A DNA stretch of 64,000 bases. It comes from Haloarchaeobius sp. HME9146. Its GTDB lineage: Archaea; Halobacteriota; Halobacteria; Halobacteriales; Natrialbaceae. Of this stretch, positions 1-64,000 are shown piece by piece. Below the pieces are notes generated by a model. That model did not search any database. It had not been told where the DNA came from and saw only the letters and a list, made by a program, of their open reading frames with translations. How positions within the stretch are numbered: the first letter of the stretch is position 1; each line of letters starts with the position of its first letter. The stretch is taken from positions 496,001 to 560,000 of the forward strand of contig NZ_JAODVR010000002.1 in NCBI RefSeq assembly GCF_025399835.1. The letters are read 5' to 3'. Both the position numbers and the translations under genes were made by a program.

Positions 1-1
1 C

Positions 2-1198
2 GTCTACGGCCTGCTCGGCGCGCTGGTGGTCGTGGCCGTCGGCGGCCTGACGGGCATCTACCTCGGCGCGAACGAGTTCTTCCAGGGTGACCTCTGGTGG
101 CTCCTCGGGAACGAGGGGCTGGAGTACCTCGAGGTCGGGAAGGTCTGGCAGTTCGGCCTGCTGCTCGGCTTCGGCGCGTGGGCAGTCCTCGTCGCCCGCG
201 GGTTCGGGCCACTGCTCGACCGTGAGCCCAAGTTCGGCCTCGCGCACATGATACTGTACGCCGGCGGGTCCATCGGCCTGCTGTTCGTCGCCGGCTTCAT
301 GTTCACTCCCCAGACCAACATCGCGGTGACGGAGTTCTGGCGCTGGTGGGTCGTCCACATGTGGGTCGAGGGTGCGTTCGAGTTCTTCATCGTCGCCATC
401 GTCGGCCTCACCCTCGTCTCGATGAACCTGCTGAAGAAGCGGTCGGCCGAGAAGGCGGTGATGTTCGAGGCGCTGCTCGTGATGGGGACCGGCGTCATCG
501 GTGTCTCGCACCACTACTGGTGGGTCGGGATGCCGGACGTCTGGGTGCCCATCGGGAGCGTCTTCTCGACGCTCGAACTCATCCCGCTCGTGTTCATCCT
601 CTACGAGGCCCTCAACGAGTACGGGGCACTCTCGGCCAGCGGCGAGGACTTCCCCTACCGGCTCCCGTTCATGTTCATCATCGCCAGCGGGGTGTGGAAC
701 TTCGTCGGGGCCGGCGTCCTCGGGTTCTTCATCAACCTCCCGCTGGTGAACTACTACGAGCACGGGACCTACCTGACGGTCGGGCACGCCCACGCCGCGA
801 TGTTCGGCGCGTTCGGCTTCCTCGCGCTCGGGATGGCGACGTACATGCTCCGCATCGCCACCGAGAACTGGGAGCCCAGACGCCTCCGGGCGGCGTTCTG
901 GCTGTGGAACGTCGGCCTGGCGCTGATGGTGTTCATCTCGGTGCTCCCCGTCGGCTTCCTCCAGCTGGAGGCCGCGTTCAGCGCGAACTACGACGCGGCC
1001 CGGAGCCTGGCGTTCTACAACGGCGAGCTGGTCCAGTTGCTGTTCTGGGCGCGCCTGCCCGGTGACACGATGCTCATCGCCGGGACGCTGCTGTTCGCCT
1101 ACGACGTGGTCGAGAAGCTGTTCGCCCAGCGCGAGGTGACGGCCGCCGACGAGTCCGATGGCGTCGTCGCGACCCGGATGGCAGCCGACGACGACTGA
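2..1198 (+). CDS. norB: NorB-type nitric oxide reductase / heme-copper oxidase subunit I (3' part)
   Basis: The frame is already open at the window edge, so the 5' end is missing. About 398 residues are visible. They form a polytopic membrane protein with heme-copper oxidase subunit I features: WWVVHMWVEGAFEFF, a His pair in SHHYWW and GHAHAAMFGAFGF near the metal and heme sites. The VEGAFEFF and GHAHAAMFG signatures fit the NO-reductase branch (NorB/qNOR), which reduces NO to N2O in the membrane. A cbb3-type oxidase is less likely. The C-terminus is a short acidic cytoplasmic tail. No other denitrification gene is visible downstream, so the operon, if any, lies upstream of the window. Confidence 0.85.
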   Translation, partial: VYGLLGALVVVAVGGLTGIYLGANEFFQGDLWWLLGNEGLEYLEVGKVWQFGLLLGFGAWAVLVARGFGPLLDREPKFGLAHMILYAGGSIGLLFVAGFMFTPQTNIAVTEFWRWWVVHMWVEGAFEFFIVAIVGLTLVSMNLLKKRSAEKAVMFEALLVMGTGVIGVSHHYWWVGMPDVWVPIGSVFSTLELIPLVFILYEALNEYGALSASGEDFPYRLPFMFIIASGVWNFVGAGVLGFFINLPLVNYYEHGTYLTVGHAHAAMFGAFGFLALGMATYMLRIATENWEPRRLRAAFWLWNVGLALMVFISVLPVGFLQLEAAFSANYDAARSLAFYNGELVQLLFWARLPGDTMLIAGTLLFAYDVVEKLFAQREVTAADESDGVVATRMAADDD

Positions 1199-1283
1199 CG
1201 GCCCGCGCACGGCCTCGATTTTCACGCATACCTAACCTGTTCCGGTACAAGTCGATACGTCCTGAACACGTCCGTATATGTAG

Positions 1284-2282
1284 ATGCGAACGGCCCACCT
1301 CGCCGTCGTGCTCGTGCTGGTGCTCGTGAGCGCCGGCTGCGTGGGCTCGTGGCCGGGACAACCGGCTCCCGATTCGCCCGCCGGTGAGGAGGCCGGGACG
1401 ACCGCGACCGTCACACGCGTCATCGACGGTGACACCATCGAGATCCGGTACCAGAACGGGACCGTCGATACGGTTCGACTGCTCGGCGTCGACACCCCGG
1501 AGGTCCACAAGGGGGTCGAACCAGAGGAGTATCCGGGCATCCCCGACAGCCTCGCGGGACGTGACTGGCTGCGCAACTGGGGCGAGAACGCCAGCACATT
1601 CGTCAAAGAGAACCTCGCGGGCGAGACGGTCCGGGTCGTCGTCGACCCCGACTCCGACGTACGCGGCTACTACGGTCGCCTGCTCGCCTACGTCTACTAC
1701 GACGACGGCGTGATGCTCAACGAAGAGCTGCTGCGGCGGGGCCTCGCACGCGTGTACGACTCGACGTTCTCGAAGAAGGAGGCGTTCTACGCGCTGGAGT
1801 CGGAAGCCATGCAGAATGGTGTCGGGCTCTGGGGCTTCGGCGGGGCGGACAGGGTCAGCGCCTCGTCGGTCGAACTCGCCGTGGTGGCCATCCAGGCCGA
1901 CGCCCCCGGGAACGACAACGAGAACCCGACGGGGGAGTACGTCACCTTCCGGAACACCGGCGACTCGACCGTCGACCTGTCCGGGTTCGTCGTCTCGGAC
2001 GCGGCGAACCACGAGTTCGTGATTCCCGAGGGTGTCACCCTCGCGCCGGGGGCCGAACTCACGGTCCGGAGCGGGAAGGGTACGAACACCAAGTCCACCC
2101 TCTACTGGGGGAGTGACCGCGCCATCTGGAACAACGGCGGCGACACCATCACGGTTCGGACCGCCACGGGGCTGGTCGTACTCGAGGAATCCTACAGTTC
2201 GACGAGCTCGATTGTGGCTGGTTCTGTAGATAGACAGGCCGAAACGCCAGAATATTCGTTTTCTACTATCGTAGTAGTGTAG
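1284..2282 (+). CDS. Secreted lipoprotein: thermonuclease plus lamin-tail domain
   Basis: The 332-residue protein starts with a hydrophobic signal and a lipobox (VSAGC, Cys19), so it is probably anchored to the outer membrane face. Residues about 40-180 are a staphylococcal-nuclease (thermonuclease) domain with VIDGDTIEI, RLLGVDTPE, YYGRLLAYVY and a later ELLRRGLARVY segment. These carry the Asp, Arg and Glu residues expected for Ca-dependent phosphodiester hydrolysis. Residues about 195-315 look like a lamin-tail (LTD) beta-sandwich (YVTFRNTGDSTVDLSGF, then TLAPGAELTV). This domain pair is common in haloarchaeal extracellular nucleases, probably for scavenging extracellular DNA. The family assignment is strong; the substrate is inferred. 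Confidence 0.9.
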   Translation: MRTAHLAVVLVLVLVSAGCVGSWPGQPAPDSPAGEEAGTTATVTRVIDGDTIEIRYQNGTVDTVRLLGVDTPEVHKGVEPEEYPGIPDSLAGRDWLRNWGENASTFVKENLAGETVRVVVDPDSDVRGYYGRLLAYVYYDDGVMLNEELLRRGLARVYDSTFSKKEAFYALESEAMQNGVGLWGFGGADRVSASSVELAVVAIQADAPGNDNENPTGEYVTFRNTGDSTVDLSGFVVSDAANHEFVIPEGVTLAPGAELTVRSGKGTNTKSTLYWGSDRAIWNNGGDTITVRTATGLVVLEESYSSTSSIVAGSVDRQAETPEYSFSTIVVV

Positions 2283-2301
2283 GGGAAACTATTAAGATAG
2301 T
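2263..2301. promoter_or_regulatory. Two short inverted repeats before TFB
   Basis: CTACTA-TCG-TAGTAG (2263-2277) overlaps the last codons of the nuclease gene, and ACTAT-TAAG-ATAGT (2288-2301) follows. They sit 55-90 nt before the TFB start. They could be an operator or part of a terminator. Confidence 0.35.
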
Positions 2302-2354
2302 CAACGCCATAGAGATAGTTGCGAAGGCCGAGCGCCCCCGCTCGGAGGTTCACC

Positions 2355-3371
2355 ATGAACGGAGCCAACCAGACCGTCAAGACGACCGACAACCGCCCGA
2401 CGACCTACCGGTCAAACGGTGCCCGAACAGAGACGGACGAGTCCACCACTGCGGAACGTGAGGAGACCTCCTGTCCCGAGTGCGGTGCCGACAGCATCGC
2501 CGACCAAGAACACGGCGAGACGGTCTGCAACGAGTGCGGCCTGGTGCTCGCCGAGGATAACGTCGACCGCGGACCGGAGTGGCGCGCGTTCGACAAGGCC
2601 GAGAAGGACAAGAAGTCCCGCGTCGGCGCGCCGACGACCGGAATGCTCCACGACAAGGGCCTCTCCTCGGTCATCGACTGGCAGAACAAGGACGCCTACG
2701 GCAGCCAGCTCTCGGCGCGCAAGCGCCAGAAGATGCAGCGCCTGCGCACCTGGGACGAGCGCTTCCGCGCCACCAGCGCTCGGGACCGCAACCTGAAGCA
2801 GGCGCTCGGCGAGATCACCCGGATGGCCAGCGCGCTGGACCTCCCCGACAACGTCCAGGAGACCGCGTCGGTCATCTACCGCCGCGCCCTCGAAGAGGAC
2901 CTCCTCCCCGGTCGGTCCATCGAGGCGATGGCGACCGCGTCCCTCTACGCGGCGGCCCGGCAGAGTAACGTGCCCCGGAGCCTCGACGAGTTCGCCCCCG
3001 TGAGCCGCGTCGACCGCCGTGAGTTCGCCCGGGCGTACCGCTACATCGGGCGCGAGCTCGGCCTCGCCGTCGAGCCCGCCGACCCGGCGGAGTACCTGCC
3101 GCGGTTCTGCTCGGAGCTCGAGGTCTCCCACGAGGTCAAGACCCTCGCCCACGAGCTCATCGAGTCCGGCAAGCGCCAGAGCGTGCACAGCGGCAAGTCC
3201 CCGGTCGGGCTCGCCGCGGCGGCCATCTACGCCGCCTCCCTGCTGGCCAACGAGAAGTTGACCCAGAAGGAGGTCGGCGAGGCCGCCGAGGTCAGCGAGG
3301 TCACCATCCGCAACCGCTACAAGGAGCTCTTGCACGCGAACGACGAGAGCCAGCAGCAGGCGACCGCCTGA
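2355..3371 (+). CDS. tfb: Transcription initiation factor IIB (TFB)
   Basis: General archaeal transcription factor that binds TBP-DNA and the BRE and recruits RNA polymerase. The N-terminal zinc ribbon is CPEC...CNEC (Cys pairs), followed by the B-finger region DRGPEWRAF. Two cyclin-like repeats follow, with a final HTH near EVSEVTIRNRYKEL. The length, 338 residues, is normal. An in-frame ATG exists 36 nt upstream, but the start at MNGANQ was chosen because the preceding residues are not family-like. Haloarchaea carry many TFBs; a second copy lies at 28.2 kb. Confidence 0.92.
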   Translation: MNGANQTVKTTDNRPTTYRSNGARTETDESTTAEREETSCPECGADSIADQEHGETVCNECGLVLAEDNVDRGPEWRAFDKAEKDKKSRVGAPTTGMLHDKGLSSVIDWQNKDAYGSQLSARKRQKMQRLRTWDERFRATSARDRNLKQALGEITRMASALDLPDNVQETASVIYRRALEEDLLPGRSIEAMATASLYAAARQSNVPRSLDEFAPVSRVDRREFARAYRYIGRELGLAVEPADPAEYLPRFCSELEVSHEVKTLAHELIESGKRQSVHSGKSPVGLAAAAIYAASLLANEKLTQKEVGEAAEVSEVTIRNRYKELLHANDESQQQATA

Positions 3372-3616
3372 CCCGCCCGTCGGCACGCGCCGACGACCCG
3401 ATTCCACTGTCCCATCCCTCGAGACGCGCCATCCCACTGCCTGTCATCCACCCCAACCCCACTTCCCGAAGCCATGTCGCGCGTCTCGCTATCCCCCGTT
3501 TCCATACCTGACAAGCGACCAGCACGCGCAGTCGAGATCGACTACGACGGGAGTCCCTGCGGAGAAACGATTATAGAAGTCCCTTCCCAAGCCCCGGCTA
3601 TCCACTCCACCGAGCC
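3372..3616. other. Intergenic region between TFB and TrmB regulator
   Basis: No supported gene. An AT-rich element (GATTATAG) about 45 nt before the TrmB gene is a possible TATA box. Confidence 0.4.
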
Positions 3617-4438
3617 ATGACCGACAGACACACCGATTCACCCGAGGAACTCGCCACCGAAGCCGTCGACCTGCTCAAAGCCTTCGAACTCACCGAGTAC
3701 GAGGCGAAGTGCTTCACCGCCCTCTGTCGCATCGGGCAGGGGACCGCCAAGGAGGTGAGCGAGGTCGCCGGCGTCCCCCAGGCCCGTGTGTACGACTGTA
3801 TGGACTCGCTGCAAGAGCGCGGCCTCGCCGACGCCCAGCAGTCCAAGCCCCGTCGCTACCGCGGGACTGGCCCCGACGAGGCCGTCGACACCCTGGAGCG
3901 TCGTGTCGACGAGAAACTCTCTCGGCTCGGGGAATTGCTCCCACAGCTCGGTGCCGACGCCCGCGAGGAGAAGGGCGGCGAGATATGGGTGACCGAAGGT
4001 GACGCGGAGGTCGCAGAGCGCATGGCTCGGCTCGTCGGAGCTGCGGAGACGGAGGTGTTGCTCGCGGTCGCGGTCGAGGACCTCCTCACCGACACCCTCC
4101 TCGACGCGCTCCGCGCGGCCAGCACCCGCGGGGTGTCCGTGACGGTCGGCTCGCCCGCCCCGGCGGTCCGCGATACCGTCTCTTCGGACGTTACCGGTGC
4201 CACCGTGGTCGAGACCTGGACGTGGTGGGAGTCACACCCCATCCGACCCGGCGCGATGAGCAGCGTCCTGATGGTCGACGGCCACTCGCTGCTCGTGAGC
4301 GCCGACGCCCCGACGGACCTGCCCGGGGTTCGAACCCATCGCGCGGTCTGGACCGACGGCGACGACGCCCCGCTTGTAAGCATGATGCGGCCGCTGCTCT
4401 CGCAGGCGATCGCTGGCGACGAGACGGCGACCATCTGA
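3617..4438 (+). CDS. TrmB family transcriptional regulator
   Basis: The 273-residue protein has an N-terminal winged helix: LTEYEAKCFTALCRIG, then TAKEVSEVAGVPQARVYD and a wing with KPRRYRGTGP. A short coiled linker leads to a C-terminal alpha/beta region typical of TrmB-like effector domains. TrmB proteins sense sugars or other metabolites and control transport or central-metabolism genes. The effector cannot be read from this sequence. The gene stands alone, so its targets are not indicated by context. Confidence 0.85.
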   Translation: MTDRHTDSPEELATEAVDLLKAFELTEYEAKCFTALCRIGQGTAKEVSEVAGVPQARVYDCMDSLQERGLADAQQSKPRRYRGTGPDEAVDTLERRVDEKLSRLGELLPQLGADAREEKGGEIWVTEGDAEVAERMARLVGAAETEVLLAVAVEDLLTDTLLDALRAASTRGVSVTVGSPAPAVRDTVSSDVTGATVVETWTWWESHPIRPGAMSSVLMVDGHSLLVSADAPTDLPGVRTHRAVWTDGDDAPLVSMMRPLLSQAIAGDETATI

Positions 4439-4510
4439 CCGCCGAATCCGCGTTCTCCGCAGACGACAAACGGTCAGAAGCGCTTTGTACTAGTTCAGCC
4501 GACTGTAGTC

Positions 4511-5149
4511 ATGCAATTTTCACGACGACGGTTCCTCGCGGCGGCGACAGGCGGACTTGCGGCGACCAGCGGCTGTCTGGACATGGTCCTTGGCGAGGAG
4601 CAGTCCTTCGAGGCGACGGCCGCAGAGGTCGGGGCGGCCGCACTCGGCGAGACGAACTACGAGCACCTGGGGACCGAAGCAAACACCATCTCGGAGACGT
4701 TCGAGATCCAGGGGAACGAGCGGACGGTCACCCTGACGAACTACATCAGCACGTACCAGCGCATGGTCGACATCCCCGGAGTCGGCGAGCAGCCGGCCGC
4801 GGTGTTCGCGACGCTCTCGACGCCGAAGTTCGAGATCCTCGGCCGGACACTGAATCCCATCGCGGAGGTCAAGAAGGAGGAACTCGCGAAACGGGCGCAG
4901 GATAGCTACGGGTCGCTTCGCGTAAAGGAGCTTCTCGGGACCCAGCAGGTCGACGTGCTCGGGGCGGCCCACGAACTCGCGACCTTCTCGGGCATCGCGG
5001 AACTGGCGAGCACTGAGTTCGACGTGCACCTCGACATCGGCACGGTGCCACACGAGAAAGACATCGTGGTGCTGTTCGGGGGGTACCCCGCCGAGATGCA
5101 ACGGGAGGCGGAGAACATCCTGACGATGGTCCGGGGCGTCACGCACTAA
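4511..5149 (+). CDS. Tat lipoprotein, DUF6517-like
   Basis: Twin-arginine signal with lipobox: FSRRRFLAAATGG, then TSGC, predicting Tat export folded and lipid attachment at the Cys. The roughly 185-residue mature domain resembles haloarchaeal DUF6517 proteins (my recollection of the family, not a search). Motifs include RTVTLTNYISTYQR and, near the end, HEKDIVVLFGGYP. Function unknown. It is monocistronic between TrmB and the convergent DUF3592 gene. Confidence 0.75.
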   Translation: MQFSRRRFLAAATGGLAATSGCLDMVLGEEQSFEATAAEVGAAALGETNYEHLGTEANTISETFEIQGNERTVTLTNYISTYQRMVDIPGVGEQPAAVFATLSTPKFEILGRTLNPIAEVKKEELAKRAQDSYGSLRVKELLGTQQVDVLGAAHELATFSGIAELASTEFDVHLDIGTVPHEKDIVVLFGGYPAEMQREAENILTMVRGVTH

Positions 5150-5162
5150 GCTGGGGGACGAG

Positions 5163-5189
5163 ACGAGGCGGGGCGGGGCGGGGCGGGAT
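5163..5189. repeat. Short GGGGC repeat
   Basis: Four near-perfect GGCGG-type 5-mers in a row lie between the convergent DUF6517-like and DUF3592 genes. This looks like slippage, or possibly part of a terminator. Confidence 0.5.
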
Positions 5190-5195
5190 AACCCG

Positions 5196-5696
5196 TCAGC
5201 TGCCGCCGTACTGTGTGACCGTCGACTTGCCCCCGACGAGGACGAAGAACAGCCCGACACCGGCGAAGATGAGCGGACTGTTGGACTTCTCGTTCTTCAG
5301 GAATGCGTTGCCCGGCTGGTCGGGAGAGACGTACGCGGTGACCGTCGCGCCCTCGTCGTAGTCCGCCACCGCGTCCCGGGCTGCCGACCGCGTATCGTAG
5401 CTCGAAGTCGTCTCCGACGGGAAGAGGTTGGTACTCGTGTACGACTCACCCTCGTAGGTGTACGAGAACTCGACGGTCGGGGTGTATTCGACGTCGGTGC
5501 TGCTGCCGGCGGAATCGGCCTCGATACCGACCTCAGTCATCTCCGCCTCCACCGAGACGGCGTTCTCCATCGCGTCGGACTGCTGGACGTAGTCGTACAC
5601 GCCGAAGCCGGTTATCGCGAGACCGACGACCAGGAACAGTACGGCACCACGGAACGTGCTCGGCCCGTCGACCGAGATGCTCGAATCACCGGACAT
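5196..5696 (-). CDS. DUF3592 domain membrane protein
   Basis: The 166-residue protein has an N-terminal transmembrane segment (AVLFLVVGLAITGFGVYDYV) and a C-terminal one (PLIFAGVGLFFVLVGG). Between them lies an extracytoplasmic beta domain with VEFSYTYEGESYTS and VTAYVSPDQPGNAFL. The PxNP-like YVSPDQPGNA motif and the two-helix layout are characteristic of DUF3592. Role unknown. It converges on the DUF6517-like gene. Confidence 0.8.
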   Translation of the reverse strand: MSGDSSISVDGPSTFRGAVLFLVVGLAITGFGVYDYVQQSDAMENAVSVEAEMTEVGIEADSAGSSTDVEYTPTVEFSYTYEGESYTSTNLFPSETTSSYDTRSAARDAVADYDEGATVTAYVSPDQPGNAFLKNEKSNSPLIFAGVGLFFVLVGGKSTVTQYGGS

Positions 5697-5883
5697 CAGA
5701 CTGGCGTCCGTCGCCGGACTCTGGTAAGTGAATCATCATAGCTCTCCGTGAAGCAGACCATGGATACTGATTGCGGTGCGAGGGGCTACTGTTCTCTGTC
5801 TTATCTTCTTTGTGATTCGATTCTGTCCGGAGTATTCCCGCCGGTGGGACGACGAAACGGAACCGCCTGCCGAGAGTTTCGAG

Positions 5884-5890
5884 TTTAAAT
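5884..5890 (+). promoter_or_regulatory. TATA box of aldo/keto reductase gene
   Basis: TTTAAAT begins 30 nt before the ATG, the spacing expected for a leaderless archaeal transcript. This supports the start chosen at 5914. Confidence 0.65.
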
Positions 5891-5913
5891 ACTCGGGAGC
5901 GGAAGCACGGGAC

Positions 5914-6903
5914 ATGGAACTCGACTACGTTCCCCTCGGTCGCACCGGGACGATGGTGAGCGAACTGGCCTTCGGGACCTGGCGCTTCGGTCGCGAGACC
6001 GAGGATGGACTCGAAATCGGCGAGGACCGCGCCTACGACCTGCTGGACGCCTACGAGGAGCACGGCGGCCGGTTCATCGACACCGCCGACGTGTACGGTG
6101 GCGGCAAGTCCGAGACGTGGATCGGCAACTGGCTCGCCGACCGCGACCGCGAGGACTACGTCATCGCCTCGAAGATATTCTGGCCGACACGCGAAGAGGA
6201 CCCGAACGGGCGCGGCCTCTCGCGAAAGCACCTCCGACGCCAGATCGACCTGATGCTCGACCGCCTCGGCACCGACTACATCGACCTGCTCTACATCCAC
6301 CGCTGGGACGACGACACGCCCGCCGAGGAGTTCATGCGCACCCTGAACGAGTTCGTCGATGCCGGGAAGGTCAACTACCTCGGCGCGTCCACGTTCTACC
6401 CGAACGCCTGGAAGGTGGCGAAAGCGAACGAACTGGCCGAACGCCGCGGCTACGAGCCGTTCACCGTGACCCAGCCCCGGTACAACCTCGTCGACCGCGA
6501 GGCAGAGGTGAACTACCTCGACATGTGCGCCGACTACGACCTCGGCATGTGTCCCTGGAGCCCCCTCGGCCAGGGCTTCCTGACCGGGAAGTACAGCCGT
6601 GACGACAGGAACCCGGAGGACTCCAAGGTCGCCAGCGAGGACCGGTTCCGCGACAACTACCTGACCGAGGAGAACTTCGATGCACTCGACGAACTGCACG
6701 CGGTCGCCGACGAGGTCGAGGCATCGCCGGCACAGGTCGCGCTCGCGTGGCTCATGCACCACGACCAGGTCTCCGTGCCGCTCATCGGCGCGCGCACGGT
6801 CGAGCAGCTCGAGGAGAACCTCGGCGCGGCCAACGTCGACCTCACGGAGGAGCAGTTCGAGCGACTCGACGAGTCGAAGGCCCACCCGCTTGCCGGTCTC
6901 TGA
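5914..6903 (+). CDS. Aldo/keto reductase
   Basis: NAD(P)H-dependent (alpha/beta)8 oxidoreductase of 329 residues. Active-site positions of the superfamily are visible: Asp and Tyr in FIDTADVYGGG, Lys in YVIASKIFW and His in YIHRWDDD. The cofactor region is PLIGARTVEQLEENL. It begins LDYVPLGRTGTMVSELAFGTW, typical of the family. A longer frame exists upstream, but the TATA box at 5884 places the start at this ATG. Substrate unknown; it stands alone. Confidence 0.92.
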   Translation: MELDYVPLGRTGTMVSELAFGTWRFGRETEDGLEIGEDRAYDLLDAYEEHGGRFIDTADVYGGGKSETWIGNWLADRDREDYVIASKIFWPTREEDPNGRGLSRKHLRRQIDLMLDRLGTDYIDLLYIHRWDDDTPAEEFMRTLNEFVDAGKVNYLGASTFYPNAWKVAKANELAERRGYEPFTVTQPRYNLVDREAEVNYLDMCADYDLGMCPWSPLGQGFLTGKYSRDDRNPEDSKVASEDRFRDNYLTEENFDALDELHAVADEVEASPAQVALAWLMHHDQVSVPLIGARTVEQLEENLGAANVDLTEEQFERLDESKAHPLAGL

Positions 6904-7053
6904 GCGCCAGAAAGGTCTCTGAAGGAAACCGGCAATCAGGTCCGGAAAGAACGTGGCGTGAACCGAATCCCTCCCAATGATTCCTCGTTCTCCCGCCGAC
7001 CCGGCATCGACACCTCTGGAGGACGACTGACGCCGGACGGCGGGCGAACCGAC

Positions 7054-7590
7054 CTAGCGTTTCGCTTTGGTCGCGAACTTCTCGCGAACCTTCTCGATCT
7101 TCGGCTGCGCGTGGAACGTGCAGTAGGTGTCGTTCGGGTTCTTGTCGTAGTAGTCCTGGTGATAGTCCTCGGCCTCGTAGAACGTCTCCAGGGGTTCGAC
7201 CTCGGTCACGATGTCGTCGTCGTAGGCTCCTTCGGCTTCGAGTTCGGCGATGAAGCCCTCGGCGAGTTCCTGCTGGTCGTCGTCGTGGGTGAAGATGGCC
7301 GAGCGATACTGGCTGCCCACGTCGGGCCCCTGCCGGTTGAGCTGGGTCGGGTCGTGGACGGTGAAGAAGACCTTGAGCAGGTCCTCGTACCCGAGTACGT
7401 CCGTGTCGTACTCGACCTGGATGACCTCAGCGTGACCCGTGTTCCCGGAGCAGACCTGTTCGTAGGTCGGGTCCTCGACGTGGCCGCCGGCGTAGCCGGA
7501 GGTGACGGACTCGATGCCGTCGAGTTCCTCGAACGCAGCCTCGATACACCAGAAGCAGCCACCGCCGAACGTGGCACTGTTCGTCGTCAT
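7054..7590 (-). CDS. msrA: Peptide methionine-S-sulfoxide reductase
   Basis: Reduces methionine-S-sulfoxide in oxidised proteins. The 178-residue protein has the MsrA signature FGGGCFWCIEAAF with the catalytic Cys in GCFWC. GYAGGHVEDPTYEQVCSG and HAEVIQVEYD complete the family pattern. The start is taken at MTTNSATF, 11 codons inside the longest frame, because MsrA proteins begin just before FGGGCFW. It is monocistronic. Confidence 0.95.
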   Translation of the reverse strand: MTTNSATFGGGCFWCIEAAFEELDGIESVTSGYAGGHVEDPTYEQVCSGNTGHAEVIQVEYDTDVLGYEDLLKVFFTVHDPTQLNRQGPDVGSQYRSAIFTHDDDQQELAEGFIAELEAEGAYDDDIVTEVEPLETFYEAEDYHQDYYDKNPNDTYCTFHAQPKIEKVREKFATKAKR

Positions 7591-7731
7591 GGGACGAAGT
7601 AGGCACTCGAAGCCTAAAGACACACAGGCATCGGAAAGGTACGGGCCGGACCGACCGGGACGAGAGTGCTAGCTGGCACCTATCATGCTAATGCGCAGAA
7701 CTAAGTCACCCCCCGGAGTGTTCTGTTAGAA

Positions 7732-9330
7732 ATGGGCCCAGACGACGCAACCCGGCAGGCGGAACGCTTGCGGGACGCGGCCATGGACGACCCGGCAGAC
7801 CCGATGGGGCTGGCGGACGACCTCGCCGCGCTCGCCACGCACGACCAGCCTGCGGTCCGTCGTCTCGCGGTCGAAGGACTGTGCGAACTCGCCGAGACCA
7901 GTATCGACCCGGTCGAACCGGTACTGGACGTGGTGTTCGACGCGCTGGACGACCCCGATTCGGAGACGGTTCGAGAGGCCGTGAACGTGGTCGCGATCGT
8001 CAGCGACGAGGACCCGTCGCTGGTCCAGCCGGTCGCCTCCGACCTCTGTCGGCTCCTCGAGGAGGACCGCAGGGGGACCAGCGAGGCCGCCGCCGTCGCA
8101 CTGTGGCCGATTGCCTGGACGACGCCCGGAGAGGTCGTCGAAGCGGTCGACCCGCTCCGGCGGCTCCTCACCCGACCGGAGCAGCCAACTCGCCTGAGTG
8201 CGGTCGCGGTGCTCCGTGGCATCGCCTCTGAGCACCCGGAGGCGTGCGTCCGAGCGACCGAGGACCTCATCGAGCGGTGTTTCGACCGTCGGCAGAACGT
8301 CCGCGTCATGGCGACCGCCGCGCTCGGCCCGCTCGCGACGGTGTTCCCGGGGCGAATCCAGCCAGCCGTCCCACGGCTGGTCCGCTGTCTCGACGACGGC
8401 GACGGTCGGGTGCGCCAGAACGTCGCCGCGGTCGTCCAGCAGGTCGTCAAGGCCTACCCGGAGGTCTCGCTGGACCACCACGCCGCGTTCGTCTCACTGC
8501 TCGACGACGAGAACGAAGAGACCCGCACGAGCGCCTCGAACGTCCTCACGACGGTCGCCGACTACCGGCCGGGTGTCCTGAACGACCATCTCGAGACGCT
8601 GGTTCGTGCCACCGGCGATGACGATACACGCGTCGCTGCGAACCTCTACCTGGGGCTGGCGAGCATCGGCTGGACGCAGCCGGAGCAACTGGTAGACCAC
8701 CTCGACGCGCTCGCCGACGGGTTGAGCCGAACCGAGGACGTGAGTCACAACGCCGCCTACCTGCTCGGTGTAATCGCCGAGACCTACCCGGTGGTCGTGA
8801 CGGACTACCTCGACGCCCTGTTCGAACAGCTCACCGACGGTGTCGACCGGGTGAGCCGGAACGCGGCCTGGGCAGTCGCGGTCATCACAGAGGACCAGCC
8901 AGCCGCCGTCGAACGGTACCGGCACCTGCTGGTGCAGGCCCTGGACGACGAGTACGTCGCCGTCAGGGGGAACGCCGGCATCGCCCTCGGCCTGCTCGGG
9001 AATCCACCGGAGACCGCGGTCGAGGCCGTCCTCGACATGCTCGCCGACGGGGGCGACCCCCACGACGTTCGCCTGGCGAGTAGCGGTCTCGTCGCGCTGA
9101 CCGACGCGAGCACGCAGGTTTCCGTCGGCGACCTGCCGGTCGAAGCCGTTCTCGACCTGCTTTCGGCCGACAACCCACAGGTCAGGGCCAACGCGTGTAT
9201 CGCGCTCGGTAACCTCGGCGTCCAGACCGCCCTCGACGACCTCTACGAGTGCCAGACCGACACCGAACCGGAGGTCAGGGACGCTGCAAAGTCCGCCGTG
9301 GAACAGGTCCACGGTCGGCGGGCGGACTAA
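7732..9330 (+). CDS. HEAT-repeat protein
   Basis: The 532-residue protein is made almost entirely of helical pairs with HEAT/PBS-lyase-like repeats. Repeated patterns include ...VRRLAVEGLCELAE, RQNVRVMATAALGPLA, RVSRNAAWAVAVITE, AVRGNAGIALGLLG and VRANACIALGNLG. No signal peptide or catalytic motif is visible, so it is probably a cytoplasmic scaffold for protein-protein interaction. It lies alone between msrA and the TatA-like gene, so context does not suggest a partner. Confidence 0.85.
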   Translation: MGPDDATRQAERLRDAAMDDPADPMGLADDLAALATHDQPAVRRLAVEGLCELAETSIDPVEPVLDVVFDALDDPDSETVREAVNVVAIVSDEDPSLVQPVASDLCRLLEEDRRGTSEAAAVALWPIAWTTPGEVVEAVDPLRRLLTRPEQPTRLSAVAVLRGIASEHPEACVRATEDLIERCFDRRQNVRVMATAALGPLATVFPGRIQPAVPRLVRCLDDGDGRVRQNVAAVVQQVVKAYPEVSLDHHAAFVSLLDDENEETRTSASNVLTTVADYRPGVLNDHLETLVRATGDDDTRVAANLYLGLASIGWTQPEQLVDHLDALADGLSRTEDVSHNAAYLLGVIAETYPVVVTDYLDALFEQLTDGVDRVSRNAAWAVAVITEDQPAAVERYRHLLVQALDDEYVAVRGNAGIALGLLGNPPETAVEAVLDMLADGGDPHDVRLASSGLVALTDASTQVSVGDLPVEAVLDLLSADNPQVRANACIALGNLGVQTALDDLYECQTDTEPEVRDAAKSAVEQVHGRRAD

Positions 9331-9546
9331 GGGGAAAAGCGGCGACTGGCGACGGGTGTTTTTATTAACTCATCGTGAGTAGTCGCTGGGGCTGAGCATA
9401 TCGAATCGCCTCTAACGTGCTTTTTCGCCAATCTCGATAGAGAATTGTCATCGAGTTTGTTAATTAAAACTGAATCTCTGGGTGCTTCGGGAGCGTCACA
9501 GAATCGGTCCCCAGCCGACGAAATCAGTCCGAGTTACGTTCGGAAA

Positions 9547-9915
9547 TCAGTCCGAATTGCGCTCGGTTTCGACCTCGCGCTCGCCCGACTCGGCAGCGTC
9601 GGTTTCGGGTTGCGCGTCATCGACGGGTTCGGCCACATCGTCGTCCATCGCTGCCGGCTCCTCGGCCGGGGCAGCGTCGACCGGCATATCCTCGTCCATC
9701 TCGTCGCCGACGACGGCGCGTCGAGTCTCCTCTTTCACGCCGGTGATCTCAGCCTCCAGTTTCTCTCGGCCCTTCTGGTACTCGCCCATCGCTTCACCGC
9801 TCGCTCGTGCCAGCTTCGGCAGTTTGTCCGCGCCGAAGAGGAGAACGACGAGCAGAAGAACGACGATGAGTTCGGGGCCGCCGATGCCTCCGATGAACAG
9901 CGGTATCGTCACCAT
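9547..9915 (-). CDS. tatA: TatA-type twin-arginine translocase subunit
   Basis: The 122-residue protein has the TatA/B architecture: a short extracytoplasmic N-terminus, one membrane helix (PELIVVLLLVVLLFGADKLP), an amphipathic helix (KLARASGEAMGEYQKGREKLE) and a long acidic tail. The FGADKLP hinge corresponds to the Phe-Gly hinge of TatA. It would form the pore for folded Tat substrates. Many probable Tat substrates are encoded in this window, but tatC is not next to it. Confidence 0.85.
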   Translation of the reverse strand: MVTIPLFIGGIGGPELIVVLLLVVLLFGADKLPKLARASGEAMGEYQKGREKLEAEITGVKEETRRAVVGDEMDEDMPVDAAPAEEPAAMDDDVAEPVDDAQPETDAAESGEREVETERNSD

Positions 9916-10046
9916 TCTATGCTCAGAGAAGCGATGCTCGAAGATAACCCTTCTACCGAGGAAATCCGATAACTCGTGGCTCAGGCGCTTACACGTTCGA
10001 ACGGGCCGGGTTCAAGACCGGGTGTCACCGGGACTGCCGAGGTTGC

Positions 10047-11942
10047 TCAGCGCCAGACACGCGAGTAGGGCTTGACCTGGACGTCGGTCCGAATCTCCGA
10101 CAGCTGGTCGACGGTCGGGGCGTTCACGATGGTGACGCGGGTGCCGTCGAGGGTGACGTGGAAGGCGTCTGCGAACGGGCCGCTCTCGATGACCCAGGTG
10201 TTCTGGCCCACACGGTCGGCACGGAACTCCTCGAGGACGTCGGTGTACGCCTCGTAGAACTCCTGTGCGTCGTTGGTGGTGTCCCACTCGGTCGCCCAGA
10301 CGTAGCCGTACTCGCCGTCCTTGTGGTACGGGACGATGCGGTCGCCGGCCCAGCCGGCCGAGGGCTTGCTGACGTAGTTGTAGGTGTCGTACTGCGACTC
10401 GACGTTGGTGATGTCGTAGGCGCTGATGACGCGGGAGTTCCCCTCCTTCGCGAGATGGTAGAACATCGCGTAGATGGACGCCTCTCCGAGGACGTCCGCA
10501 CCCTCGTCACCGGATTCGAAGCGGGCCCAGCCGCCCGTGGTCGCGTCGGTGACCTCGACGCGGGTCGGGCGGTCCGTGTTGGCCGGGTGGATGACCGCCT
10601 CGGTGGTCGTCGGCATGTTCTCGAACGAGTACGTCACGGCCTGCCAGCCCTTCTGCTGGACCATGTAGTCCATCCAGACTGGGCCGTCGGAGTAGGGCTG
10701 GAAGATGGCGATGAGCAGCCCGGTCGCCGGGGACTCGCCGCTGGTGTCCGCGCCGGTGTTCGGCGGGCTCTGGGTGCAGGTCCAGGTGGTGCCACAGTGC
10801 TGCTTGTAGAGGGCCGTGACGTAGTTGGCCTCACCCTCGACCACGCCGTTGCGGGCCAGTTGTTCGTCCTGGACGTCCTTCAGCGACGAGGTCAGGTCGA
10901 AGTGCTGGTCCTGCAGGGCGTGGACCATCTCGTGGACGAGCACGTTCGGGTCGACCGTCGGCTGGTCGGGGTCCGTCGAGACGATGATCATCTCGTCGGT
11001 CTTGGGCGCGTAGTAGCCCAGGACGTTCGAGCCGAACAGCTTGTTGAACTCGTCGGAGATGTTCTCGTCCTCACCGACGATAAACAGCGCCTCCCAGACC
11101 TGGTTGTTCCACAGCGAGTGGTCCTCGGTCTCGTTGGAGCCCTCGGCGAGCTGTGCACGGTACTCCGCGCGAGAGATGATCTTCACGTCGACCGGTTCGA
11201 GGTACTCCAGCCCGCGGATGTACTCCACGCGAGCCATCGTCACGGCGACGAGGGCGTCGAGTTCCGCGTCGGAGACGCCGTCGCTCTGGTCGATGATGAC
11301 GGTCTGGTTGTACCAGTAGCCGGCCTCGTAGCCGATGATGCCGTCGTCCTCGCTGCCGACGGGGACGGGGTCCTCGCCGTCATCGACGGGGACGCCGCCA
11401 TCGGTCGTGCCGCCGGTGTCACCCGGAATGACGTCGGGGTCGCCACCGGCATCGCCGTCACCGCCCTGCTGGCCGGCGTCCGAGCCGCCGTCGGTTCCTG
11501 GGGCGTCGTCCCCGCCGGAACCACCGTCGGTGACAGGACTGTCAGGTGTCCCGTCAGGAGCGGGGTCCACGGCCGGGTCGCCGCCGTCGCTGCCGCCAGC
11601 GTCAGGGTCGGAGACGTCGGGCTCACCCGCACCGGAGCCACCGTCTGTGACAGGCGTGTCGGGGCTGTCCGGGTCACCAACGGCCGGCTCGTCGGGCGAA
11701 TCGACATCGGGCGCAGGGTCGTCAGCACCGGTCGCCGGGCCGTCCACGTCGGGGCTCTCGTCACCGTTGCTCCCCTCGCCCGCAGGCGGTGTCACGTCCG
11801 GTGTGGGTGCGGGGTCATCGACGACCGGTGGATAATCGTCGTCTGGTACGGCACTCACGGGCGCGTCGTCGAACGAGACGAAGACCACGGTACCCGAGAG
11901 TAACACGAGGAGTGCGAGAAGCACTGCTGGGACCCCCTTCAT
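10047..11942 (-). CDS. Hvo_1808-type surface protein, putative metallopeptidase
   Basis: Signal peptide (KGVPAVLLALLVLLSG), then about 170 residues of low-complexity Pro/Asp/Gly/Ser linker, then a conserved C-terminal domain. That domain has GYEAGYWYNQTVIIDQSDG and YIRGLEYLEPVDVKIISRAEYR, which match Hvo_1808-family surface proteins as I recall them. A gluzincin-like HEMVH motif in VLVHEMVHALQDQHFDL suggests zinc binding. The start at 11942 is preferred over the longer frame because it begins directly at the signal peptide. It is divergent from lonB. Confidence 0.82.
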   Translation of the reverse strand: MKGVPAVLLALLVLLSGTVVFVSFDDAPVSAVPDDDYPPVVDDPAPTPDVTPPAGEGSNGDESPDVDGPATGADDPAPDVDSPDEPAVGDPDSPDTPVTDGGSGAGEPDVSDPDAGGSDGGDPAVDPAPDGTPDSPVTDGGSGGDDAPGTDGGSDAGQQGGDGDAGGDPDVIPGDTGGTTDGGVPVDDGEDPVPVGSEDDGIIGYEAGYWYNQTVIIDQSDGVSDAELDALVAVTMARVEYIRGLEYLEPVDVKIISRAEYRAQLAEGSNETEDHSLWNNQVWEALFIVGEDENISDEFNKLFGSNVLGYYAPKTDEMIIVSTDPDQPTVDPNVLVHEMVHALQDQHFDLTSSLKDVQDEQLARNGVVEGEANYVTALYKQHCGTTWTCTQSPPNTGADTSGESPATGLLIAIFQPYSDGPVWMDYMVQQKGWQAVTYSFENMPTTTEAVIHPANTDRPTRVEVTDATTGGWARFESGDEGADVLGEASIYAMFYHLAKEGNSRVISAYDITNVESQYDTYNYVSKPSAGWAGDRIVPYHKDGEYGYVWATEWDTTNDAQEFYEAYTDVLEEFRADRVGQNTWVIESGPFADAFHVTLDGTRVTIVNAPTVDQLSEIRTDVQVKPYSRVWR

Positions 11943-12081
11943 GCGTATAAAAACGGTATTTTGTCTGATAAGGCTTTCACGCCGCGTCGTAACCGGGTAA
12001 CGACAGCTAACCATCAGGTAAGTAGAAAGGATATGAAGCCTGTGCGTCTATATCACACACGAGTGATGTACCGATCAGACC
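11943..12081. promoter_or_regulatory. Divergent promoter region, Hvo_1808-type gene / lonB
   Basis: 139 bp between two divergent starts. CTATATC (about 12048-12054) lies roughly 30 nt before the lonB ATG and is a plausible TATA box. An inverted repeat TCAC-N6-GTGA follows it. Confidence 0.5.
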
Positions 12082-14109
12082 ATGGAAATCGAGAAGGACA
12101 ACTCTGAGTTAGCTGCTAGTACCGACACCCCGCCCACGAACAGGGAATACGGGCCGTTCCCGCCAGCGCCAGCGCCGGACGACGACTCCGACGAGGCCAC
12201 GGCCGAACTGCTCGGCGGCCTCGAGGTCGAGAGCACCGCCGACGTGGAGGTCCCGCGCATGCTCATCGACCAGGTCATCGGGCAGGACCGGGCCCGCGAT
12301 ATCATCGAGAAAGCCGCGACACAGCGCCGGCACGTGATGATGATCGGCTCCCCAGGGACCGGGAAGTCGATGCTCGCGAAGGCGATGGCCGAGCTGCTCC
12401 CGAGTAGTGAACTCTCCGACGTACTCGTCATGCACAACGAGGACGACGGGAACCGCCCGAAGGTCGAGATCGTCCCGGCCGGTGGCGGCGAGCTCGTCAT
12501 CAGGGAGCACCGCCAGCGCGCCCGGAAGGGCCTCCAGCTCCGCTGGTTCGCGATGTGGACGACGATACTGCTCGTGTTCATCTACACCATCATCGTCCAG
12601 CAACTGCTGCTTGGCATCCTGGCCATCGCAGTCATCTACTACATCTTCCGGAGCGGGGCCCGGAACCGGAACCGGATGGTCCCGAAGATACTGGTCGACA
12701 ACAGTGAACGTACAAGTGCGCCGTTCCAGGACGCGAGCGGCGCTCACGCGGGGGCACTCCTCGGCGACGTGCGCCACGACCCGTACCAGTCCGGTGGGAT
12801 GGAGACGCCGAGCCACGACCGCGTCGAACCCGGCGCAATCCACAAGGCCGACAAGGGCGTGTTGTTCATCGACGAGATCAACACGCTCGAGGTCCGCACG
12901 CAGCAGAAGCTGCTGACGGCGCTCCAGGAGCGCGAGTACTCCATCACCGCCCAGTCAGACACCTCGTCTGGTGCGATGGTCCACACCGAAGCTGTCCCGT
13001 GCGAGTTCGTCATGATCGCCGCAGGGAACCTCGACGCGATGGAGAACATGCACCCCGCACTCCGGAGCCGTATCAAGGGCTACGGGTACGAGGTCTACAT
13101 GGACGACACCATCGACGACTCGCCGGAGATCCGACGCAAGTTCGTTCGGTTCGTGGCCCAGGAAGTGGCGAACGACGGGCGTCTTCCCCACTTCACCCGG
13201 GGGGCCATCGCGGAGATAGTCCGCGAGGCACAGCGACGTGCCGGCCGGCAGGACCACCTGACCCTGCGGTTCCGTGACCTCGGCGGCCTCGTCCGCGTCG
13301 CCGGTGACATCGCGCGCGACGAGGGAACCCTGTTCACGACCCGTGAGCACGTCATGCAGGCCAAGCGCCGGGCGCGCTCCATCGAGCAACAGATCGCAGA
13401 CGACTACATCGACCGCCGCCGCGAGTACGACCTCACGGTCAACGAGGGCGCGGTCGTCGGTCGGGTCAACGGCCTGGCCGTCATGGGCGAGGATAGCGGT
13501 ATCGTGATGCCCGTCATGGCCGAGGTCGCGCCCTCCCAGGGCTCGGGCGAGGTCATCGCGACCGGCAAGCTCCAGGAGATAGCGACCGAATCGGTCCAGA
13601 ACGTCTCCGCGGTCGTCAAGAAGTACTCCGACGAGAGCCTCGACCAGAAGGACATCCACATCCAGTTCGTGCAGGCGTACGACGGCGTCGAGGGCGACTC
13701 GGCCTCCGTGACGGTTGCGACCGCCATCCTGTCCGCATTGACCGGTGTGCCGGTCGACCAGAGCGTCGCCATGACCGGCTCCCTGTCGGTCCGGGGCGAC
13801 GTGCTTCCCGTCGGTGGCGTCACCCACAAGGTCGAAGCCGCCGTCAAGGCCGGAAGCAAGCGGGTCATCATCCCGTTCGCCAACGAGCGCGACGTGCTCG
13901 TCGAGCCCGAGGTTCGCGAGCAGGTCGAGATCATCCCCGTCAGGCACATCGGCGAGGTCCTGGACGCCGCCATGGTCACCGAGACGACGAAGCATTCGAT
14001 GCTCGAACGGCTCTCACGGGCCGCGAGCGACACTCTCGGTGAGTTCACGTTCGGCTCGGGCGCGGGCGAGGCTCGCGTCGAGAGCGAGCCCGACTCGGGC
14101 GGCCAGTGA
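12082..14109 (+). CDS. lonB: ATP-dependent protease LonB
   Basis: Membrane-anchored archaeal Lon of 675 residues. The AAA+ domain has Walker [10 protein letters not shown] and Walker [13 protein letters not shown]. Two membrane helices (about residues 155-190, including [13 protein letters not shown]) are inserted between the Walker motifs, as is typical of LonB. The C-terminal protease domain has the catalytic Ser in [10 protein letters not shown] and Lys in [11 protein letters not shown]. It degrades regulatory and misfolded proteins at the membrane; in Haloferax it is essential and affects carotenoid synthesis. Length and order are complete. Confidence 0.97.
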
Positions 14110-14178
14110 CCGGCGTGGTCTGACGTCGGTACGACCGTCGATTTCTTCGAAAAAGCTGAACCGCTGTGACCGCGAGGT

Positions 14179-14808
14179 CTACGCCTGCCCCGGCTTGCTG
14201 ACCGGCGGCGTCGTCTCCTGCTCGGTCGTCTCGCGTGCACCGAGAGCGAACAGGGCGAACGAGAGACCCGTCGTGAGCAGGTTCACACCGAACAGGAGCC
14301 CGATGGCCCACACTGCACTGCTCGGGAACTCGGCCAGGATGAACGACGCGAGCACCAGCGAGAGGACGCCACTGGCGACGAGCCAACCCCAGTTCGGCTC
14401 CTCGCGGAGCTTCAGGCCGAGGAATATCTCGATGATGCCGTCGAGCATGAAGAACCCGACCAGCAGCAGCGTCAGCGACGTGAGTCCGATGACCGGGTTC
14501 GCCATCAGGAATATCCCGGCGACCGCGTAGAGCACGCCGAGGAGGCTCTGGCTGACGAACCCCTTCCAGTTCATCTGTGATATCCCGTGGCCGACGTTGA
14601 CCAGGCCGCCGAGCACCAGTACCGCACCGAGCAGCACCGATATCGAGATACCCGTGACGAACGGGAAGATGATGGCCAGGACGCCCCCGATTGCGAGAGC
14701 GATACCCGCGAACAGCAGCGGTCGCCAGTCGCCCGAAAGCGTCGTCATCTGCGGTCCCGATTCGAGCTGTTCTTCGATGTCACCGAACTCGTGTGTCTCT
14801 TCACTCAT
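14179..14808 (-). CDS. HdeD/DUF308 family membrane protein
   Basis: The 209-residue protein has an acidic cytoplasmic N-terminus and six predicted membrane helices in hairpins: PLLFAGIALAIGGVLAIIFP, SVLLGAVLVLGGLVNVGHG, LLGVLYAVAGIFLMANP and so on. The helix-hairpin pattern and MANPVIGLTSLTLLLVGFF match HdeD-like DUF308 proteins, linked to acid resistance in enterobacteria; the role in archaea is unknown. The start at 14808 removes a 26-residue extension with no family similarity. It converges with lonB. Confidence 0.85.
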   Translation of the reverse strand: MSEETHEFGDIEEQLESGPQMTTLSGDWRPLLFAGIALAIGGVLAIIFPFVTGISISVLLGAVLVLGGLVNVGHGISQMNWKGFVSQSLLGVLYAVAGIFLMANPVIGLTSLTLLLVGFFMLDGIIEIFLGLKLREEPNWGWLVASGVLSLVLASFILAEFPSSAVWAIGLLFGVNLLTTGLSFALFALGARETTEQETTPPVSKPGQA

Positions 14809-15091
14809 TGTACTCCCTCTGTGTCGGACGTAGGAGCGTCCGTGGGAAGAATAATGTTCCACGAGTATGGGGAGTGTCCGCACCATCTCCCGGTGAACTG
14901 CGAGCTCATCGACACCTCAGCATCGCAGGGGTGAGTCGTGTCCACGACCGGGTTCGACGGTGCCCGGAACCGGCCGGGTCTGCAGTATCCAGCGCGACTG
15001 AACCTGTAGTCGGTGGTCTGGAATCGTTCGTTTCTTCGACGAAACGATACTACTACTCGGTCAGTTCGGCTGGTACTTACGTATCTGCGAG
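14809..15091. other. Intergenic region ahead of array A
   Basis: No supported gene is visible between the HdeD-like start and the first array A promoter. Confidence 0.5.
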
Positions 15092-15138
15092 CAACTTCGT
15101 GGTACGGGTGTAACGACGTTACTACCTCGGCGCTATAT
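15092..15138 (+). promoter_or_regulatory. Array A promoter block, copy 1
   Basis: CAACTTCGTGGTA, then GTAAC at +18, TTACTACC and TATAT 24 nt after the GTAAC start. The GTAAC-gac-GTTAC core is a perfect inverted repeat here. Confidence 0.8.
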
Positions 15139-15174
15139 CGCGGGATGGCCTACTCCTCGCCGAGGGGGTTGAAA

Positions 15175-15522
15175 ATGACTCACAACGTCTCTCGAGGGGT
15201 GTATCGTCGGAAAGTGCTGAAGACCGTCGGCATCGGCCTCGCCGCCGTCACCGTCGGCAGCCAAGCCGTCTCCGCGAAAGCGGGCCAGGAGCCCAGCGTG
15301 GCTCCCGGTCAGCAATCCGGTGAACAGCCGTTCCACGGTGGTTACTACGGCCGTTACTACCGCCCGTATGGATACTACCGTCCGTACTACCGCGGCTACT
15401 ACCGTGGCTACTACCGCCCGTACTACCGTGGCTACTACCGCGGCTACTACGGCTACCGTGGCTACGGCTACGGGCCGTACATCCGGTTCCGCGGACGCGG
15501 CTTCCGCTTCCGGTACTACTAG
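15175..15522 (+). CDS. Array A protein 1: Tat-exported Tyr/Arg/Gly repeat protein
   Basis: 115 residues. The N-terminus VYRRKVLKTVGIGLAAVTVG carries a twin-arginine motif and a hydrophobic stretch ending in a probable VSA cleavage site. The mature part is almost only Tyr, Arg, Gly and Pro (GGYYGRYYRPYGYYRPYY, RGYYRGYYRPYY, YGYRGYGYGPY) and ends IRFRGRGFRFRYY. It is strongly basic, very unusual in an acidic haloarchaeal proteome. The ATG was chosen because it follows a conserved G-rich leader (GAGGGGGTTGAAA) shared with neighbours. Function unknown; a structural surface or matrix protein is my inference. Confidence 0.75.
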   Translation: MTHNVSRGVYRRKVLKTVGIGLAAVTVGSQAVSAKAGQEPSVAPGQQSGEQPFHGGYYGRYYRPYGYYRPYYRGYYRGYYRPYYRGYYRGYYGYRGYGYGPYIRFRGRGFRFRYY

Positions 15523-15702
15523 TCGAACCGTTCGTCGAGGACCGGGCCACTCCGGGTGGCCCGACCGTTTTTTGGAGTTCCGGGCGGCCGGGAGGTCGGC
15601 CGTCTTCGCACAGCTCGTGACAGACCTGTTGGAGCTGGTCCTTTCGTCGGGGAAACCTCGTATCGGCTTGGTCGTTTCGGGTCGTGATTACGTTTCGTCG
15701 GA

Positions 15703-15750
15703 CAACTCCGTGGTACTGATGTAACGTCGTCACTACCTCGTGATTATATT
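15703..15750 (+). promoter_or_regulatory. Array A promoter block, copy 2
   Basis: CAACTCCGTGGTA, GTAAC at 15721, CACTACC and TATATT at 15745, with the same 18 and 24 nt spacings as copy 1. Confidence 0.8.
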
Positions 15751-15788
15751 TTGATACCTCCTATGAGTGTGGCGAGGGGGTTGCAATT

Positions 15789-16181
15789 ATGACTTACAAC
15801 GACTCTCGGAACATGTATCGTCGCAAACTGCTGAAGACCGTCGGTATCGGCCTCGCCGCCGTCGCCGTCGGCAGTCAGGCCGTCTCCGCGAACGAGGGAC
15901 AGACGCCAGCCGTCGAGCCCGGACAGAAGCCCACCGACGAACAGTTCGGTGCGTACTGGGGCGGCCCCTGGGGCGGAACCTGGCGTGGCTACTACCGCGG
16001 CTACGGGTACGACCCGTGCTGTGGTGTCGGTGGCTCGTTCTATCGGCCGTACGGTTATCGTGGCTACGGACTCCGCGGGTACGGCATCCGCGGCCGTGCC
16101 CCGTTCTACGGCGGGTTCGGTTCCCGTGGTGGGTACTACCGCTTGAGCGGCTCGCCGAACTGGCGCTACCGCGTGTACTGA
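15789..16181 (+). CDS. Array A protein 2: Tat-exported Gly/Tyr/Arg-rich protein
   Basis: 130 residues. The signal region MYRRKLLKTVGIGLAAVAVG is nearly identical to its neighbours, with probable cleavage after VSA. A short linker containing EQFGAYWGGPWGGTW is shared with protein 3. Then come Arg/Tyr/Gly repeats and one Cys pair (YDPCCGVGG). The C-terminus is GSPNWRYRVY. The Cys pair could crosslink or bind metal (inference). No catalytic domain is visible. Confidence 0.75.
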   Translation: MTYNDSRNMYRRKLLKTVGIGLAAVAVGSQAVSANEGQTPAVEPGQKPTDEQFGAYWGGPWGGTWRGYYRGYGYDPCCGVGGSFYRPYGYRGYGLRGYGIRGRAPFYGGFGSRGGYYRLSGSPNWRYRVY

Positions 16182-16399
16182 GTAGCCGACCATCGGCGGC
16201 CGGCCGATCGCCGGAATCGTCGGTGCGTCCAGACCCGCGATCGACCGCGGGCGTGGTAGTTCCGGGAGCTCGAGGGGCTCCCGGTTTTCTCGTTCGACTC
16301 CGTCCGGAATGCCGACAGTGAACTCGACCTGCCCGCGGTTTCCTCCGGGATACGTTCTTTCCGGGTGGTTAGTTCGGCAGGTGATTACGTTTCGTCGGA

Positions 16400-16446
16400 C
16401 AACTCCGTGGTACTGACGTAACGGCATCACTACCGCGAAATTATAC
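16400..16446 (+). promoter_or_regulatory. Array A promoter block, copy 3
   Basis: CAACTCCGTGGTA, GTAAC at 16418, CACTACC and TATAC at 16442; spacings 18 and 24. Confidence 0.8.
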
Positions 16447-16481
16447 TTCGTAATCGCCTACTCACCCCGAGGGGGTTGAAA

Positions 16482-16844
16482 ATGACTCACAACGACTCTC
16501 GAGGAGTGTATCGTCGTAAAGTGCTGAAGACCGTCGGTGTCGGCCTCGCAGCCGTCGCAGTCGGCAGCCAGGCAGCCTCGGCCAAGGAGGGGAAAGCGCC
16601 CGCCATCGCGCCCGGCCAGAAGCCAACCGAAGAACAGTTCGGTGCGTACTGGGGCGGCCCGTGGGGGGCCTACTGGCGCAGCTACGGTGCGTACAACCCG
16701 TACTGTGACCCGTGTGCCGGTGCCGCCTACTGGCGTGGCTACGGCTACCGTGGCTACTACGGACGCCGGTTCTACGGACGCGGCTACTACGGACGGTCGT
16801 ACCTCCGGTTCCGTGGCCGTGGGTTCCGCTTCCGGTACTACTAG
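16482..16844 (+). CDS. Array A protein 3: Tat-exported Tyr/Arg/Gly-rich protein
   Basis: 120 residues. The signal is VYRRKVLKTVGVGLAAVAVG with a twin arginine. The linker EQFGAYWGGPWGAYW matches protein 2, and the tail LRFRGRGFRFRYY matches protein 1, so the cluster grew by duplication and recombination. Three Cys occur in CDPCAG and just before it. An in-frame TTG lies two codons upstream; the ATG at 16482 was chosen because it sits at the same place after the GGGGGTTGAAA leader as in protein 1. Confidence 0.75.
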   Translation: MTHNDSRGVYRRKVLKTVGVGLAAVAVGSQAASAKEGKAPAIAPGQKPTEEQFGAYWGGPWGAYWRSYGAYNPYCDPCAGAAYWRGYGYRGYYGRRFYGRGYYGRSYLRFRGRGFRFRYY

Positions 16845-17057
16845 TCGAACAGCCAGACGGCTCGCTTTCCAGCCGTCGTCCCATCCTGCTTTCTTTGTCG
16901 TCTCTCACCACGAGAGCGCTCGCGGCGTAGATCGGCCAGAGTCCCTGAAAGTACCGCCCAGCTCCGCAACCCCGTGTCGCCGTTACCCGGCGGTGATACC
17001 GGCGGCGAAACGTGACTACGGCGTGCTCGTTTCGACTGGTAGTTCCGTGTCGTCGTG

Positions 17058-17106
17058 TAACTTCGTGGTTCGCTCGTAACCAGATTATTACCGTGTGATT
17101 ATGTTT
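17058..17106 (+). promoter_or_regulatory. Array A promoter block, copy 4
   Basis: TAACTTCGTGGTT, GTAAC at 17076, TTATTACC and TATGTTTT at 17100; spacings 18 and 24. Confidence 0.78.
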
Positions 17107-17144
17107 TAACAACCCCTACAGTGGTGCCGAGGGGTTGAGAATTC

Positions 17145-17501
17145 ATGACTCATAACGATACTCGGAGTATGGGACGCCGCAAGCTGTTGAAGACCGTCGG
17201 CATCGGCCTCGCCGCTGTCGCCGTCGGCAGCCAGGCTGTCTCCGCGAACCAGGGCCGGTCCGTCGAGCACAACGTCGGCACCGGCGCACCCGGCACCGGC
17301 CAGCCGTATCACCGCGGGTACTATCGCCGGTACTATCGCGGCTACTACCGCCCGTATGGGTACCGCCGCTACGGCTACCGCGGCTACTACCGCCCGTACG
17401 GCTACTACGGCTACCGCGGCTACGGCTACTACGGCTACGGCCCGTCGTACTTCAGCTACGAACGTGACCGCGACGGATCGGTCGAGATCGACTTCTACTA
17501 G
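17145..17501 (+). CDS. Array A protein 4: Tat-exported Tyr/Arg/Gly repeat protein
   Basis: 118 residues. The signal is MGRRKLLKTVGIGLAAVAVG. The mature body is a run of YR, YG and GY units (YRGYYRPYGYRRYGYRGYY, YGYRGYGYYGYGPSYF) and ends in an acidic tail ERDRDGSVEIDFY. That tail is a small version of the acidic beta patterns seen in family B. It is co-oriented with the rest and has its own promoter, so the cluster is not a single operon. Confidence 0.75.
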   Translation: MTHNDTRSMGRRKLLKTVGIGLAAVAVGSQAVSANQGRSVEHNVGTGAPGTGQPYHRGYYRRYYRGYYRPYGYRRYGYRGYYRPYGYYGYRGYGYYGYGPSYFSYERDRDGSVEIDFY

Positions 17502-17750
17502 TCGAACCGATACGACGGGAGCCGACCCGTCTGTAACTCGGATTTTTCGGTGGCGATGTGGGGAGAGCGAGCGCCAGCACACCTCACTGCAGAGCCACGA
17601 GCCATCGATGCCAGCGCGGCCGCTTCGCGTACGCGAGGCCCCATCCCTCGCCGTTACGACGTCCCTGTGATGAGATGGCCCCAGGGAGATTCCGCCGGGG
17701 AAACGTGCTTCCCTGCTGGTCGTTTTCGCTGGTAGTTCCGTTACATTGTG

Positions 17751-17798
17751 CAACTTCGTAGTACCGAAGTAACAGAATTATTACCTCGGAGCTATATT
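17751..17798 (+). promoter_or_regulatory. Array A promoter block, copy 5
   Basis: CAACTTCGTAGTA, GTAAC at 17769, TTATTACC and TATATTTT at 17793; spacings 18 and 24. Confidence 0.8.
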
Positions 17799-17837
17799 TT
17801 ATTAACTCATATCGAAGTGCGGGGGTTGAACTCCAAA

Positions 17838-18365
17838 ATGACTCAAGATAACACTCGAGGAATGTATCGACGAAAGCTGCTGAAGACCGTCGGTGTCGGC
17901 CTCGTTGCTGTCGGTGTCGGAAGCCAGGCTGTTTCTGCGAACCAGGGCGCATCGCCGAGCGTCAAGGGTGGCCTCGGTGAGGAACAGTGGTACGGCCGTC
18001 GCGGCTACTACGGTGGCCGCTTCCGGTTCCGCCGCCGTGGCTACTACGATCGCCGGTTCCGTGGCCGCCGCTTCTACGGCCGCCGCTTCGGCTACCGCGG
18101 CCGCATCGGCTACTACGGTGTCGACCCCTGTGGCGTCGACCCGTGTGCTGTTGACCCGTGTGCGGACATCGACCCGTGCGCAGACCCCTGCGCCGACGTC
18201 GACCCGTGTGCGGACGTCGACCCGTGTGCAGATCCCTGCGCCGACGTCGACCCGTGCGCTGACCCGTGCGCCGGCGGGCTTGGCGGGCTCTACACCCGCC
18301 CTGTCCCGTACCGCGGGCGCTTCCGCTACCGCCGCCGCCGGTACGGCCGGCGCACTCTCTACTGA
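17838..18365 (+). CDS. Array A protein 5: Tat-exported Arg-rich protein with DPCA Cys repeats
   Basis: 175 residues. The signal is MYRRKLLKTVGVGLVAVGVG. An Arg/Tyr/Gly block (YYGGRFRFRRRGYYDRRFRG) leads into a Cys repeat block containing ten DPC units in mixed DPCAD, VDPCA and IDPCA spacing. A second Arg/Tyr block closes the protein (RFRYRRRRYGRR). A Cys/Asp/Pro core between two basic arms suggests disulfide crosslinking or metal binding outside the cell (inference). The closest relative is protein 6. Confidence 0.77.
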   Translation: MTQDNTRGMYRRKLLKTVGVGLVAVGVGSQAVSANQGASPSVKGGLGEEQWYGRRGYYGGRFRFRRRGYYDRRFRGRRFYGRRFGYRGRIGYYGVDPCGVDPCAVDPCADIDPCADPCADVDPCADVDPCADPCADVDPCADPCAGGLGGLYTRPVPYRGRFRYRRRRYGRRTLY

Positions 18366-18391
18366 AATCGCCGTGTAAACTGTCGAAATAT

Positions 18392-18427
18392 CGACTAGAG
18401 CAACTCTAGTCGAGGGTGATTATTTTT
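18392..18427 (+). terminator. Stem-loop plus T-rich tract after array A gene 5
   Basis: A perfect 9-bp inverted repeat with a 3-nt loop (CGACTAGAG-CAA-CTCTAGTCG, 18392-18412) is followed by a T-rich stretch. It lies 27 nt after the stop codon and is a plausible terminator. Confidence 0.55.
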
Positions 18428-18708
18428 CGCTCGTCTGAACTTGACCGCCACCGAGCGACTGCAACCACAGAACTCGTTGGACGGTAGTCGGAACCGCTCA
18501 TCCTGGTGAGAGCGTCGATCTCTCGGAGCGTGCCGAGGGGCTCACCCACATCCTTCACGACCAACTCCCACCAGAACGGGCAGTTCGTTCGTCAGTTGCG
18601 TACCCGCCGGGACATTCCGAGCCGGTTCGGGCGTGACGCCGCCGAGATTCCGGGACGGAGAGATGATTCCCCGCTGGTCGTTTCGGCTGGTAGTATCGGT
18701 ACGTTGTG
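18428..18708. other. Intergenic spacer within array A
   Basis: No gene supported. It is longer than the other array A spacers and holds no recognisable signal-peptide remnant. Confidence 0.4.
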
Positions 18709-18756
18709 CAACTTCGTGGTGTCCGGGTAACCAGATTGTCAGCTAACCAATATATC
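18709..18756 (+). promoter_or_regulatory. Array A promoter block, copy 6
   Basis: CAACTTCGTGGTG, GTAAC at 18727, then GTCAGC and TATATC at 18751; spacings 18 and 24. Confidence 0.78.
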
Positions 18757-18793
18757 TCAAAAGCCCATCTGTGAGGGTGAGGTTCGAACAACA

Positions 18794-19288
18794 ATGACCA
18801 ACCAAGATTCTCACGGAATGTTCCGCCGCAAGCTCCTGAAGACCATCGGTGTCGGCCTCGTGGCCGTCGGTGTCGGTAGCCAGGCAGTCTCCGCGGCCCA
18901 GGGTGGAAAGAGCGACGGCTCCGAGATCCTCCGGCCGTACTGGAGCCGGCGCGGATACCGTGGCTACTACGGCGGCTACCGCGGCTACGGCTACCGCGGC
19001 CGCTTCGGCTACTACGGCGTGAACCCCTGTGGCGTCGATCCCTGTGCCGACCCGTGTGCGGACATCGACCCGTGCGCCGACCCGTGTGCGGACATCGATC
19101 CCTGTGCTGACCCGTGTGCAAACGTCGACCCGTGCGCCGATCCCTGCGCTGACGTCGACCCCTGTGCGGTCGACCCCTGTGCTGACCCGTGCGCCGGTGG
19201 CCTGTACCGCCGGGGCTTCTACGGTCGCGGTCTCTACGGTGGCCGCTTCCGCTACCGCCGCCGGTTCGCTCGCCCCGCACTCTACTAA
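18794..19288 (+). CDS. Array A protein 6: Tat-exported protein with DPCAD Cys repeats
   Basis: 164 residues. The signal is MFRRKLLKTIGVGLVAVGVG. Same three-part plan as protein 5: an Arg/Tyr/Gly arm, a Cys block with eleven DPC units plus one NPC (CADPCADIDPCADPCAD-type repeats), then an Arg-rich arm. The Cys blocks of proteins 5 and 6 differ in unit number and order, which suggests repeat expansion or contraction. A structural crosslinked role is inferred. There is no known domain. Confidence 0.77.
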   Translation: MTNQDSHGMFRRKLLKTIGVGLVAVGVGSQAVSAAQGGKSDGSEILRPYWSRRGYRGYYGGYRGYGYRGRFGYYGVNPCGVDPCADPCADIDPCADPCADIDPCADPCANVDPCADPCADVDPCAVDPCADPCAGGLYRRGFYGRGLYGGRFRYRRRFARPALY

Positions 19289-19456
19289 TCTCGTCGCCTG
19301 AACGAACGAGCGGCTGGCATCGCCCAGCCGTCGTCTCCGCGTATTTTTCGAGCGACCCGTCACCAGTACAGCGCCGCCGGTGAGCGCTAGCCAGGGAACC
19401 TCACGAGGACGTGAGTACCGGGCAGTAGTATCCTCTGGAAGGTCCAGATTCTCTAG

Positions 19457-19503
19457 TAACTTGGTAGTGTTCTGGTAACGAAAGTATCAGCTGGTGATTA
19501 TCC
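19457..19503 (+). promoter_or_regulatory. Array A promoter block, copy 7
   Basis: TAACTTGGTAGTG, GTAAC at 19475, GTATCAGC and TTATCC around 19498; spacings 18 and 24. Confidence 0.72.
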
Positions 19504-19538
19504 CCGGATAGGGCCTAAGACTCGATGTAGATCCAATC

Positions 19539-20267
19539 ATGACGTTACGTTCATCGCCGTCGGGACTTCGACGGCGACTCATCAAGACAGTCGGGTTCGG
19601 CCTGCTGAGCCTCGGCAGTGGGACCGCCGCGGCTGCCGGACCCCAGGGAACGCTGCAGCACCAACAGGAGCGAGACCGAGATCGCCGACGCCAGGACGGC
19701 GACGGTCGACGAGGTCGTCGCAGTGACGGCCGCCGTGGCCAGGGTGGCGACGACGGGCGACGGCGCAGACGCCGGCGTTACGACGATGGCGATGGCCGAC
19801 GCCGGAGACGCCGCCGCGACGACAGTGACGACGGGAGACGCCGCAGACGAAGACGCCGCCGCGACGATGATGACGATGGCAGACGCCGTAGACGAAGACG
19901 CCGCCGCGACGACGATGACGACGGGAGACGCCGCAGACGCCGCCGCCGCGATGATGATGACTACCGCCGCCGCCGCAGACGACGCCGACGTGACGGCGAC
20001 GACCGGCGGCGGAGACGCAGACACCGCAGACCCCGCTACGGTCACCGGTTCTACTACCGGCGGTACTACCCGCGTCGGCGGTTCACCTACACCTTCATCC
20101 CGATGTACGGGTACGACGTCTACTGGGACGACGACTACTTCGACGTGGTGTACGTCGACGGTCGTCCGTGCCGCGTGACGGGTGTCGACTACGACCAGGG
20201 CATCATCGAGCTCGAGTACGGCTACTGTGGCTACGTCGGGTTCGACGGCGTCTACTACCGGGTCTGA
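19539..20267 (+). CDS. Array A protein 7: Arg/Asp block polyampholyte
   Basis: 242 residues. The N-terminus GLRRRLIKTVGFGLLSLG is a divergent Tat-like signal. Residues about 40-165 are alternating blocks of Arg (up to nine in a row) and Asp (up to five), as in DDDDDGRRRRRRRRR. A C-terminal domain of about 75 residues is rich in Tyr, Asp and Val, with YGYDVYWDDDYFDVVYV, and holds two Cys. Long Arg tracts next to Asp tracts are exceptional and suggest a self-associating material (inference). The opposite strand is also open, which is a by-product of the repeats. Confidence 0.72.
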   Translation: MTLRSSPSGLRRRLIKTVGFGLLSLGSGTAAAAGPQGTLQHQQERDRDRRRQDGDGRRGRRSDGRRGQGGDDGRRRRRRRYDDGDGRRRRRRRDDSDDGRRRRRRRRRDDDDDGRRRRRRRRRDDDDDGRRRRRRRRDDDDYRRRRRRRRRDGDDRRRRRRHRRPRYGHRFYYRRYYPRRRFTYTFIPMYGYDVYWDDDYFDVVYVDGRPCRVTGVDYDQGIIELEYGYCGYVGFDGVYYRV

Positions 20268-20379
20268 CCGCCGACTCGGTCCTCTTTCTCGTCTGTCGCT
20301 GCAGCGAACACCGGTCGGTCTCCGTGCGGTTACGTCCCCGTGGTGAGGACGTTTCAGTGAGAGATTACGTGTGGTCGGA

Positions 20380-20427
20380 CAACTCGGTGGTGTCCCGGTA
20401 ACCAATTCATCACTTCAGAGATATATT
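20380..20427 (+). promoter_or_regulatory. Array A promoter block, copy 8
   Basis: CAACTCGGTGGTG, GTAAC at 20398, CATCACT and TATATT at 20422; spacings 18 and 24. Confidence 0.78.
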
Positions 20428-20465
20428 CGAAGCTCGCATAGCTTCTGTTCGAGAGGCTTTCACCC

Positions 20466-20906
20466 ATGAAACGAAATTTCATCGAGGGAACGTCCCGACG
20501 AACCGTCCTCAAGACCGTCGGCATCGGGCTGGTGTCGCTCGGTCTCGGAAGCGGCGTCGCCGCAGCGGCCGACCGGTCCGGGCCCAACCAACCGACCGTC
20601 CAGTCCGGCGAGCTGCCGACCCAGGCGTCACATCGTCGTCGCTACCGCCGACATGGTCGACGCCGCTATCGTCGCTACGGCCGACGGTACCGCCGGCACG
20701 GTCGCCGTCGCTACCGCCGCTACCGCCGCCACGGTTACGGGTGGGCCGGCTATTACCCCGGCTACTACGGTGACGACGTCGAGATCAGGGTGTACGGTGA
20801 CCCGTACTACTCGGGCTACTACGGCGGCTACGGCCCGGTCTTCGTGGACGACGACGAGTACATCTACTTCGGCCCTGGCGGCTACGTCGAGGTAGACTTC
20901 GACTAA
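20466..20906 (+). CDS. Array A protein 8: Tat-exported Arg/Tyr-rich protein with acidic tail
   Basis: 146 residues. The signal is TSRRTVLKTVGIGLVSLGLG with probable cleavage in VAAA. A basic block of RRYRRHGRRRYRR repeats with several His is followed by a Tyr/Gly/Asp region (YYPGYYGDDVEIRVYG) and an acidic end (DDDEYIYFGPGGYVEVDFD). The switch from strongly basic to strongly acidic within one small protein resembles protein 7 and links the two extremes of the cluster. Function unknown. Confidence 0.74.
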   Translation: MKRNFIEGTSRRTVLKTVGIGLVSLGLGSGVAAAADRSGPNQPTVQSGELPTQASHRRRYRRHGRRRYRRYGRRYRRHGRRRYRRYRRHGYGWAGYYPGYYGDDVEIRVYGDPYYSGYYGGYGPVFVDDDEYIYFGPGGYVEVDFD

Positions 20907-21009
20907 CCTGGTCGTCTCGACTCCAATTAATCGGGGGACCGAACGCGGGGAGCGCCGACCGAACCGTCCACAGGACTACGTTTCTGGATGGAAACTTCGT
21001 GTCGTCGTG

Positions 21010-21056
21010 CAACTTGGTGGTAGCCGCGTAACCCCGTTACTACCGCGTTATTATCC
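21010..21056 (+). promoter_or_regulatory. Array A promoter block, copy 9
   Basis: CAACTTGGTGGTA, GTAAC at 21028, GTTACTACC and TTATCC around 21051; spacings 18 and 24. Confidence 0.77.
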
Positions 21057-21093
21057 GGCGATGCCTCCAATTTTTACCTGGAGGGAGTTGAAA

Positions 21094-21543
21094 ATGTATC
21101 CCGAAAGCGATCAGGGAGTGTATCGACGAAAGTTGTTGAAGACCGTTGGAATCGGTCTGTTGACGGCCAGTGTCGGTAGCGGGGCCGTCTCCGCAGCCGA
21201 GGGTGGCCGACCGAAGAGCCCGGCCGTCGAGCCGGCCGCGGGCCACACCGAAGGTGACCAGTTCCAGCGCGGTGACGGTGGCCGTCGCGGTGGTCGCCGT
21301 CGCGGTCGCCGTCGTGGTCGTCGCCGCGGTCGCCGTCGTGGTCGCCGTCGCCGGTTCCGCCGCCGCCGTCGCCGGTTCCGCCGTCGCCGCCGCCGGTTCC
21401 GCCGTCGCCGCCGCCGGTTCCGCGATGACGACATCGACATCCGCATCTACGGTGGGTACTACCCGTACTACTACCCGTACTACTACCCATACTACAGCCG
21501 GTACTACTACTACGACCCGTACTACGGGTCCTACTGGTACTGA
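21094..21543 (+). CDS. Array A protein 9: poly-Arg/Phe repeat with poly-Tyr tail
   Basis: 149 residues. The signal is VYRRKLLKTVGIGLLTASVG. The mature part has a GRRRGRRRGRRR region, then four RRRRRRF-like heptads, a short acidic break (DDDIDIRIYGG) and a tail that is mostly Tyr (YYPYYYPYYYPYYSRYYYY). Arg heptads with regular Phe followed by Tyr repeats give a very cationic, aromatic protein suited to cation-pi contacts (inference). The start follows a GGAGGGAGTTGAAA leader. Confidence 0.75.
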   Translation: MYPESDQGVYRRKLLKTVGIGLLTASVGSGAVSAAEGGRPKSPAVEPAAGHTEGDQFQRGDGGRRGGRRRGRRRGRRRGRRRGRRRRFRRRRRRFRRRRRRFRRRRRRFRDDDIDIRIYGGYYPYYYPYYYPYYSRYYYYDPYYGSYWY

Positions 21544-21791
21544 GCTGGGTAGCGGGTGACCGACCAGTCGGCTGGCGGCCACCCAGAACCGGTATCGAGC
21601 ACGACCACCCGGGAACAGCCACGAGACCGATTTTTTGTTCGTCAGAGTGATGGAACTCGTAGCGCTGCGTTCACCGCCTGCACATCCCCCGTAGGCGTGA
21701 CTGGACGGGAAGGAACCGTCTCCAGACTCGTGATGCAGCGGTTACGTCATCTCCGATTGCACCTTCCAGCTGGTAAGTCCATTCGGTCGGA

Positions 21792-21838
21792 CAACTTCGT
21801 GGTACCCGTGTAACCAGTTTATTAGCTAACATTATATT
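21792..21838 (+). promoter_or_regulatory. Array A promoter block, copy 10
   Basis: CAACTTCGTGGTA, GTAAC at 21810, TTATTAGC and TATATT at 21833; spacings 18 and 23. Confidence 0.78.
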
Positions 21839-21880
21839 CCCGGACACTGCCTAGGTACTGGCTGAGAGGGAACTACCACC

Positions 21881-22504
21881 ATGAAACAACATTCCTCGAC
21901 GCAAAGCACGCGACGTACCCTGCTCAAGACCATCGGCACGGGCCTCCTCACCATCGGGGTGGGTTCCCAGGCGGTCGCCGCGTCCGACGACGGCGGCTAC
22001 CGTAGCCGCAACTTCCGGCGGAACCGCCGCAACTACAACACCCGCGGTGGCTACCGCCGCAGCAACAGTTACGGTGGCCGTGGCTACAACCGCAACAACA
22101 GTTACGGCCACCGCGGCTACGGCCGCAGCAACAGTTACGGCCACCGCAGCGCTCCCAGCCGGAGCTTCAGTTCGGGCCACGGTCCTGCCGGGAGCCAGAG
22201 CATCGGCGCATCGAGCCACAACGCCCCGGCCCCGTACTACGGCAGCAACTACGGTCCGTACTACGGCGGCTCGTTCGAGTTCGACCACGGTGAGGTCGAG
22301 GTCCGCGGCGACATCCTCGCCGGCGGGTTCGAGTACGAACGTGACGACTACACCGGTGACATCGAGTTCGAGAGCGCCGAGATCGACTTCGAGTACGACT
22401 ACGCCTACGGCGACATGGAGTTCGAGACCTTCGGTCGCTGTGACGTGATCAAGTTCGAGGTCGAGGGCGACGACCTCGAGGCGGACTTCGGCGCCTGCTA
22501 CTGA
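21881..22504 (+). CDS. Array A protein 10: Ser/Asn/Tyr/Gly repeat protein with acidic beta domain
   Basis: 207 residues. The signal is STRRTLLKTIGTGLLTIGVG. Residues about 40-125 are low-complexity Asn/Ser/Tyr/Gly/Arg (RSNSYGHRGYGRSNSYGHR). The C-terminal 90 residues are alternating acidic/hydrophobic (FEYERDDYTGDIEFESAEI). The block YERDD-x-x-G-x-IEF is also the entry motif of family B at 31-46 kb, so this protein bridges the two families. One Cys lies in FGRCDV and one near the end (FGACY). Confidence 0.76.
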   Translation: MKQHSSTQSTRRTLLKTIGTGLLTIGVGSQAVAASDDGGYRSRNFRRNRRNYNTRGGYRRSNSYGGRGYNRNNSYGHRGYGRSNSYGHRSAPSRSFSSGHGPAGSQSIGASSHNAPAPYYGSNYGPYYGGSFEFDHGEVEVRGDILAGGFEYERDDYTGDIEFESAEIDFEYDYAYGDMEFETFGRCDVIKFEVEGDDLEADFGACY

Positions 22505-22690
22505 GAAGGGCTAACTGGGTCGACCGGACCCGGGGTACTCCTTGCTGTCTGAACCATAGCCGGTCGTCGATTTTTCTGTGCGTCTGTGTCCAGAGCGACC
22601 GCAGTCGGTGGGTCGGTCACTGAAGTAGTGTCTCCCGCGCGAGGACTTCCCTGACGAAACGAGCGTCAGGTGTCGACGTATCCATCCGGA
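22505..22690. other. Spacer before decayed array A copy
   Basis: No gene visible and no intact array A promoter block. Confidence 0.4.
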
Positions 22691-22699
22691 AACTGAGCT

Positions 22700-22850
22700 A
22701 TTCATTACCATGGCACACCTATGGGTAACTGAGACGGACGAAATCACACGATAGACAGCACCACCGACTCACGAACGCGGAGAACAGCCGATTCGAGACT
22801 GCCCATACGTGCCACACCTGGTCTGGTTGCCCGCGAATCGACCGTTACCG
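22700..22850 (+). pseudogene. Decayed array A gene, relative of protein 11
   Basis: The stretch around 22711-22770 resembles the leader and first codons of protein 11. Both have CACCTATG, a spacer, a GGA-AATCAC element, then GACAGCACCACC versus GACAGCACTACC. Here the start codon reads ATA (22751) instead of ATG. The frame continues IDSTTDSRTRRT against MDSTTNSGTSRRT, then loses the Tat hydrophobic segment. No intact GTAAC block precedes it. The 3' limit is uncertain; 22850-23180 holds no recognisable domain. Confidence 0.55.
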
Positions 22851-23185
22851 GTCGAGCGGGCGCGAGACGCTACCACCGGCCCAACCGTCGTCACCACCGA
22901 CGCCGACCTGCCATTCAGTGCCTCGGTGACCGACGACGACCGCGGCCACACAGACCGCGTACGGTCTGCCTTTTCAGTACCCGGATTCCGTGAACCGGTG
23001 GTTCGGGACTGCAACACCGCTTCTTCGGCATCACCGCAGCGACCAGCCGAGCTCTCCTCACGATGTCCTGTTCCCCGTCGAGGCGCGGCTCCCCACCGCG
23101 CTGGAACCTGCCAAACCACCGGTTTGGCCCATCTGTGACCAGATGTATCGTCGTCTCGTCACTGCGGAACTTCCATTCCATCGGT

Positions 23186-23232
23186 AAACTTCGGCGTACT
23201 GTCGTAACTGGTTGGATAGTAGACGTGTTATC
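23186..23232 (+). promoter_or_regulatory. Array A promoter block, copy 11 (divergent)
   Basis: AAACTTCGGCGTA, GTAAC at 23204, degenerate GGATAGTA and TTATC around 23228; spacings 18 and about 25. Confidence 0.65.
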
Positions 23233-23276
23233 TGTGGAGCCCACCTATGAGTTAGTGAGAAGGAGGAAATCACCCA

Positions 23277-23834
23277 ATGGACAGCACTACCAACTCAGGA
23301 ACCTCGCGACGCACGCTACTCAAGACCCTCGGCACCGGCCTGCTCACTGCCGGCACCGTGGTGGGCTCCGCTTCAGCCGCCGTCGGTAACACGGCGACCC
23401 CGACCGCCGACGTCGGTGGGACGTTCGCCCGCAGCAACTACTATCGTGGTGGCTACTACGGACGTCGGTTCGCCCCGTACCGCAACGCCTTCCGCCTCCG
23501 CGTGAACGACTACTGCGGCACCGGGGCGACGTTCGACTTCGACTCGATCGACGCGTGGGCGTCCGGGGACACCGAGGTCGAGTTCGTCGGGCCGTACGGG
23601 TCCGCGTACTTCAAGCAGGACTACTACGGTGGCTTCGAGTTCGAGAGCCCCAGCGTCTACATCGACTGTGACTACAACGGCCTCGACGTGCAGCTGCTCG
23701 ACGGCGGCCCGTGTGCGGTCGCGCACTTCGACATCGACGAGGCGGCCGGCGAACTCGACATCCGATACGTCGACGGCGGCTTCATCAAGGTCGACAGCGT
23801 CGACGGCTACTACGGCCGCCGCTACTGGTACTGA
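23277..23834 (+). CDS. Array A protein 11: Tat-exported acidic beta-rich protein
   Basis: 185 residues. The signal is TSRRTLLKTLGTGLLTAGTV, then a short Arg/Tyr segment (YYRGGYYGRRFAPYRN). A mostly acidic beta-type domain follows with TFDFDSIDAW, GGFEFESPSVYIDCDYNG and AHFDIDEAAGELDIRYVDGG. It contains three Cys and ends GYYGRRYWY. The repeat part is reduced while the beta part dominates, so it is the least low-complexity member. Function unknown. Confidence 0.76.
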   Translation: MDSTTNSGTSRRTLLKTLGTGLLTAGTVVGSASAAVGNTATPTADVGGTFARSNYYRGGYYGRRFAPYRNAFRLRVNDYCGTGATFDFDSIDAWASGDTEVEFVGPYGSAYFKQDYYGGFEFESPSVYIDCDYNGLDVQLLDGGPCAVAHFDIDEAAGELDIRYVDGGFIKVDSVDGYYGRRYWY

Positions 23835-24024
23835 GCACAAGTGCGAGGTCATATCGCCGAACTCCCTGACGAGGCGGTCGTCCCGGTCACCCGACGGGCG
23901 TAGTCGCTGTAACACTGACCTGACATTCTCCACACCCGTCGGGGGCCCCGTTCGTATTTTCGACGTGATTCCGTGACTGCACAGTTATGGAGAACTTTTC
24001 CCCTTGCTGCGTCTCTGTACTGCC

Positions 24025-24768
24025 ATGAACGTGCGAAGCGAGTCCCTGATACTCGTCGCTATCGTCGTCGTACTGGTCGCGGCCGTCGTGCTCCAGGGTG
24101 GCGGACAGGCTGCAGTGAACCCCGGAGACAGCCAGGACCCGGTGACAGATCCCGGCGCGAACAGCTCCGGTGACGACATCATCCTCCCACCCATCGGTGA
24201 CGAGGGGAACGAATCACCCACCAGCTCGGACGACGACTTCGGGCCGGACGTGACACCGCCAGTGGACCCCGGCAGTGACGGCGCTCCGGACGACGGGACC
24301 ACCGTGCCGCCGACGACGACCCCGCCGACGACGGCGCCGCCGACCACCACGCCGGACACGGGCGGTGAGAGCGAGTTCACCAACGAGGGAACCGCCATCT
24401 TCGTCGTGGACGGCTTCACCGTCGGGAGCGCGACCCTCGAGGTCGCCGACACCCCTGCCGAACAGGAAGCGGGCCTGAGCGGACGGACCGCACTGCCCGA
24501 CCAGGCCGGGATGGCCTTCGTCTTCGACCAGGAGTACCTCGTCTCGATGTGGATGAAGGATACCACGATTCCGCTCGACCTCATCTTCGTGAACGCGGAG
24601 AACGTGGTGGTCAACGTCGAGCAGGCGAACCCACAGCCGGGCGTCAGTGACGACCAGCTCGCTCGCTACGAGAGCGACGCACCCGTACTGTACGTCATCG
24701 CCGTCAACCAGGGCTACGCGGACGAACTCGGCATCGGTGCCGGGACGACCGTCGAAATGGATATCTGA
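24025..24768 (+). CDS. DUF192 domain secreted protein
   Basis: The 247-residue protein has an N-terminal hydrophobic anchor (SLILVAIVVVLVAAVVLQGG), a Pro/Thr/Gly/Asp linker of about 90 residues and a C-terminal DUF192 domain. The family pattern is ADTPAEQEAGLSGRTALP, GMAFVFDQEYLVSMWMKDT and PLDLIFVNAENVVVNVEQA. DUF192 function is unknown. The start is the ATG at 24025, since the codons before it add nothing to the anchor. It is the first ordinary gene after array A. Confidence 0.87.
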   Translation: MNVRSESLILVAIVVVLVAAVVLQGGGQAAVNPGDSQDPVTDPGANSSGDDIILPPIGDEGNESPTSSDDDFGPDVTPPVDPGSDGAPDDGTTVPPTTTPPTTAPPTTTPDTGGESEFTNEGTAIFVVDGFTVGSATLEVADTPAEQEAGLSGRTALPDQAGMAFVFDQEYLVSMWMKDTTIPLDLIFVNAENVVVNVEQANPQPGVSDDQLARYESDAPVLYVIAVNQGYADELGIGAGTTVEMDI

Positions 24769-24815
24769 CCACTTCTTCCCAACATATCACCGGTTCTTCA
24801 CTTTTCGACGGTAGC

Positions 24816-24822
24816 TTTTAAT
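24816..24822 (+). promoter_or_regulatory. TATA box of rdfA
   Basis: TTTTAAT lies 30 nt before the GTG start, fitting a leaderless transcript. Confidence 0.6.
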
Positions 24823-24845
24823 CCCCAAACCGGATAGGTATCCCT

Positions 24846-25475
24846 GTGACTTCCCCCAGCGTTTCGTCCAGCGACCACGCTCGCAGCAAGGTTGGTCGCG
24901 TCATCGAGTCCTACGGGCTCGATACCCTCGGGGACGACCTCGAACGACTCTGGACCACCGACGGCGACGATCAGTACAGCCTCCGCGAGTTGGCGGACTA
25001 CTTCAATCTCGAAGTGCTGCAGGCCGCGCTCGAGCGCGAAGGAATCTATCTCTCGGACCCCGAACTCGAGACAAAATACGAGCTGTTGACCGGCGACGAG
25101 GTGGGGCCGAGCGCCCGGACACAGGCCGCCCGCAATCTCGAACGCGAGGGCGTCGACGTCGATGGCGTGACGGGCGATTTCGTCTCGCATCAGGCCATCT
25201 ACCGGTACCTGACGAACTTCCGGGGAGCCTCCCACGAGACGGAGGAACGCGACCCGGTCGAGTCCGCGACACAGGCGATCCAGCGACTCAAGAGCCGGAC
25301 GACAGCGGTCGCCGATTCGAACCTGGAACGACTGGACGACGGCGGTCATCTGTCGGTCGCGGAGTTCGAGATACTGGTCGACGTGACCGTCCTCTGCACC
25401 AACTGCGGCCGGTCATCTGACTTCGGCGAGTTGCTCGAGCACGGTGGCTGTCCCTGCGTCGGTGAAGCCGACTGA
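24846..25475 (+). CDS. rdfA: Rod-determining factor RdfA
   Basis: The 209-residue protein matches haloarchaeal RdfA as I recall it: KVGRVIESYGLDTLGDDLER, then YSLRELADYFN and a C-terminal VTVLCTNCGRSS region with a second CPC-type Cys group. RdfA is a cell-shape factor required for rod formation in Haloferax volcanii. It uses GTG 30 nt after a TATA box. The next gene encodes the SMC-related protein usually found beside rdfA, which supports the call. Here the pair lies between two arrays of surface-type proteins. Confidence 0.85.
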   Translation: MTSPSVSSSDHARSKVGRVIESYGLDTLGDDLERLWTTDGDDQYSLRELADYFNLEVLQAALEREGIYLSDPELETKYELLTGDEVGPSARTQAARNLEREGVDVDGVTGDFVSHQAIYRYLTNFRGASHETEERDPVESATQAIQRLKSRTTAVADSNLERLDDGGHLSVAEFEILVDVTVLCTNCGRSSDFGELLEHGGCPCVGEAD

Positions 25476-25558
25476 ACATTTCGTTACAGGCGTAACTCTG
25501 TAACGCCGAGGTGTGTGATACCACGCCACATTTCTGTTGGAGAGCGCCGACACCAGAG

Positions 25559-25566
25559 ATATATCG
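25559..25566 (+). promoter_or_regulatory. TATA box of SMC-related gene
   Basis: GATATATC lies 30 nt before the ATG at 25589, so the gene has its own leaderless promoter although it follows rdfA. Confidence 0.6.
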
Positions 25567-25588
25567 GAGGCCCGTGAAACCTCTAAAA

Positions 25589-27538
25589 ATGAGCGAACGA
25601 GACGATACAGCCACGGTCACCGTCCACGCCGAGAACGTCGGCGGTATCGACGAGACCGATGTCGAGTTCTCACCGGGGGTGACGGTACTCTCTGGGCGGA
25701 ACGCGACGAACCGGACCTCGTTCTTACAGGCGCTGATGGCGGGCCTCGGGAGCGAACGGGCATCACTCAAGGCAGATGCATCAGCCGGGCGGGTAGACCT
25801 CACCATCGGAGACGAGACGTACACACGAGAGCTCAGACGGGAGGGAGAGGGAGTCTGGACCGGTGGCGAGCCGTACCTCGCCGATCCGACCCTCGCGGAC
25901 CTCTATGCCTTCTTGCTGGAGTCGAACGAGGCCCGGCGCGCGGTCGCGCTCGGTGACGACCTCCGGGAACTCATCATGCGACCGGTCGACACAACCGAGA
26001 TCAAGGCCGAGATTCAGCGTCTGGAGGCCCGGAAACGACAGCTCGACGAACGGCTCGCGGCGACCCAGGACCTGCAGGACGAACGAGCACAGCTCCGACA
26101 GCGCCAGGAGGAACTCGACGCCGAGATCGCCGAGAAGCGCGAGGACCTGCATGCGACCGAGGAGACCATCGAGGAGATGGACGCGAGCCTCGCGGAGGCA
26201 GGGGCCGAGACGGACGAACTCGATGCCAGGCTCAGCGAACTGAGGGACGCGCGAGGGGAGCTCGAAGACGTCCGCTTCCACCTCGAAACGGAGCGCGAGA
26301 GCCTCGCGTCGGTGACCGACCGGCTGGCCGAACTGGAGGCCGAAGAACGCGACGAGACGGCGGGCCTCGACGAGGACCCTGCCGACATCGAGCGCCGCGT
26401 CGACTCGTTGCACGACCGGATACAGTCCGTCAACAGCACGATAAACCGGCTGCAGGGCATCGTCGAATTCAACCGAGAGATGCTCGACGGCCAGAACGAC
26501 GAGGTCGTCGCGGCGCTGGACGAGTACGACGGGACCGACGGCGGGACGCTGACCGACGCGCTGGTACCGGACGAGACCGTCGTCTGCTGGACGTGTGGAA
26601 ACGAGGCGGACAGGAGCGCCATCTCGGAGACCGTCGAGCAGCTCGAATCGCTCTGTAAGGACAAACTCGAGGAGCGACAGGAACTGGACCGGGAGCGAGC
26701 AGAACTCCAGTCGACGCTCGACGAACTGGAGGCACAGCGAGAACAGCGCGAGCAACGGGCGCGAGAGCGGGCACAGCGACAGGCAGAGCAGGGCGAGCAC
26801 GAGGAACGCATCGAGGACCTGGAGGCCCGGGAGACCGCTCTCCACGACCGTATCGAGGACCTCGAACAGGAGGTCGAAGCCCTCGAAGCGGAGGAGTACG
26901 AGGACATCCTCGAACAGCACCGGGAGGCGAACCGGCTCCAGTTCGACGTCGATCGGCTCGTGGACGAACAACAGGAGGTGGCCGACCGAATCGAGGAGAT
27001 AGACCGCGAGCTCGGCGAACGAGAAGAGCTCGAATCGACGCGCGAGGAGGTCACGGCGGAGCTGACCGACCTCCGGACCCGCATCGACCGGCTCGAATCC
27101 CGCGCCGTCTCGGCGTTCAACGAGCATATGGAGACGGTGCTGGAGCTCCTCGGGTACGAGAACCTCGAACGCGTCTGGATAGAACGGGTGGAGCGGACGG
27201 AACGAGCGGGCAGACGGAACGTGGAAAAGACCGCCTTCGAGCTTCACGTGGTCCGGGAAACCGCGGACGGCGAGGTGTACGAGGACAGTGTCGAGCACCT
27301 GAGCGAATCCGAACGAGAGGTCATCGGACTCGTGTTCGCCCTCGCGGGCTACCTCGTCCACGAGGTCCACGAGACCGTCCCCTTCGTCCTCCTCGATTCC
27401 ATCGAGGCGATAGACTCCGACCGGATCGCGGCGCTGGTCGAGTACTTCGAGTCCTACACCGACTACCTCGTGGTCGCGTTACTCCCCGAGGACGCCGCCG
27501 CGATGGACGAGTCGTACACTCGCGTGACGGAGATATAG
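25589..27538 (+). CDS. Archaea-specific SMC-related protein
   Basis: SMC/Rad50-like ATPase of 649 residues. The N-terminal P-loop is degenerate (LSGRNATNRTSFLQAL). Two long coiled coils flank a central hook with a CxxC motif (VVCWTCGNEAD), like the Rad50 zinc hook. The C-terminal half-domain has HLSESEREVIGLVFALAGY and Walker B FVLLDSIEAIDSDRI. Gly-Lys is replaced in the P-loop (NATNRTS), so ATP handling may differ. Proteins of this type sit next to rdfA in haloarchaea; a role in DNA organisation or shape control is inferred. Confidence 0.87.
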   Translation: MSERDDTATVTVHAENVGGIDETDVEFSPGVTVLSGRNATNRTSFLQALMAGLGSERASLKADASAGRVDLTIGDETYTRELRREGEGVWTGGEPYLADPTLADLYAFLLESNEARRAVALGDDLRELIMRPVDTTEIKAEIQRLEARKRQLDERLAATQDLQDERAQLRQRQEELDAEIAEKREDLHATEETIEEMDASLAEAGAETDELDARLSELRDARGELEDVRFHLETERESLASVTDRLAELEAEERDETAGLDEDPADIERRVDSLHDRIQSVNSTINRLQGIVEFNREMLDGQNDEVVAALDEYDGTDGGTLTDALVPDETVVCWTCGNEADRSAISETVEQLESLCKDKLEERQELDRERAELQSTLDELEAQREQREQRARERAQRQAEQGEHEERIEDLEARETALHDRIEDLEQEVEALEAEEYEDILEQHREANRLQFDVDRLVDEQQEVADRIEEIDRELGEREELESTREEVTAELTDLRTRIDRLESRAVSAFNEHMETVLELLGYENLERVWIERVERTERAGRRNVEKTAFELHVVRETADGEVYEDSVEHLSESEREVIGLVFALAGYLVHEVHETVPFVLLDSIEAIDSDRIAALVEYFESYTDYLVVALLPEDAAAMDESYTRVTEI

Positions 27539-27578
27539 CGTCTATCGAAAATCACTGCCGACCGCACCCTACGAGTAT

Positions 27579-27764
27579 TTAAAGGGCGTCTTCAAGTCCG
27601 ACCGCACACGTCGATTGTATCCACGCCTTGTGGTTCGTCGTGTCGTAGATGATGACCTCTCCCTGCGTCAGGAGCAATGCAGCGTACGGGGGAATCGTCG
27701 CCGGCAATCCCGCGTTCGCCTCGAGCTTCGGTGCGTCTTCTCTCTCCTTCTTTGAGTATCTCAT
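27579..27764 (-). CDS. Small conserved-looking haloarchaeal protein
   Basis: 61 residues starting MRYSKKEREDAPKLEANAGL, with TIPPYAALLLTQGEVIIYD and ending in NHKAWIQSTCAVGLEDAL. The compact acidic pattern and the EVIIYD...KAWIQS core resemble short proteins common in halophilic archaea, but I cannot name the family with certainty. The ATG at 27764 is preferred over a longer start with an Arg-rich extension. It is convergent with the SMC-related gene. Confidence 0.65.
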   Translation of the reverse strand: MRYSKKEREDAPKLEANAGLPATIPPYAALLLTQGEVIIYDTTNHKAWIQSTCAVGLEDAL

Positions 27765-28161
27765 GGTCCCCCCTGTGTGTCGCCGTGCGCGTGTCGCTTC
27801 GCGCGTATTACTGTATACGGCACGTAGCATGTTAACTGCTAGCTTACAACAATGTTAGCCAGACACCTCCGTCTCCCTTACCACGTTGAAACATACCCCA
27901 CCGAACCGGAGTTATCCCGCTTCCCCCAGGTGACGAAGTCGAGGTGGGGTACTTCCGAACACGTTAGAAGAACGTTAAGATGCTCTGTCGCCAAAGGGTC
28001 GCAAGGGCGGAGAGGCCGTTCAGACGTCCGCCCGGTCGCCTATCGACGCTGCAGTAGCGACAGGTATGGTCGGCCGGTGGTTCGAACGAGCATCGACCGC
28101 GCGAGGGGGCAGCGACGTTCCAGTACGGAGCGTCGACCATCCCGATTAGAGCAGATATACT
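27765..28161. other. Intergenic region before second TFB
   Basis: Contains short GTTAAC/GTTAGC-type elements around 27830-27860 and an AT-rich segment right before the TFB start. No gene supported. Confidence 0.4.
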
Positions 28162-29121
28162 ATGACACGAAAGGACAGCATCGGAAGCGACGTCCCGTCG
28201 GGTCGCGAGAACGCACCACTCCAGTGTCCGGAATGTGGTGGGTCGCTCCTGAACGACGATACGCATGGTGAGACGGTTTGTATAGACTGCGGTCTCGTGG
28301 TCGCGGAAGACGAGATCGACCGCGGCCCGGAGTGGCAGGCGTTCTCCTCTGACGAGGCCGACCAGCGCAGCCGCGTCGGTGCGCCCGTCTCTGTTCTCTG
28401 GCACGACAAGGGGTTGTCGACGACCATCGACTGGAAGAACGCAGACAGCAGCGGCGCGCCGCTGAGCCACAACCAGCGTCGACAGATGGAACGCCTCCGC
28501 GTGTGGAACCAGCGCTTCACCATGGAGAACTCGAAGAAGCGCAACCTCCGGCAGGCACTCGGTGAGATCGACCGGATGGCGAGCGCGCTCGGGCTCCCGA
28601 CCGACGTTCGCGAGACCGCCTCTGTCATCTACCGGCGCGCGCTCAAGGAGGACCTGCTCCCGGGCCGGAGCATCGAGTCGATCGCGACGGCGTCGCTCTA
28701 CATCGCCGCCAGACAGGTCGGCATCCCGCGAACCATCGACGAGGTCATCGAGGTCAGCCGCATCGAGGACAGCGACTTCCGCCGAGCCTACCGGACGCTC
28801 GTCCGGGAGCTGAACCTCGTCGTCCAGCTCGCCGACCCGAAGGACTACGTGCGCCGGTACGCGTCCCAGCTCGGCCTCTCCTCGGAGGGCGAACGTATCG
28901 CGTACCAGCTGCTCGACAACGCCCAGCAGAAGGGCCTCGACAGTGGCAAGAGCCCAGTGACACTCGCAGCAGCCGCCGTCTACGCCGCGTCCGTGGTGAC
29001 CTCGGAGGACATCACCCAGCGGGACGTCTCGGAGGTCGCGAACATGAGCACCGTGACCATCAGAACCCGGTACAAAGAGCTCCTGAACGCGACCCCGGAG
29101 TATAGCGGCTTCACCCAGTAA
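28162..29121 (+). CDS. tfb: Transcription initiation factor IIB, second copy
   Basis: 319 residues. The zinc ribbon is CPEC...CIDC, the B-finger DRGPEWQAF, followed by two cyclin folds and a C-terminal HTH (VANMSTVTIRTRYKEL). It is clearly diverged from the TFB at 2.4 kb. Multiple TFBs in haloarchaea direct different promoter sets. This one lies between two gene arrays that each share a private promoter motif, so it is a candidate to drive one of them (inference only). Confidence 0.92.
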   Translation: MTRKDSIGSDVPSGRENAPLQCPECGGSLLNDDTHGETVCIDCGLVVAEDEIDRGPEWQAFSSDEADQRSRVGAPVSVLWHDKGLSTTIDWKNADSSGAPLSHNQRRQMERLRVWNQRFTMENSKKRNLRQALGEIDRMASALGLPTDVRETASVIYRRALKEDLLPGRSIESIATASLYIAARQVGIPRTIDEVIEVSRIEDSDFRRAYRTLVRELNLVVQLADPKDYVRRYASQLGLSSEGERIAYQLLDNAQQKGLDSGKSPVTLAAAAVYAASVVTSEDITQRDVSEVANMSTVTIRTRYKELLNATPEYSGFTQ

Positions 29122-29760
29122 GCACCCTCGCCCCCTTCCCCAGCTCTTTCTCGGTCCGTCTGTTTCAGACAGTGGCAACTCCCGTCTCTCCGTGACCCTG
29201 GTCGAGTCGTCGACCGCCGTTCGTAGCCGTCTTCGTGGTGAGCAACAAGCACCAACCCCTGGCTCGTCGAGCAGGAGGGGAGTCTCCGTACGTTCACCGT
29301 ACGAACGCCCCAGTGCGGGTCCTCATCTACGGGAACCGCACTCGGCGGAACAGCCACCGACCAGTGCGGTCCTGACCCATCGCCCAGGAGCGTTCGTGTG
29401 TGCGGCGAGACGCTGCAGCAGGGGAAGACCAGCCTGCCATATCCCTCGAGGGTCGCGGAGGCTCACGGCGGCGGTGTGGCGGGCTCACACGGTGAAGGGC
29501 CCGAGCTCTGACCGTCGACGAGCAGCGAGGACGAGAGAATCGGGATCGCTGGGACCCTGCCAGAAGCGCTGGAACCGCGTCGGAACCGCCAGGACCGCCG
29601 GGACCGCATCAGAACCGACAGGACCGCTCGCGTACTCGCACGGCAGCGACTGGGAAGTTCTGGCGTACTCGCACGGCGAGGTATCGAAGGAATCGATTGG
29701 TGGACCGCTCGCAGAGAAACGAATCGAGAGCACCCAGGGAGGAACCGTCCGACGGCCGGC
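29122..29760. other. Gene-free region with degenerate repeats
   Basis: 640 bp without a supported gene. Around 29540-29625 there are about eight imperfect copies of a 9-11 nt GCCRGGACC-like unit. The 15-mer GCGTACTCGCACGGC occurs twice (29630 and 29663). This could be remnants of a repeat-rich gene or simple-sequence decay. Confidence 0.5.
29630..29677. repeat. 15-bp direct repeat, 33-bp period
   Basis: GCGTACTCGCACGGC is present at 29630-29644 and again at 29663-29677. Confidence 0.7.
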
Positions 29761-30669
29761 TCAGAGAATCGCGTACAGGAACAGGTTGTGGAGTGCAGGC
29801 CCGAAGCCAGCGGTGGCGGCCATCCCGAGGACGATACTCCGGTGTCTCGCGTCGGTGATGGCGTGGCTGAAGACGTAGACGATGCCGAGCGCGATGACGA
29901 CCTTCACGACCAGGAACAGCCAGGCCATCCCGAGCACGTCGGCCGTTGGCAACGTGGCGGCGAACTTCATGATCTCCCAGGAGAGCGGCGTCTGCTCGGC
30001 AAGGCCGAAGATGTCGATACCGATGACGGTCGTGCTCGCGTCGAGCAGGTGGCCGAACACCACCGCGAAGCCGAGCAGGCCGGCGTTGCCGGTGACGCCG
30101 GGGTGGAACTGGTCCACGTAGGCCCAGATGATGACCGAGATCGACACCGCGACCAGCACCGCCACGAGCGACCAGAGCGGGTGGACCTCGCGGCCACTCA
30201 GGGCGATGGTCGCCCCGGTGATCGGTGCCAGACACAGGATGCCCGTGATGGCGACCGACTCTGCCTGTTCTCTGGGCGAGCGCTGCTCCGGGTTCGCGAG
30301 GTACAACCAGAGGTGGCCGCCGAGGACGAACGCCGTCAGGTAGACCAGCGGCGTGGAGAGGAACGGGAGGACCTGTTCGGGCAGGACGACGACCTGGCCG
30401 AAGACCGAGAGCGCCGCCGAGACGGCCACCCACGGGAAGAACCCGATAACGAGCTCCTCGGTCGCGTACAGCCCCTTCGCCCGCATGAGGACGAAGATAC
30501 GTGCCACCGCCAGCACCAGCGCGAGCGTGTGGAACGGGTGCAACAGGACGGGGTCGAACGACCCCACGAGGACGTGGCTCCCCAGCCCGCTGGCGTCGAG
30601 GAGAGCGGTGCCTCCCGGTCCCATCGACCGCGGTACGCCCCCGAACGAGAACAGATAGCTTCCTGACAT
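29761..30669 (-). CDS. DUF63 family membrane protein
   Basis: The 302-residue polytopic protein has about eight membrane helices. The patterns VLLHPFHTLALVLAVARIFV, ATEELVIGFFPWVAVSAALS, VFGHLLDASTTVIGIDIFG and FLVVKVVIALGIVYVFSH are typical of archaeal DUF63 proteins. Function unknown. A second DUF63-like gene lies at 47.3 kb. It reads away from the DUF7123 gene, with a long gap between them. Confidence 0.88.
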   Translation of the reverse strand: MSGSYLFSFGGVPRSMGPGGTALLDASGLGSHVLVGSFDPVLLHPFHTLALVLAVARIFVLMRAKGLYATEELVIGFFPWVAVSAALSVFGQVVVLPEQVLPFLSTPLVYLTAFVLGGHLWLYLANPEQRSPREQAESVAITGILCLAPITGATIALSGREVHPLWSLVAVLVAVSISVIIWAYVDQFHPGVTGNAGLLGFAVVFGHLLDASTTVIGIDIFGLAEQTPLSWEIMKFAATLPTADVLGMAWLFLVVKVVIALGIVYVFSHAITDARHRSIVLGMAATAGFGPALHNLFLYAIL

Positions 30670-31335
30670 CGTGTGGTTCCTCGGGTCCGTGGCCAGCGTG
30701 CTGGAGCGACCTGTAGTCGGTCGACGGGTACGCCGCGCACGGCCACGCGTATTCAGACTATCCTACGTGTCTCAGCTATATGGCGTTCGCCTTACGTCGG
30801 CGTAGTCACCTCACCAGCAAGAGGTGTCTGGTTTCAGATAGTCTGTAGACCTCAGACGGTCGGAGCTTCCAATAGAGCGATTAACACGCCTGTAATCGAT
30901 TGACCCACGGGTTCGCGCGCTTTTAAACACGGGCGTCGCCAACTACCACACGGGGACATCGCATGGAAGGAAACGCCGTCCGACGTCCCCCGGTCGCAAA
31001 TCGCCTGTCGTCTCGGTGTCCGGTACGCCGTCGTGGCCAGTTCAGTCAGTCGTCAAATGCGTGACGGTCGTGCCGTTCGTACGAGGCAACCGTCCCCGGG
31101 AGTTCCGGGGACGTGCCACTCGTCCCACCGGTCGAACGGGTGACACCACCGCGATTCACTCCGATTCTTGCACGGTCTTCAGGCGTCCAGCGAATGCGGT
31201 GGTACAGCAGATTCTGCTCGGTTACCACCGCCTCAGTGGCACATAGGTAAGACGAACGTTATGTTCTCCGGACGCGAATATCTCTCTAGCAACGGCGTCG
31301 GGACGTGGAGAACCTGCCGCCGTGGGGGAAACAAC
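30670..31335. other. Long intergenic region with possible leaderless mini-ORF
   Basis: A TATA-like TTTTAAA (about 30922-30928) lies some 40 nt before an ATG at 30963 that opens a 33-codon basic reading frame. A small protein or RNA is possible but unproven. Nothing else is recognisable. Confidence 0.3.
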
Positions 31336-31614
31336 ATGCACGATACGAACAGCATCGCTATCACGGGGTTGAACGAGAAGCAACAGCGAATACTGACCTA
31401 CCTGTCGACGCAGGCGGGCTACCAGACCTACTTCAAGTCGCGGCTCATCGGGGAAGCAGTCGGCCTGTCGGCGAAGGAGGTCGGCGCGAACCTGGCACAG
31501 ATTCTGCGGAGTAACCGCGACGTCGGGCTCGACATCGAGAAGTGGGGGTACTCCTCGGGCACGACGTGGAAGGTCACGCCGACCGGTGCGGCGGACGTCC
31601 CACAGCGGGCCTGA
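31336..31614 (+). CDS. DUF7123 family winged-helix-like protein
   Basis: 92 residues. The core LNEKQQRILTYLSTQAGYQT, then YFKSRLIGEAVGLSAKEVGA and DIEKWGYSSGTTWKVTP, matches the haloarchaeal DUF7123 pattern as I recall it. The fold looks like a small winged helix, so DNA binding is plausible. The start at 31336 follows a GTGGGGGAA leader; upstream codons do not fit. It sits directly before array B and may act on it (inference). Confidence 0.75.
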   Translation: MHDTNSIAITGLNEKQQRILTYLSTQAGYQTYFKSRLIGEAVGLSAKEVGANLAQILRSNRDVGLDIEKWGYSSGTTWKVTPTGAADVPQRA

Positions 31615-31730
31615 CCCGGTCGAACGTTCTCTCTTCTCTGGCAGTCCGTCCGTACACTGGATAGGCAGTGATATCGATAGACGGCGGACTGGAGGAAACC
31701 GAGTCACGTTCGGGAAACGTGATTTACTGA

Positions 31731-31750
31731 CAGTAATTATTCATTATATG
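31731..31750 (+). promoter_or_regulatory. Array B promoter motif, copy 1
   Basis: Divergent copy beginning CAGTAATTATTCATTATATG, 54 nt before the ATG. Confidence 0.7.
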
Positions 31751-31784
31751 TCCGAAACCACCTTGGGTATAGAGTGGAGGAAAC

Positions 31785-32594
31785 ATGGCAGACCTTTCCA
31801 AGCGACAATATCTGAAGTACGCAGGCGCATCTCTTGCTGCTCTCTCCCTCGGCGTGGGCGGGAAACTCGCAGCTGACGGCACACTCCAGTCGAGTGTGAA
31901 GGAGACAACAGAAGTCGCCCCTGCGGCGAAGCCCGGAACCGAAGCCGCCCCTGAACCCATCCTGGGCCCGGCTGGCTACGGTGACATCCTCGACTACGAG
32001 CGCGACGACTACGGGAACATCGAGTTCGACTGGGCGTACCTCTCGTTCGAGACCGAGGACGGCGACGTCGACCTCGACGACGTCGGCGTCGACTTCGAGA
32101 CCGACATCTACAGCGAGCACCTCGAGCTGACCGTCGAGGACAGCGAAGTGTACGTCGACCTCGAGATGAACGACAACGGCGACCAGCTCGAACTGGACAT
32201 CGCGTTCCGCGACGAGTACATCTCGTTCGAGTTCGACTACGGTGAGGTCGAGTTCGAGTCCGACGGCGGTGGCTACCAGTTCGAGGACGACCGCCGCGAC
32301 ATCGAGTACCGCGGACGCTACCTTGACTTCGAGTACGACGAGGACAGCCAGGAACTCGAGATCAAGGGCGCGATCAAGCTCGAACTCGAGACCGACAACG
32401 GGCTGGACTTCGAGTACGCCGACGGCCGCATCGCCATCGACTTCGACACCACGGAGCTCGAGTACGCAGGCGAGGACGTCCTGATGGAGTGGGAATGGCG
32501 CGGTGGCAACCACGGCTACGGCAGCCGGCACTCCGAGGACGAGTTCGAGGCACGCCGCATCGGCCCCGGTGGAGCCTGCCACACGCTCTGCTAG
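31785..32594 (+). CDS. Array B protein 1: exported acidic beta-repeat protein
   Basis: 269 residues. The N-terminus SKRQYLKYAGASLAALSLGV is a Tat-like signal with Lys-Arg in place of Arg-Arg. After a Pro/Ala linker comes the entry motif ILDYERDDYGNIEF. About 190 residues of alternating acidic and hydrophobic/aromatic residues follow, such as FEFDYGEVEFESDGG and LDFEYADGRIAIDFD, which predicts many edge beta-strands. The family tail DEFEARRI is followed by a unique extension with two Cys (GGACHTLC). Function unknown; a surface or matrix role is inferred. Confidence 0.78.
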   Translation: MADLSKRQYLKYAGASLAALSLGVGGKLAADGTLQSSVKETTEVAPAAKPGTEAAPEPILGPAGYGDILDYERDDYGNIEFDWAYLSFETEDGDVDLDDVGVDFETDIYSEHLELTVEDSEVYVDLEMNDNGDQLELDIAFRDEYISFEFDYGEVEFESDGGGYQFEDDRRDIEYRGRYLDFEYDEDSQELEIKGAIKLELETDNGLDFEYADGRIAIDFDTTELEYAGEDVLMEWEWRGGNHGYGSRHSEDEFEARRIGPGGACHTLC

Positions 32595-32793
32595 AACACC
32601 CGCAGCACAGACTGCTGCTCTGACACTCTTTCGACCCCTTTCTTCGAGCACGATTCCAACCGCCGAGCGACGCGGAAACTCTGTACTACTGACGCGCCCG
32701 GTGCCGGTTCCATGACGTGGGACCGGGGAGGCTGTACCCCCGAGTAATCGACCTTCGTCCGCGTACCTCCGTCCGCGGAACGACCGTACTGTC

Positions 32794-32813
32794 CGGTAAT
32801 TTGATAGTTCATT
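32794..32813 (+). promoter_or_regulatory. Array B promoter motif, copy 2
   Basis: CGGTAATTTGATAGTTCATT, 55 nt before the ATG. Confidence 0.75.
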
Positions 32814-32848
32814 ACCTTCCGGTTCTTCTGTTGCTCTGAGGAATCGAT

Positions 32849-33625
32849 ATGGCAGCCCTTTCCAAACGGCAGTATCTGAAGTACGCTGGTGCGTCCCTCG
32901 GCGTCGTCTCGCTCGGTGTCGGCGGGACACTCGCAGCAGGGAGCGCGTTCCAGCCGAGCGTGGAGCAACCGACCGCGAACGTCGAAGAGACCAACGAGGT
33001 AACGCCCGCGGCGAAACCCGACACCGAGGCGGTACCCGAACCGATCATCGGGCCCAGGGGTGTCGGCGAGATACTCGATTACGAGCGCGACGACTACGGG
33101 AACATCGAGTTCGACTGGGAGTTCGTGTCCTTCGAGACCGACGACGGTGACATCGACCTCGACGACGTCGGCGTCGACTTCGAGACAGACCTCGACAGCA
33201 GTTTCATCGAGTTGACCGTCGAGGACAGCGAAGTGTTCGTCGACCTGGAGTTCGACCGCGAGGACAACTACTGCGAGATAGAGATCGCGTTCCGCGAGGA
33301 GTACATCGATTTCGAGTTCGACGCCGGCGACACCGACTTCAAATCGAGCGGGACCGGCTACCAGTACGAGGAGGACAAGCGCGATATCGAGTACAAGGGC
33401 CGCTACCTCGACTTCGAGTACGACGAGGAGAAGGGTGAACTCGAGATAAAGGGTGCCATCAAGCTCGAACTCGAGATAGACAACGGACTGGACTTCGAGT
33501 ACGCCGACGGCCGCATCTTCATCGACTTCGACACCACGGAGCTCGAGTACAGTGGCGAAGGCGTGGCATTCGAGTGGGAGTGGCGTGACGGTGGCGACGA
33601 CGAGTTCGAAGCGCGTCGCTTCTGA
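32849..33625 (+). CDS. Array B protein 2: exported acidic beta-repeat protein
   Basis: 258 residues. The signal is SKRQYLKYAGASLGVVSLGV. The linker is longer and diverged (QPTANVEETNEVTPAAKP). The entry motif ILDYERDDYGNIEF and the beta body are conserved, including TVEDSEVFVDLEFDRED and AIKLELEIDNGLDFEYADGR. One Cys lies in NYCEIE. It ends DDEFEARRF. More diverged than proteins 1, 4, 5 and 6, so it is an older copy. Confidence 0.78.
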   Translation: MAALSKRQYLKYAGASLGVVSLGVGGTLAAGSAFQPSVEQPTANVEETNEVTPAAKPDTEAVPEPIIGPRGVGEILDYERDDYGNIEFDWEFVSFETDDGDIDLDDVGVDFETDLDSSFIELTVEDSEVFVDLEFDREDNYCEIEIAFREEYIDFEFDAGDTDFKSSGTGYQYEEDKRDIEYKGRYLDFEYDEEKGELEIKGAIKLELEIDNGLDFEYADGRIFIDFDTTELEYSGEGVAFEWEWRDGGDDEFEARRF

Positions 33626-33743
33626 GTGGCAGTACCTGTACGAGCGTCCGATTCGCGGTCCTGGGTTTTCGCAGTCGGTTCTATGTCACGGTGTGAACCA
33701 CCGGTTCCAGACCCCGTATCCGACCGGTTACGGAACGACCAAA

Positions 33744-33763
33744 CAGTTATTTGATACTTCATA
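33744..33763 (+). promoter_or_regulatory. Array B promoter motif, copy 3
   Basis: CAGTTATTTGATACTTCATA, 55 nt before the ATG. Confidence 0.78.
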
Positions 33764-33798
33764 CCAGAAGATGGCTAGTCTCCACTCGAGGCACTGAA

Positions 33799-34599
33799 AT
33801 GGCAGACCTTTCCAAACGGCAGTATCTGAAGTATGCAGGCGCGTCCCTCGCCGCCCTCTCGCTGGGCGTCGGTGGCAAGCTCGCCGCGGACGGCTCGTTC
33901 GCCCCCGCGGTCGGTGAGACCTCGCGCGTCGCAGCCGGTGCGAACCCGGAAGCGACGCCGATTCTCCGCAGCGCAGGCATCGGTGACATCCTCGACTACG
34001 AGCGCAAGGACGACGGAGCCATCGAGTTCGACTGGGGCCTGCTCTCGTTCGAAACCGAGAGCGACGGCTCGTTCGAGATAGAGGACCTCGGCGTCGACAT
34101 CGAGGCACTCATCGACGGCGGTGACGACCTGGAAGCTCTCGATATGCGCGTCGAGGACACCGAACTGTACTTCGACCTCGAGATCCTCGAGGACCGCGGT
34201 ATCGACTCCGTCGAGCTGGATTTCGCGTTCCGCGACGAGTGGGTGCAGTTCGAGTTCGACGCTGACGGGCCGAAAGTCGAGTTCGAGTCCGACGGCAGCG
34301 GCCACCAGTTCGAGGCCGAAGACGACAGCCGGGACATCGAGTACATGGGCCGCAACATCAAGTTCGAGTTCCAGGAGACCGACGGTGAGAACTGGGAGCT
34401 CGAGATCACGGGCGCGATTCGGGCCGACATCGAGTGGAACGAAGACGGCGAACTCGACGTCGACTACATCGACGGTCGCATCGCCGTCGACATCGACGTC
34501 GGGTCCCTCGACGTGGAGTACGCGGGCGAGGACGTCATGTTCGAATGGGAGTACGTCGACTACGGCACGGACGACGAGTTCGAAGCCCGTCGTATCTGA
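33799..34599 (+). CDS. Array B protein 3: exported acidic beta-repeat protein
   Basis: 266 residues. The signal is identical in plan (SKRQYLKYAGASLAALSLGV). The linker is distinct (APAVGETSRVAAGANPEA). The entry motif is ILDYERKDDGAIEFDW. The body has insertions relative to siblings (DIEALIDGGDDLEALDM) and ends EWEYVDYGTDDEFEARRI. The ATG was chosen because it is preceded by the same CGAGGCACTGAA leader as in copies 4, 5 and 6; the longer in-frame start would add an unrelated segment. Confidence 0.78.
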   Translation: MADLSKRQYLKYAGASLAALSLGVGGKLAADGSFAPAVGETSRVAAGANPEATPILRSAGIGDILDYERKDDGAIEFDWGLLSFETESDGSFEIEDLGVDIEALIDGGDDLEALDMRVEDTELYFDLEILEDRGIDSVELDFAFRDEWVQFEFDADGPKVEFESDGSGHQFEAEDDSRDIEYMGRNIKFEFQETDGENWELEITGAIRADIEWNEDGELDVDYIDGRIAVDIDVGSLDVEYAGEDVMFEWEYVDYGTDDEFEARRI

Positions 34600-34930
34600 A
34601 CACGTTTCCCGGGGTAGCGACTACCCCGTCCCAACGCAGACAGGCGAAGACCGACCATTCGGACGTAGATATTTTCTCACGCTGAACCGCAGAGCGACAG
34701 CAGTGGAGGCGGGGCTGGTCGCTGGTTCTTTCCGGCGCAACTGCACTGTTCTTCGCGACCCGCGAACCCCAGGCCCGACTACCGAGTGGGCCCGACTACC
34801 AACTGAGCCAGCCGCCCGGGGAGCCCGAGCTGTCGCCCGGTGACCGGGCTCGGGACGAGAACCACGAGCCGGGAATGCGACGTCGCTCGACTACGCCAGG
34901 GGAACTCCCGATGGTAACGAGGCAACGTTT

Positions 34931-34950
34931 TAGTAATTTGATACTTAATG
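34931..34950 (+). promoter_or_regulatory. Array B promoter motif, copy 4
   Basis: TAGTAATTTGATACTTAATG, 55 nt before the ATG. Confidence 0.78.
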
Positions 34951-34985
34951 TCTGAAGCCAGCCTTCGGTAATACGAGGCACTGAA

Positions 34986-35765
34986 ATGGCAGACCTTTCC
35001 AAACGGCAGTATCTGAAGTACGCAGGCGCGTCCGCCGCCGCCCTCTCGCTGGGCGTCGGTGGCAAGCTCGCCGCAGACGGGACGCTCCAGTCGAGCGTCA
35101 AGGAGACGACTGAAGTCGCTCCTGCCGCAAAGCCCGGCACCGATGCCGCGCCCGAGCCGATCTTCGGCCCGGCCGGAGTCGGTGACATCCTCGACTACGA
35201 GCGTGACGACGACGGCAACATCGAGTTCGACTGGGTCTACCTCTCGTTCGAGACCGAGGACGGTGACATCGAACTCGATGACGTCGGTGTCGACCTGGAG
35301 ACGGAGCTCGGCAAGGAACACCTCGAGTTCACCGTCGAGGACAGCGAGGTCTACGTCGACCTCGAGATGAACGACGACGGCGACCAGCTCGAACTGGACA
35401 TCGCGTTCCGCAACGAGTACATCTCGTTCGAGTTCGACTACGGCGACGTCGAGTTCGAGTCCGACGGTGCCGGGTACCACTTCGAGGACGACCGCCGCGA
35501 CGTCGAGTACCGCGGGCGCTTCCTCCGATTCGAGTTCGACGAGGACAGTGGCGAACTCGAGATCAAGGGTGCGATCAACCTCGAGCTGGAAGTCTCGAAC
35601 GGCCTGGACTTCGAGTACGCAGACGGCCGCATCGCCGTCGACCTCGACGAGACCGAGCTGGAGTACGCCGGCGAAGACGTCCTGATGGAGTGGGAATGGC
35701 GCGGCGGCAACCACGGCTACGGCCGGCGGAGCTCGGAAGACGAGTTCGAAGCACGCCGTATCTAA
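34986..35765 (+). CDS. Array B protein 4: exported acidic beta-repeat protein
   Basis: 259 residues, very close to proteins 1, 5 and 6. The signal, the linker LQSSVKETTEVAPAAKPGT and the entry motif ILDYERDDDGNIEFDWVYL are shared. The body includes YISFEFDYGDVEFESDGAG and the end is SSEDEFEARRI. High similarity down to codon level suggests recent duplication or gene conversion. It has its own promoter motif, so it is a single-gene unit. Confidence 0.78.
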   Translation: MADLSKRQYLKYAGASAAALSLGVGGKLAADGTLQSSVKETTEVAPAAKPGTDAAPEPIFGPAGVGDILDYERDDDGNIEFDWVYLSFETEDGDIELDDVGVDLETELGKEHLEFTVEDSEVYVDLEMNDDGDQLELDIAFRNEYISFEFDYGDVEFESDGAGYHFEDDRRDVEYRGRFLRFEFDEDSGELEIKGAINLELEVSNGLDFEYADGRIAVDLDETELEYAGEDVLMEWEWRGGNHGYGRRSSEDEFEARRI

Positions 35766-35991
35766 CTCCCTCGCACCGGGGCTCGTCCGAAGGGATGGGC
35801 CGACAGCGAGTGGTGGCAGCTGTCACCGACGATATTTTTCTGATGTAGCCCGCGAGCGACTGCATCAGTTCGAGACGACCACCGACGAGAGTGAGTCCAG
35901 TTCTCCGGGAGCTGCTCCAGCGACCGGTCCAGCCACCGTCCCTGACATGACTGATTCGGGGTGGTTCCCGAACCGTGACGTAAGGACCAGC

Positions 35992-36011
35992 CAGTAATTT
36001 TATGATTAATA
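35992..36011 (+). promoter_or_regulatory. Array B promoter motif, copy 5
   Basis: CAGTAATTTTATGATTAATA, 55 nt before the ATG; the TTTGATA part is altered. Confidence 0.72.
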
Positions 36012-36046
36012 TTTGATACAGTCTTCTGTATGGTCGAGGCACTGAA

Positions 36047-36826
36047 ATGGCAGACATCAACAAACGACAGTATCTGAAATACGCAGGCGCGTCCCTCGCC
36101 GCTCTCTCGCTGGGCGTCGGTGGGAAACTCGCCGCAGATGGCACACTCCAGTCGAGCGTGAAGGAGACGACAGAAGTCACCCCAGCCGCGAATCCCGGCA
36201 CCGAAGCCGCGCCCGAGCCGATCCTCGGCCCGGCCGGCGTCGGTGACATCCTGGACTACGAGCGCGACGACTACGGCAATATCGAGTTCGACTGGGTCTA
36301 CCTCTCGTTCGAGACCGAGGACGGTGACATCGACCTCGACGACGTCGGTGTAGACCTCGAGACCCACCTGGACGATGGGGACGCCGAGTTCACCGTCGAG
36401 GACAGCGAGGTCTACGTCGACCTCGAGGTGACCGACTTCGGTGAGATGGTGGAACTAGACATCGCGTTCCGTGACGAGTACATCTCCTTCGAGTTCGAGT
36501 ACGGCGACGTGGAGTTCGAATCCGACGGCGGTGGCTACCACTTCGAGGACGACCGCCGCGACGTCGAGTACCGCGGGCGCTACCTCGACTTCGAGTTCGA
36601 AGAGGACAGCCTCGAACTCGAGATCAAGGGCGCGATCAGGCTCGAGCTCGAGATGGAGAACGGGCTGGACTTCGAGTACGCCGACGGCCGCATCGCCGTC
36701 GACCTCGACGAGACCGAACTCGAGTACGCCGGCGAAGACGTCCTCTTCGAGTGGGAATGGCGCGGTGGCAACCACGGCTACGGCCAGAAGCACTCGGAAG
36801 ACGAGTTCGAAGCACGCCGTCTCTAG
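36047..36826 (+). CDS. Array B protein 5: exported acidic beta-repeat protein
   Basis: 259 residues. The signal starts INKRQYLKYAGASLAALSLG, so Asn replaces Ser before Lys-Arg. The linker and entry motif are almost the same as in protein 4. The body has VTDFGEMVELDIAFRDEYIS and ends SEDEFEARRL. The leader before the ATG is CGAGGCACTGAA. It is a near duplicate of protein 4 with changes concentrated in the middle strands. Confidence 0.78.
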   Translation: MADINKRQYLKYAGASLAALSLGVGGKLAADGTLQSSVKETTEVTPAANPGTEAAPEPILGPAGVGDILDYERDDYGNIEFDWVYLSFETEDGDIDLDDVGVDLETHLDDGDAEFTVEDSEVYVDLEVTDFGEMVELDIAFRDEYISFEFEYGDVEFESDGGGYHFEDDRRDVEYRGRYLDFEFEEDSLELEIKGAIRLELEMENGLDFEYADGRIAVDLDETELEYAGEDVLFEWEWRGGNHGYGQKHSEDEFEARRL

Positions 36827-37034
36827 GCCCCCGGCCACACCAGCTACCTGGACGACCCACGAGACGTCTCCCAGGCACATCGTGACCGTCCAGTAGTCGG
36901 GTGTGACGACGAACACGCTCGTCCCACACGCGAGACAGCCAGAGAACGTCGGTACGGCCGGCGACGTGGCCCGGTTCGCAAGCAGTACGTTCCGTTCCTG
37001 CGAGGAATCTCCTCGAGGTTACGTGACGACCTTA

Positions 37035-37054
37035 CAGTTATTTGATGCTTAATA
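37035..37054 (+). promoter_or_regulatory. Array B promoter motif, copy 6
   Basis: CAGTTATTTGATGCTTAATA, 55 nt before the ATG; the closest match to the consensus. Confidence 0.8.
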
Positions 37055-37089
37055 CCCGAAGCTGACTTTCGTTAGAACGAGGCACTGAA

Positions 37090-37842
37090 ATGGCAGACCT
37101 TTCCAAGCGACAGTATCTGAAGTACGCGGGCGCATCTCTGGCAGCACTCTCCCTCGGCGTGGGTGGGAAGCTCGCCGCAGACGGCACGCTCCAGTCGAGC
37201 GTGAAGGAGACCACCGAGGTCGCACCCGCTGCGAAGCCCGGCACCGACGCCGCACCCGAACCGATTCTCGGGCCGGCTAGCTACGGTGACATCCTCGACT
37301 ACGAGCGCGACGACTACGGGAACATCGAGTTCGACTGGGCGTACCTCTCGTTCGAGAGTGACGACGGTGACATCGACCTCGACGACGTCGGCGTCGACTT
37401 CGAGACCGACCTCGACAGCGACTTCCTCGAGCTGACCGTCGAGGACAGCGAGGTCTACGTCGACCTCGAGATGGACGACAACGGCCACCACGTCGAGCTG
37501 GACATCGCGTTCCGCAACGAGTACATCTCGTTCGAGTACGACGACGGTGACGTCGAGTTCGAATCCGACGGCCAGGGTCACCAGTTCGAGGACGACCGCC
37601 GCGACATCGAGTACCGCGGGCGCTTCCTCGACTTCGAATTCGACGAGGACAGTGAAGAACTCGAGATCAAGGGCGCGATCAAGCTCGAGCTCGAGATGGA
37701 CAACGGCCTCGACTTCGAGTACGCCGACGGCCGCATCGCCATCGACTTCGACACCACGGAGCTCGAGTACGCGGGCGAGGACGTCCTGATGGAGTGGGAG
37801 TGGCACAACGGCGACGACGAGTTCGAGGCACGCCGCCTCTAA
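37090..37842 (+). CDS. Array B protein 6: exported acidic beta-repeat protein
   Basis: 250 residues. The N-terminal third is almost the same as protein 1 (signal, SSVKETTEVAPAAKPGT linker, GDILDYERDDYGNIEFDW). It lacks the Gly/Asn/His insert (RGGNHGYG) seen before the tail in proteins 1, 4 and 5, and ends WHNGDDEFEARRL. The insert is therefore modular. The CGAGGCACTGAA leader is present. Confidence 0.78.
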   Translation: MADLSKRQYLKYAGASLAALSLGVGGKLAADGTLQSSVKETTEVAPAAKPGTDAAPEPILGPASYGDILDYERDDYGNIEFDWAYLSFESDDGDIDLDDVGVDFETDLDSDFLELTVEDSEVYVDLEMDDNGHHVELDIAFRNEYISFEYDDGDVEFESDGQGHQFEDDRRDIEYRGRFLDFEFDEDSEELEIKGAIKLELEMDNGLDFEYADGRIAIDFDTTELEYAGEDVLMEWEWHNGDDEFEARRL

Positions 37843-38253
37843 CTCGGATTCCCGACCCCACACCCAACCAAGCCATATCGACTGCTGACACAGCAGACAC
37901 CGGTTTTTTCGACGATTACCTCCAGAGTGACGACCACAGCCGGGACGTCGCATCGGGCCGACCACATTCCAGCGGTGTCCGACCCACGGCCACGTGAGTG
38001 AGCCGAACTCTCCTCACGGTGAGCGAGTAACCCCCTGTTACTGGCACTCCCTCCCGACGAACCCTGCCTCAGCCCCGTGAACGGTCAGCTCCAGTACCGG
38101 AGTAACGGCTCCATCCTTTTGAGTCTGCTCGCGGTGAACGCGGCGAACGACGGGACAACACGGGAGTCTGCCGGAAGCCGTCGCGTACCCATCTCGGGAC
38201 TCGAGCGTACCTCGACCCCCGAGTCGTATCCGGGACGAAACGCACTCACCACC
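37843..38253. other. Spacer inside array B
   Basis: About 400 bp with no supported gene, longer than the other array B spacers. An open frame runs into gene 7 from 38077, but its codons show no signal-like sequence. Confidence 0.4.
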
Positions 38254-38273
38254 CAGTTATTTGATATTTTATC
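38254..38273 (+). promoter_or_regulatory. Array B promoter motif, copy 7
   Basis: CAGTTATTTGATATTTTATC, 57 nt before the ATG at 38311, supporting that start. Confidence 0.75.
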
Positions 38274-38310
38274 GCCGCTGCCTCCCTCGTTACGGGGGAG
38301 AGACTACGCC

Positions 38311-39039
38311 ATGGGAGGCATCTCCAGACGGGAGTACCTGAAGTACACCGGCATCGGGCTCACCGCACTCACGGCCGTCGTCGGCGGAAAGCTCGCTTCC
38401 GACAGCGCGAGAAGCGGAGCCTCCGTGGGTGAAGCGACCCGGTCGGCAGACCTGGCGGAGAGGGCACCGGCGACCCCGTTGGAGAGAGGCGAGAAAGAGA
38501 GTGGTCCGGATGTTGTCGCGGTAGCGCAGGAGGACAGCGTGTCCGGGACGCCGCTGGTCACCGGCGGGGTACAACCCGGCACAGCTCTCGAATTCGACCG
38601 CGCGGATGACGGAGACGTGGATTTCTGGTGGGGTGGCGTCGAGTTCGAGAGCTCGGACGGCGACCGTGACGTCGAGTTCCTCGTCGACGACGGCGACCTC
38701 TACATCGACTTCGAGAGCACGGCGAGCGGGGACGACCTGGAGTTGACCATCCTCTTCGCCGGAGACGGTATCGACCTCGACGTGTACCAGGACGACGAGG
38801 TCGAGGTCGCGACCATCGGTGGCCCCCACTCCTTCGAACACGACCGGGGGCGAATCGAGTACGTCGGCCCGCTCCTCCGGGTCGAGTGGGACCCGCGGAG
38901 GCGCGAACTGGAGGTCCGTGGTGCCGTCCACCTGGACTGGGACGGCGACGAGTTCGAGTACCGGGGCCGGACCGTCAGGATCGACTGGGAGTCAACGACG
39001 CCCGAGCGAACCGGGACGTTCGAGGCTCGCGCGGTGTAG
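38311..39039 (+). CDS. Array B protein 7: diverged exported acidic beta-repeat protein
   Basis: 242 residues. The signal ISRREYLKYTGIGLTALTAV has a true twin arginine, supporting Tat export for the whole family. The linker is unrelated. The entry motif is LEFDRADDGDVDFWWGGVEF, followed by acidic/hydrophobic strands (VEFLVDDGDLYIDFESTASG, LEVRGAVHLDWDGDEFEYRG). It ends TGTFEARAV, a variant tail. Proteins 7-10 form the diverged half of the family with the FWW/FEW entry variant. Confidence 0.77.
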   Translation: MGGISRREYLKYTGIGLTALTAVVGGKLASDSARSGASVGEATRSADLAERAPATPLERGEKESGPDVVAVAQEDSVSGTPLVTGGVQPGTALEFDRADDGDVDFWWGGVEFESSDGDRDVEFLVDDGDLYIDFESTASGDDLELTILFAGDGIDLDVYQDDEVEVATIGGPHSFEHDRGRIEYVGPLLRVEWDPRRRELEVRGAVHLDWDGDEFEYRGRTVRIDWESTTPERTGTFEARAV

Positions 39040-39122
39040 CGTCCCGGGTGTCCGGGGCGACGTACCGTTTCGGTATCTTCACCACCGGGTCGTCCTCTCA
39101 CCCCTGTAACGAGAGGAGTATT

Positions 39123-39142
39123 CAGTTATTTGATGCTTAATG
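39123..39142 (+). promoter_or_regulatory. Array B promoter motif, copy 8
   Basis: CAGTTATTTGATGCTTAATG, 53 nt before the ATG. Confidence 0.78.
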
Positions 39143-39175
39143 TAGAAACCGCGCTTCTCTACTGGCAGGAGGACT

Positions 39176-39883
39176 ATGGCAGACATATCCAAGCGACAGT
39201 ATCTGAAATACGCCGGGGCCTCGCTGGCGGCGGCGACGTTCACACTGGGTGGGAAACTCGCGAGCAACACACTGGCGGCTGACGCACCCGAGTCGACGGT
39301 CACGTCGGCGGCGTCGACCGACACCGGTGGTGACGCGGCCCCCGCAGCCGACCCCCAGCCAGCGAGCCAACCGCTGGTCGGTGCCGCGGCTGGCCCGTAC
39401 CTCGACTACGAGCGTGAGGACAACGGAGACATCGAGTTCTGGTGGGACGGCATCGAGTTCGAGACCGAGAACAACGACCGCGACATCGAGTTCTCGGCCG
39501 CCGAACCCGGCATCTACATCGACTTCGAGACGAAAGACGGCGGCGACCACCTCGACCTGGAGATGGACATCGACGGTGACGTCATCGAGTTCGAGGTCCG
39601 TGGCAACCACGACGTGGACTTCACGGCGGTCGCCGACGGTCGGAAGTTCGAGGACGACGGTGACATCGAGTTCTTCGCCTCCCGACTCAAGTTCGAGTGG
39701 GAACCCGACAACCACCAGCTGGAGATCCGCGGTGCGGTCTACCTCGACTGGGACGGTGACGAGTTCGACTACCGTGGCCGGAACATCCTGCTCGAGTGGG
39801 ACGCCAGTACCCACAACAACCCCGCGTTCGGCGAGTACGACGGGCGGAACGGTGAAGGAAAATTCGAAGCCCGGCGCGTGTAA
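39176..39883 (+). CDS. Array B protein 8: exported acidic beta-repeat protein
   Basis: 235 residues. The signal is ISKRQYLKYAGASLAAATFT. Linker rich in Ala, Ser and Pro. The entry motif is YLDYEREDNGDIEFWWDGIE. Strand-like segments include GIYIDFETKDGGDHLDLEMD and LEIRGAVYLDWDGDEFDYRG. It ends GEGKFEARRV. A GGAGG leader lies directly before the ATG. No Cys is visible in the mature part. Confidence 0.78.
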   Translation: MADISKRQYLKYAGASLAAATFTLGGKLASNTLAADAPESTVTSAASTDTGGDAAPAADPQPASQPLVGAAAGPYLDYEREDNGDIEFWWDGIEFETENNDRDIEFSAAEPGIYIDFETKDGGDHLDLEMDIDGDVIEFEVRGNHDVDFTAVADGRKFEDDGDIEFFASRLKFEWEPDNHQLEIRGAVYLDWDGDEFDYRGRNILLEWDASTHNNPAFGEYDGRNGEGKFEARRV

Positions 39884-39986
39884 CGCCCGCTGACCAGCCT
39901 CCACACCTTTGTTTCGTGAACACTCTTGGTAATCGTAGTCGTACCGGGGTGGTAACGATATGACCCAACCTTACGTCCACACCAGA

Positions 39987-40006
39987 CAGTAATTTGATAC
40001 CTTATA
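39987..40006 (+). promoter_or_regulatory. Array B promoter motif, copy 9
   Basis: CAGTAATTTGATACCTTATA, 56 nt before the ATG. Confidence 0.77.
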
Positions 40007-40042
40007 GCCCATACCCGCCTGGTATACAGTGGAGGCAATTCA

Positions 40043-40819
40043 ATGGCAGCTACTTCGAAGCGGCAGTATCTCAAGTACGCGGGCACAGCGCTCGCAGCAC
40101 TCTCGATGGGCGTCGGCGGGAAACTCGCAGCCGATGGTGCGCTACAGTCGAACGTCGAGAACACGCGCGAGGTGTCCCCGGCCGCGAACCCGGGTGGACA
40201 GGCACCGGCCGCGAGCCCGGGTGGGAGTTCGGCTCCCGAGACACCGGCGGCAAGCCCCGGCCCTGCGGCGGCACCGGCGGACCCCGCCGTCGGCGCGGAC
40301 GAGACGACAGACCCGTATCTCGGTCCGGCCGGAAGCGGCTATCTCCTCGATTACGAGCGTGACGACAACGGTGACGTCGAGTTCGAGTGGGGCGGGCTCA
40401 TGTTCGAGACCCACGACGGCGACCTCGACGTGGAGTTCGAGGTCAACGACTACGGCATCTACATCGAGTTCGAGACCAAAGACGGCGGCGAGAGCGTCGA
40501 GTTGACCGCCGTCGCGGACGGTGACTACATCGACTTCGAGGTCGACCACCTGTACGACGTGGAGTTCGAGGCGGCCTCGGACCTCGGGACCAAGTTCGAG
40601 GACGACGGGAACGAGGTCGAGTACCGCGGCCGGCTCGTCGACTTCGAGTGGGACCCAGAGTCGCTGGAACTCGACCTCAAGATCGCCGGCGCACGCCTGG
40701 AGTGGAGCGCGAAGGACAACTCCACCCGAGAGCTGGAGTACCGCGGCATCGAGGTCCAGATCGAATGGGAGGGCCTCGGCTACCACAGCGACGGTGACTT
40801 CGAGGCTCGACGGCTGTAG
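40043..40819 (+). CDS. Array B protein 9: exported acidic beta-repeat protein
   Basis: 258 residues. The signal is TSKRQYLKYAGTALAALSMG. The longest linker of the main array is Pro/Ala/Gly-rich (PAASPGGSSAPETPAASPGP). The entry motif is LLDYERDDNGDVEFEWGGLM, with strands such as YIEFETKDGGESVELTAVAD. It ends SDGDFEARRL. It is the last tandem copy; the next gene is the PAS/GAF regulator. Confidence 0.78.
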   Translation: MAATSKRQYLKYAGTALAALSMGVGGKLAADGALQSNVENTREVSPAANPGGQAPAASPGGSSAPETPAASPGPAAAPADPAVGADETTDPYLGPAGSGYLLDYERDDNGDVEFEWGGLMFETHDGDLDVEFEVNDYGIYIEFETKDGGESVELTAVADGDYIDFEVDHLYDVEFEAASDLGTKFEDDGNEVEYRGRLVDFEWDPESLELDLKIAGARLEWSAKDNSTRELEYRGIEVQIEWEGLGYHSDGDFEARRL

Positions 40820-40888
40820 GCACGACGCCCCCCTTTCGGTCTGATTCGCTCATTTCTGTGCACCCTTTTTGTCCCTCGGCGTTCTGTG

Positions 40889-40901
40889 TATTATATAAAA
40901 A
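40889..40901 (+). promoter_or_regulatory. TATA-like element before PAS/GAF regulator
   Basis: The AT-rich TATTATATAAAA lies about 80 nt before the proposed TTG start; a leader of 50 nt or more would be implied. Confidence 0.45.
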
Positions 40902-40973
40902 CACGTTGATAACTCAGAATACTACACTTAAGTATCTGAGGAGACTATTGTTACGGGAAGGGGGGGAAGGGGG

Positions 40974-43958
40974 TTGGAAGAGGAAATCAACAGCGACCGC
41001 CCGAGAGAGGAGACTGTTCGTGACACCGACAGGTCCGGGAGTGCCACCGCCTGGCAGGCGCTCACCGAAGCCGGGTTCGGTATCGTCGAAGTAGACGAAT
41101 CCGGCACCATCGTCGGGGCCACACCATCGGTCGCGGACACCCTTGGCTACACACGCGAGCCGCTGGTCGGACAGTCGTCGACGAACCTGTTCACGGAACG
41201 GGACGAGGACGAGGTCCTCGCACTACTCGCGGACCTGGCCGACGACGACACGGTCCGACTGGTTCGTCACCGCCGAAAGAACGGGGAAGAAATCCCCCTA
41301 CCGGTCACCGTCCACCGCGTCGAAACCGACGAACAGGTGTCGTACGTAGAGCTCGTCCGTGATTTCGAGTGGTTCGAGCCCGGCAACGCCACCCTCGCGC
41401 AGGAGGAACCTGCCGAGACCGAGGACGGCCGTGACCAGACCCACGTCGATGTCGAGACGACGACCCCCACGACCGACACCGACGCCACTTCTCCCACCGT
41501 CAGCCCCCCACACGCGGCGCGTCCCGGGAGGACGGAAACAGGGGCCGACGACCTGTATCACGAGCTATTCGAGCAGAGTCGCGACGGAATCGTCGTGGTC
41601 GACACGCGGTCGAACCGGATCATCGAGGCCAACGAGCGCGCCGCGACGTTGTTCGGCTGCTCCCGGGAGGACCTCGTCGGTGAGGCCGCAAGCCAGGCGT
41701 TCGAAACCGGACAGGGCGAGACGACGCTCGCGCGACTCGTCGCCGAGGACGCGAACCGGGACGAGACCGTGGTCTACCGACCGCCCGATGCTGAAGAACG
41801 AACCGTATCGATGGAGAGCCTTGAGCTGGACGACCACGACGGCCATGTCGTGGTGTTCCTTCGGGACGTCACCGACCACCGCCAGCACGAGAGCGAACGG
41901 GCCCGACGAATCGCCGCGATGGACGCCGCCCTGGAGGGAATCGCGGTCCTGGACGACGACAATTGCTTCACGTACGTGAACAGGGAGTTCGCCGCGCTGC
42001 ACGGGACGACCGCGTCCTCCCTCGTCGGCAAAGCGTGGTGCGAGTGCTACTCCGAGGAGGAGTGGCGTCGAATCGCGTGGCAGGTACTCCCCGCCGTCGA
42101 GCACGAGGGGACCTGGCGCGGCGAAGCGACCGGCGTGCGGACCGACGGGGAGACCTTCCCCCAGTCTCTCTCGCTGAGCAAGGTCGATGGCCGGGGCCTC
42201 GTCTGCGTCGTCCACGACATCTCTGAACAGAAACATCACTCTCAGCGGCTCCGCGAGCTCAACGTCGTCACCCACGAACTGGTGACGGCCCACGACGAGG
42301 AGGAGATCGCGACCATCGGGTGCGACGCCGTCACCCGGGTCATCGGACTCCCACTGAACGCGATTCGCCTGTACGACCAGGAAGCCAACGGGCTCGTACT
42401 CGCCGAAGCCCCGGACACGGTGATGGAGGTCCTCGGGCCGCGCCCCGTGTACGACGTGGCGACGACTCCGGCCGGCCGGGCGTTCCGGACCGCAGAGACC
42501 GTCATCACGGTCGTCGACGAAGGCGACCAGTACGGCCGCTATCCCCTGTCGGAGGCCCTGTACGTTCCACTCGGTGACCACGGCGTGCTGAGCGTCGGTA
42601 CCACCGCACGCCACGGGTTCGAACGGGAGCAGGTCGACCTCGCGGAGTTACTCGGCGCGAACCTGACCGTCGCGTTGACGCGGACGAAACGCGACCGACG
42701 GCTCCGGGAGATGCAGGCCGACCTCACCGAGAAACAGGACGTGATGGTCCGCCAGCACGACCAGCAGGAGATACTGCTGGGCATCAGCTCGCTCGTCCAG
42801 GAGATAACGGACGCGACCGTCAACTCCAGAAGCCGAGGTGAGATCGAACAGACCGTCTGTGAGAACATCGCCTCCTCGGAGTTGTACCACTTCGCGTGGA
42901 TCGGCCACTACAGCTTGGGCCGGGGACGAATAGTCCCGCGCGCGGCCGCCGGCCTCGACGAGGGCGTCCTCGACGAGATCGCACAGATCACGCCGACAGA
43001 GGCCGAACGAGGTGCCATAGACAAGGCAATCGAGACCGGTGAGCCACAAGTCGTCCGGTCGGTCGACGGTGAACTCGCCCTGCACGAGCCGGTTCGGCGC
43101 GCCGCGTTCGAACGCGGGTTCGAGGCAGCCATCGCGGTTCCGCTCACCTACGCCGGTCGGAACTACGGCGGGCTGGTCGTCATCGCGAGCCATCCCGACG
43201 CGTTCGGCGAGTTCGAGACGCGGGCGTTCTCGGTCCTCGGCGAACTCGTCGCCTTCGCCATCCGCGCGACGACCGACCGTGAACTCCTGCTCAGTGACTC
43301 GATCATCGAGGTCGAGTTCGAGAGCTCCGACCGGACGGCGACACTGGTCGCACTCTCGAAGGAGATCGGCTGTCGGTTGACCCTGGCTGGCATCGTCGCC
43401 AGCAACACCAACGGCAGGCGGTACTACTACCTCGTCGAGGACGTGCCCGCATCCACCGCCGTCTCGGCACTGTGGCGATACCCCGGCGTCGAGGACGTCG
43501 AGGTCATCAGCGAGCGGGTGGACGAATCGCTCATCGCGGTCGAGCTGTCGAGCGGGTCGCTCGTCCAGTCGCTGGTCGAGTACGGCGTCCGCGTTCGCGA
43601 GCAGATGGTCGCCGACGGTCGGACCACGCTGACCGTGGAGGCACCGACCCAGGACGACGTTCGTGACGTGGTCGAACTCCTCGTCGGCGAGTTCCCCGAG
43701 ACCGACGTCGTCTCCGTCCTCGAACGCGACCGGCCGGTCCGGACGACGAACGAGTGCCGGGACATGCTCCTGGGCGACCTCACCGACCGCCAGCACGCGA
43801 CCCTGCAGACGGCCTACGTCGAGGGGTACTTCGACTGGCCGCGGCGGAGCACTGCGGAGGAGGTCGCGGCGCGACTCGATATCGCGTCCTCGACGTTCCA
43901 CCAGCACGTCCGCATCGCCCTCCAGAAGGTACTCCTCTCACTTTTCGAGCAGGAATAG
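40974..43958 (+). CDS. PAS/GAF sensor regulator with bacterio-opsin activator HTH
   Basis: 994 residues, soluble. Three PAS-like units (ALTEAGFGIVEVDESGTIVG; YHELFEQSRDGIVVVDTRSN; MDAALEGIAVLDDDNCFTYV) are followed by two GAF-like units. Then comes a BAT-type region and a C-terminal HTH_10 (TDRQHATLQTAYVEGYFDWP, then STAEEVAARLDIASSTFHQH). It is a one-component regulator of the Bat/BoxR-like class, probably sensing light, oxygen or redox. An in-frame stop at 40929 and the lack of an ATG make TTG at 40974, after a G-rich ribosome-binding stretch, the best start. It directly follows array B. Confidence 0.85.
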   Translation: MEEEINSDRPREETVRDTDRSGSATAWQALTEAGFGIVEVDESGTIVGATPSVADTLGYTREPLVGQSSTNLFTERDEDEVLALLADLADDDTVRLVRHRRKNGEEIPLPVTVHRVETDEQVSYVELVRDFEWFEPGNATLAQEEPAETEDGRDQTHVDVETTTPTTDTDATSPTVSPPHAARPGRTETGADDLYHELFEQSRDGIVVVDTRSNRIIEANERAATLFGCSREDLVGEAASQAFETGQGETTLARLVAEDANRDETVVYRPPDAEERTVSMESLELDDHDGHVVVFLRDVTDHRQHESERARRIAAMDAALEGIAVLDDDNCFTYVNREFAALHGTTASSLVGKAWCECYSEEEWRRIAWQVLPAVEHEGTWRGEATGVRTDGETFPQSLSLSKVDGRGLVCVVHDISEQKHHSQRLRELNVVTHELVTAHDEEEIATIGCDAVTRVIGLPLNAIRLYDQEANGLVLAEAPDTVMEVLGPRPVYDVATTPAGRAFRTAETVITVVDEGDQYGRYPLSEALYVPLGDHGVLSVGTTARHGFEREQVDLAELLGANLTVALTRTKRDRRLREMQADLTEKQDVMVRQHDQQEILLGISSLVQEITDATVNSRSRGEIEQTVCENIASSELYHFAWIGHYSLGRGRIVPRAAAGLDEGVLDEIAQITPTEAERGAIDKAIETGEPQVVRSVDGELALHEPVRRAAFERGFEAAIAVPLTYAGRNYGGLVVIASHPDAFGEFETRAFSVLGELVAFAIRATTDRELLLSDSIIEVEFESSDRTATLVALSKEIGCRLTLAGIVASNTNGRRYYYLVEDVPASTAVSALWRYPGVEDVEVISERVDESLIAVELSSGSLVQSLVEYGVRVREQMVADGRTTLTVEAPTQDDVRDVVELLVGEFPETDVVSVLERDRPVRTTNECRDMLLGDLTDRQHATLQTAYVEGYFDWPRRSTAEEVAARLDIASSTFHQHVRIALQKVLLSLFEQE

Positions 43959-44257
43959 GCGGATTCCACGCGTCACGACCGTGGTCGTGCCGGAACGACC
44001 GGGTCGTGACCGTCACACCGGCCGATTATCTAATTCCCTGAGAGCTTCGGCTCGGATTCACCGTGAAAACCCGTTTCACATCGGTTTCCCTCGATTGCGT
44101 GAGGCCTCAATCCAAACTATCGGTTTCCACTACCGACTCTTCTAGGTAACACCGCAGGGATTTCTCAGGTTATCAGGAGTATTGTCACGACCGTACCGAG
44201 AGGTGTGGGTTCCTAATTCATAGGGATTCAGGGGTTATATGGTAACGAGAGATCGGC
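43959..44257. other. Intergenic region after PAS/GAF regulator
   Basis: Contains a 6-bp inverted repeat GTGAAA-N5-TTTCAC (44063-44079), possibly a terminator or operator. No gene visible. Confidence 0.4.
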
Positions 44258-44623
44258 ATGAACAGGTCATTTGGCGATTACAATTCGATTCGAGATCGTG
44301 CTGCCGCGGAGGCAGCTGCAAGAGAGTCCTTCGAGAACGCGAACCCGCTAACAGCGGTCGCGACGCTCCTCGGGCGGAAGTGGCACCTCGTCATCCTCGA
44401 CGAGTTGCTGGAAGGGGGGCCCCAGGGGTTCAGTGCACTACAGCGACAGATCGGGGGGATCTCGAGCAAGGTGCTGTCCGAGAGCCTGAGCGACCTCGAA
44501 GAGAAAGAGCTCATCTCACGCGCGGTCGTCTGTGAGAAGCCGTTCCGGGTCGAGTACTCGCTCACCGAGCGGGGGGAGGCACTCCAGCCCGTCATCACGG
44601 CCGCCCGGGAGAGCTCCGTATAG
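44258..44623 (+). CDS. HxlR family transcriptional regulator
   Basis: 121 residues. Winged helix of the HxlR (DUF24) type: LGRKWHLVILDELLEGGPQG, then FSALQRQIGGISSKVLSESL and a wing ending FRVEYSLTERGEAL. It binds DNA as a dimer; the ligand is unknown. It converges with a second HxlR gene at 44.8 kb, and the two share the GFSALxxxIxGxSSKVLSExL core, so they are paralogues. Confidence 0.9.
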   Translation: MNRSFGDYNSIRDRAAAEAAARESFENANPLTAVATLLGRKWHLVILDELLEGGPQGFSALQRQIGGISSKVLSESLSDLEEKELISRAVVCEKPFRVEYSLTERGEALQPVITAARESSV

Positions 44624-44814
44624 CACCGAGACCGACGAGTCGAGTCAACCCTCGTAACGGGCGTGCGACCACTTTTTCGGAGACCAATGTCTGGCAGTGA
44701 GTACCGACTGTCTGTCGTAGGCCGTGTGTCAGGCGACGCTGACGCTGTCGTCGGAACTCCCGGTCAGACTGGCTGTGAAAGTCGAAAAGAAAGAAACCCG
44801 CGTGTGTTCGACGA

Positions 44815-45201
44815 TCAGAACTCCGTCAAGTCCTGCTGTTCTTCGGGGAGCATCTCCGGGACGAGGTGTTTGTCTCCCCACTTGGCCATGCTGTCGATGA
44901 CTGCTTCGAGGTCCTTCCCCCGCTCGGTCAGCGAGTACTCCACCCGGAACGGACGGTCGCTGATGATCCGGCGCTCGACGAGCCCGAGCCGTTCCATCTC
45001 GCTCAGGTTCTCCGAGAGCACCTTGCTGGAGACACCGTATATCTCCTCGCGCAAGGCCGAGAACCCCAGTGCTTCGTTCTTCAGCAGTCGGTGCACAATC
45101 GCTGGCACCCACTTCTTGCCGAGGACGTTACTGGCTGCGGTTATGGAGCACCAGTCGTCGCTCCGATACCAGAGTTCTGATTTTTTTGTCGTCTCCTCCA
45201 T
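44815..45201 (-). CDS. HxlR family transcriptional regulator
   Basis: 128 residues. The HxlR core is CSITAASNVLGKKWVPAIVH, then LGFSALREEIYGVSSKVLSE and RPFRVEYSLTERGKDLEAVI. The single N-terminal Cys in DDWCSI is the position used for redox sensing in some HxlR/YodB proteins. A palindrome sits directly before the start, suggesting autoregulation. It faces the tenth array B gene divergently, so both could share the intergenic control region. Confidence 0.9.
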   Translation of the reverse strand: MEETTKKSELWYRSDDWCSITAASNVLGKKWVPAIVHRLLKNEALGFSALREEIYGVSSKVLSENLSEMERLGLVERRIISDRPFRVEYSLTERGKDLEAVIDSMAKWGDKHLVPEMLPEEQQDLTEF

Positions 45202-45202
45202 A

Positions 45203-45218
45203 CACTAGAGGTCTAGTG
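45203..45218 (-). promoter_or_regulatory. Palindromic operator candidate before HxlR gene
   Basis: CACTAGA-GG-TCTAGTG ends 2 nt before the start codon and lies downstream of a TTTTTAG TATA-like element, where it would cover the transcription start. Confidence 0.6.
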
Positions 45219-45390
45219 CTGATTAGCTAAAAAGCGACCCCCGTGCGCGCGAGTCTTTAGTGATTACTTGACACTCATGGTGTCCTCGGTCGTCTGAGGG
45301 TTCGCCCGCATCGTAACCACCTCACTGTAAGCTCAGACCCCTTCGTGTGCGTAGGGACCGCACCGGGGACGCTGGTTATTACCTGCCAGG

Positions 45391-45408
45391 TAGTTGATTG
45401 TTTATTGC
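45391..45408 (+). promoter_or_regulatory. Array B promoter motif, copy 10 (degenerate)
   Basis: TAGTTGATTGTTTATTGC resembles the array B motif with a deletion, 48 nt before the ATG. Confidence 0.5.
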
Positions 45409-45438
45409 CGGCACTGGCCTATTTTCGGATGGTAGAGT

Positions 45439-46350
45439 ATGGAGGAACTTGACCAACTTACGAAGCGTGATTACCTGAAGCTAGCAGGAGCTTCTCTCGG
45501 TGCGCTCGCGCTCGCGACTGGTGGCTTGCTCATCTCGAACAACAAGCCAGCTGCGACCGGCGACCCCGGGACGAATCCCGACGTGACCCCGCCCGTCCCG
45601 GGCGGTGGGTCCGGCGGTGTTGGCGGCGGCGGTGGCCCTGGCGGCGATGGGGGCTCCGGCGGCGTCGACGGCGGTGGCGGCGGCCCCGGCGGTGATGGGG
45701 GCTCCGGCGGCGTCGATGGTGGCGGCGGCGGCCCCGGCGGTGACGGGGGCTCCGGCGGCGTCGACGGTGGCAGCGGCGGCCCCGGTGGCGACGGTGGGTC
45801 CGGCGGCGTCGGTGACCCCGGCGACGGTGGGTCCGGCGGCGTCGGTGACCCAGGAGACGGTGGCTCGCCCGGTCACGGTGGCCCCGGCGGCTACGTCTCG
45901 GGCGACCTGCTCGACTACGAACGCGACGACAACGGTGACATCGACTTCACCTGGGACGGCCTGGAGTTCGAGACCTCGAACAACGACCGGGACCTCGAGT
46001 TCACGGTCGTGACGCCGGACTACTACGTCGACCTCGAAGTCGACGACGCCGGTGACGGCGTCGAACTCACCGTCGAGAGCCGGACCGACTACATGGACCT
46101 GGACGTCGACTACGACGACGTCGAGTTCGAGTCCGACGGTGGCGGCTACGAGTTCGAGGACGACCACGGCGAGATCGAGTACCGCGGCGTGTACACCCAT
46201 CTCGAATGGGACCCGGACAAGCGCGAACTCGAAGTGAAGGGGCTGTTCAAGCTCGACTACGACGGCGACAACCTCGAACTCGAATTCCGTGGTGTCGGCG
46301 TCAAACTCGAATGGGAGAGTGAAGGTGACTTCGAAGCCCGGCTCCTCTGA
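45439..46350 (+). CDS. Array B protein 10 (detached): acidic beta-repeat protein with Gly-rich linker
   Basis: 303 residues. The signal is LTKRDYLKLAGASLGALALA. The linker is expanded into a Gly/Ser/Asp repeat (GGGGPGGDGGSGGVDGG units, about 110 residues). Then come the family entry motif LLDYERDDNGDIDFTWDGLE, beta strands (VEFESDGGGYEFEDDHGEIE) and the tail GDFEARLL. It is separated from array B by the regulator genes. Its 3' end overlaps the next gene, unlike any other copy. Confidence 0.78.
   Translation: MEELDQLTKRDYLKLAGASLGALALATGGLLISNNKPAATGDPGTNPDVTPPVPGGGSGGVGGGGGPGGDGGSGGVDGGGGGPGGDGGSGGVDGGGGGPGGDGGSGGVDGGSGGPGGDGGSGGVGDPGDGGSGGVGDPGDGGSPGHGGPGGYVSGDLLDYERDDNGDIDFTWDGLEFETSNNDRDLEFTVVTPDYYVDLEVDDAGDGVELTVESRTDYMDLDVDYDDVEFESDGGGYEFEDDHGEIEYRGVYTHLEWDPDKRELEVKGLFKLDYDGDNLELEFRGVGVKLEWESEGDFEARLL
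45601..45890 (+). repeat. Gly-rich codon repeat in array B gene 10
   Basis: Tandem GGTGGCGGCGGCCCCGGCGG-like units encode the GGDGGSGGVDGG linker. The units vary slightly, and those near 45800-45850 are shorter. Confidence 0.75.
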
Positions 46351-47233
46351 GGAGCGCGGGGAGTCGTTCATCGAGCGGCTCCACCGCGGGCTGATCGGCG
46401 ATGCGAGTGCCGCCTCGGAAGACCGAGACGAGACAGCGTCGCGGCCGCCCGCGGACGCGCCGGACTCGGACGAGACGGCGACCAGTGCCCCTGACATGGA
46501 CGGGTCGTCGGACTCCGAGCCGAGCGATGAGAGCGAAGCCGACGGTATCAGCTTCGCCTTCGAGGACGACGCTGCGCCGGAACCGAGCCAGCGCCGGAAG
46601 GTCGGTGCGGACGAGGACGACGAGCCGGACGACCCGGACGAAGCCTCCGCTCCTGACGGCGACGACACGTGGCAGCAACTCGCGGAGGACGAGGCCGACC
46701 GTGACCACGCCCCCACCGACCCCGTCGGTGCGGTCAGCGACGGTCCGGTGACCGCGTCGACTCGCAGTGCTGTCGCGGCGACCGTCTCCGAGAGCGTCGC
46801 CGAGACGCTCGCGGCGGAGTTGACCGCGGGACGCGTCGACGACGGGACGAAGGAGGTGCTCGAATCGCACCTCGGTGTCGGCGTCGACACGGCCGTCAGC
46901 GCGCAGATAAAGCGGTTGAACGACCGCATCCTCGCGCTGGAGACGTACGCAGACGTGCTCGAGACGGAACTCGCAGGTTCCGTCGCCGACGAGCAGCTCG
47001 CGACCCGCGTCGCCGACATGGACGACCGCGTCGACCGCCTCGAACGCTCGATGCGCGAGGCGATGGTGACCGTCTCCGAGGGCGTCGACCGTGTGGACGG
47101 CGAGGTCCGGAGCGTTGACGCGAAAGTCGACGAGACGCGCCGTGCGGTGACCGAACTCCAGGGATGGCAGCGAAAGCTTGCCGACTCGATGGCGACAGCA
47201 GCGCGAGTCACACCCGACGAACCGTCGGAGTGA
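46319..47233 (+). CDS. Acidic coiled-coil protein overlapping array B gene 10
   Basis: About 304 residues with no ATG near the start. GTG codons at 46289, 46319 and 46325 are possible, and all overlap the end of the previous gene, which suggests translational coupling. The N-terminal half is disordered and Asp/Glu/Ala/Pro-rich. The C-terminal half is coiled coil (RVADMDDRVDRLERSMREAM and VDRVDGEVRSVDAKVDETRR). No signal or catalytic motif. It is probably a cytoplasmic partner or scaffold; the family is not recognised. Confidence 0.7.
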   Translation: MKVTSKPGSSEERGESFIERLHRGLIGDASAASEDRDETASRPPADAPDSDETATSAPDMDGSSDSEPSDESEADGISFAFEDDAAPEPSQRRKVGADEDDEPDDPDEASAPDGDDTWQQLAEDEADRDHAPTDPVGAVSDGPVTASTRSAVAATVSESVAETLAAELTAGRVDDGTKEVLESHLGVGVDTAVSAQIKRLNDRILALETYADVLETELAGSVADEQLATRVADMDDRVDRLERSMREAMVTVSEGVDRVDGEVRSVDAKVDETRRAVTELQGWQRKLADSMATAARVTPDEPSE

Positions 47234-47281
47234 CCATCCCATCCGTTCCTTCAGCTCTTTTCCAACCAGCCAGGTGACACT

Positions 47282-48409
47282 ATGCAACAGCTACGACAGC
47301 GTATCGACCCGTTTGCGGCATGGATCGCGGCGGCCCTCCTGGGAGTGACAGCACTCTCGGCGACGGCCGTCTATCAGACGACCAGACCGGCGGTGATGGG
47401 GTTCCTGTGGCCGAACGTGGTCGGCCCCATCGTCGCCCGCGGCTCGAACTCGGAGTGCGTCGCACTCGTCGACGGGGCGGTGAAGGTCCCGACCGGCCAG
47501 TGCGTCGCGCCAGCCGGCGGCTTCGCCGCGGGGCCCGACCTGACGATACTCGGGGCAGCGATGCTCGCGGTCGTCCTCGGGTTCATCGTCGTGGGGGCAC
47601 TGCTCCTGCTTGAGACACTCGACGCGCGCGAGACGCAGGCGTTCTTCTACGCCGTCGTGCCCTTCATGGCCCTGACCGGCGCGTTGCTGGCACTGGGCCA
47701 GGGGGCGAGTCGGCTCCCGAACGGCCCGCTCGACCTGCTCCCGTTCCCGTTCAACCTCGGGCTGGTCACGTCGGTGATCTACCTCTCGACGGTGCTCCTC
47801 GCGGTGGTCGCCATCGCGGTGGGGGTGTTCCTCGAACGTCACGGGTACGTCCCGAGCTTCCACCAGTTCGCGGCCAGCGTCGGCGCGGTGGCCCTGGGGG
47901 TCGCCCTCATACTCCTGACCGCCCTCGCCCTCGGAACCGACGCGGGGTCCCTCTCGCTCGGGTCGCTCGTCGGGATGGTGTTCGTCCTCGCCGTGACGAC
48001 CGTCCTTGCGGCGGCCGTCTGGGCGGGACTGGCGCGGAGCATGCCCGACGTGGTGACCGGCATCGGTGCGATGGGGCTCGTCGTGTTCTGGGCGTTCCTG
48101 CTCAACGGGGTCGCGACGGTCGTCGCCCTCGACTGGAGCGGGCTGTTCGGCGTCGAGGCCATCGGGTTCACCCCGAACTTCGTGGGACAGATCGTCGTCG
48201 CGCTCACCGAGGCCCTGCTGCCGACCGCCCTCGGGACCGCGTGGCCGTACCTGCTCGTCCAGCTCGGCATCGGTATCGTCGTCGCGGCGAGCTTCGAGGA
48301 GTCCGAGGTGACGACCACTACGCCCGCCTTGCTCCTGTTGACCGCCGTGGTCGCGTTCGGCCTCGTGACGGGTGTGCAGGTGCTCGTCGCGATGACGTTC
48401 GGGCTCTGA
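47282..48409 (+). CDS. DUF63-like membrane protein
   Basis: 375 residues with about nine membrane helices. The segments AFFYAVVPFMALTGALLALG and LLNGVATVVALDWSGLFGVE correspond in place and pattern to the DUF63 protein at 29.8 kb (the 'GHLLDASTTVIGID' position). A Cys pair flanks an extracellular loop (SNSECVALVDG, GQCVAP). Function unknown. It follows the coiled-coil gene by 48 nt in the same direction, so the two may form an operon. Confidence 0.7.
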   Translation: MQQLRQRIDPFAAWIAAALLGVTALSATAVYQTTRPAVMGFLWPNVVGPIVARGSNSECVALVDGAVKVPTGQCVAPAGGFAAGPDLTILGAAMLAVVLGFIVVGALLLLETLDARETQAFFYAVVPFMALTGALLALGQGASRLPNGPLDLLPFPFNLGLVTSVIYLSTVLLAVVAIAVGVFLERHGYVPSFHQFAASVGAVALGVALILLTALALGTDAGSLSLGSLVGMVFVLAVTTVLAAAVWAGLARSMPDVVTGIGAMGLVVFWAFLLNGVATVVALDWSGLFGVEAIGFTPNFVGQIVVALTEALLPTALGTAWPYLLVQLGIGIVVAASFEESEVTTTTPALLLLTAVVAFGLVTGVQVLVAMTFGL

Positions 48410-49328
48410 ACTCCGGGCTGTCGTATCTGGTTTTTCGAGTGCGCGTTCGATAGCTTCAGAGCCGCCGGCACGACGCTGTCGGCTGCGCCGCCGTCCTCGT
48501 CGAATGAGACACCGGAGACACCGGCGATTACCGTGTGGTCCCGTATTCCGATCGCCGAGTCGAAGAGTCGAAGCTGTCCCCGTCGGATTAGAGATGGACT
48601 CACCGGCACCAGTTTTGCCTGCTGGTAGGCCGGCGGGGACAGCGCCACCGACAGCCTCGTCATGCTGCTACTCTTCGGTGAGGAACCGGGTGGCTACACG
48701 GAGCAAGTCGGTCTCGTGATTGACGAGTGGGTATGTGACCCCGATTCAGCCCACGACATCGAATTCCCCTCGGGGCGACCTCGGTTCATCATGTCGCCGT
48801 GTGCACTCGCAGTGTGCAACAGTCGTTATCCAGAACTCGTCCCTGTTCTTGTCGATGGAGGGACCGGCGGGCTGGTGGTCCGGTGGACAGGCGAACTGGT
48901 AATCTGGTGGTCAGGCGAACTGGTGATCCGGAGGACCGGCGGACTGGAGGTCCGATGGTCAGGTGGACCGGCGTTAGCTGCACTCGACCGTAGAAGTTCG
49001 AGCCAGGGGTTCATCGGCCCCGCAGAGGCGATGTCTCCCTCCTCGTCGTCGACACCGGACGGGGTCTCTGTATCACAGCAGCCCTGTCGGTATCACAGCA
49101 CCCCCGTCGTGAGGACGTCACAGTCGGGGTCAGTCGACACGACGGCGTCCTACCGGGGGTATCGATCGATTGCTTCAGGAACAGTCCGGTCGCGGTTCGT
49201 GCCGGTTGCGTGGCCGTAGCCTCCGCAGGGTACAAAAAGAGCTTCAGCGAACCGGCTGAAGCAACGTGGACGCACACGTCGCTGGGTGGAGCGACGCAAT
49301 CGAGAACGAGGCAGCCAGCAGAAACAGC
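48410..49328. other. Gene-poor region with 24-bp tandem repeats
   Basis: No supported gene in about 0.9 kb. A 185-codon open frame crosses it, but its composition is not protein-like for a halophile. The repeat block is listed separately. Confidence 0.45.
48861..48973. repeat. Four imperfect 24-bp tandem repeats plus partial unit
   Basis: Units begin at 48861, 48885, 48909 and 48933, each of the form GGWCMGGCGRRCTGGWRRTC plus four bases, with a 17-nt partial unit after them. The 24-bp period keeps a reading frame, but no start or promoter supports translation. Confidence 0.75.
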
Positions 49329-49835
49329 TCAGACGTCACCGATGAGCTTCGAGGACTCCTCCTCGCGGTTCATGGTGTAGACCAGCATGTACGTCCCGGC
49401 CATGACGAGGCCGTAGAGGACGTGGATGGTGAGCCCGGTCACGTCCAGGCTCGGGATGGCGGGGTCGGTGACCATGTTCATGGCGGAGAGCCAGGCGGGC
49501 ATCGCGAAGCCGGCCGCCAGGAACCACAGCACGATGCCGTAGGTCATCCCGAGCAGGCCCATCGCGAGCGTCGAGACGAGGAATCGCCCCGCGGACGTGA
49601 ACGTCAGCATGAGGCCGAAGACGACCCCGAACACGACGCTTATCATCAGGTGGACGGCCCACGCAGCCGCGAGCGAGTCCATCCCGACGAGTCCGGCGAT
49701 GGTCGTCATCGTTCCGGTCGAATACTGCATCAACAGGCCCATCACGAACCCGCCGACCATGCCGGCGGCGACCGACTGTGCGATCGGCAGTTTCCTGTTG
49801 CGTAACTCCACCCATGCTGTGCGCTTGGAAGTCAT
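49329..49835 (-). CDS. Small polytopic membrane protein
   Basis: 168 residues with four membrane helices (AQSVAAGMVGGFVMGLLMQY, WAVHLMISVVFGVVFGLMLT, TLAMGLLGMTYGIVLWFLAA, GLTIHVLYGLVMAGTYMLVY). Many Met and Gly residues and a conserved-looking WAVHLMIS His are visible. I recognise it only as a haloarchaeal hypothetical membrane protein. The C-terminus is short and acidic. Confidence 0.72.
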   Translation of the reverse strand: MTSKRTAWVELRNRKLPIAQSVAAGMVGGFVMGLLMQYSTGTMTTIAGLVGMDSLAAAWAVHLMISVVFGVVFGLMLTFTSAGRFLVSTLAMGLLGMTYGIVLWFLAAGFAMPAWLSAMNMVTDPAIPSLDVTGLTIHVLYGLVMAGTYMLVYTMNREEESSKLIGDV

Positions 49836-49913
49836 AGATTCTCCTCGGTGGTACTAGTCGTCGCGGAAGTATAACCGGAGCAGTAACTCGCTCGAAAGGA
49901 GAGCGGGTTCTGC

Positions 49914-50144
49914 TTACTGAAGCCCGTGTCTGTGGCCGAGCAAGAGTGCAACGACGTTCGCAGAGAGCATGCCACAGAACAGGACGAAACTCGTCGTCGA
50001 GGCGATACCGACGACGATGATGAAGACTAGCACAAAGGGCAACAAGATTGCGAGCCAGAACGCGGCCCACACGAGAACACGCGAAGGCGATAGCCGGTGG
50101 TAGGCGCGTTGGCGAACCCCCGGCGAATCGCTTCCTGATACCAT
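49914..50144 (-). CDS. Small two-helix membrane protein
   Basis: 76 residues from the ATG at 50144, the start chosen because a GA-rich leader precedes it and the longer frame adds nothing recognisable. There are two membrane helices (VLVWAAFWLAILLPFVLVFI and SFVLFCGMLSANVVALLLGH). No family recognised. It is about 80 nt upstream of the other membrane gene on the same strand. Confidence 0.6.
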   Translation of the reverse strand: MVSGSDSPGVRQRAYHRLSPSRVLVWAAFWLAILLPFVLVFIIVVGIASTTSFVLFCGMLSANVVALLLGHRHGLQ

Positions 50145-50340
50145 CAACGTCTCACCGTACTCGGTCTGAGGGACGCCCCCCAACAACCCCGTGGGACTAC
50201 CCCTCACACTGAACTATGCGCGGGACTGATTTAACCCGAACCTGTGCTCGACGTATTCCGCTAACGTGTTCGTTACAGAAGTAATGCCGTAACGCGCCGA
50301 AACAGCACAAAAAGAGAGAAGGGACGGATTCAGTCGGTCG

Positions 50341-52749
50341 TTACGCCGACGTCGTGAACTCCATCCGGTTGCTGAAGACCTCGTTGCCGCTGCCGTCGAA
50401 GGCGCGGATGACCGACACGTAGGTCGTGCTGGCCTCGAGGCCCCAGATCATCTCGTCGACCTCGCCCGGGCTCGAGCGGGTGTCGGAGTCGTCGACCTCG
50501 AAGGTCCCAGCCTTGTCACCCTTGACCCAGAACTGGAACTCGGTGTAGACCTCGTCGACACCGCTGTCGATGCGGGTGACCTCACCGCTCAGTTTGGCCG
50601 CGTAGGAGGTCTTCCAGTCGGGCGTGTCGTTGATCGAGACCGCGAACGGTGCGTCGGGTTCCTCGGGTGCGTCACCCGTGGTGAAGGACGCTGCCGCGCC
50701 GGTGACCGAGGACGTGCCGTCGTCGGCGTAGGCCTCGAACTCGTAGCCGGTCGCGGCGTCGAGGCCGCTCACGTCGACCGAGAAGCTCCCGGTCGAGGAC
50801 TTGCTGCCGGCGGAGGCGGACTGCTCGGTGCCCGAGCGGTCGCCCGAGACCCAGTAGTTCACGCCGACGTCGGCGGAGCCGCTCTCGCCGAGGCTCGTGA
50901 CCTCGCCCGAGAGGGTCGCACCGGAGTCCGAGACGTTGCTCGCGGAGCCGGTCTTGACGCCGAGCGACGGGGAGGTGCCGGTCGTGAACGTGACCTGCGA
51001 CCCGAAGTCCTTGGCGGTGTCCCAGTCGGGGTTACCGTACGCCTGGACGACGTACGTGGTGTCGGCGCGCAGGTCGCTGATGGAGAGCGAGAACTCGCCC
51101 GTCGAGGTCTTCTCGCCGACCTCGCGGCGCTCGAGCGTCGCGTCCTTCATGCCCTCTGCCCACCAGTGGAAGCCGACGTCGGCCTCACTGAACTCACCGA
51201 GGCTCTGCAGGTTCCCCGTGAGCGTCGCCGTGTTGTTCCCGATGTCGGAGACGGGTGCCGTGGTGACGCTCAGGGCTCCGGTCGTGGTGAACTCGCGGGC
51301 GGAGCCGGTGACCTCCTCGCCGCTGTCGTTGACCGCGTACGCGAGGAACTGGTAGGTGACCTCCTTGCTGAGGCCGGTGACCGTGCTACTGAACGTGCTG
51401 GCCGAGGACTTCGAGCCGACCTCGACGGTCTGCTCGGTGCCGCTGCGGTCGCCGGACTGCCAGTACTTGAAGCCGACAGTGGCGGAGTTCGAGCCGCCGA
51501 GACCGGTCAGCTCACCGTTAAGGGTCGCCTCGGTCGTACCGAGGTCCGTGACCGAGCTCGTCTCGACCGCGAAGGTCGCGGGCTCGTCGCCGCCACCGCC
51601 ACCATCGCCGACGGCGGCCTCGACGTCGAGCAGGCCAGCGCCCTGCTCGTTGTCGGCGTGGCCGAGGTCCTCGGCGGTGTCGGTCAGGCGCTTTCGCGTC
51701 TCGGACGCGCTGAGGCCCTGGGCACGGAGGAGACCCGCGGCACCGGAGACGTGGGGGGTCGCCATCGACGTGCCGGAGTACTTCTGGTAGCCGCCGCCCT
51801 TGACACACGACAGGATGTCGCTGCCGGGCGCACACATCTCGACCTCGGGACCCGTCGAGGAGAAACTCGACATGGAGTCGTCGGAGGCCGTCGAGCCGAT
51901 GGCCATCGACTCGGGGTAGGCACCGGGGTAGTGCACACAGTCCGTACACGGACCCTCGTTACCTGCGGCGGAGATGATGATGACGTCGCGGTCCTGGGCG
52001 TACTGGAGCGCGTCGCGGATGGTCGAGGAGCCGGAGGAGGCACCCAGACTCATCGAGATGACGCCGTAGCCCTGGTCGGCTGCCCACTTGATGCCCTCTG
52101 CGACACCACTGGCGGAGCCCGAACCGGAGCCGGACAGAACCTTCACCGCGTGCAGGGTCGCCTGCGTCGAGACACCGACGACACCCTCGCTGTTGTTCAC
52201 CGCGTTCGCGATGCCGGCACAGTGCGTGCCGTGGCTGTGGTCGTCGTCCCAGTCCTCGACACAGTCGGTGCCGGAACAGTTCTCGACGGCGTAGCCTTTC
52301 CCGAGGTTGGGTTCGAGGTCGGGGTGGTCGGCGTCGATACCGGTGTCGAGGATGGCGATGTGCGCACCCTCACCGGTCTGGCCGTTGTTGTGGACGACGT
52401 CGGCGTCGACACGGTCGATGCCCCACGGCTTGGTCTGTGCCAGCGCGTGGACGGTGACGTCCTCCTCGACGTATCTGACGTCGTTGTTCCGCTGGAGGCT
52501 CTTGACCGCTTCGTCCGAGAAGTTTCCGACGAGGACGTTGCCCTTGTCGGCAAAATCGAGCTCCTTCTCGACCGAATCCGCCTTCTTCTTCGCCACTTCG
52601 ATTCCGAATAGAGATTTAGTTCCTACAACACGGCGTTTCCGTGTTGTGTTCGCCTCTGCGGCGATAGCTGTACCAATACCTTCGGCGGCAACCACACCGC
52701 CGCCTATACTTTGCAGTATCCGTCGTCGCGAGATTCGCTTGCTGCTCAT
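50341..52749 (-). CDS. Tat-secreted subtilisin-like protease with C-terminal beta modules
   Basis: Extracellular serine protease of 802 residues. The Tat signal is SKRISRRRILQSIGGG. An inhibitor-like propeptide covers about residues 40-105. In the S8 domain the catalytic Asp135 (ILDTGID), His173 (HSHGTHCAGI), oxyanion Asn264 (SAAGNEG) and Ser328 (YSGTSMATPH) are all present. Four modules of about 95 residues with LxGxVTxLG starts and 'GDRSGTEQ' loops follow, resembling fibronectin/Ig folds. Halolysins have a shorter tail, so the module array suggests substrate or surface binding. Confidence 0.93.
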   Translation of the reverse strand: MSSKRISRRRILQSIGGGVVAAEGIGTAIAAEANTTRKRRVVGTKSLFGIEVAKKKADSVEKELDFADKGNVLVGNFSDEAVKSLQRNNDVRYVEEDVTVHALAQTKPWGIDRVDADVVHNNGQTGEGAHIAILDTGIDADHPDLEPNLGKGYAVENCSGTDCVEDWDDDHSHGTHCAGIANAVNNSEGVVGVSTQATLHAVKVLSGSGSGSASGVAEGIKWAADQGYGVISMSLGASSGSSTIRDALQYAQDRDVIIISAAGNEGPCTDCVHYPGAYPESMAIGSTASDDSMSSFSSTGPEVEMCAPGSDILSCVKGGGYQKYSGTSMATPHVSGAAGLLRAQGLSASETRKRLTDTAEDLGHADNEQGAGLLDVEAAVGDGGGGGDEPATFAVETSSVTDLGTTEATLNGELTGLGGSNSATVGFKYWQSGDRSGTEQTVEVGSKSSASTFSSTVTGLSKEVTYQFLAYAVNDSGEEVTGSAREFTTTGALSVTTAPVSDIGNNTATLTGNLQSLGEFSEADVGFHWWAEGMKDATLERREVGEKTSTGEFSLSISDLRADTTYVVQAYGNPDWDTAKDFGSQVTFTTGTSPSLGVKTGSASNVSDSGATLSGEVTSLGESGSADVGVNYWVSGDRSGTEQSASAGSKSSTGSFSVDVSGLDAATGYEFEAYADDGTSSVTGAAASFTTGDAPEEPDAPFAVSINDTPDWKTSYAAKLSGEVTRIDSGVDEVYTEFQFWVKGDKAGTFEVDDSDTRSSPGEVDEMIWGLEASTTYVSVIRAFDGSGNEVFSNRMEFTTSA

Positions 52750-53136
52750 TTTGTGCTTGCACCGGTCACCCAGGGGGAGTCGGGGACCGAGGTGTTTTGT
52801 CTCAGCTTGTCACTGAGCTACTCTGGGGTTATCAACCCGGATGTCTTAAGTCTATTTCACAGAAAGTCACATTTTCTGAAATAAGTTGGCCAAAAATCAT
52901 ATGTTACTGGGGAAATCGTGTCGCTTCAGCTAGTGATTTATAGACACCCACACGCGCGCCTATACCATATCGATAGAAGGGGTGTGCATTGGTAACAAGC
53001 GACTATTTTCGATAGGTCGGTCGTAACCACGCGTTAGGAACCGGGTGGTCGGCAGGTAATGCGGGTACGATGCTGTTATTCGGTGGTCTGACACTGGGTA
53101 GGGTGCTAAATATACTTGTGACTAGTATCGAAGTGG
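52750..53136. other. Divergent intergenic region, protease / PadR
   Basis: AT-rich, with CTTAAGAC (about 52840-52847, minus-strand use) as a possible protease TATA about 90 nt before its start. No gene visible. Confidence 0.4.
53107..53115 (+). promoter_or_regulatory. TATA box of first PadR gene
   Basis: TAAATATAC begins 30 nt before the ATG, fitting a leaderless mRNA. Confidence 0.6.
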
Positions 53137-53448
53137 ATGCAAGATCTAAGTGGATTCCAGCGAGATCTCCTCTACGTTATCGCCAGTCTCGACCGGCCAC
53201 ACGGTTTGGCCATCAAGCGAGAGCTGGAGCGGTACTACGGCAAGCGCATCAACGAGGGTCGGTTGTATCCGAACCTCGATGTGCTCGTCGAAGAGGACCT
53301 CGTCCGGAAAGGACAGAAGGACCGCAGAACGAACTACTACGAGCTGACACGGACGGGAGTCGATGACCTGTTGGCGCGACACACCTGGGAGGAAACCAAA
53401 CTAAAGAACGTGGCCGAGTTCGAAGGCAAGGAAGCAAAGACACAGTGA
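53137..53448 (+). CDS. PadR family transcriptional regulator
   Basis: 103 residues. PadR winged helix: LSGFQRDLLYVIASLDRPHG, then INEGRLYPNLDVLVEEDLV and the wing DRRTNYYELTRTGVDDLLA. The dimerisation helix at the C-terminus is short. It is a repressor or activator of unknown target, divergent from the secreted protease, which is a reasonable candidate target (inference). A close paralogue lies at 54.1 kb. Confidence 0.9.
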   Translation: MQDLSGFQRDLLYVIASLDRPHGLAIKRELERYYGKRINEGRLYPNLDVLVEEDLVRKGQKDRRTNYYELTRTGVDDLLARHTWEETKLKNVAEFEGKEAKTQ

Positions 53449-54115
53449 ACGAGGACGTGTGGCGCGATACGTCGCCGCGCAGAGTCGCATCACCGCAATG
53501 AACGACGGAGTCCTGGCAGTGGGCGGCCCGACCACCACCCCTGCCCGGGCTCTATTTCCGCATCCACGGCGTCCCGGCTGTTCCTCGATTCGATAGTCTC
53601 GACGAGCGAGTGCCGACCACGAAGAGAGTACGGAACGGGTACTCCCGAGCCCAGGGTTCGTCAATCGTCGACCAAGCAGTTCGCGAGAACCTTCGTGGCG
53701 AACTAAATAGAGGACTAAATACCTCAGCATTGCACAGAATTGTTCAATAAACTACAGAGTTCGAAACGAAACTCGGTGTGTAGTTGATTTTGTAACGACG
53801 AATGTCGAAGAATCATGCGATTCCCCAGCGGTCCCGAACCGAGTTCTTTTAAACCCCTCGCCCATGACGGTTGTGTAACCGACCGCGCTGCGCCGCACGA
53901 CGATTTCCCACGAATAGGTGGGGGAAACCGCTGCGGGCATCGATATCTTACCGATTCCCAGATATCCATCCGCGATTACCTCTCCACGGAACTATTCAAC
54001 TCCAGACAGACAAGAGTTTCCTGAAACCGGTCAACGGAGATTATGATAAAAGCAATCTCTGGAAATTGGCTCAATAATCAAAACACTCATTTCCCCCCGA
54101 TACTTTTCCCCATTC
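53449..54115. other. Intergenic region between the PadR paralogues
   Basis: About 670 bp, AT-richer after 53700, with no supported gene. Confidence 0.4.
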
Positions 54116-54409
54116 ATGTACGACCTGACTGGATTCCAGCGGGATCTGTTGTACGTCATCGCAGGGCTCGACGAACCACACGGGCTCGCGATCAAGGATG
54201 AGCTCGAGAACTACTACGAATCAGAGATTCACCACGGGCGACTCTACCCCAACCTCGACACCCTCGTCGACAAGGGTCTCGTCGAGAAGGGTGAACTCGA
54301 CCGTCGTACCAACTTCTACACGCTGACGCGCCGCGGTCGCCGCGAGATCGACGCGCGCCAGGAGTGGGAAGCACAGTACCTCGACGAACTCGCACAGGCT
54401 GAAGCATAA
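54116..54409 (+). CDS. PadR family transcriptional regulator
   Basis: 97 residues. It shares LTGFQRDLLYVIAGLDEPHG, GRLYPNLDTLVDKGLVEKG and DRRTNFYTLTRRGRREIDAR with the PadR at 53.1 kb. The pair arose by duplication. It is convergent with the helicase gene. The acidic C-terminal helix (WEAQYLDELAQAEA) likely dimerises. Confidence 0.9.
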   Translation: MYDLTGFQRDLLYVIAGLDEPHGLAIKDELENYYESEIHHGRLYPNLDTLVDKGLVEKGELDRRTNFYTLTRRGRREIDARQEWEAQYLDELAQAEA

Positions 54410-54623
54410 CGTCGTACATCCGGTCCCGCTGCCGACAGACAGCACGAGGGACCCGGTAACTCGCTTCGACTGACGAAGTGCGGCGCGCACGCGTCGCAAG
54501 GCACCCCCGGCATTTTTCGGTGAAATCGCGCCCGAGCGCTGCGGCTGTGGAAGTGAGTAGTCGTCTGAGAACCCCACACAGCTCACACTGTGTACACAGT
54601 GTAGAATGTCTAGACTGTGCTTG

Positions 54624-57083
54624 TTAACTCTCTCCAGGCTCGGAGACACGACCGAGTCTGTCGAGAAGTTCGGAGAGTACATCCACCGCCGCGTCGGTGT
54701 GCAGGGGGTCGTTATCGCTCCCGCACTGGCTGTCCATCACGCAGGAGGGACAGCCGCGAGTCCCCTTGCAAGAACATCCGTCGATGCGGTTCCGGGTGGT
54801 CGTCGCGAGCGTCTCGACCACCTCGTAGATGGCCTTCGAGAATCCGAGCCCGCCGGAGACGCCGTCGTAGATGAACCACGTCGGTTTCCCCGTCTCGGGG
54901 TGCTGGCTGACCGAGAGCCCGCCGAGGTCGGACTTGTCCATCCGGAGTTCGAGCGGGGCGAGTTTTATCATCCCGTGCTCCGCGGCGTGAAGGCCACCCA
55001 TGAATATCTGGTCGATTTCTGAACCGGGCAGGTCGTCGACGGTCTGTGCGTCGCGGTCGGCCTCGGCGTCGTCATCCTCGCCGTCCTCGCCGAAGACGAC
55101 GCGCTCGACACACGCTTCGCGCATCCCCTGTGGAAGTTCGACCCACATGAGCTGGGTTCGCATCGACAACGGGCCGAGGCCCGTCGGCCGAAGTGGCTGG
55201 GTGATCTCCCCGGATTCGATGTCGCGGCGACGGAAGTGGCTGTAGTGGACGTCCACCAGCCCGGTTCCCCAGCAGACCCGCCAGCCGTTGCCGAGGTCGC
55301 GCGAGCGCTCTTCCTCGAGGTCGTGGATGTCGATATCCGAGAGCGTCTCCGAGTACTCGTTCGTGTGGACTGACTGGAGTTCGACGTAGGGGTTTGGACG
55401 GTCCTCCTCGAAGGCGACGACCTCGTACTCGACGCCCGAGTGGAGCACGAGTGCCCCTTTGTGGAACTCGCGGTAGGCGCGCTCCTTGTCGATTGGCTCC
55501 ATGTCGATGTCGCCGTCGCGGCGGCGCACGTCGAACTGCGTCCCGCCGGTGTTGTACATCGAGATGTCCATCTGCGGGCGCGGCCCACCGTTGTAGGTGA
55601 CGCCGTGGTCGAGGTCGCCGACGAGTTCGCCGGCGTCCTTGAACATCTCGACGGCGCGGTCGAGGCGCTCGCCGTCGAACCACTGGCGGTCCCCGGTCGT
55701 GAGCGGGAGTTCGTGGGCGGCACACCGGACGTGCTGGGCGTACACCGGGTTGTTCTCGAGGCCGACCACGGCGTCCTCGACGTTGTCGCCCAGCAGGTAC
55801 GCAGGCTCGTCGAGGATGTACTGGTCGATGGCGTCGGCCCGGGCGACGAGCACGGAGAGTGCGTCGGAATCCCCCCGTCCGGAGCGCCCGAGCTGCTGCC
55901 AGAACGACTGCCTGGTTCCCGGGTAGCCGGTCAGAACCGTCGCGTCGACGCTCCCGATGTCGATGCCGAGTTCCAGCGCGTTCGTCGAGATGACCGCGTC
56001 GAGGTTCCCGGACTTGAGTTCGTACTCGGTTCCCCGACGGGTCTGCTTGCCGTGGCCGGCGTGGTACGGTTCGACCGAGAGGTAGCCCGACAGCGGATGC
56101 TTTCTGGCCGCGTCGACGGCCTGTTTCGCGCCGATTTCGGTCCCCTGGCGCGACCGGGTGAACGTCAGGGTCTGGATGCCGTGCAGGCCGAGGTGGGCCG
56201 TGAGCGAGGCAGCCTGATCGCCAGCGCTGGCCCGGGCCTGCTTGTACTCCTCGAGGTCGGCATCTTCTGGTAAGGCATCGGTGTCAAGCGGCGGGTTCCA
56301 GAACACGATGTCCCGGCGGCCGTGCGGGCTGCCGTCTTCCGCGACGACCGAGAAGGGCGCGCCGGTGAGTCGCTCTGAGTGCTCGGCCGGATTCCCGATG
56401 GTCGCGCTCGTGCAGACGAGTTGCGGGTCGCTGTCGTTGTGATCGAGCACGCGCCGGAGCCGCCTGATGGTCCATGCGACGTGCATCCCGTGGACGCCGG
56501 TGTAGGTGTGGGACTCGTCGACGACGAGGAGCGAGCAGTCGGCATAGAAGTCGTGCCAGCGCCGGTGGTGGCCGAGGTAGACGTTCACGCCGGCGAAGTT
56601 CGTGATTATCACGTCAGCGTTCTCGCGGATGTGCTTGCGCCGGTCCTGTGGCGTGTCCCCGTCGTACACCGCGACGGTCAGGTCGAGCCCGAGGTCGTCG
56701 AACAGGTCCGAGAGCTGCTGTTCCTGGTCGCGAGAGAGCGCCTTGGTCGGATAGACGAGCAGCGCCGTGGAGTCAGGGTCGTCGAGGTAGTTCCGCGCTA
56801 TCTGCAGGGCGTACACCCACGTCTTCCCGGAAGAGGTCGAGGTCGCCACGCAGACGTTCTCCCCGTCGGCGAGGTGGTCCAGCGCCTCGGCCTGATGAGT
56901 GTACGGGTCGAAGGGGAGTTGCCGGGCGAGCTGTGGGCGGAGTACCTCGCCGGCGGAGACGCGCTGGGCCTCCCGGGCGTCCTGCGTCGCGACGTGGACG
57001 ATCTGGTCGTCGTATCGAGGGAAAGAATCCGCCAGGGTTCGGCCGGTGATGGGCAGGTCGCGCTGTGGCGTGTCGGAGCTCAT
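54624..57083 (-). CDS. DEAD-box helicase with C-terminal Cys cluster (MrfA/Hrq1-like)
   Basis: 819 residues. The SF2 helicase core has Walker A ATSTSSGKTW, motif II VVDESHTY and motif III CTSATIGNP. Motifs IV-VI follow (ALELGIDIGSVDATVLTGYP, QQLGRSGRG). The C-terminal DUF1998-type region ends in a Cys cluster (CSCKGTRGCPSC, then CG), as in MrfA/Hrq1 helicases. In bacteria MrfA works with the exonuclease MrfB to repair crosslinked or mitomycin-damaged DNA. The RNase H-fold gene just upstream fits the same pairing. Confidence 0.9.
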   Translation of the reverse strand: MSSDTPQRDLPITGRTLADSFPRYDDQIVHVATQDAREAQRVSAGEVLRPQLARQLPFDPYTHQAEALDHLADGENVCVATSTSSGKTWVYALQIARNYLDDPDSTALLVYPTKALSRDQEQQLSDLFDDLGLDLTVAVYDGDTPQDRRKHIRENADVIITNFAGVNVYLGHHRRWHDFYADCSLLVVDESHTYTGVHGMHVAWTIRRLRRVLDHNDSDPQLVCTSATIGNPAEHSERLTGAPFSVVAEDGSPHGRRDIVFWNPPLDTDALPEDADLEEYKQARASAGDQAASLTAHLGLHGIQTLTFTRSRQGTEIGAKQAVDAARKHPLSGYLSVEPYHAGHGKQTRRGTEYELKSGNLDAVISTNALELGIDIGSVDATVLTGYPGTRQSFWQQLGRSGRGDSDALSVLVARADAIDQYILDEPAYLLGDNVEDAVVGLENNPVYAQHVRCAAHELPLTTGDRQWFDGERLDRAVEMFKDAGELVGDLDHGVTYNGGPRPQMDISMYNTGGTQFDVRRRDGDIDMEPIDKERAYREFHKGALVLHSGVEYEVVAFEEDRPNPYVELQSVHTNEYSETLSDIDIHDLEEERSRDLGNGWRVCWGTGLVDVHYSHFRRRDIESGEITQPLRPTGLGPLSMRTQLMWVELPQGMREACVERVVFGEDGEDDDAEADRDAQTVDDLPGSEIDQIFMGGLHAAEHGMIKLAPLELRMDKSDLGGLSVSQHPETGKPTWFIYDGVSGGLGFSKAIYEVVETLATTTRNRIDGCSCKGTRGCPSCVMDSQCGSDNDPLHTDAAVDVLSELLDRLGRVSEPGES

Positions 57084-57136
57084 CGGGGGTGGTTGTCGGG
57101 TCTTGGCCGCGCTGTGTCTTCAACGCTCGCACGTCA

Positions 57137-57214
57137 GGCAGGCAGGACTGCACGCCAGGCAGGACCGCAGGGCAGGCAGGACCGCAGGGCAGGCAGGACT
57201 GCACGCCAGGCAAT
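57137..57214. repeat. Four 17-bp tandem repeats between exonuclease and helicase genes
   Basis: Units of GGCAGGCAGGACYGCAS at 57137, 57154, 57171 and 57188, then a partial unit. The 17-bp period is not a multiple of three, so it is not coding. It lies upstream of the helicase start and could affect its expression. Confidence 0.8.
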
Positions 57215-57235
57215 ACCGTCGCAGAAACACGACAC

Positions 57236-58672
57236 CTACCAGTCCGAGAGCGACCCCTGGGTCCCGGTGTCGCGCGATTCGGAGCGACCGGTTCCAGCGA
57301 GTCGGTTCGCGTCGGTGAGCGCGTCGTAGATGTGCGCGAGTGCCCGGACGTCGTCCTCGCAGTAGGCTTCGAACGAATCCCACTCGGGCGTGACTTCGTC
57401 CGGGGACGCGACCCACTCGCGGTAACGCCGGGCGACCGTCGCCCCGGTCAGCCCGGTTTCGTCCCCGGGCCAGTCGAGCGCCCCCGCCACGTCTTCCAGC
57501 CGGTTCGTGAGTCCCGGGAGGACCGCGTTCTCGTCTTTGACCGCCCACCGGTACGGGTCGAAGCGGTAGGTGGAGGTCCAGACGTCGCGGTAGCCCGAGC
57601 AGTGTTCGACGACCTGGTCGTGGATGGCCCCGAAGTCGAAGTTCCAGCCGTTGTACGCGACGACCGGCCGGCCCCGGGCATTCGCGGCCAGCCAGGACAT
57701 GAACGCCTCGATGGGTTCGCCCGGAGCCTCGGGGTCGCGCTGGCGGAAGCTCATGTAGTTCCCCGTGGTCGGGTCGAGGACACCGATGAGCCAGATGACG
57801 CTCGGGGCGAGCCCGTCAGTCTCCACGTCGATGAACACCGGCTCACCGTCGGGGAGCGATGCGTCGCCGGTTCGCACAACGGAACCCTCGACCATCGCGG
57901 TGGCCGTGTCGACGATTTTCCCGGCGACCGAGTGCCCGAACCCATCGAGTTCCGCGAGGTCGTCCGGTGCTGCCGCCGCCACCTCATCGCGGGTTCGATA
58001 GCCAGCTCGACGCAGTGCATTGGCCCGGGTCTCCCCGACGCCGGACAGTGCGCGCAGCCCCAGCCGGCTGGTGGAGAGCGTCTTGACCGAGACGGTCCCG
58101 TCCGGGTACAGGTCGAGACACGCGACCGCGTCGTCGTCCGCGGTCCCTGCGCCGTGGACCGTCAGGTCCTCTCCTCCTGACCCCGCCCCATCCCACTCTC
58201 GTCGGTAGTCGCTAGGGAGTCCTCCAGAGATGTGGGTGTACGAGCCTGAGACTCCGGCCAGGGCGGCTTCGTACGCCTCGCGGCCGTCCAGGGCGGCCGA
58301 GAGGGTGGTCGTATCGACCGACACATCGAGCAGGTTGCTCACGACGAAGGTCTCCGTCGTGGGGTCGATGTCGCCTGCGCGTTCGCGCTCCGGAAGCGTC
58401 CGGAGCGTCTCGTGGTCGGGGGCGACGAAGAGGTCGACACCGCCGACCACGCAAGGACCCCCCTCGTGGGAGGGGTCACCTGGAATCAACAGCGGCCGGT
58501 CGTCAGCCGTGACGACCAGTGCCGCCTGTGCGCGCCGATCCGGCGACTCGCCGGTGAGGAACACCGCATCGGGGTCAAAGTGCTCGAAGGGGTCCCGCAG
58601 GGCGTCGTCGGGAGCGTCGGCGACGAATCGTGGCGGGAGTGCGAGCACCCGGGCCGGATCGGCACGCGGCAT
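57236..58672 (-). CDS. RNase H-fold DEDD exonuclease with HhH domain (MrfB/YprB-like)
   Basis: 478 residues. The N-terminal unknown part has the family-like SGSYTHISGGLPSDYRREWD. A helix-hairpin-helix region follows (LGLRALSGVGETRANALRRA). The C-terminal DEDD exonuclease domain has Asp/Glu in FIDVETDG, Asp in AYNGWNFDFGAIHD and a final Asp in YCEDDVRALAHIY. Placement directly upstream of the helicase on the same strand supports a MrfA-MrfB-like repair pair. A direct orthologue relation is not proven. Confidence 0.85.
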   Translation of the reverse strand: MPRADPARVLALPPRFVADAPDDALRDPFEHFDPDAVFLTGESPDRRAQAALVVTADDRPLLIPGDPSHEGGPCVVGGVDLFVAPDHETLRTLPERERAGDIDPTTETFVVSNLLDVSVDTTTLSAALDGREAYEAALAGVSGSYTHISGGLPSDYRREWDGAGSGGEDLTVHGAGTADDDAVACLDLYPDGTVSVKTLSTSRLGLRALSGVGETRANALRRAGYRTRDEVAAAAPDDLAELDGFGHSVAGKIVDTATAMVEGSVVRTGDASLPDGEPVFIDVETDGLAPSVIWLIGVLDPTTGNYMSFRQRDPEAPGEPIEAFMSWLAANARGRPVVAYNGWNFDFGAIHDQVVEHCSGYRDVWTSTYRFDPYRWAVKDENAVLPGLTNRLEDVAGALDWPGDETGLTGATVARRYREWVASPDEVTPEWDSFEAYCEDDVRALAHIYDALTDANRLAGTGRSESRDTGTQGSLSDW

Positions 58673-58684
58673 GTGGGTCAGTCG

Positions 58685-59401
58685 TCACGCCGTCGGCAAG
58701 AGGGTATCGACGGCGGTACGGAGTCGGCTGGAAAGCGAGGCGAATGCACTTTCCGGTTTCTCGCTGGTTGGTCTGCGTACGAACCGGCCACGGACGAACG
58801 GTGTTACCAACGGGAGCGAGGAGTCCAGCCGCTCGAACTCGACGGTCTCGAACCGGTCGTCCGCGAGCAGTCGGTCGCCGCTGTCGCGGTCGAGGTGACA
58901 GCCCGCGGCGACCCGTTTCCACACCGGCGTCGCGGCCGACTGCAGCGAGCCTTTCGCGCCCGACGCATGGACGTGCTCGAGGATGCGTAACTCACCACCG
59001 GGTTTCAGCACGCGCGCCAGTTCGTCGATGCTCGCTTCGAGGTCGCCGACCGTACACAGCACCAGCGAAACGACGGCCACGTCGATGGAGTCGTCCTCGA
59101 AGGGCAGCGATTCCGCGCCGGCATCGTAGATGGTCACGTCCAGCCCGCACTCCCTGGCGCGGGATGCGGCTCGCCGGCGCATGTGGCGATCTGGCTCGAT
59201 GGCGGAGAAGTTCTGTGCAGTGCTCCCGTCGGTCTGTGCCGAGGCGTAGTACGGGAACATCGCTCCCGTCCCGGTTCCGACGTCGAGAACGTGGCCGCGG
59301 AGGTCACTCGCCAGCCACTCGCGGTGCGGGGCGAACGACGCCTCCGCTGGCTTCGTCAGTGGGTCGTAGACCGCTGCGAACAGTGGATGGTCGTCGCTCA
59401 T
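58685..59401 (-). CDS. Class I SAM-dependent methyltransferase
   Basis: 238 residues. Motif I VLDVGTGTGAMFPYYA, then SAIEPDRHMRRRA, motif II-IV SIDVAVVSLVLCTVGDLEAS and LARVLKPGGELRILEHVHAS. This is the UbiE/Coq5-like Methyltransf_11 pattern. Substrate unknown, possibly a quinone or lipid. The start was placed at 59401 because family homology begins right after; the longer frame adds a Ser/Arg/Thr-rich segment. It is 12 nt upstream of the exonuclease gene on the same strand, so cotranscription is likely. Confidence 0.88.
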   Translation of the reverse strand: MSDDHPLFAAVYDPLTKPAEASFAPHREWLASDLRGHVLDVGTGTGAMFPYYASAQTDGSTAQNFSAIEPDRHMRRRAASRARECGLDVTIYDAGAESLPFEDDSIDVAVVSLVLCTVGDLEASIDELARVLKPGGELRILEHVHASGAKGSLQSAATPVWKRVAAGCHLDRDSGDRLLADDRFETVEFERLDSSLPLVTPFVRGRFVRRPTSEKPESAFASLSSRLRTAVDTLLPTA

Positions 59402-59498
59402 CTCGGAGTCGAGTGGACCTACGGGCCCGGGGGATAAAACACACCAGCAACCACCAACAACGTCGGCGATGACCGTCGGAGAGTTCGCAATCCGGCTG

Positions 59499-60308
59499 TT
59501 ATCCAGCTGATTGGGTATCGTACTGGAATCGCGTCGCGACGTAGTCGGACACGTCGGCCACGCGTTCGGAATCGAACGTCCAGAATCCCTCCCATTCGTT
59601 CCGACCCGTCTCGTAACAGACGAGGGCGGTGTTCTCGGTGGGGTCCGTCGGGTGTTCGTAGATGACGAACCACGAGCGGAGGAGTTCTTCGTCCCCCGCC
59701 GTACCGTGTGCGTGAATCGAAGACTCGGGCTCGGGCGACCAGTCCGGAACCCCGTAGATGTGGACGTCGAGGGCCGTCGAGGCGAGCTTGTCGTACACGT
59801 CACGGGTCCCGCGCTCGTCGTTGATGCGCGAGAGTTTCTGGAACCCGGAGTGGACGGTGCCGGCACCGGCGCGCCAGGCGCGTGCCTCGATGTACCGCGA
59901 CATCTCGATGAGGAGGAACTTCTGCTTGCGGGTGTCGGGGTACCCGACCACGGAGAACGGGGTGTCGGCGAGCGCGACCAGCGCGTCGGGTGTCTCGATC
60001 TCGTCGATGGTCCGCGACCCGGAGATGTACGTATCCGAGTTAACGAACAACACCGCGTTTCCGATGGAATTCAGCGAGGAGAACCCAGTATCGCCGGATT
60101 CGACCTGTGCTCCATCGACCTGTTCACCGTCCACGAGGACTCTATCGGAGGTGGGGTCCGTTTCGTCGGTCGACTCCGTGACGCGCACCGGTTGGTCCTC
60201 GAAGAGGTCCTCGAGCATATCCTGAACCAGGTCGACCTCGGTCCGGTTCACGACGGTCAGCGTTCGGTCTGTCTCGCCAAGGTCGTGAATGAACTCGAGG
60301 AGACTCAT
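59499..60308 (-). CDS. DICT sensory domain protein
   Basis: 269 residues. Contains SLLEFIHDLGETDRTLTVVN, LVALADTPFSVVGYPDTRKQ, IEARAWRAGAGTVHSGFQKL and the ending GFWTFDSERVADVSDYVATR. This is the haloarchaeal DICT pattern, a sensory domain linked to cyclic nucleotide and light/redox regulators. The start at 60308 was chosen at the family N-terminus; the longer frame runs through an ORB. It is the gene nearest to the left ORB cluster of the origin. Confidence 0.85.
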   Translation of the reverse strand: MSLLEFIHDLGETDRTLTVVNRTEVDLVQDMLEDLFEDQPVRVTESTDETDPTSDRVLVDGEQVDGAQVESGDTGFSSLNSIGNAVLFVNSDTYISGSRTIDEIETPDALVALADTPFSVVGYPDTRKQKFLLIEMSRYIEARAWRAGAGTVHSGFQKLSRINDERGTRDVYDKLASTALDVHIYGVPDWSPEPESSIHAHGTAGDEELLRSWFVIYEHPTDPTENTALVCYETGRNEWEGFWTFDSERVADVSDYVATRFQYDTQSAG

Positions 60309-60398
60309 GGAACATCCTCTGGAACCGGGGATAATAAGCATTCTCGCTAAGATGAATATCTTTCCAGACACGCAGTCCAAGAGTTCTGTCACGGGGGT

Positions 60399-60418
60399 AC
60401 ACCTCGTTTCCGGTGAAA
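60399..60418 (-). other. ORB L1
   Basis: ACACCTCGTTTCCGGTGAAA, reverse orientation. Confidence 0.85.
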
Positions 60419-60468
60419 TCGACCCGAGGTTCGACGGTTGGTGGGCTGCAGGATGGTCGTGGACAGAG

Positions 60469-60488
60469 ACACCACGTTTCCGGTGAAT
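60469..60488 (-). other. ORB L2
   Basis: ACACCACGTTTCCGGTGAAT, reverse orientation, one mismatch at the end. Confidence 0.83.
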
Positions 60489-60571
60489 CTCGCGAGATCG
60501 AATCACTGGAGTGTAGGGATTATGTCTCGTTCCTGGGACGCTGGGTTCCATAGCACACAGGGTCTCGGTGC

Positions 60572-60591
60572 ACACCGGGTTTCCGGTGAAA
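60572..60591 (-). other. ORB L3
   Basis: ACACCGGGTTTCCGGTGAAA, reverse orientation. Confidence 0.85.
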
Positions 60592-60618
60592 CTACGGATG
60601 GCTCAGTCGCCGCGGCGC

Positions 60619-60638
60619 ACACCGGGTTTCCGGTGAAA
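60619..60638 (-). other. ORB L4
   Basis: ACACCGGGTTTCCGGTGAAA, reverse orientation, 47 nt from L3. Confidence 0.85.
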
Positions 60639-60862
60639 TTTGCGGATGCTGTCGGGGCGAGACAGACGAATAGATCAAGGCTGACAGACCAGGACGTCGG
60701 TCGTCATCGTGTGGGGTGGGGTCGGGAGACATCTGGACTCGGAACCGGAGCTGGCCTCGGAGCTAAATCCGGAGCTGGTGACGAAGCTAAAATCGAAGCG
60801 AGGGTCGAAGATGGGGCTGTAGATGTCCTCAGCCCATAACCGGTGCTAGACACGGGAGACAG

Positions 60863-60882
60863 ACACCACGTTTCCGGTGAAA
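60863..60882 (-). other. ORB L5
   Basis: ACACCACGTTTCCGGTGAAA, reverse orientation. Confidence 0.85.
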
Positions 60883-60921
60883 CGCGGTGCGAACGAGGCG
60901 GCTCGATTGCGATGGTGATAC

Positions 60922-60941
60922 ACACCTCGTTTCCGGTGAAA
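60922..60941 (-). other. ORB L6
   Basis: ACACCTCGTTTCCGGTGAAA, reverse orientation. Confidence 0.85.
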
Positions 60942-61119
60942 CAGGTCACGGAGAAGCTGTCCAGTGGCCTTTTGGAGACGGTCGATTGGGTCGTCCCACA
61001 GTTCAATCCCAGTGATGCTGACGTCGGTGGTGGACGACTCGGAGAATGACTGAAAGAGTTGGTGAACGGACGGAGGTATTGACGGGGGTGTGGATGGGGT
61101 GGTTTGAATCGGGACACAC

Positions 61120-61139
61120 ACACCACGTTTCCGGTGAAA
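61120..61139 (-). other. ORB L7
   Basis: ACACCACGTTTCCGGTGAAA, reverse orientation, nearest to the AT-rich element. Confidence 0.85.
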
Positions 61140-61188
61140 CAGTGTTTGAGAGGGGGGTAGGGGCCCTAAGGACGGTTCTACAACTGTC

Positions 61189-61233
61189 GTTTTTCAGTTA
61201 ATTTTCTAGGATAGATTTATATAGTATACTATC
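61189..61233. other. AT-rich candidate DNA-unwinding element
   Basis: TTTTTCAGTTAATTTTCTAG followed by ATTTATATAGTATACTAT. It is the most AT-rich stretch in the origin region and marks the change of ORB orientation. Confidence 0.7.
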
Positions 61234-61631
61234 GAACAGTCCAGTGATTGACTCGCAAACTAGGTAGGTGAGCTATGCTCGCCGAGACGGAGGATGGCGA
61301 CAATCGAAACGAGGGTTCTACTGCAGTCGGTTAGTCCAGTTGAGCAAGTTCAGTCAAGGAGTTGGAAAGCTAGTCGATCAGTCGGGAGTGTAGTCGACCA
61401 GCTGGAAGCTCGGCCGAGTAGCTGAATCGACTCGATGGAACAGTATGAAGCAGCCTTCTCCCGTCTCGTTTCAGGGCTATTCCTCCTACTAAATCTGTTC
61501 GCCCCCGTGTCGGACTGTCTCCCTTCTCCCCCGTTTCAGACCGTTCCCTGTTGTCAGAGCGCTCTCTGTTGGTCGACTCACTGGCGAGAGTTCTGTGACA
61601 AACGACCGACGACCCATACCCTTTCTCGGGA

Positions 61632-61651
61632 TTTCACCGGAAACGTGGTGT
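61632..61651 (+). other. ORB R1
   Basis: TTTCACCGGAAACGTGGTGT, forward orientation. Confidence 0.85.
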
Positions 61652-61740
61652 GTGTCTCTGCGCACCGACCCCGACGCCACACCCGGGTAACATCACACAA
61701 CCACCGTTTCAACTGCACCCCTCCCCACCCTCTCGACCCA

Positions 61741-61760
61741 TTTCACCGGAAACCCGGTGT
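61741..61760 (+). other. ORB R2
   Basis: TTTCACCGGAAACCCGGTGT, forward orientation. Confidence 0.85.
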
Positions 61761-61834
61761 GTGTGTCTCACCACTCACCACCCACCCTCGACTGGCCCGA
61801 ATCTCGCGACGGGCATTGGGAAACAGCCAAGTCG

Positions 61835-61854
61835 TTTCACCGGAAACGTGGTGT
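61835..61854 (+). other. ORB R3, adjacent to orc1/cdc6 start
   Basis: TTTCACCGGAAACGTGGTGT; ends 9 nt before the Orc1/Cdc6 start codon, so initiator binding could repress its own gene. Confidence 0.85.
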
Positions 61855-61863
61855 CCAAGCAAG

Positions 61864-63066
61864 ATGACGAACGCGGATGACCTATTCGTCCGGGAGGACG
61901 CCATATTCGCCAACAAGGAACTCCTCGAGATCAATCACCTGCCGGACGAGGGTCGCATCGTCGGCAGGGACGAGGAGATCTCGAACCTCGCCAACGCGGT
62001 CAACCCGGCTATCTTCGGCCAGAGCCCGAGCAACGTGCTCATCTTCGGGAAGACCGGGACTGGGAAGTCGCTGTGTGCCAAGTACGTCTCGAACCGGCTC
62101 ACCGAGACCGCAGGCGAGGAGGGAGTCAACGCGGAGTACGCCTACGTCGACTGTGCGCAGGATTCGACCGAGACCCAGGCGGTCCAGACTATCGCGAAGT
62201 CGCTGAACGACCCCGACGAGACCGACATCACCATCCCCGACAAGGGAATCAGCACCTCGACGTACTACAAGCGACTCTGGGTCATCCTGGACCAGCTCTA
62301 CGACGTCTCGCTCGTCATCCTCGACGAGATAGACAAACTCGACAACGACGACATCCTCATGCAGCTCTCGCGCGCCGGTGAGGCGGGGAAGATAACCAAC
62401 TGCAAGATCGGCGTTATCGGCATCAGTAACAAGATCAAGTACAAGGACCGGATGGACGAGCGCGTCAAGTCCAGCCTCTGTGAGCGAGAGTACGTGTTCC
62501 CACCGTACGACGCCTCCCAGCTTCGCGAGATAATGAACGCGCGTCGCGACGCGTTCAAGAAAGGCGTTCTCGCCGACGGGGTCATCCCCCGGGCAGCGGC
62601 CCTCGCGGCACGCGAACACGGTGACGCGCGCAAGGCCATCGACATGCTCCGGTACGCTGGCGAGATCGCCCAGTCGAAGGGTGCCGAGACCGTTCAGGAG
62701 GGGTATGTGACAGAGGCCCGCGAACGCGCGGAGACCGACCGGTTCCGTGAACTCATCCGGGGGTCGACGCCGCACTCGCGGTACACACTCCAGGCGCTGA
62801 CCGTGCTCTCACTGAACGAACCCGACGAGGGTGGCTTCCGGACCACGCGTATCTACGACATGTACGAGCAGATCTGCCGACAGGCCGGGACTTCTGCACT
62901 CTCACTCCGGCGCGTTCGCGACCTGCTGAAGGAGCACGCATTCCTCGACATCATCGAGCAGTCCCGCCACAGCGGGGGTAGTGCGGAGGGCAGCTACACC
63001 GAGCATCAGCTACTCGAGGACCCGGAGGTCCTGCGGAAGGTGCTGACCGAGACGGAAGAGGAGTAG
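61864..63066 (+). CDS. orc1: Orc1/Cdc6 replication initiator
   Basis: 400 residues. AAA+ ATPase: Walker A LIFGKTGTGKSLCAKY, Walker B LVILDEIDKLDND, sensor 1 in KIGVIGISNKIKYKDR, then a lid (HGDARKAIDMLRYAGEIA) and a C-terminal winged helix. It binds ORBs and loads MCM. The frame is open upstream, but the ATG at 61864 gives the usual N-terminus (TNADDLFVREDAIFANKELL), and upstream codons run through ORBs R1-R3. It is flanked by ORBs on both sides, so it is the cognate initiator. Confidence 0.95.
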   Translation: MTNADDLFVREDAIFANKELLEINHLPDEGRIVGRDEEISNLANAVNPAIFGQSPSNVLIFGKTGTGKSLCAKYVSNRLTETAGEEGVNAEYAYVDCAQDSTETQAVQTIAKSLNDPDETDITIPDKGISTSTYYKRLWVILDQLYDVSLVILDEIDKLDNDDILMQLSRAGEAGKITNCKIGVIGISNKIKYKDRMDERVKSSLCEREYVFPPYDASQLREIMNARRDAFKKGVLADGVIPRAAALAAREHGDARKAIDMLRYAGEIAQSKGAETVQEGYVTEARERAETDRFRELIRGSTPHSRYTLQALTVLSLNEPDEGGFRTTRIYDMYEQICRQAGTSALSLRRVRDLLKEHAFLDIIEQSRHSGGSAEGSYTEHQLLEDPEVLRKVLTETEEE

Positions 63067-63204
63067 TCTCTCGCGAATCTGTTCGTCTTCCGCTCGTCAT
63101 CGCGGACCTACTTTTCTTCGCCTCCCAGCCGACTTTCGGGGCGTTCTTCGACGGCACGGCAGCCGCCCGACAGTGGTCGTATCCGGCTCCCATCTGGGAG
63201 GTTG

Positions 63205-63224
63205 TTTCACCGGAAACGAGGTGT
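63205..63224 (+). other. ORB R4
   Basis: TTTCACCGGAAACGAGGTGT, forward orientation, downstream of orc1/cdc6. Confidence 0.83.
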
Positions 63225-63350
63225 GCGTGCCGCGGGGGCCCTGGGGCGGACCAGAAGGATACGACTACACGACAAGACGTCCGGGTCGCGTTTCTGCGCG
63301 CGCATCTCGCTCTCTTGATTCGAACCGCCGCTCTGGGGTTTCCGTGGCCG

Positions 63351-63370
63351 TTTCACCGGAAACGAGGTGT
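63351..63370 (+). other. ORB R5
   Basis: TTTCACCGGAAACGAGGTGT, forward orientation. Confidence 0.83.
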
Positions 63371-63421
63371 GGTTGGGAGGTCTTGTCTTTTCGAGACAGT
63401 TTTCGCACAGGCCGCCCCGGA

Positions 63422-63441
63422 TTCCACCGGAAACACGGTGT
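63422..63441 (+). other. ORB R6
   Basis: TTCCACCGGAAACACGGTGT; T-to-C change at position 3. Confidence 0.8.
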
Positions 63442-63468
63442 CTGCGGCCAGCGAGGCCGCAGTCCCGG

Positions 63469-63488
63469 TTCCACCGGAAACGCGGTGT
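63469..63488 (+). other. ORB R7
   Basis: TTCCACCGGAAACGCGGTGT, 47 nt after R6 in a duplicated unit. Confidence 0.8.
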
Positions 63489-63516
63489 CTACGAACCAGC
63501 GAGGCCACAGTCTCGG

Positions 63517-63535
63517 TTCCGCCGGAAAATGGTGT
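63517..63535 (+). other. ORB R8 (degenerate)
   Basis: TTCCGCCGGAAAATGGTGT; 19 nt with a deletion and two substitutions. Confidence 0.6.
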
Positions 63536-63596
63536 GTGCACCAGTCGGTACGGCTTCACACGACGGAATCTCCAGCCCCCCTGGAACCGGGTTCGA

Positions 63597-63616
63597 TTCC
63601 ACCGGAAACCCGGTGT
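63597..63616 (+). other. ORB R9
   Basis: TTCCACCGGAAACCCGGTGT, forward orientation, the last ORB before the next gene. Confidence 0.8.
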
Positions 63617-63671
63617 CCCCCGGCCGCCGTCGACGGGTCTTTGTCGGTGGGTCGCGAGGGTTCCACCGAGC

Positions 63672-64000
63672 ATGGATGCGTCCCAGGAGGTCGAGTGTCC
63701 GGTCGAAGCGTGCTCGTACAGCGATGCGCCGGCGCTGGTGGCGACGCACGTCTCCAGCACCCACGACGGGGACCACGACTGGGCGGTCCTCCCCTACGAC
63801 GGCGCGAGGGAGTTCGTCGAGGCGGACAGGTCGGCGGAAGCCGAGACTGGCGAGGCAGCCGGGTCGAAACGTGAGGGAGTCGGCTCGAAACGTGAGGGAG
63901 TCGGCTCGGAACGTGAGGCAATTGATTCGGAAAGCGAGGCGGGCGGGCGAGGTGATGATAGCGGTCCAGCAGGCCACGGTCGTGACGAGGACCCCGTGGA
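63672..64000 (+). CDS. Zinc-finger-like protein (5' part)
   Basis: The frame is open to the window end, giving 109 codons. It begins MDASQEVECPVEACSYSDAP and continues LVATHVSSTHDGDHDW, a C-x4-C-x12-H-x5-H arrangement like a C2H2 zinc finger. A repeated heptad-like segment follows (GSKREGVGSKREGVGSERE). Probably a small DNA-binding protein next to the origin; the family is not recognised, and the missing 3' end prevents a better call. Confidence 0.6.
   Translation, partial: MDASQEVECPVEACSYSDAPALVATHVSSTHDGDHDWAVLPYDGAREFVEADRSAEAETGEAAGSKREGVGSKREGVGSEREAIDSESEAGGRGDDSGPAGHGRDEDPV

Follow-up and report, generated by a model that had tools for sequence, protein, structure and literature searches.

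An array of exported Arg/Tyr-rich proteins with cysteine repeats in Haloarchaeobius: a possible disulfide-set extracellular layer

The window, a 64,000-nt stretch of Haloarchaeobius sp. HME9146 (G000:C2:496001-560000, where G000 is the source genome), lies within a 675-kb contig. It contains an array of 11 small-protein genes (g1-g11; 15175-23834, all on the + strand), bordered by lonB and a gene that we take, from reading its sequence, to be DUF308-like on one side and by a DUF192 gene on the other. All 11 products appear to be exported. g1 (15175-15522) is an RGY-rich and g4 (17145-17501) an RGY protein, both Cys-free, and the RGY proteins of g2 (15789-16181) and g3 (16482-16844) carry a single DPCC and a single YCDPCAG motif, respectively. 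Members 5 and 6 of the array, g5 (17838-18365, 175 aa) and g6 (18794-19288, 164 aa), contain cysteine repeats. They are followed by g7 (19539-20267), with poly-Arg blocks alternating with poly-Asp blocks, the Arg/Tyr-rich g8 (20466-20906), the poly-Arg/Tyr protein g9 (21094-21543), g10 (21881-22504), whose C-terminal part is acidic, and the final member g11 (23277-23834). The Arg/Asp blocks of g7 are long; in its mature part Arg makes up 37% of the residues, and Asp and Glu together 20%.

Behind the leader, g1-g9 are low-complexity and rich in Arg, Tyr and Gly (predicted pI 8.4 to 11.5), unlike g10 and g11, which are predicted to be acidic. At most three Cys occur in nine of the 11 proteins. 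The leader itself is nearly the same throughout the array and Tat-like (RRKLLKTVGxGL...AxA, with RRKLLKT and VSA/AAA visible). An earlier note on this DNA had placed g5 and g6 outside the cell; the Tat-like leader on every array gene favours that location, while the NCBIfam Tat model TIGR01409 stayed just below its cut-off (best 16.4 bits against 16.7).

The DPC clusters that the note had counted in g5 and g6 were reproduced: 10 DPC units in g5 (18123-18272, + strand) and 11 DPC plus one NPC in g6 (19022-19195, + strand). These units take up all Cys of the two proteins, giving even totals of 10 and 12; the g5 ortholog of the congener G001 also has 10 DPC units and 10 Cys. In 20,000 shuffles of each protein, DPC/NPC motifs averaged ~0.1 and never exceeded three. 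Among 33 acidic ORFs of the window, used as a proxy proteome (12,061 residues), Cys made up 0.80% and DPC/NPC was absent. The unit name DPCAD, by contrast, suits only five units per protein, the rest reading DPCAV, DPCGV, DPCAN or DPCAG, and DPC-A plus D, V, DV or DI describes the repeat more accurately. Gaps from Cys to Cys alternate between 3 and 5, with an occasional 4 and nothing else. The flanking arms are Arg-rich, as the note had said, and Tyr- and Gly-rich as well. No Pfam family matched g5 or g6 at E up to 1, including the Cys-rich spore-coat and exosporium families, and literature searches found no account of these proteins. The structure model of g5, built on an alignment of three sequences, had no confident fold (pLDDT 41).

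No other stretch of g5 is nearly as constrained as the DPC region. Against the G001 ortholog this region shows 18 synonymous and one non-synonymous change (dS 0.85, dN 0.008), against ~24.5 and 46.5 in the arms, which are of low complexity and align poorly (dN/dS ~0.01 and ~0.6, respectively; Fisher P 2e-6). The same contrast between repeat and arms appeared when g6 was compared with g5 and with the g5 ortholog. Because only two species carry the system, these estimates of constraint are rough. The excess of synonymous change nevertheless indicates that the peptide is kept rather than the DNA repeat; since the DNA drifts under a preserved peptide, slippage alone is no explanation. The arms are kept in composition and free in sequence. 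The single DPC motifs of g2 and g3 could plausibly represent the origin from which the repeat grew.

A 76-bp promoter module precedes the array genes, with a strong copy before 10 of the 11 (g1-g10). The upstream regions of these genes align without gaps over 76 bp and share the pattern AACTTCGTGGT-N6-GTAAC at constant spacing; a TATA-like stretch follows GTAAC, which lies 64-71 bp from the start codon. A promoter model built from 16 array elements of the two species (R1) located the modules, all on the + strand, at 15065-15139 (g1, a training member, 67.5 bits), 15676-15750 (g2, 66.1 bits), 16373-16447 (g3, 68.3 bits), 17031-17105 (g4, 70.7 bits), 17725-17798 (g5, 65.1 bits), 18682-18756 (g6, 59.2 bits), 19431-19503 (g7, 46.1 bits), 20354-20427 (g8, 52.7 bits), 20984-21055 (g9, 64.0 bits) and 21766-21837 (g10, 61.1 bits); before g11 there is a weak match (23166-23211, + strand, 17.2 bits).

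Across six genomes of the genus, R1 found two sites outside the array with E < 1e-3 (26.8 and 24.2 bits; E 1.3e-5 and 8.7e-5), and both directly precede genes for exported low-complexity proteins. One lies before the gene of a 147-aa Pro/Tyr/Arg protein (G000:C1:1927442), the other before a gene of G001 encoding a Cys-repeat protein with C-X10-C spacing, and a third, weak site (11.7 bits, E 0.66) precedes a relative of the latter in G000. A second model with the outside sites added (R2), not independent for those sites, gave 14 strong sites in G000 and eight in G001; no site fell between E 5e-11 and 0.02, and beyond that there was only noise. Weak members may have gone unnoticed, as 150 of >1,000 candidates per genome were scored and the E-values are approximate. 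The sequence data thus support a shared promoter of an exported set, which takes in several Cys-free Arg/Tyr proteins; no metal-handling gene was seen among the genes with the module. The module would switch the set on together, presumably under a common controlling condition. The 147-aa protein (L076 5443-5886), Pro/Tyr/Arg-rich and preceded by the module, has two Cys and a His-containing end.

The CX10C proteins form a second Cys-repeat family, with three tandem genes in G000 (C1:3.1298-3.1323 Mb; L074 5768-8291) and one in G001 (L075 8253-9026). They are exported and have the same promoter module as the array. Their repeat keeps C-X10-C throughout, in mostly CRYSRRFNAYVC-like units (four or six per protein, 20 in the four proteins), and the mature proteins have an even number of Cys (8 or 12). 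AlphaFold, run on a shallow alignment of four sequences, modelled all four units of one of these proteins as beta-hairpins (pLDDT of the block mostly 66-90), with the Cys of each unit in cross-strand register (66/77, 91/102, 117/128, 142/153). Cysteines facing each other across the modelled hairpin suggest one disulfide per hairpin, a prediction that, given the shallow alignment, amounts to support rather than proof. Neither Pfam (no match above cut-off) nor a fold search with the model (no significant match) linked the family to others, and a match in G097 proved to be a ferredoxin-like protein.

A third DPC protein is encoded on another replicon, the 3.49-Mb contig C1 (C1:23009-24106; L036 5010-6110). 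Its 366 aa begin with a Tat-like leader and RGRYGRRGFYG; a VCEPLCEPEPVCEP stretch spaced C-X3-C-X5-C (Cys gaps of 3 and 5) then precedes a spondin domain, and ten DPC units make up the tail. The domain was recognized by NF038123 (E 5e-23, 82.3 bits against a curated cut-off of 40); Pfam Spond_N stayed below cut-off. The G001 ortholog, with 86% identity, has nine DPC units in its tail, and Cys totals of 23 and 20 in the two proteins mean that the number is not always even. Spondin proteins of G003 and G012 share the domain but, unlike the third DPC protein, have no acidic-Pro-Cys arms flanking it. These G012 and G003 proteins (L023, L024) are Tat-like; one ends in Thr/Glu repeats and the other has a second domain. 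The DPC-spondin gene was excluded from the promoter class because it has no module, and its co-expression with the array is therefore unsupported. At the DNA level, a run of 43 identical nt joins the spondin tail and g5 (window 18169-18211), longer than in all 300 synonymous recodings. It suggests recent DNA exchange between replicons C1 and C2, to be read with the caution that six pairs were compared.

The DPC array proteins and the DPC-spondin protein were found only in G000 and G001 (2/125 family genomes), as was the CX10C family (2/125). A DNA pattern for DPCADxDPC likewise matched these two alone among 391 genomes of the class, a control pattern giving no match, and none was found in a collection of 84,980 species, which may not include the source genome and those very close to it. 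The second lonB copy (12082-14109, + strand), which flanks the array in both genomes, follows the same distribution (two of six congeners); the other four have one lonB each, less similar. Array, DPC-spondin protein, CX10C family and second lonB are thus all confined to the same two of the six genomes in the genus sample. g6 matched nothing in PLSDB or phage records, and the sole PLSDB match, a distant lonB of Natrinema, came without the array. A viral pattern match (L029) was out of frame with the phage gene and due to chance, and weak matches in G034, G090, G107, G123, G327, G356, G373 and G380 fell in unrelated proteins or non-coding frames.

Just past the array, an intact TFB gene (28162-29121, + strand) has a near-identical counterpart at the same place in G001 and could be a dedicated initiation factor or regulator of the set; a second TFB gene (2319-3371) was dismissed as a set-specific regulator because all six congeners have orthologs. 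Further along the same strand, at 31785-46347, at least eight acidic paralogs (MADLSKRQYLKYAGASLAALSLG...DYERDDYGNIEFDW...), probably exported, form another array, which lacks the promoter module of g1-g10. They are weakly similar to the acidic C-terminal part of g10.

The earlier note had seen two neighbouring genes and suggested a disulfide mesh or metal binding. The two genes stand, but the note had missed that they belong to an array with a common promoter, that there are a third DPC protein and a CX10C family, and that all of this is restricted to two species. We propose that the Arg/Tyr-rich proteins are co-regulated and build an extracellular layer that disulfides set, with a DPC-bearing spondin protein as partner, a reading to which we give about even chances. 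The array proteins would be exported, probably via Tat, and turned on jointly by the 76-bp module. Their cationic Arg/Tyr/Gly-rich parts would bind them to one another and to the acidic surface of the cell. During or after export, the material would be set by disulfides of the Cys repeats, which are of the DPC type in g5, g6 and the spondin tail and of the CX10C type in the sister family, and the DPC module common to the matrix proteins and the spondin-domain protein would mark the latter as partner or anchor. The sequences themselves support the leaders, promoter sharing, a third DPC protein, constraint on the repeat and co-distribution. From these we infer disulfide formation, cross-linking between proteins, the layer, contacts with the partner, the anchor role and the inducing condition. 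Against the proposal, a search of the genus for an oxidase, confined to the VKOR type, found none.

The DPC repeats might instead chelate soft metals (Cu, Zn, Ag, Cd) outside the cell, protecting or supplying it. Dense Cys beside Asp could provide Asp-Pro-Cys sites for such metals, the repeat is strongly constrained and unit number differs between copies; we nonetheless regard this as rather unlikely. Metallothioneins typically space their cysteines as CXC, CXXC or CC, clusters that are absent from the DPC repeats with their gaps of 3, 4 and 5. Together with the Cys-free Arg/Tyr members of the promoter-sharing set and the CX10C hairpins with facing cysteines, this makes a disulfide mesh fit better than metal binding, and the lack of a metal-handling gene among those seen with the module also weighs against the latter. 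That most array proteins (9/11) have so few Cys, and that Arg and Tyr dominate their composition, would suit a matrix held by Arg/Tyr interactions only, with DNA, polysaccharide or the S-layer, in which the Cys repeats stabilize individual molecules or have some other role. This we judge unlikely, as no part of g5 is kept nearly as strictly as its Cys repeat, which the spondin protein shares and of which the CX10C family has another form.

Small, cationic, exported, lineage-specific products of a multi-gene array, Arg-rich and Cys-rich, also recall a halocin-like antimicrobial secreted against related strains. The low-complexity architecture with its poly-Arg/Asp and RGY members, the DPC module in a spondin-domain protein and the failure to see an immunity-like partner gene in the array render it quite improbable. 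Tandem, species-restricted DNA repeats of variable unit number could even be a by-product of slippage kept without function, but the ratio of 18 synonymous to one non-synonymous change in the repeat largely refutes this, and the recurrence of this peptide module in another, folded-domain protein, together with promoters conserved in two species, leaves it hardly credible.

If real, a disulfide-set layer in a haloarchaeon, a member of a group whose proteins are normally acidic and Cys-poor, would represent a new way of making a salt-proof biomaterial. A further-reaching version, which we advance as a doubtful but tenable possibility, is a keratin- or eggshell-like archaeal material that evolved within one haloarchaeal genus: a regulon of exported Arg/Tyr-rich proteins and two unrelated Cys-repeat families, set by disulfides, in which the DPC module links the matrix to a spondin surface partner. 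With repeat modules and promoters spreading together in two species, the origin of such a material becomes directly testable. Spore formation as in Actinoarchaeum stays a guess, 'cysteine' and 'coat' occurring in that paper only in the methods.

Disulfide-set extracellular layers are already known from spores and eggshells, and in one archaeal sheath disulfides have been proposed. In Bacillus and Clostridium, the Cys-rich exosporium and spore-coat proteins ExsY, CotY and CsxA build protective layers by self-assembly and disulfide cross-linking, a strategy on which unrelated families have converged (PMC7333573). Their 2D crystals form within the mother cell, whereas the array proteins have Tat-like leaders, are Arg/Tyr-rich and show no sequence match to those families. 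CREMP of the avian eggshell membrane and the slime-mould spore-coat protein SP75 have tandem C-X4-C-X5-C... repeats in extracellular disulfide-rich material (PMC3068167). The DPC repeats resemble them in their tandem, short-spaced Cys, but lack their X8 and X6 spacings (gaps 3-5), and we claim no homology. The sheath protein SH of Methanospirillum hungatei forms an archaeal extracellular layer for which inter-subunit disulfides have been proposed (PMC10593813); it is beta-rich and amyloid-like, has two Cys and is unrelated in sequence to the array proteins. Exosporium, CREMP and SH would thus be analogues of the proposed layer by way of working, not by descent.

What the first reader, a model, noticed from the sequence alone, without database searches (positions are those of the whole stretch)
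31731..46350. Second paralogous array of exported acidic alternating-strand proteins
Ten proteins share a KR/RR-type Tat-like signal, an entry motif DYERDD-x-G-x-IEF and about 190 residues of strict acidic/hydrophobic alternation, predicting a long beta structure with acidic ladders. Expansion to ten copies suggests a material or adhesive role. The family does not match any I know.
Basis: partly seen in the sequence, partly recalled or inferred. Interest (0 to 1): 0.9.

Follow-up and report, generated by a model that had tools for sequence, protein, structure and literature searches.

The report
Tat-exported acidic beta-sheet protein array
A salt-loving archaeon carries ten related, very acidic, exported proteins, each switched on from its own copy of a promoter found nowhere else in the genome and encoded in a conserved gene island with its own export parts; they look like a regulated coat or matrix for the cell surface and match no known protein family or solved fold.

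Summary
Ten paralogues (window 31785-46350; an 11th divergent copy on the chromosome) share a KR/RR twin-arginine-type signal, a variable linker, an LDYERDD-G-IEF entry motif, 146-202 residues of acidic/hydrophobic alternation (z 6-8) and an invariant C-terminal FEAR. All are under purifying selection. No window member passes a Pfam or NCBIfam cut-off. AlphaFold2 gives confident all-beta models (pLDDT 91): 15 or 19 short strands joined mostly by tight turns, apparently an antiparallel meander. The best solved-structure resemblances are single-layer meanders (CPAP TCP domain, OspA), none significant.

New findings: (1) a 19-bp promoter motif precedes nine of the ten genes at 52-57 bp and occurs nowhere else in 4.19 Mb; (2) an adjacent array of eleven Tat-signal, mostly Arg/Tyr-rich basic proteins has its own private motif; (3) both lie in an island conserved across families (extra TatA, Hvo_1808 protein, extra Lon, TFB, DUF63, DUF7123, Bat-type sensor, two HxlR; extra TatC in two relatives); sibling species without the array lack the extra TatA; (4) the family is rare, about five of 392 genomes.

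Best reading: an inducible, dedicated-Tat secretion programme for an acidic cell-surface coat or matrix. Export and co-regulation are well supported by sequence; the material role is inferred.

The parts
31785..32594 (+). member 1 (long form), runs on past the usual C-terminus
32849..33625 (+). member 2 (long form)
33799..34599 (+). member 3 (long form)
34986..35765 (+). member 4 (long form)
36047..36826 (+). member 5 (long form)
37090..37842 (+). member 6 (long form); AF2 core pLDDT 91.0, pTM 0.86, 19 strands
38311..39039 (+). member 7 (short form, RR signal)
39176..39883 (+). member 8 (short form); AF2 core pLDDT 90.5, pTM 0.85, 15 strands
40043..40819 (+). member 9 (short form)
45439..46350 (+). 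member 10 (short form) with Gly-rich GGPGGDGGSGG linker
31731..31749 (+). diverged copy of the promoter element (CAGTAATTATTCATTATAT) of member 1
   Evidence: position counted from the sequence
32794..32812 (+). private promoter element, member 2
33744..33762 (+). private promoter element, member 3
34931..34949 (+). private promoter element, member 4
35992..36010 (+). private promoter element, member 5
37035..37053 (+). private promoter element, member 6
38254..38272 (+). private promoter element, member 7
39123..39141 (+). private promoter element, member 8
39987..40005 (+). private promoter element, member 9
45387..45405 (+). private promoter element, member 10 (2 mismatches)
40974..43958 (+). 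Bat-type sensor-regulator (PAS, GAF, BAT, HTH_10), conserved in the island
44258..44623 (+). HxlR-type winged-helix regulator 1
44815..45201 (-). HxlR-type winged-helix regulator 2
46349..47233 (+). coiled-coil protein directly after member 10
47282..48409 (+). DUF63-like membrane protein (24.9 bits, cut-off 25)
31336..31614 (+). small DUF7123 protein
29761..30669 (-). DUF63 membrane protein
28162..29121 (+). TFB (transcription factor B) of the island
24846..25475 (+). RdfA-family protein next to an SMC-like gene (25511-27538)
24004..24768 (+). island gene conserved in the sister species and Halobium (taken as DUF192-type by eye, not tested)
15175..23834 (+). array 1: eleven Tat-signal, mostly basic Arg/Tyr-rich proteins with their own private promoter motif
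12082..14109 (+). island Lon protease, a second copy besides the chromosomal one
10047..12014 (-). Hvo_1808-family surface protein
9550..9915 (-). extra TatA, absent from four sibling species without the array
7054..7623 (-). MsrA (name from the annotated Halomarina relative), conserved in the sister species and Halomarina

Best explanation
The ten genes encode pre-folded, acidic beta-meander proteins that leave the cell by the Tat pathway, helped by extra Tat parts from the same island, and build an inducible coat or matrix at the cell surface. Anatomy: Tat-type signal, flexible Pro/Ala/Gly/Ser linker of about 30-125 residues, then a C-terminal domain of 15-19 amphipathic strands whose acidic face suits high salt and cations and whose hydrophobic face is buried, probably by folding the sheet over on itself so that the N-terminal YER strand lies near the C-terminal FEAR strand. 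Each gene has its own copy of one private promoter, so a single signal (read by the island's TFB, Bat-type sensor and HxlR pair) would raise all copies at once. Shown here: the genes, their selection, the motifs, the synteny, the extra tatA and lon genes. Predicted: the fold. Inferred: which regulator reads the motif, burial of the hydrophobic face, surface retention, and the structural role.
For: Signals with canonical SRRxYL in divergent relatives; extra TatA in all four array-bearing loci and extra TatC in two, while four sibling species without the array have only two TatA; confident all-beta models with no significant solved-structure match; private promoter motif, 9 of 9 genome-wide hits upstream of family members, none expected by chance in the window, with relaxed matches about 55 bp upstream of relatives in Halobium and Halomarina; island order conserved with the sister species and Halobium; island Lon paralogue; syntenic copies under purifying selection; neighbouring array of mostly basic exported proteins, two of which carry a similar YERD...DG/GDI/VE motif.
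Against: No expression, localisation or imaging data. No gene for cross-linking or surface anchoring was identified; no lipobox, sortase-type tail or C-terminal membrane helix. A packed two-layer fold could be a soluble binding protein. No basic array was found in the parts of Halomarina that were read. KR instead of RR in most copies weakens the signal argument when those copies are taken alone.
Confidence: 0.5

Rival explanations
1. Extracytoplasmic carriers or binding proteins: the amphipathic sheet closes into a flattened barrel whose hydrophobic inside holds a lipid, quinone or other hydrophobic ligand; paralogues differ in ligand.
For: Every strand has an aromatic/aliphatic face; two two-strand inserts far apart in sequence always occur together (33 of 33 members), as expected if they face or abut each other in a folded-over sheet; HxlR regulators and MsrA suggest redox or toxicant sensing.
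Against: No match to lipocalin, LolA or other carrier folds among listed hits; no transporter gene identified in the island; several near-identical long forms argue for dosage rather than ligand diversity; the tree needs few form changes, so insert co-occurrence may reflect few events.
Confidence: 0.17
2. Divergent Toastrack (DUF4097) proteins acting as scaffolds or sensors in an envelope-stress response.
For: 5 of 18 family members give weak DUF4097 matches, best E 1.7e-5; one Halomarina relative is annotated DUF4097; a chromosomal Halomarina relative scores 21.4 bits against a cut-off of 22.9.
Against: None of the window members matches DUF4097 even at E 10; Toastrack is a right-handed beta-helix predicted to be intracellular (PMC11237479), while these carry export signals and model as a meander with no beta-helix recognised among the listed fold hits. 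DGDVEV-type repeats can match by composition.
Confidence: 0.12
3. Cation buffer or mineral-interacting proteins: the acidic face binds Ca or Mg at the surface.
For: Mature proteins carry net charge -34 to -59; Asp-rich secreted proteins gained in spore-forming haloarchaea were proposed to bind Ca (PMC10067837).
Against: Acidic surfaces are general in haloarchaeal proteins (own knowledge); no conserved EF-hand-like site was seen, only alternation.
Confidence: 0.1
4. Secreted antagonists (halocin-like) against other haloarchaea, made as a diversified array.
For: Some halocins are Tat-exported (own knowledge); lineage-sporadic distribution on secondary replicons.
Against: No immunity-like gene next to each copy; strong purifying selection and syntenic conservation; several near-identical copies.
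Confidence: 0.05

Closest known systems
TCP10/G-box domain of CPAP/SAS-4 (PDB 4bxp)
   Same: About 20 consecutive antiparallel strands in a meander (PMC3776556); best solved-structure hit for the long form, E 8.6e-3, prob 0.99.
   Different: TM-scores 0.30-0.32 only, no sequence relation; the TCP domain lacks a hydrophobic core, these strands have a hydrophobic face; exported, acidic, archaeal.
OspA of Borrelia (single-layer beta-sheet)
   Same: Antiparallel meander of short strands; most of the best hits for the short form.
   Different: Not significant (E >= 0.02, TM about 0.3); OspA is a lipoprotein of another lineage.
Toastrack / DUF4097 (PF13349)
   Same: Short repetitive beta strands, envelope context; weak sub-threshold matches in some relatives.
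   Different: Right-handed beta-helix and predicted intracellular; window members do not match.
Long acidic exported repeat proteins of other haloarchaea (e.g. L069:3857-4864, L050:2152-3315)
   Same: Signal-bearing, acidic/hydrophobic alternation, clustered; HxlR genes in the same regions.
   Different: Longer, with Sec-like rather than Tat-type signals; family scores much weaker; may be convergent in composition.
RdfA/Sph3 cell-shape locus of Haloferax volcanii
   Same: RdfA next to an SMC-like gene, as in PMC10869688.
   Different: Accompanied here by exported arrays, Tat and Lon genes; RdfA was not detected in the Halobium stretch searched.

Membership tests
Tat substrates | Signal with S/T-R-R-x-F/Y-L-K, hydrophobic stretch, export by Tat | tested here: inconclusive
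   Arrangement present; KR in most copies, RR in member 7 and in divergent relatives; NCBIfam/Pfam Tat models match only weakly. Tat dependence needs an experiment.
Toastrack / DUF4097 (PF13349) | Match above the curated cut-off | tested here: not met
   No window member matches at E <= 10; best relative whose score was tabulated 21.4 bits against 22.9.
Toastrack / DUF4097 (PF13349) | Right-handed beta-helix fold | tested here: not met
   Models resemble antiparallel meanders, no beta-helix recognised in the listed hits; model coordinates could not be inspected directly.
CPAP TCP / OspA single-layer meanders | Significant fold match | tested here: not met
   E >= 8.6e-3 and TM <= 0.37.
Any Pfam, NCBIfam or solved-structure sequence family | Match above cut-off | tested here: not met
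Haloarchaeal lipoproteins or PGF-CTERM/S-layer-type surface proteins | Lipobox Cys, or C-terminal membrane helix with sorting motif | tested here: not met
   Sequences read directly: no Cys near the signal; proteins end in FEARR-like tails.
Halocins | Killing activity and immunity protein | not testable with these tools
   No obvious immunity gene beside the members; activity needs an assay.

The most novel reading that the evidence does not exclude
A two-part extracellular material in an archaeon: one array supplies mostly basic, Arg/Tyr-rich, probably disordered proteins, the other acidic beta-meander proteins; both leave by Tat with island-encoded parts, are switched by two private promoters, and join outside through charge/cation-pi contacts and possibly through the shared YERDxDGxIEF strand, with the island Lon and subtilase for quality control and remodelling.
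Probability: 0.25. Interest if true: 0.92.

Novelty: categorically new. Interest (0 to 1): 0.76.

Why it matters
If right, some haloarchaea carry a self-contained island, largely on secondary replicons, for making a regulated surface material, with its own promoter specificity, extra export parts and protease, and beside cell-shape factors in some lineages. It offers a predicted all-beta architecture not matched in the PDB, a natural test of how Tat copes with bulk export, and a genetically tractable model of a salt-stable protein material. The private motifs make the inducing signal findable by a simple reporter.

Tried and rejected
RNA hairpin in the 5' leader: suggested by eye, but folding energies are near shuffled controls (z about -1.8 to 1.2). 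tRNA or Rfam elements: none in the window. Phage or IMG/VR origin: no relative. Defence system: no PADLOC match for the proteins tested except generic SMC/ATPase-type hits of the SMC-like protein. Hits for the basic array outside own, sister species and Halobium mostly cover the Tat signal alone and were not counted. Hits that cover only about the first 100 positions were likewise not counted. G388 and G357 are named Halobium and Halomarina through matching contig lengths (207,292 and 94,505); the window's own organism was not identified.
Full report
CHECK OF THE OBSERVATION. Ten ORFs on the + strand between 31785 and 46350 encode paralogues of 235-303 residues. They align over their whole length with invariant or near-invariant residues in the signal (R7, Y9, L10, K11), the entry motif (L-D-Y-E-R-D-D-x-G-x-I-E-F), a central F-E-D-D and the C-terminus F-E-A-R. 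The acidic/hydrophobic alternation is 6.3-8.0 s.d. above composition-matched shuffles in every member. Ten syntenic copies in the sister genome G282 show dN/dS of 0.05-0.39 in the core, so these are selected proteins and not a composition artefact. The interval also holds a Bat-type regulator and two HxlR genes that are not members.

SEQUENCE RELATIVES. No window member passes a Pfam or NCBIfam cut-off, and PDB sequence searches give nothing significant. The family is rare: besides the window genome, clear matches were found in one of five other genomes of the genus, in Halobium salinum, in Halomarina sp. BCD28 (plasmid and chromosome), and one copy in G351; G287 has weak relatives only. A divergent eleventh copy lies on the main contig. 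No relative was found in phage or viral collections. Relatives with canonical SRRxYL signals support Tat targeting of the KR forms.

STRUCTURE. AlphaFold2 on 16-row alignments gave pLDDT 91.0 and 90.5 and pTM 0.86 and 0.85 for a long and a short core: 19 and 15 strands of about 4-8 residues, joined mostly by tight turns. Strand by strand the hydrophobic residues fall on one side and the acidic ones on the other. No PDB or viral-library match reaches E 0.001. The best PDB hits are freestanding or single-layer antiparallel meanders, CPAP TCP10 and OspA, with TM at most 0.37; the CPAP domain is described as about 20 antiparallel strands in an open meander (PMC3776556). Long forms carry two extra two-strand inserts, one near the N-terminal and one near the C-terminal end of the core; in 33 of 33 members both are present or both absent. 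They sit at roughly mirror-image places along the meander, which I read as a sheet folded over on itself with the termini together; this is inference, and the tree needs only about three changes, one not excluded.

PROMOTERS. Upstream regions share CAGTWATTTGATNNTTNAT, 52-57 bp before the start codon. With up to two mismatches the whole 4.19 Mb genome has nine hits, all upstream of members 2-10; member 1 has a diverged copy. A relaxed form is found about 55 bp upstream of four Halobium members and one Halomarina member. So each gene has its own promoter of one private type.

THE FIRST ARRAY. Positions 15175-23834 hold eleven Tat-signal proteins; nine have mature regions of pI 7.6-11.6, rich in Arg, Tyr and Gly, two are acidic. 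They have a different private motif, CAACTTSGTGGTANNNNNGTAAC, again nine genome-wide hits, all in this array. The sister species has eight copies next to its array 2; Halobium has one candidate at the matching place of its island. Two array-1 proteins carry a YERD...DG/GDI/VE motif and score weakly with the array-2 profile.

THE ISLAND. Gene order is shared with G282 and Halobium: TatA, Hvo_1808 protein, Lon, array-1 type genes, gene 24004-24768, TFB, DUF63, array 2 with DUF7123, Bat-type regulator, HxlR, HxlR, member 10; Halobium also keeps a DUF63-like gene and subtilases after it. In Halobium the DUF7123 gene lies inside the array. The Halomarina plasmid has many of the same genes in another order. 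RdfA with an SMC-like neighbour is present in own and Halomarina, RdfA in the sister species. TatA: genomes with the array have an extra copy inside the island, and four sibling species without it have two copies only. TatC: extra genes in the island of Halobium and Halomarina. Lon: second copy in the island of own, sister and Halobium; one sibling without the array also has a second, different Lon-type gene. The window lies on a 675-kb contig, not the 3.49-Mb one.

MECHANISM. Most likely (0.5) the island is a secretion programme: a signal perceived by the Bat-type sensor and/or the HxlR pair switches a promoter class, perhaps read by the island TFB; ten acidic proteins fold in the cytoplasm, leave by Tat, and remain at or near the surface through their flexible linkers as a coat or matrix component. 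The step from export to coat rests on copy number, composition, context and the absence of enzyme or transporter folds; it is not shown. Rivals are a hydrophobic-ligand carrier (0.17), a divergent Toastrack stress scaffold (0.12), cation binding (0.1) and antagonists (0.05).

COMPARISON AND NOVELTY. The family fails the membership tests I could run for Toastrack, for the single-layer meanders and for lipoprotein or S-layer-type surface proteins. What it works like may still be an ordinary structural surface protein. The family, its predicted architecture and the private-promoter island are not matched by any library or paper I could search.

Noticed in passing
15175-23834: Array of eleven Tat-signal proteins, mostly basic Arg/Tyr/Gly-rich, two with PCADVDPCAD repeats and one with RRRRDDDD repeats, under their own private promoter motif.
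   Followed up: partly
9550-9915 (-): Extra TatA gene inside the island, absent from sibling species that lack the array.
   Followed up: yes
24846-27538: RdfA-family gene next to an SMC-like gene, as in the cell-shape locus of Haloferax volcanii.
   Followed up: partly
12082-14109: Second Lon protease, encoded in the island and conserved with Halobium.
   Followed up: yes
L069:3857-8805; L050:15-6962: Long (up to about 400 residues) acidic alternating repeat proteins, most with Sec-like signals, in other haloarchaea, with HxlR genes in the same regions.
   Followed up: partly
L052:14351-15196; L047:3765-4622: Helical, apparently coiled-coil proteins with Tat-like signals beside the relatives in Halomarina and Halobium.
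   Followed up: no
31785-32594: Member 1 has lost its usual stop codon and reads on for GPGGACHTLC.
   Followed up: no
50341-52749 (-): Subtilase with a fibronectin type III match and a Tat-like signal (RISRRRILQSIGGG); homologous subtilases lie after the island in Halobium.
   Followed up: partly
2319-3371: A second TFB gene near the left end of the window.
   Followed up: no
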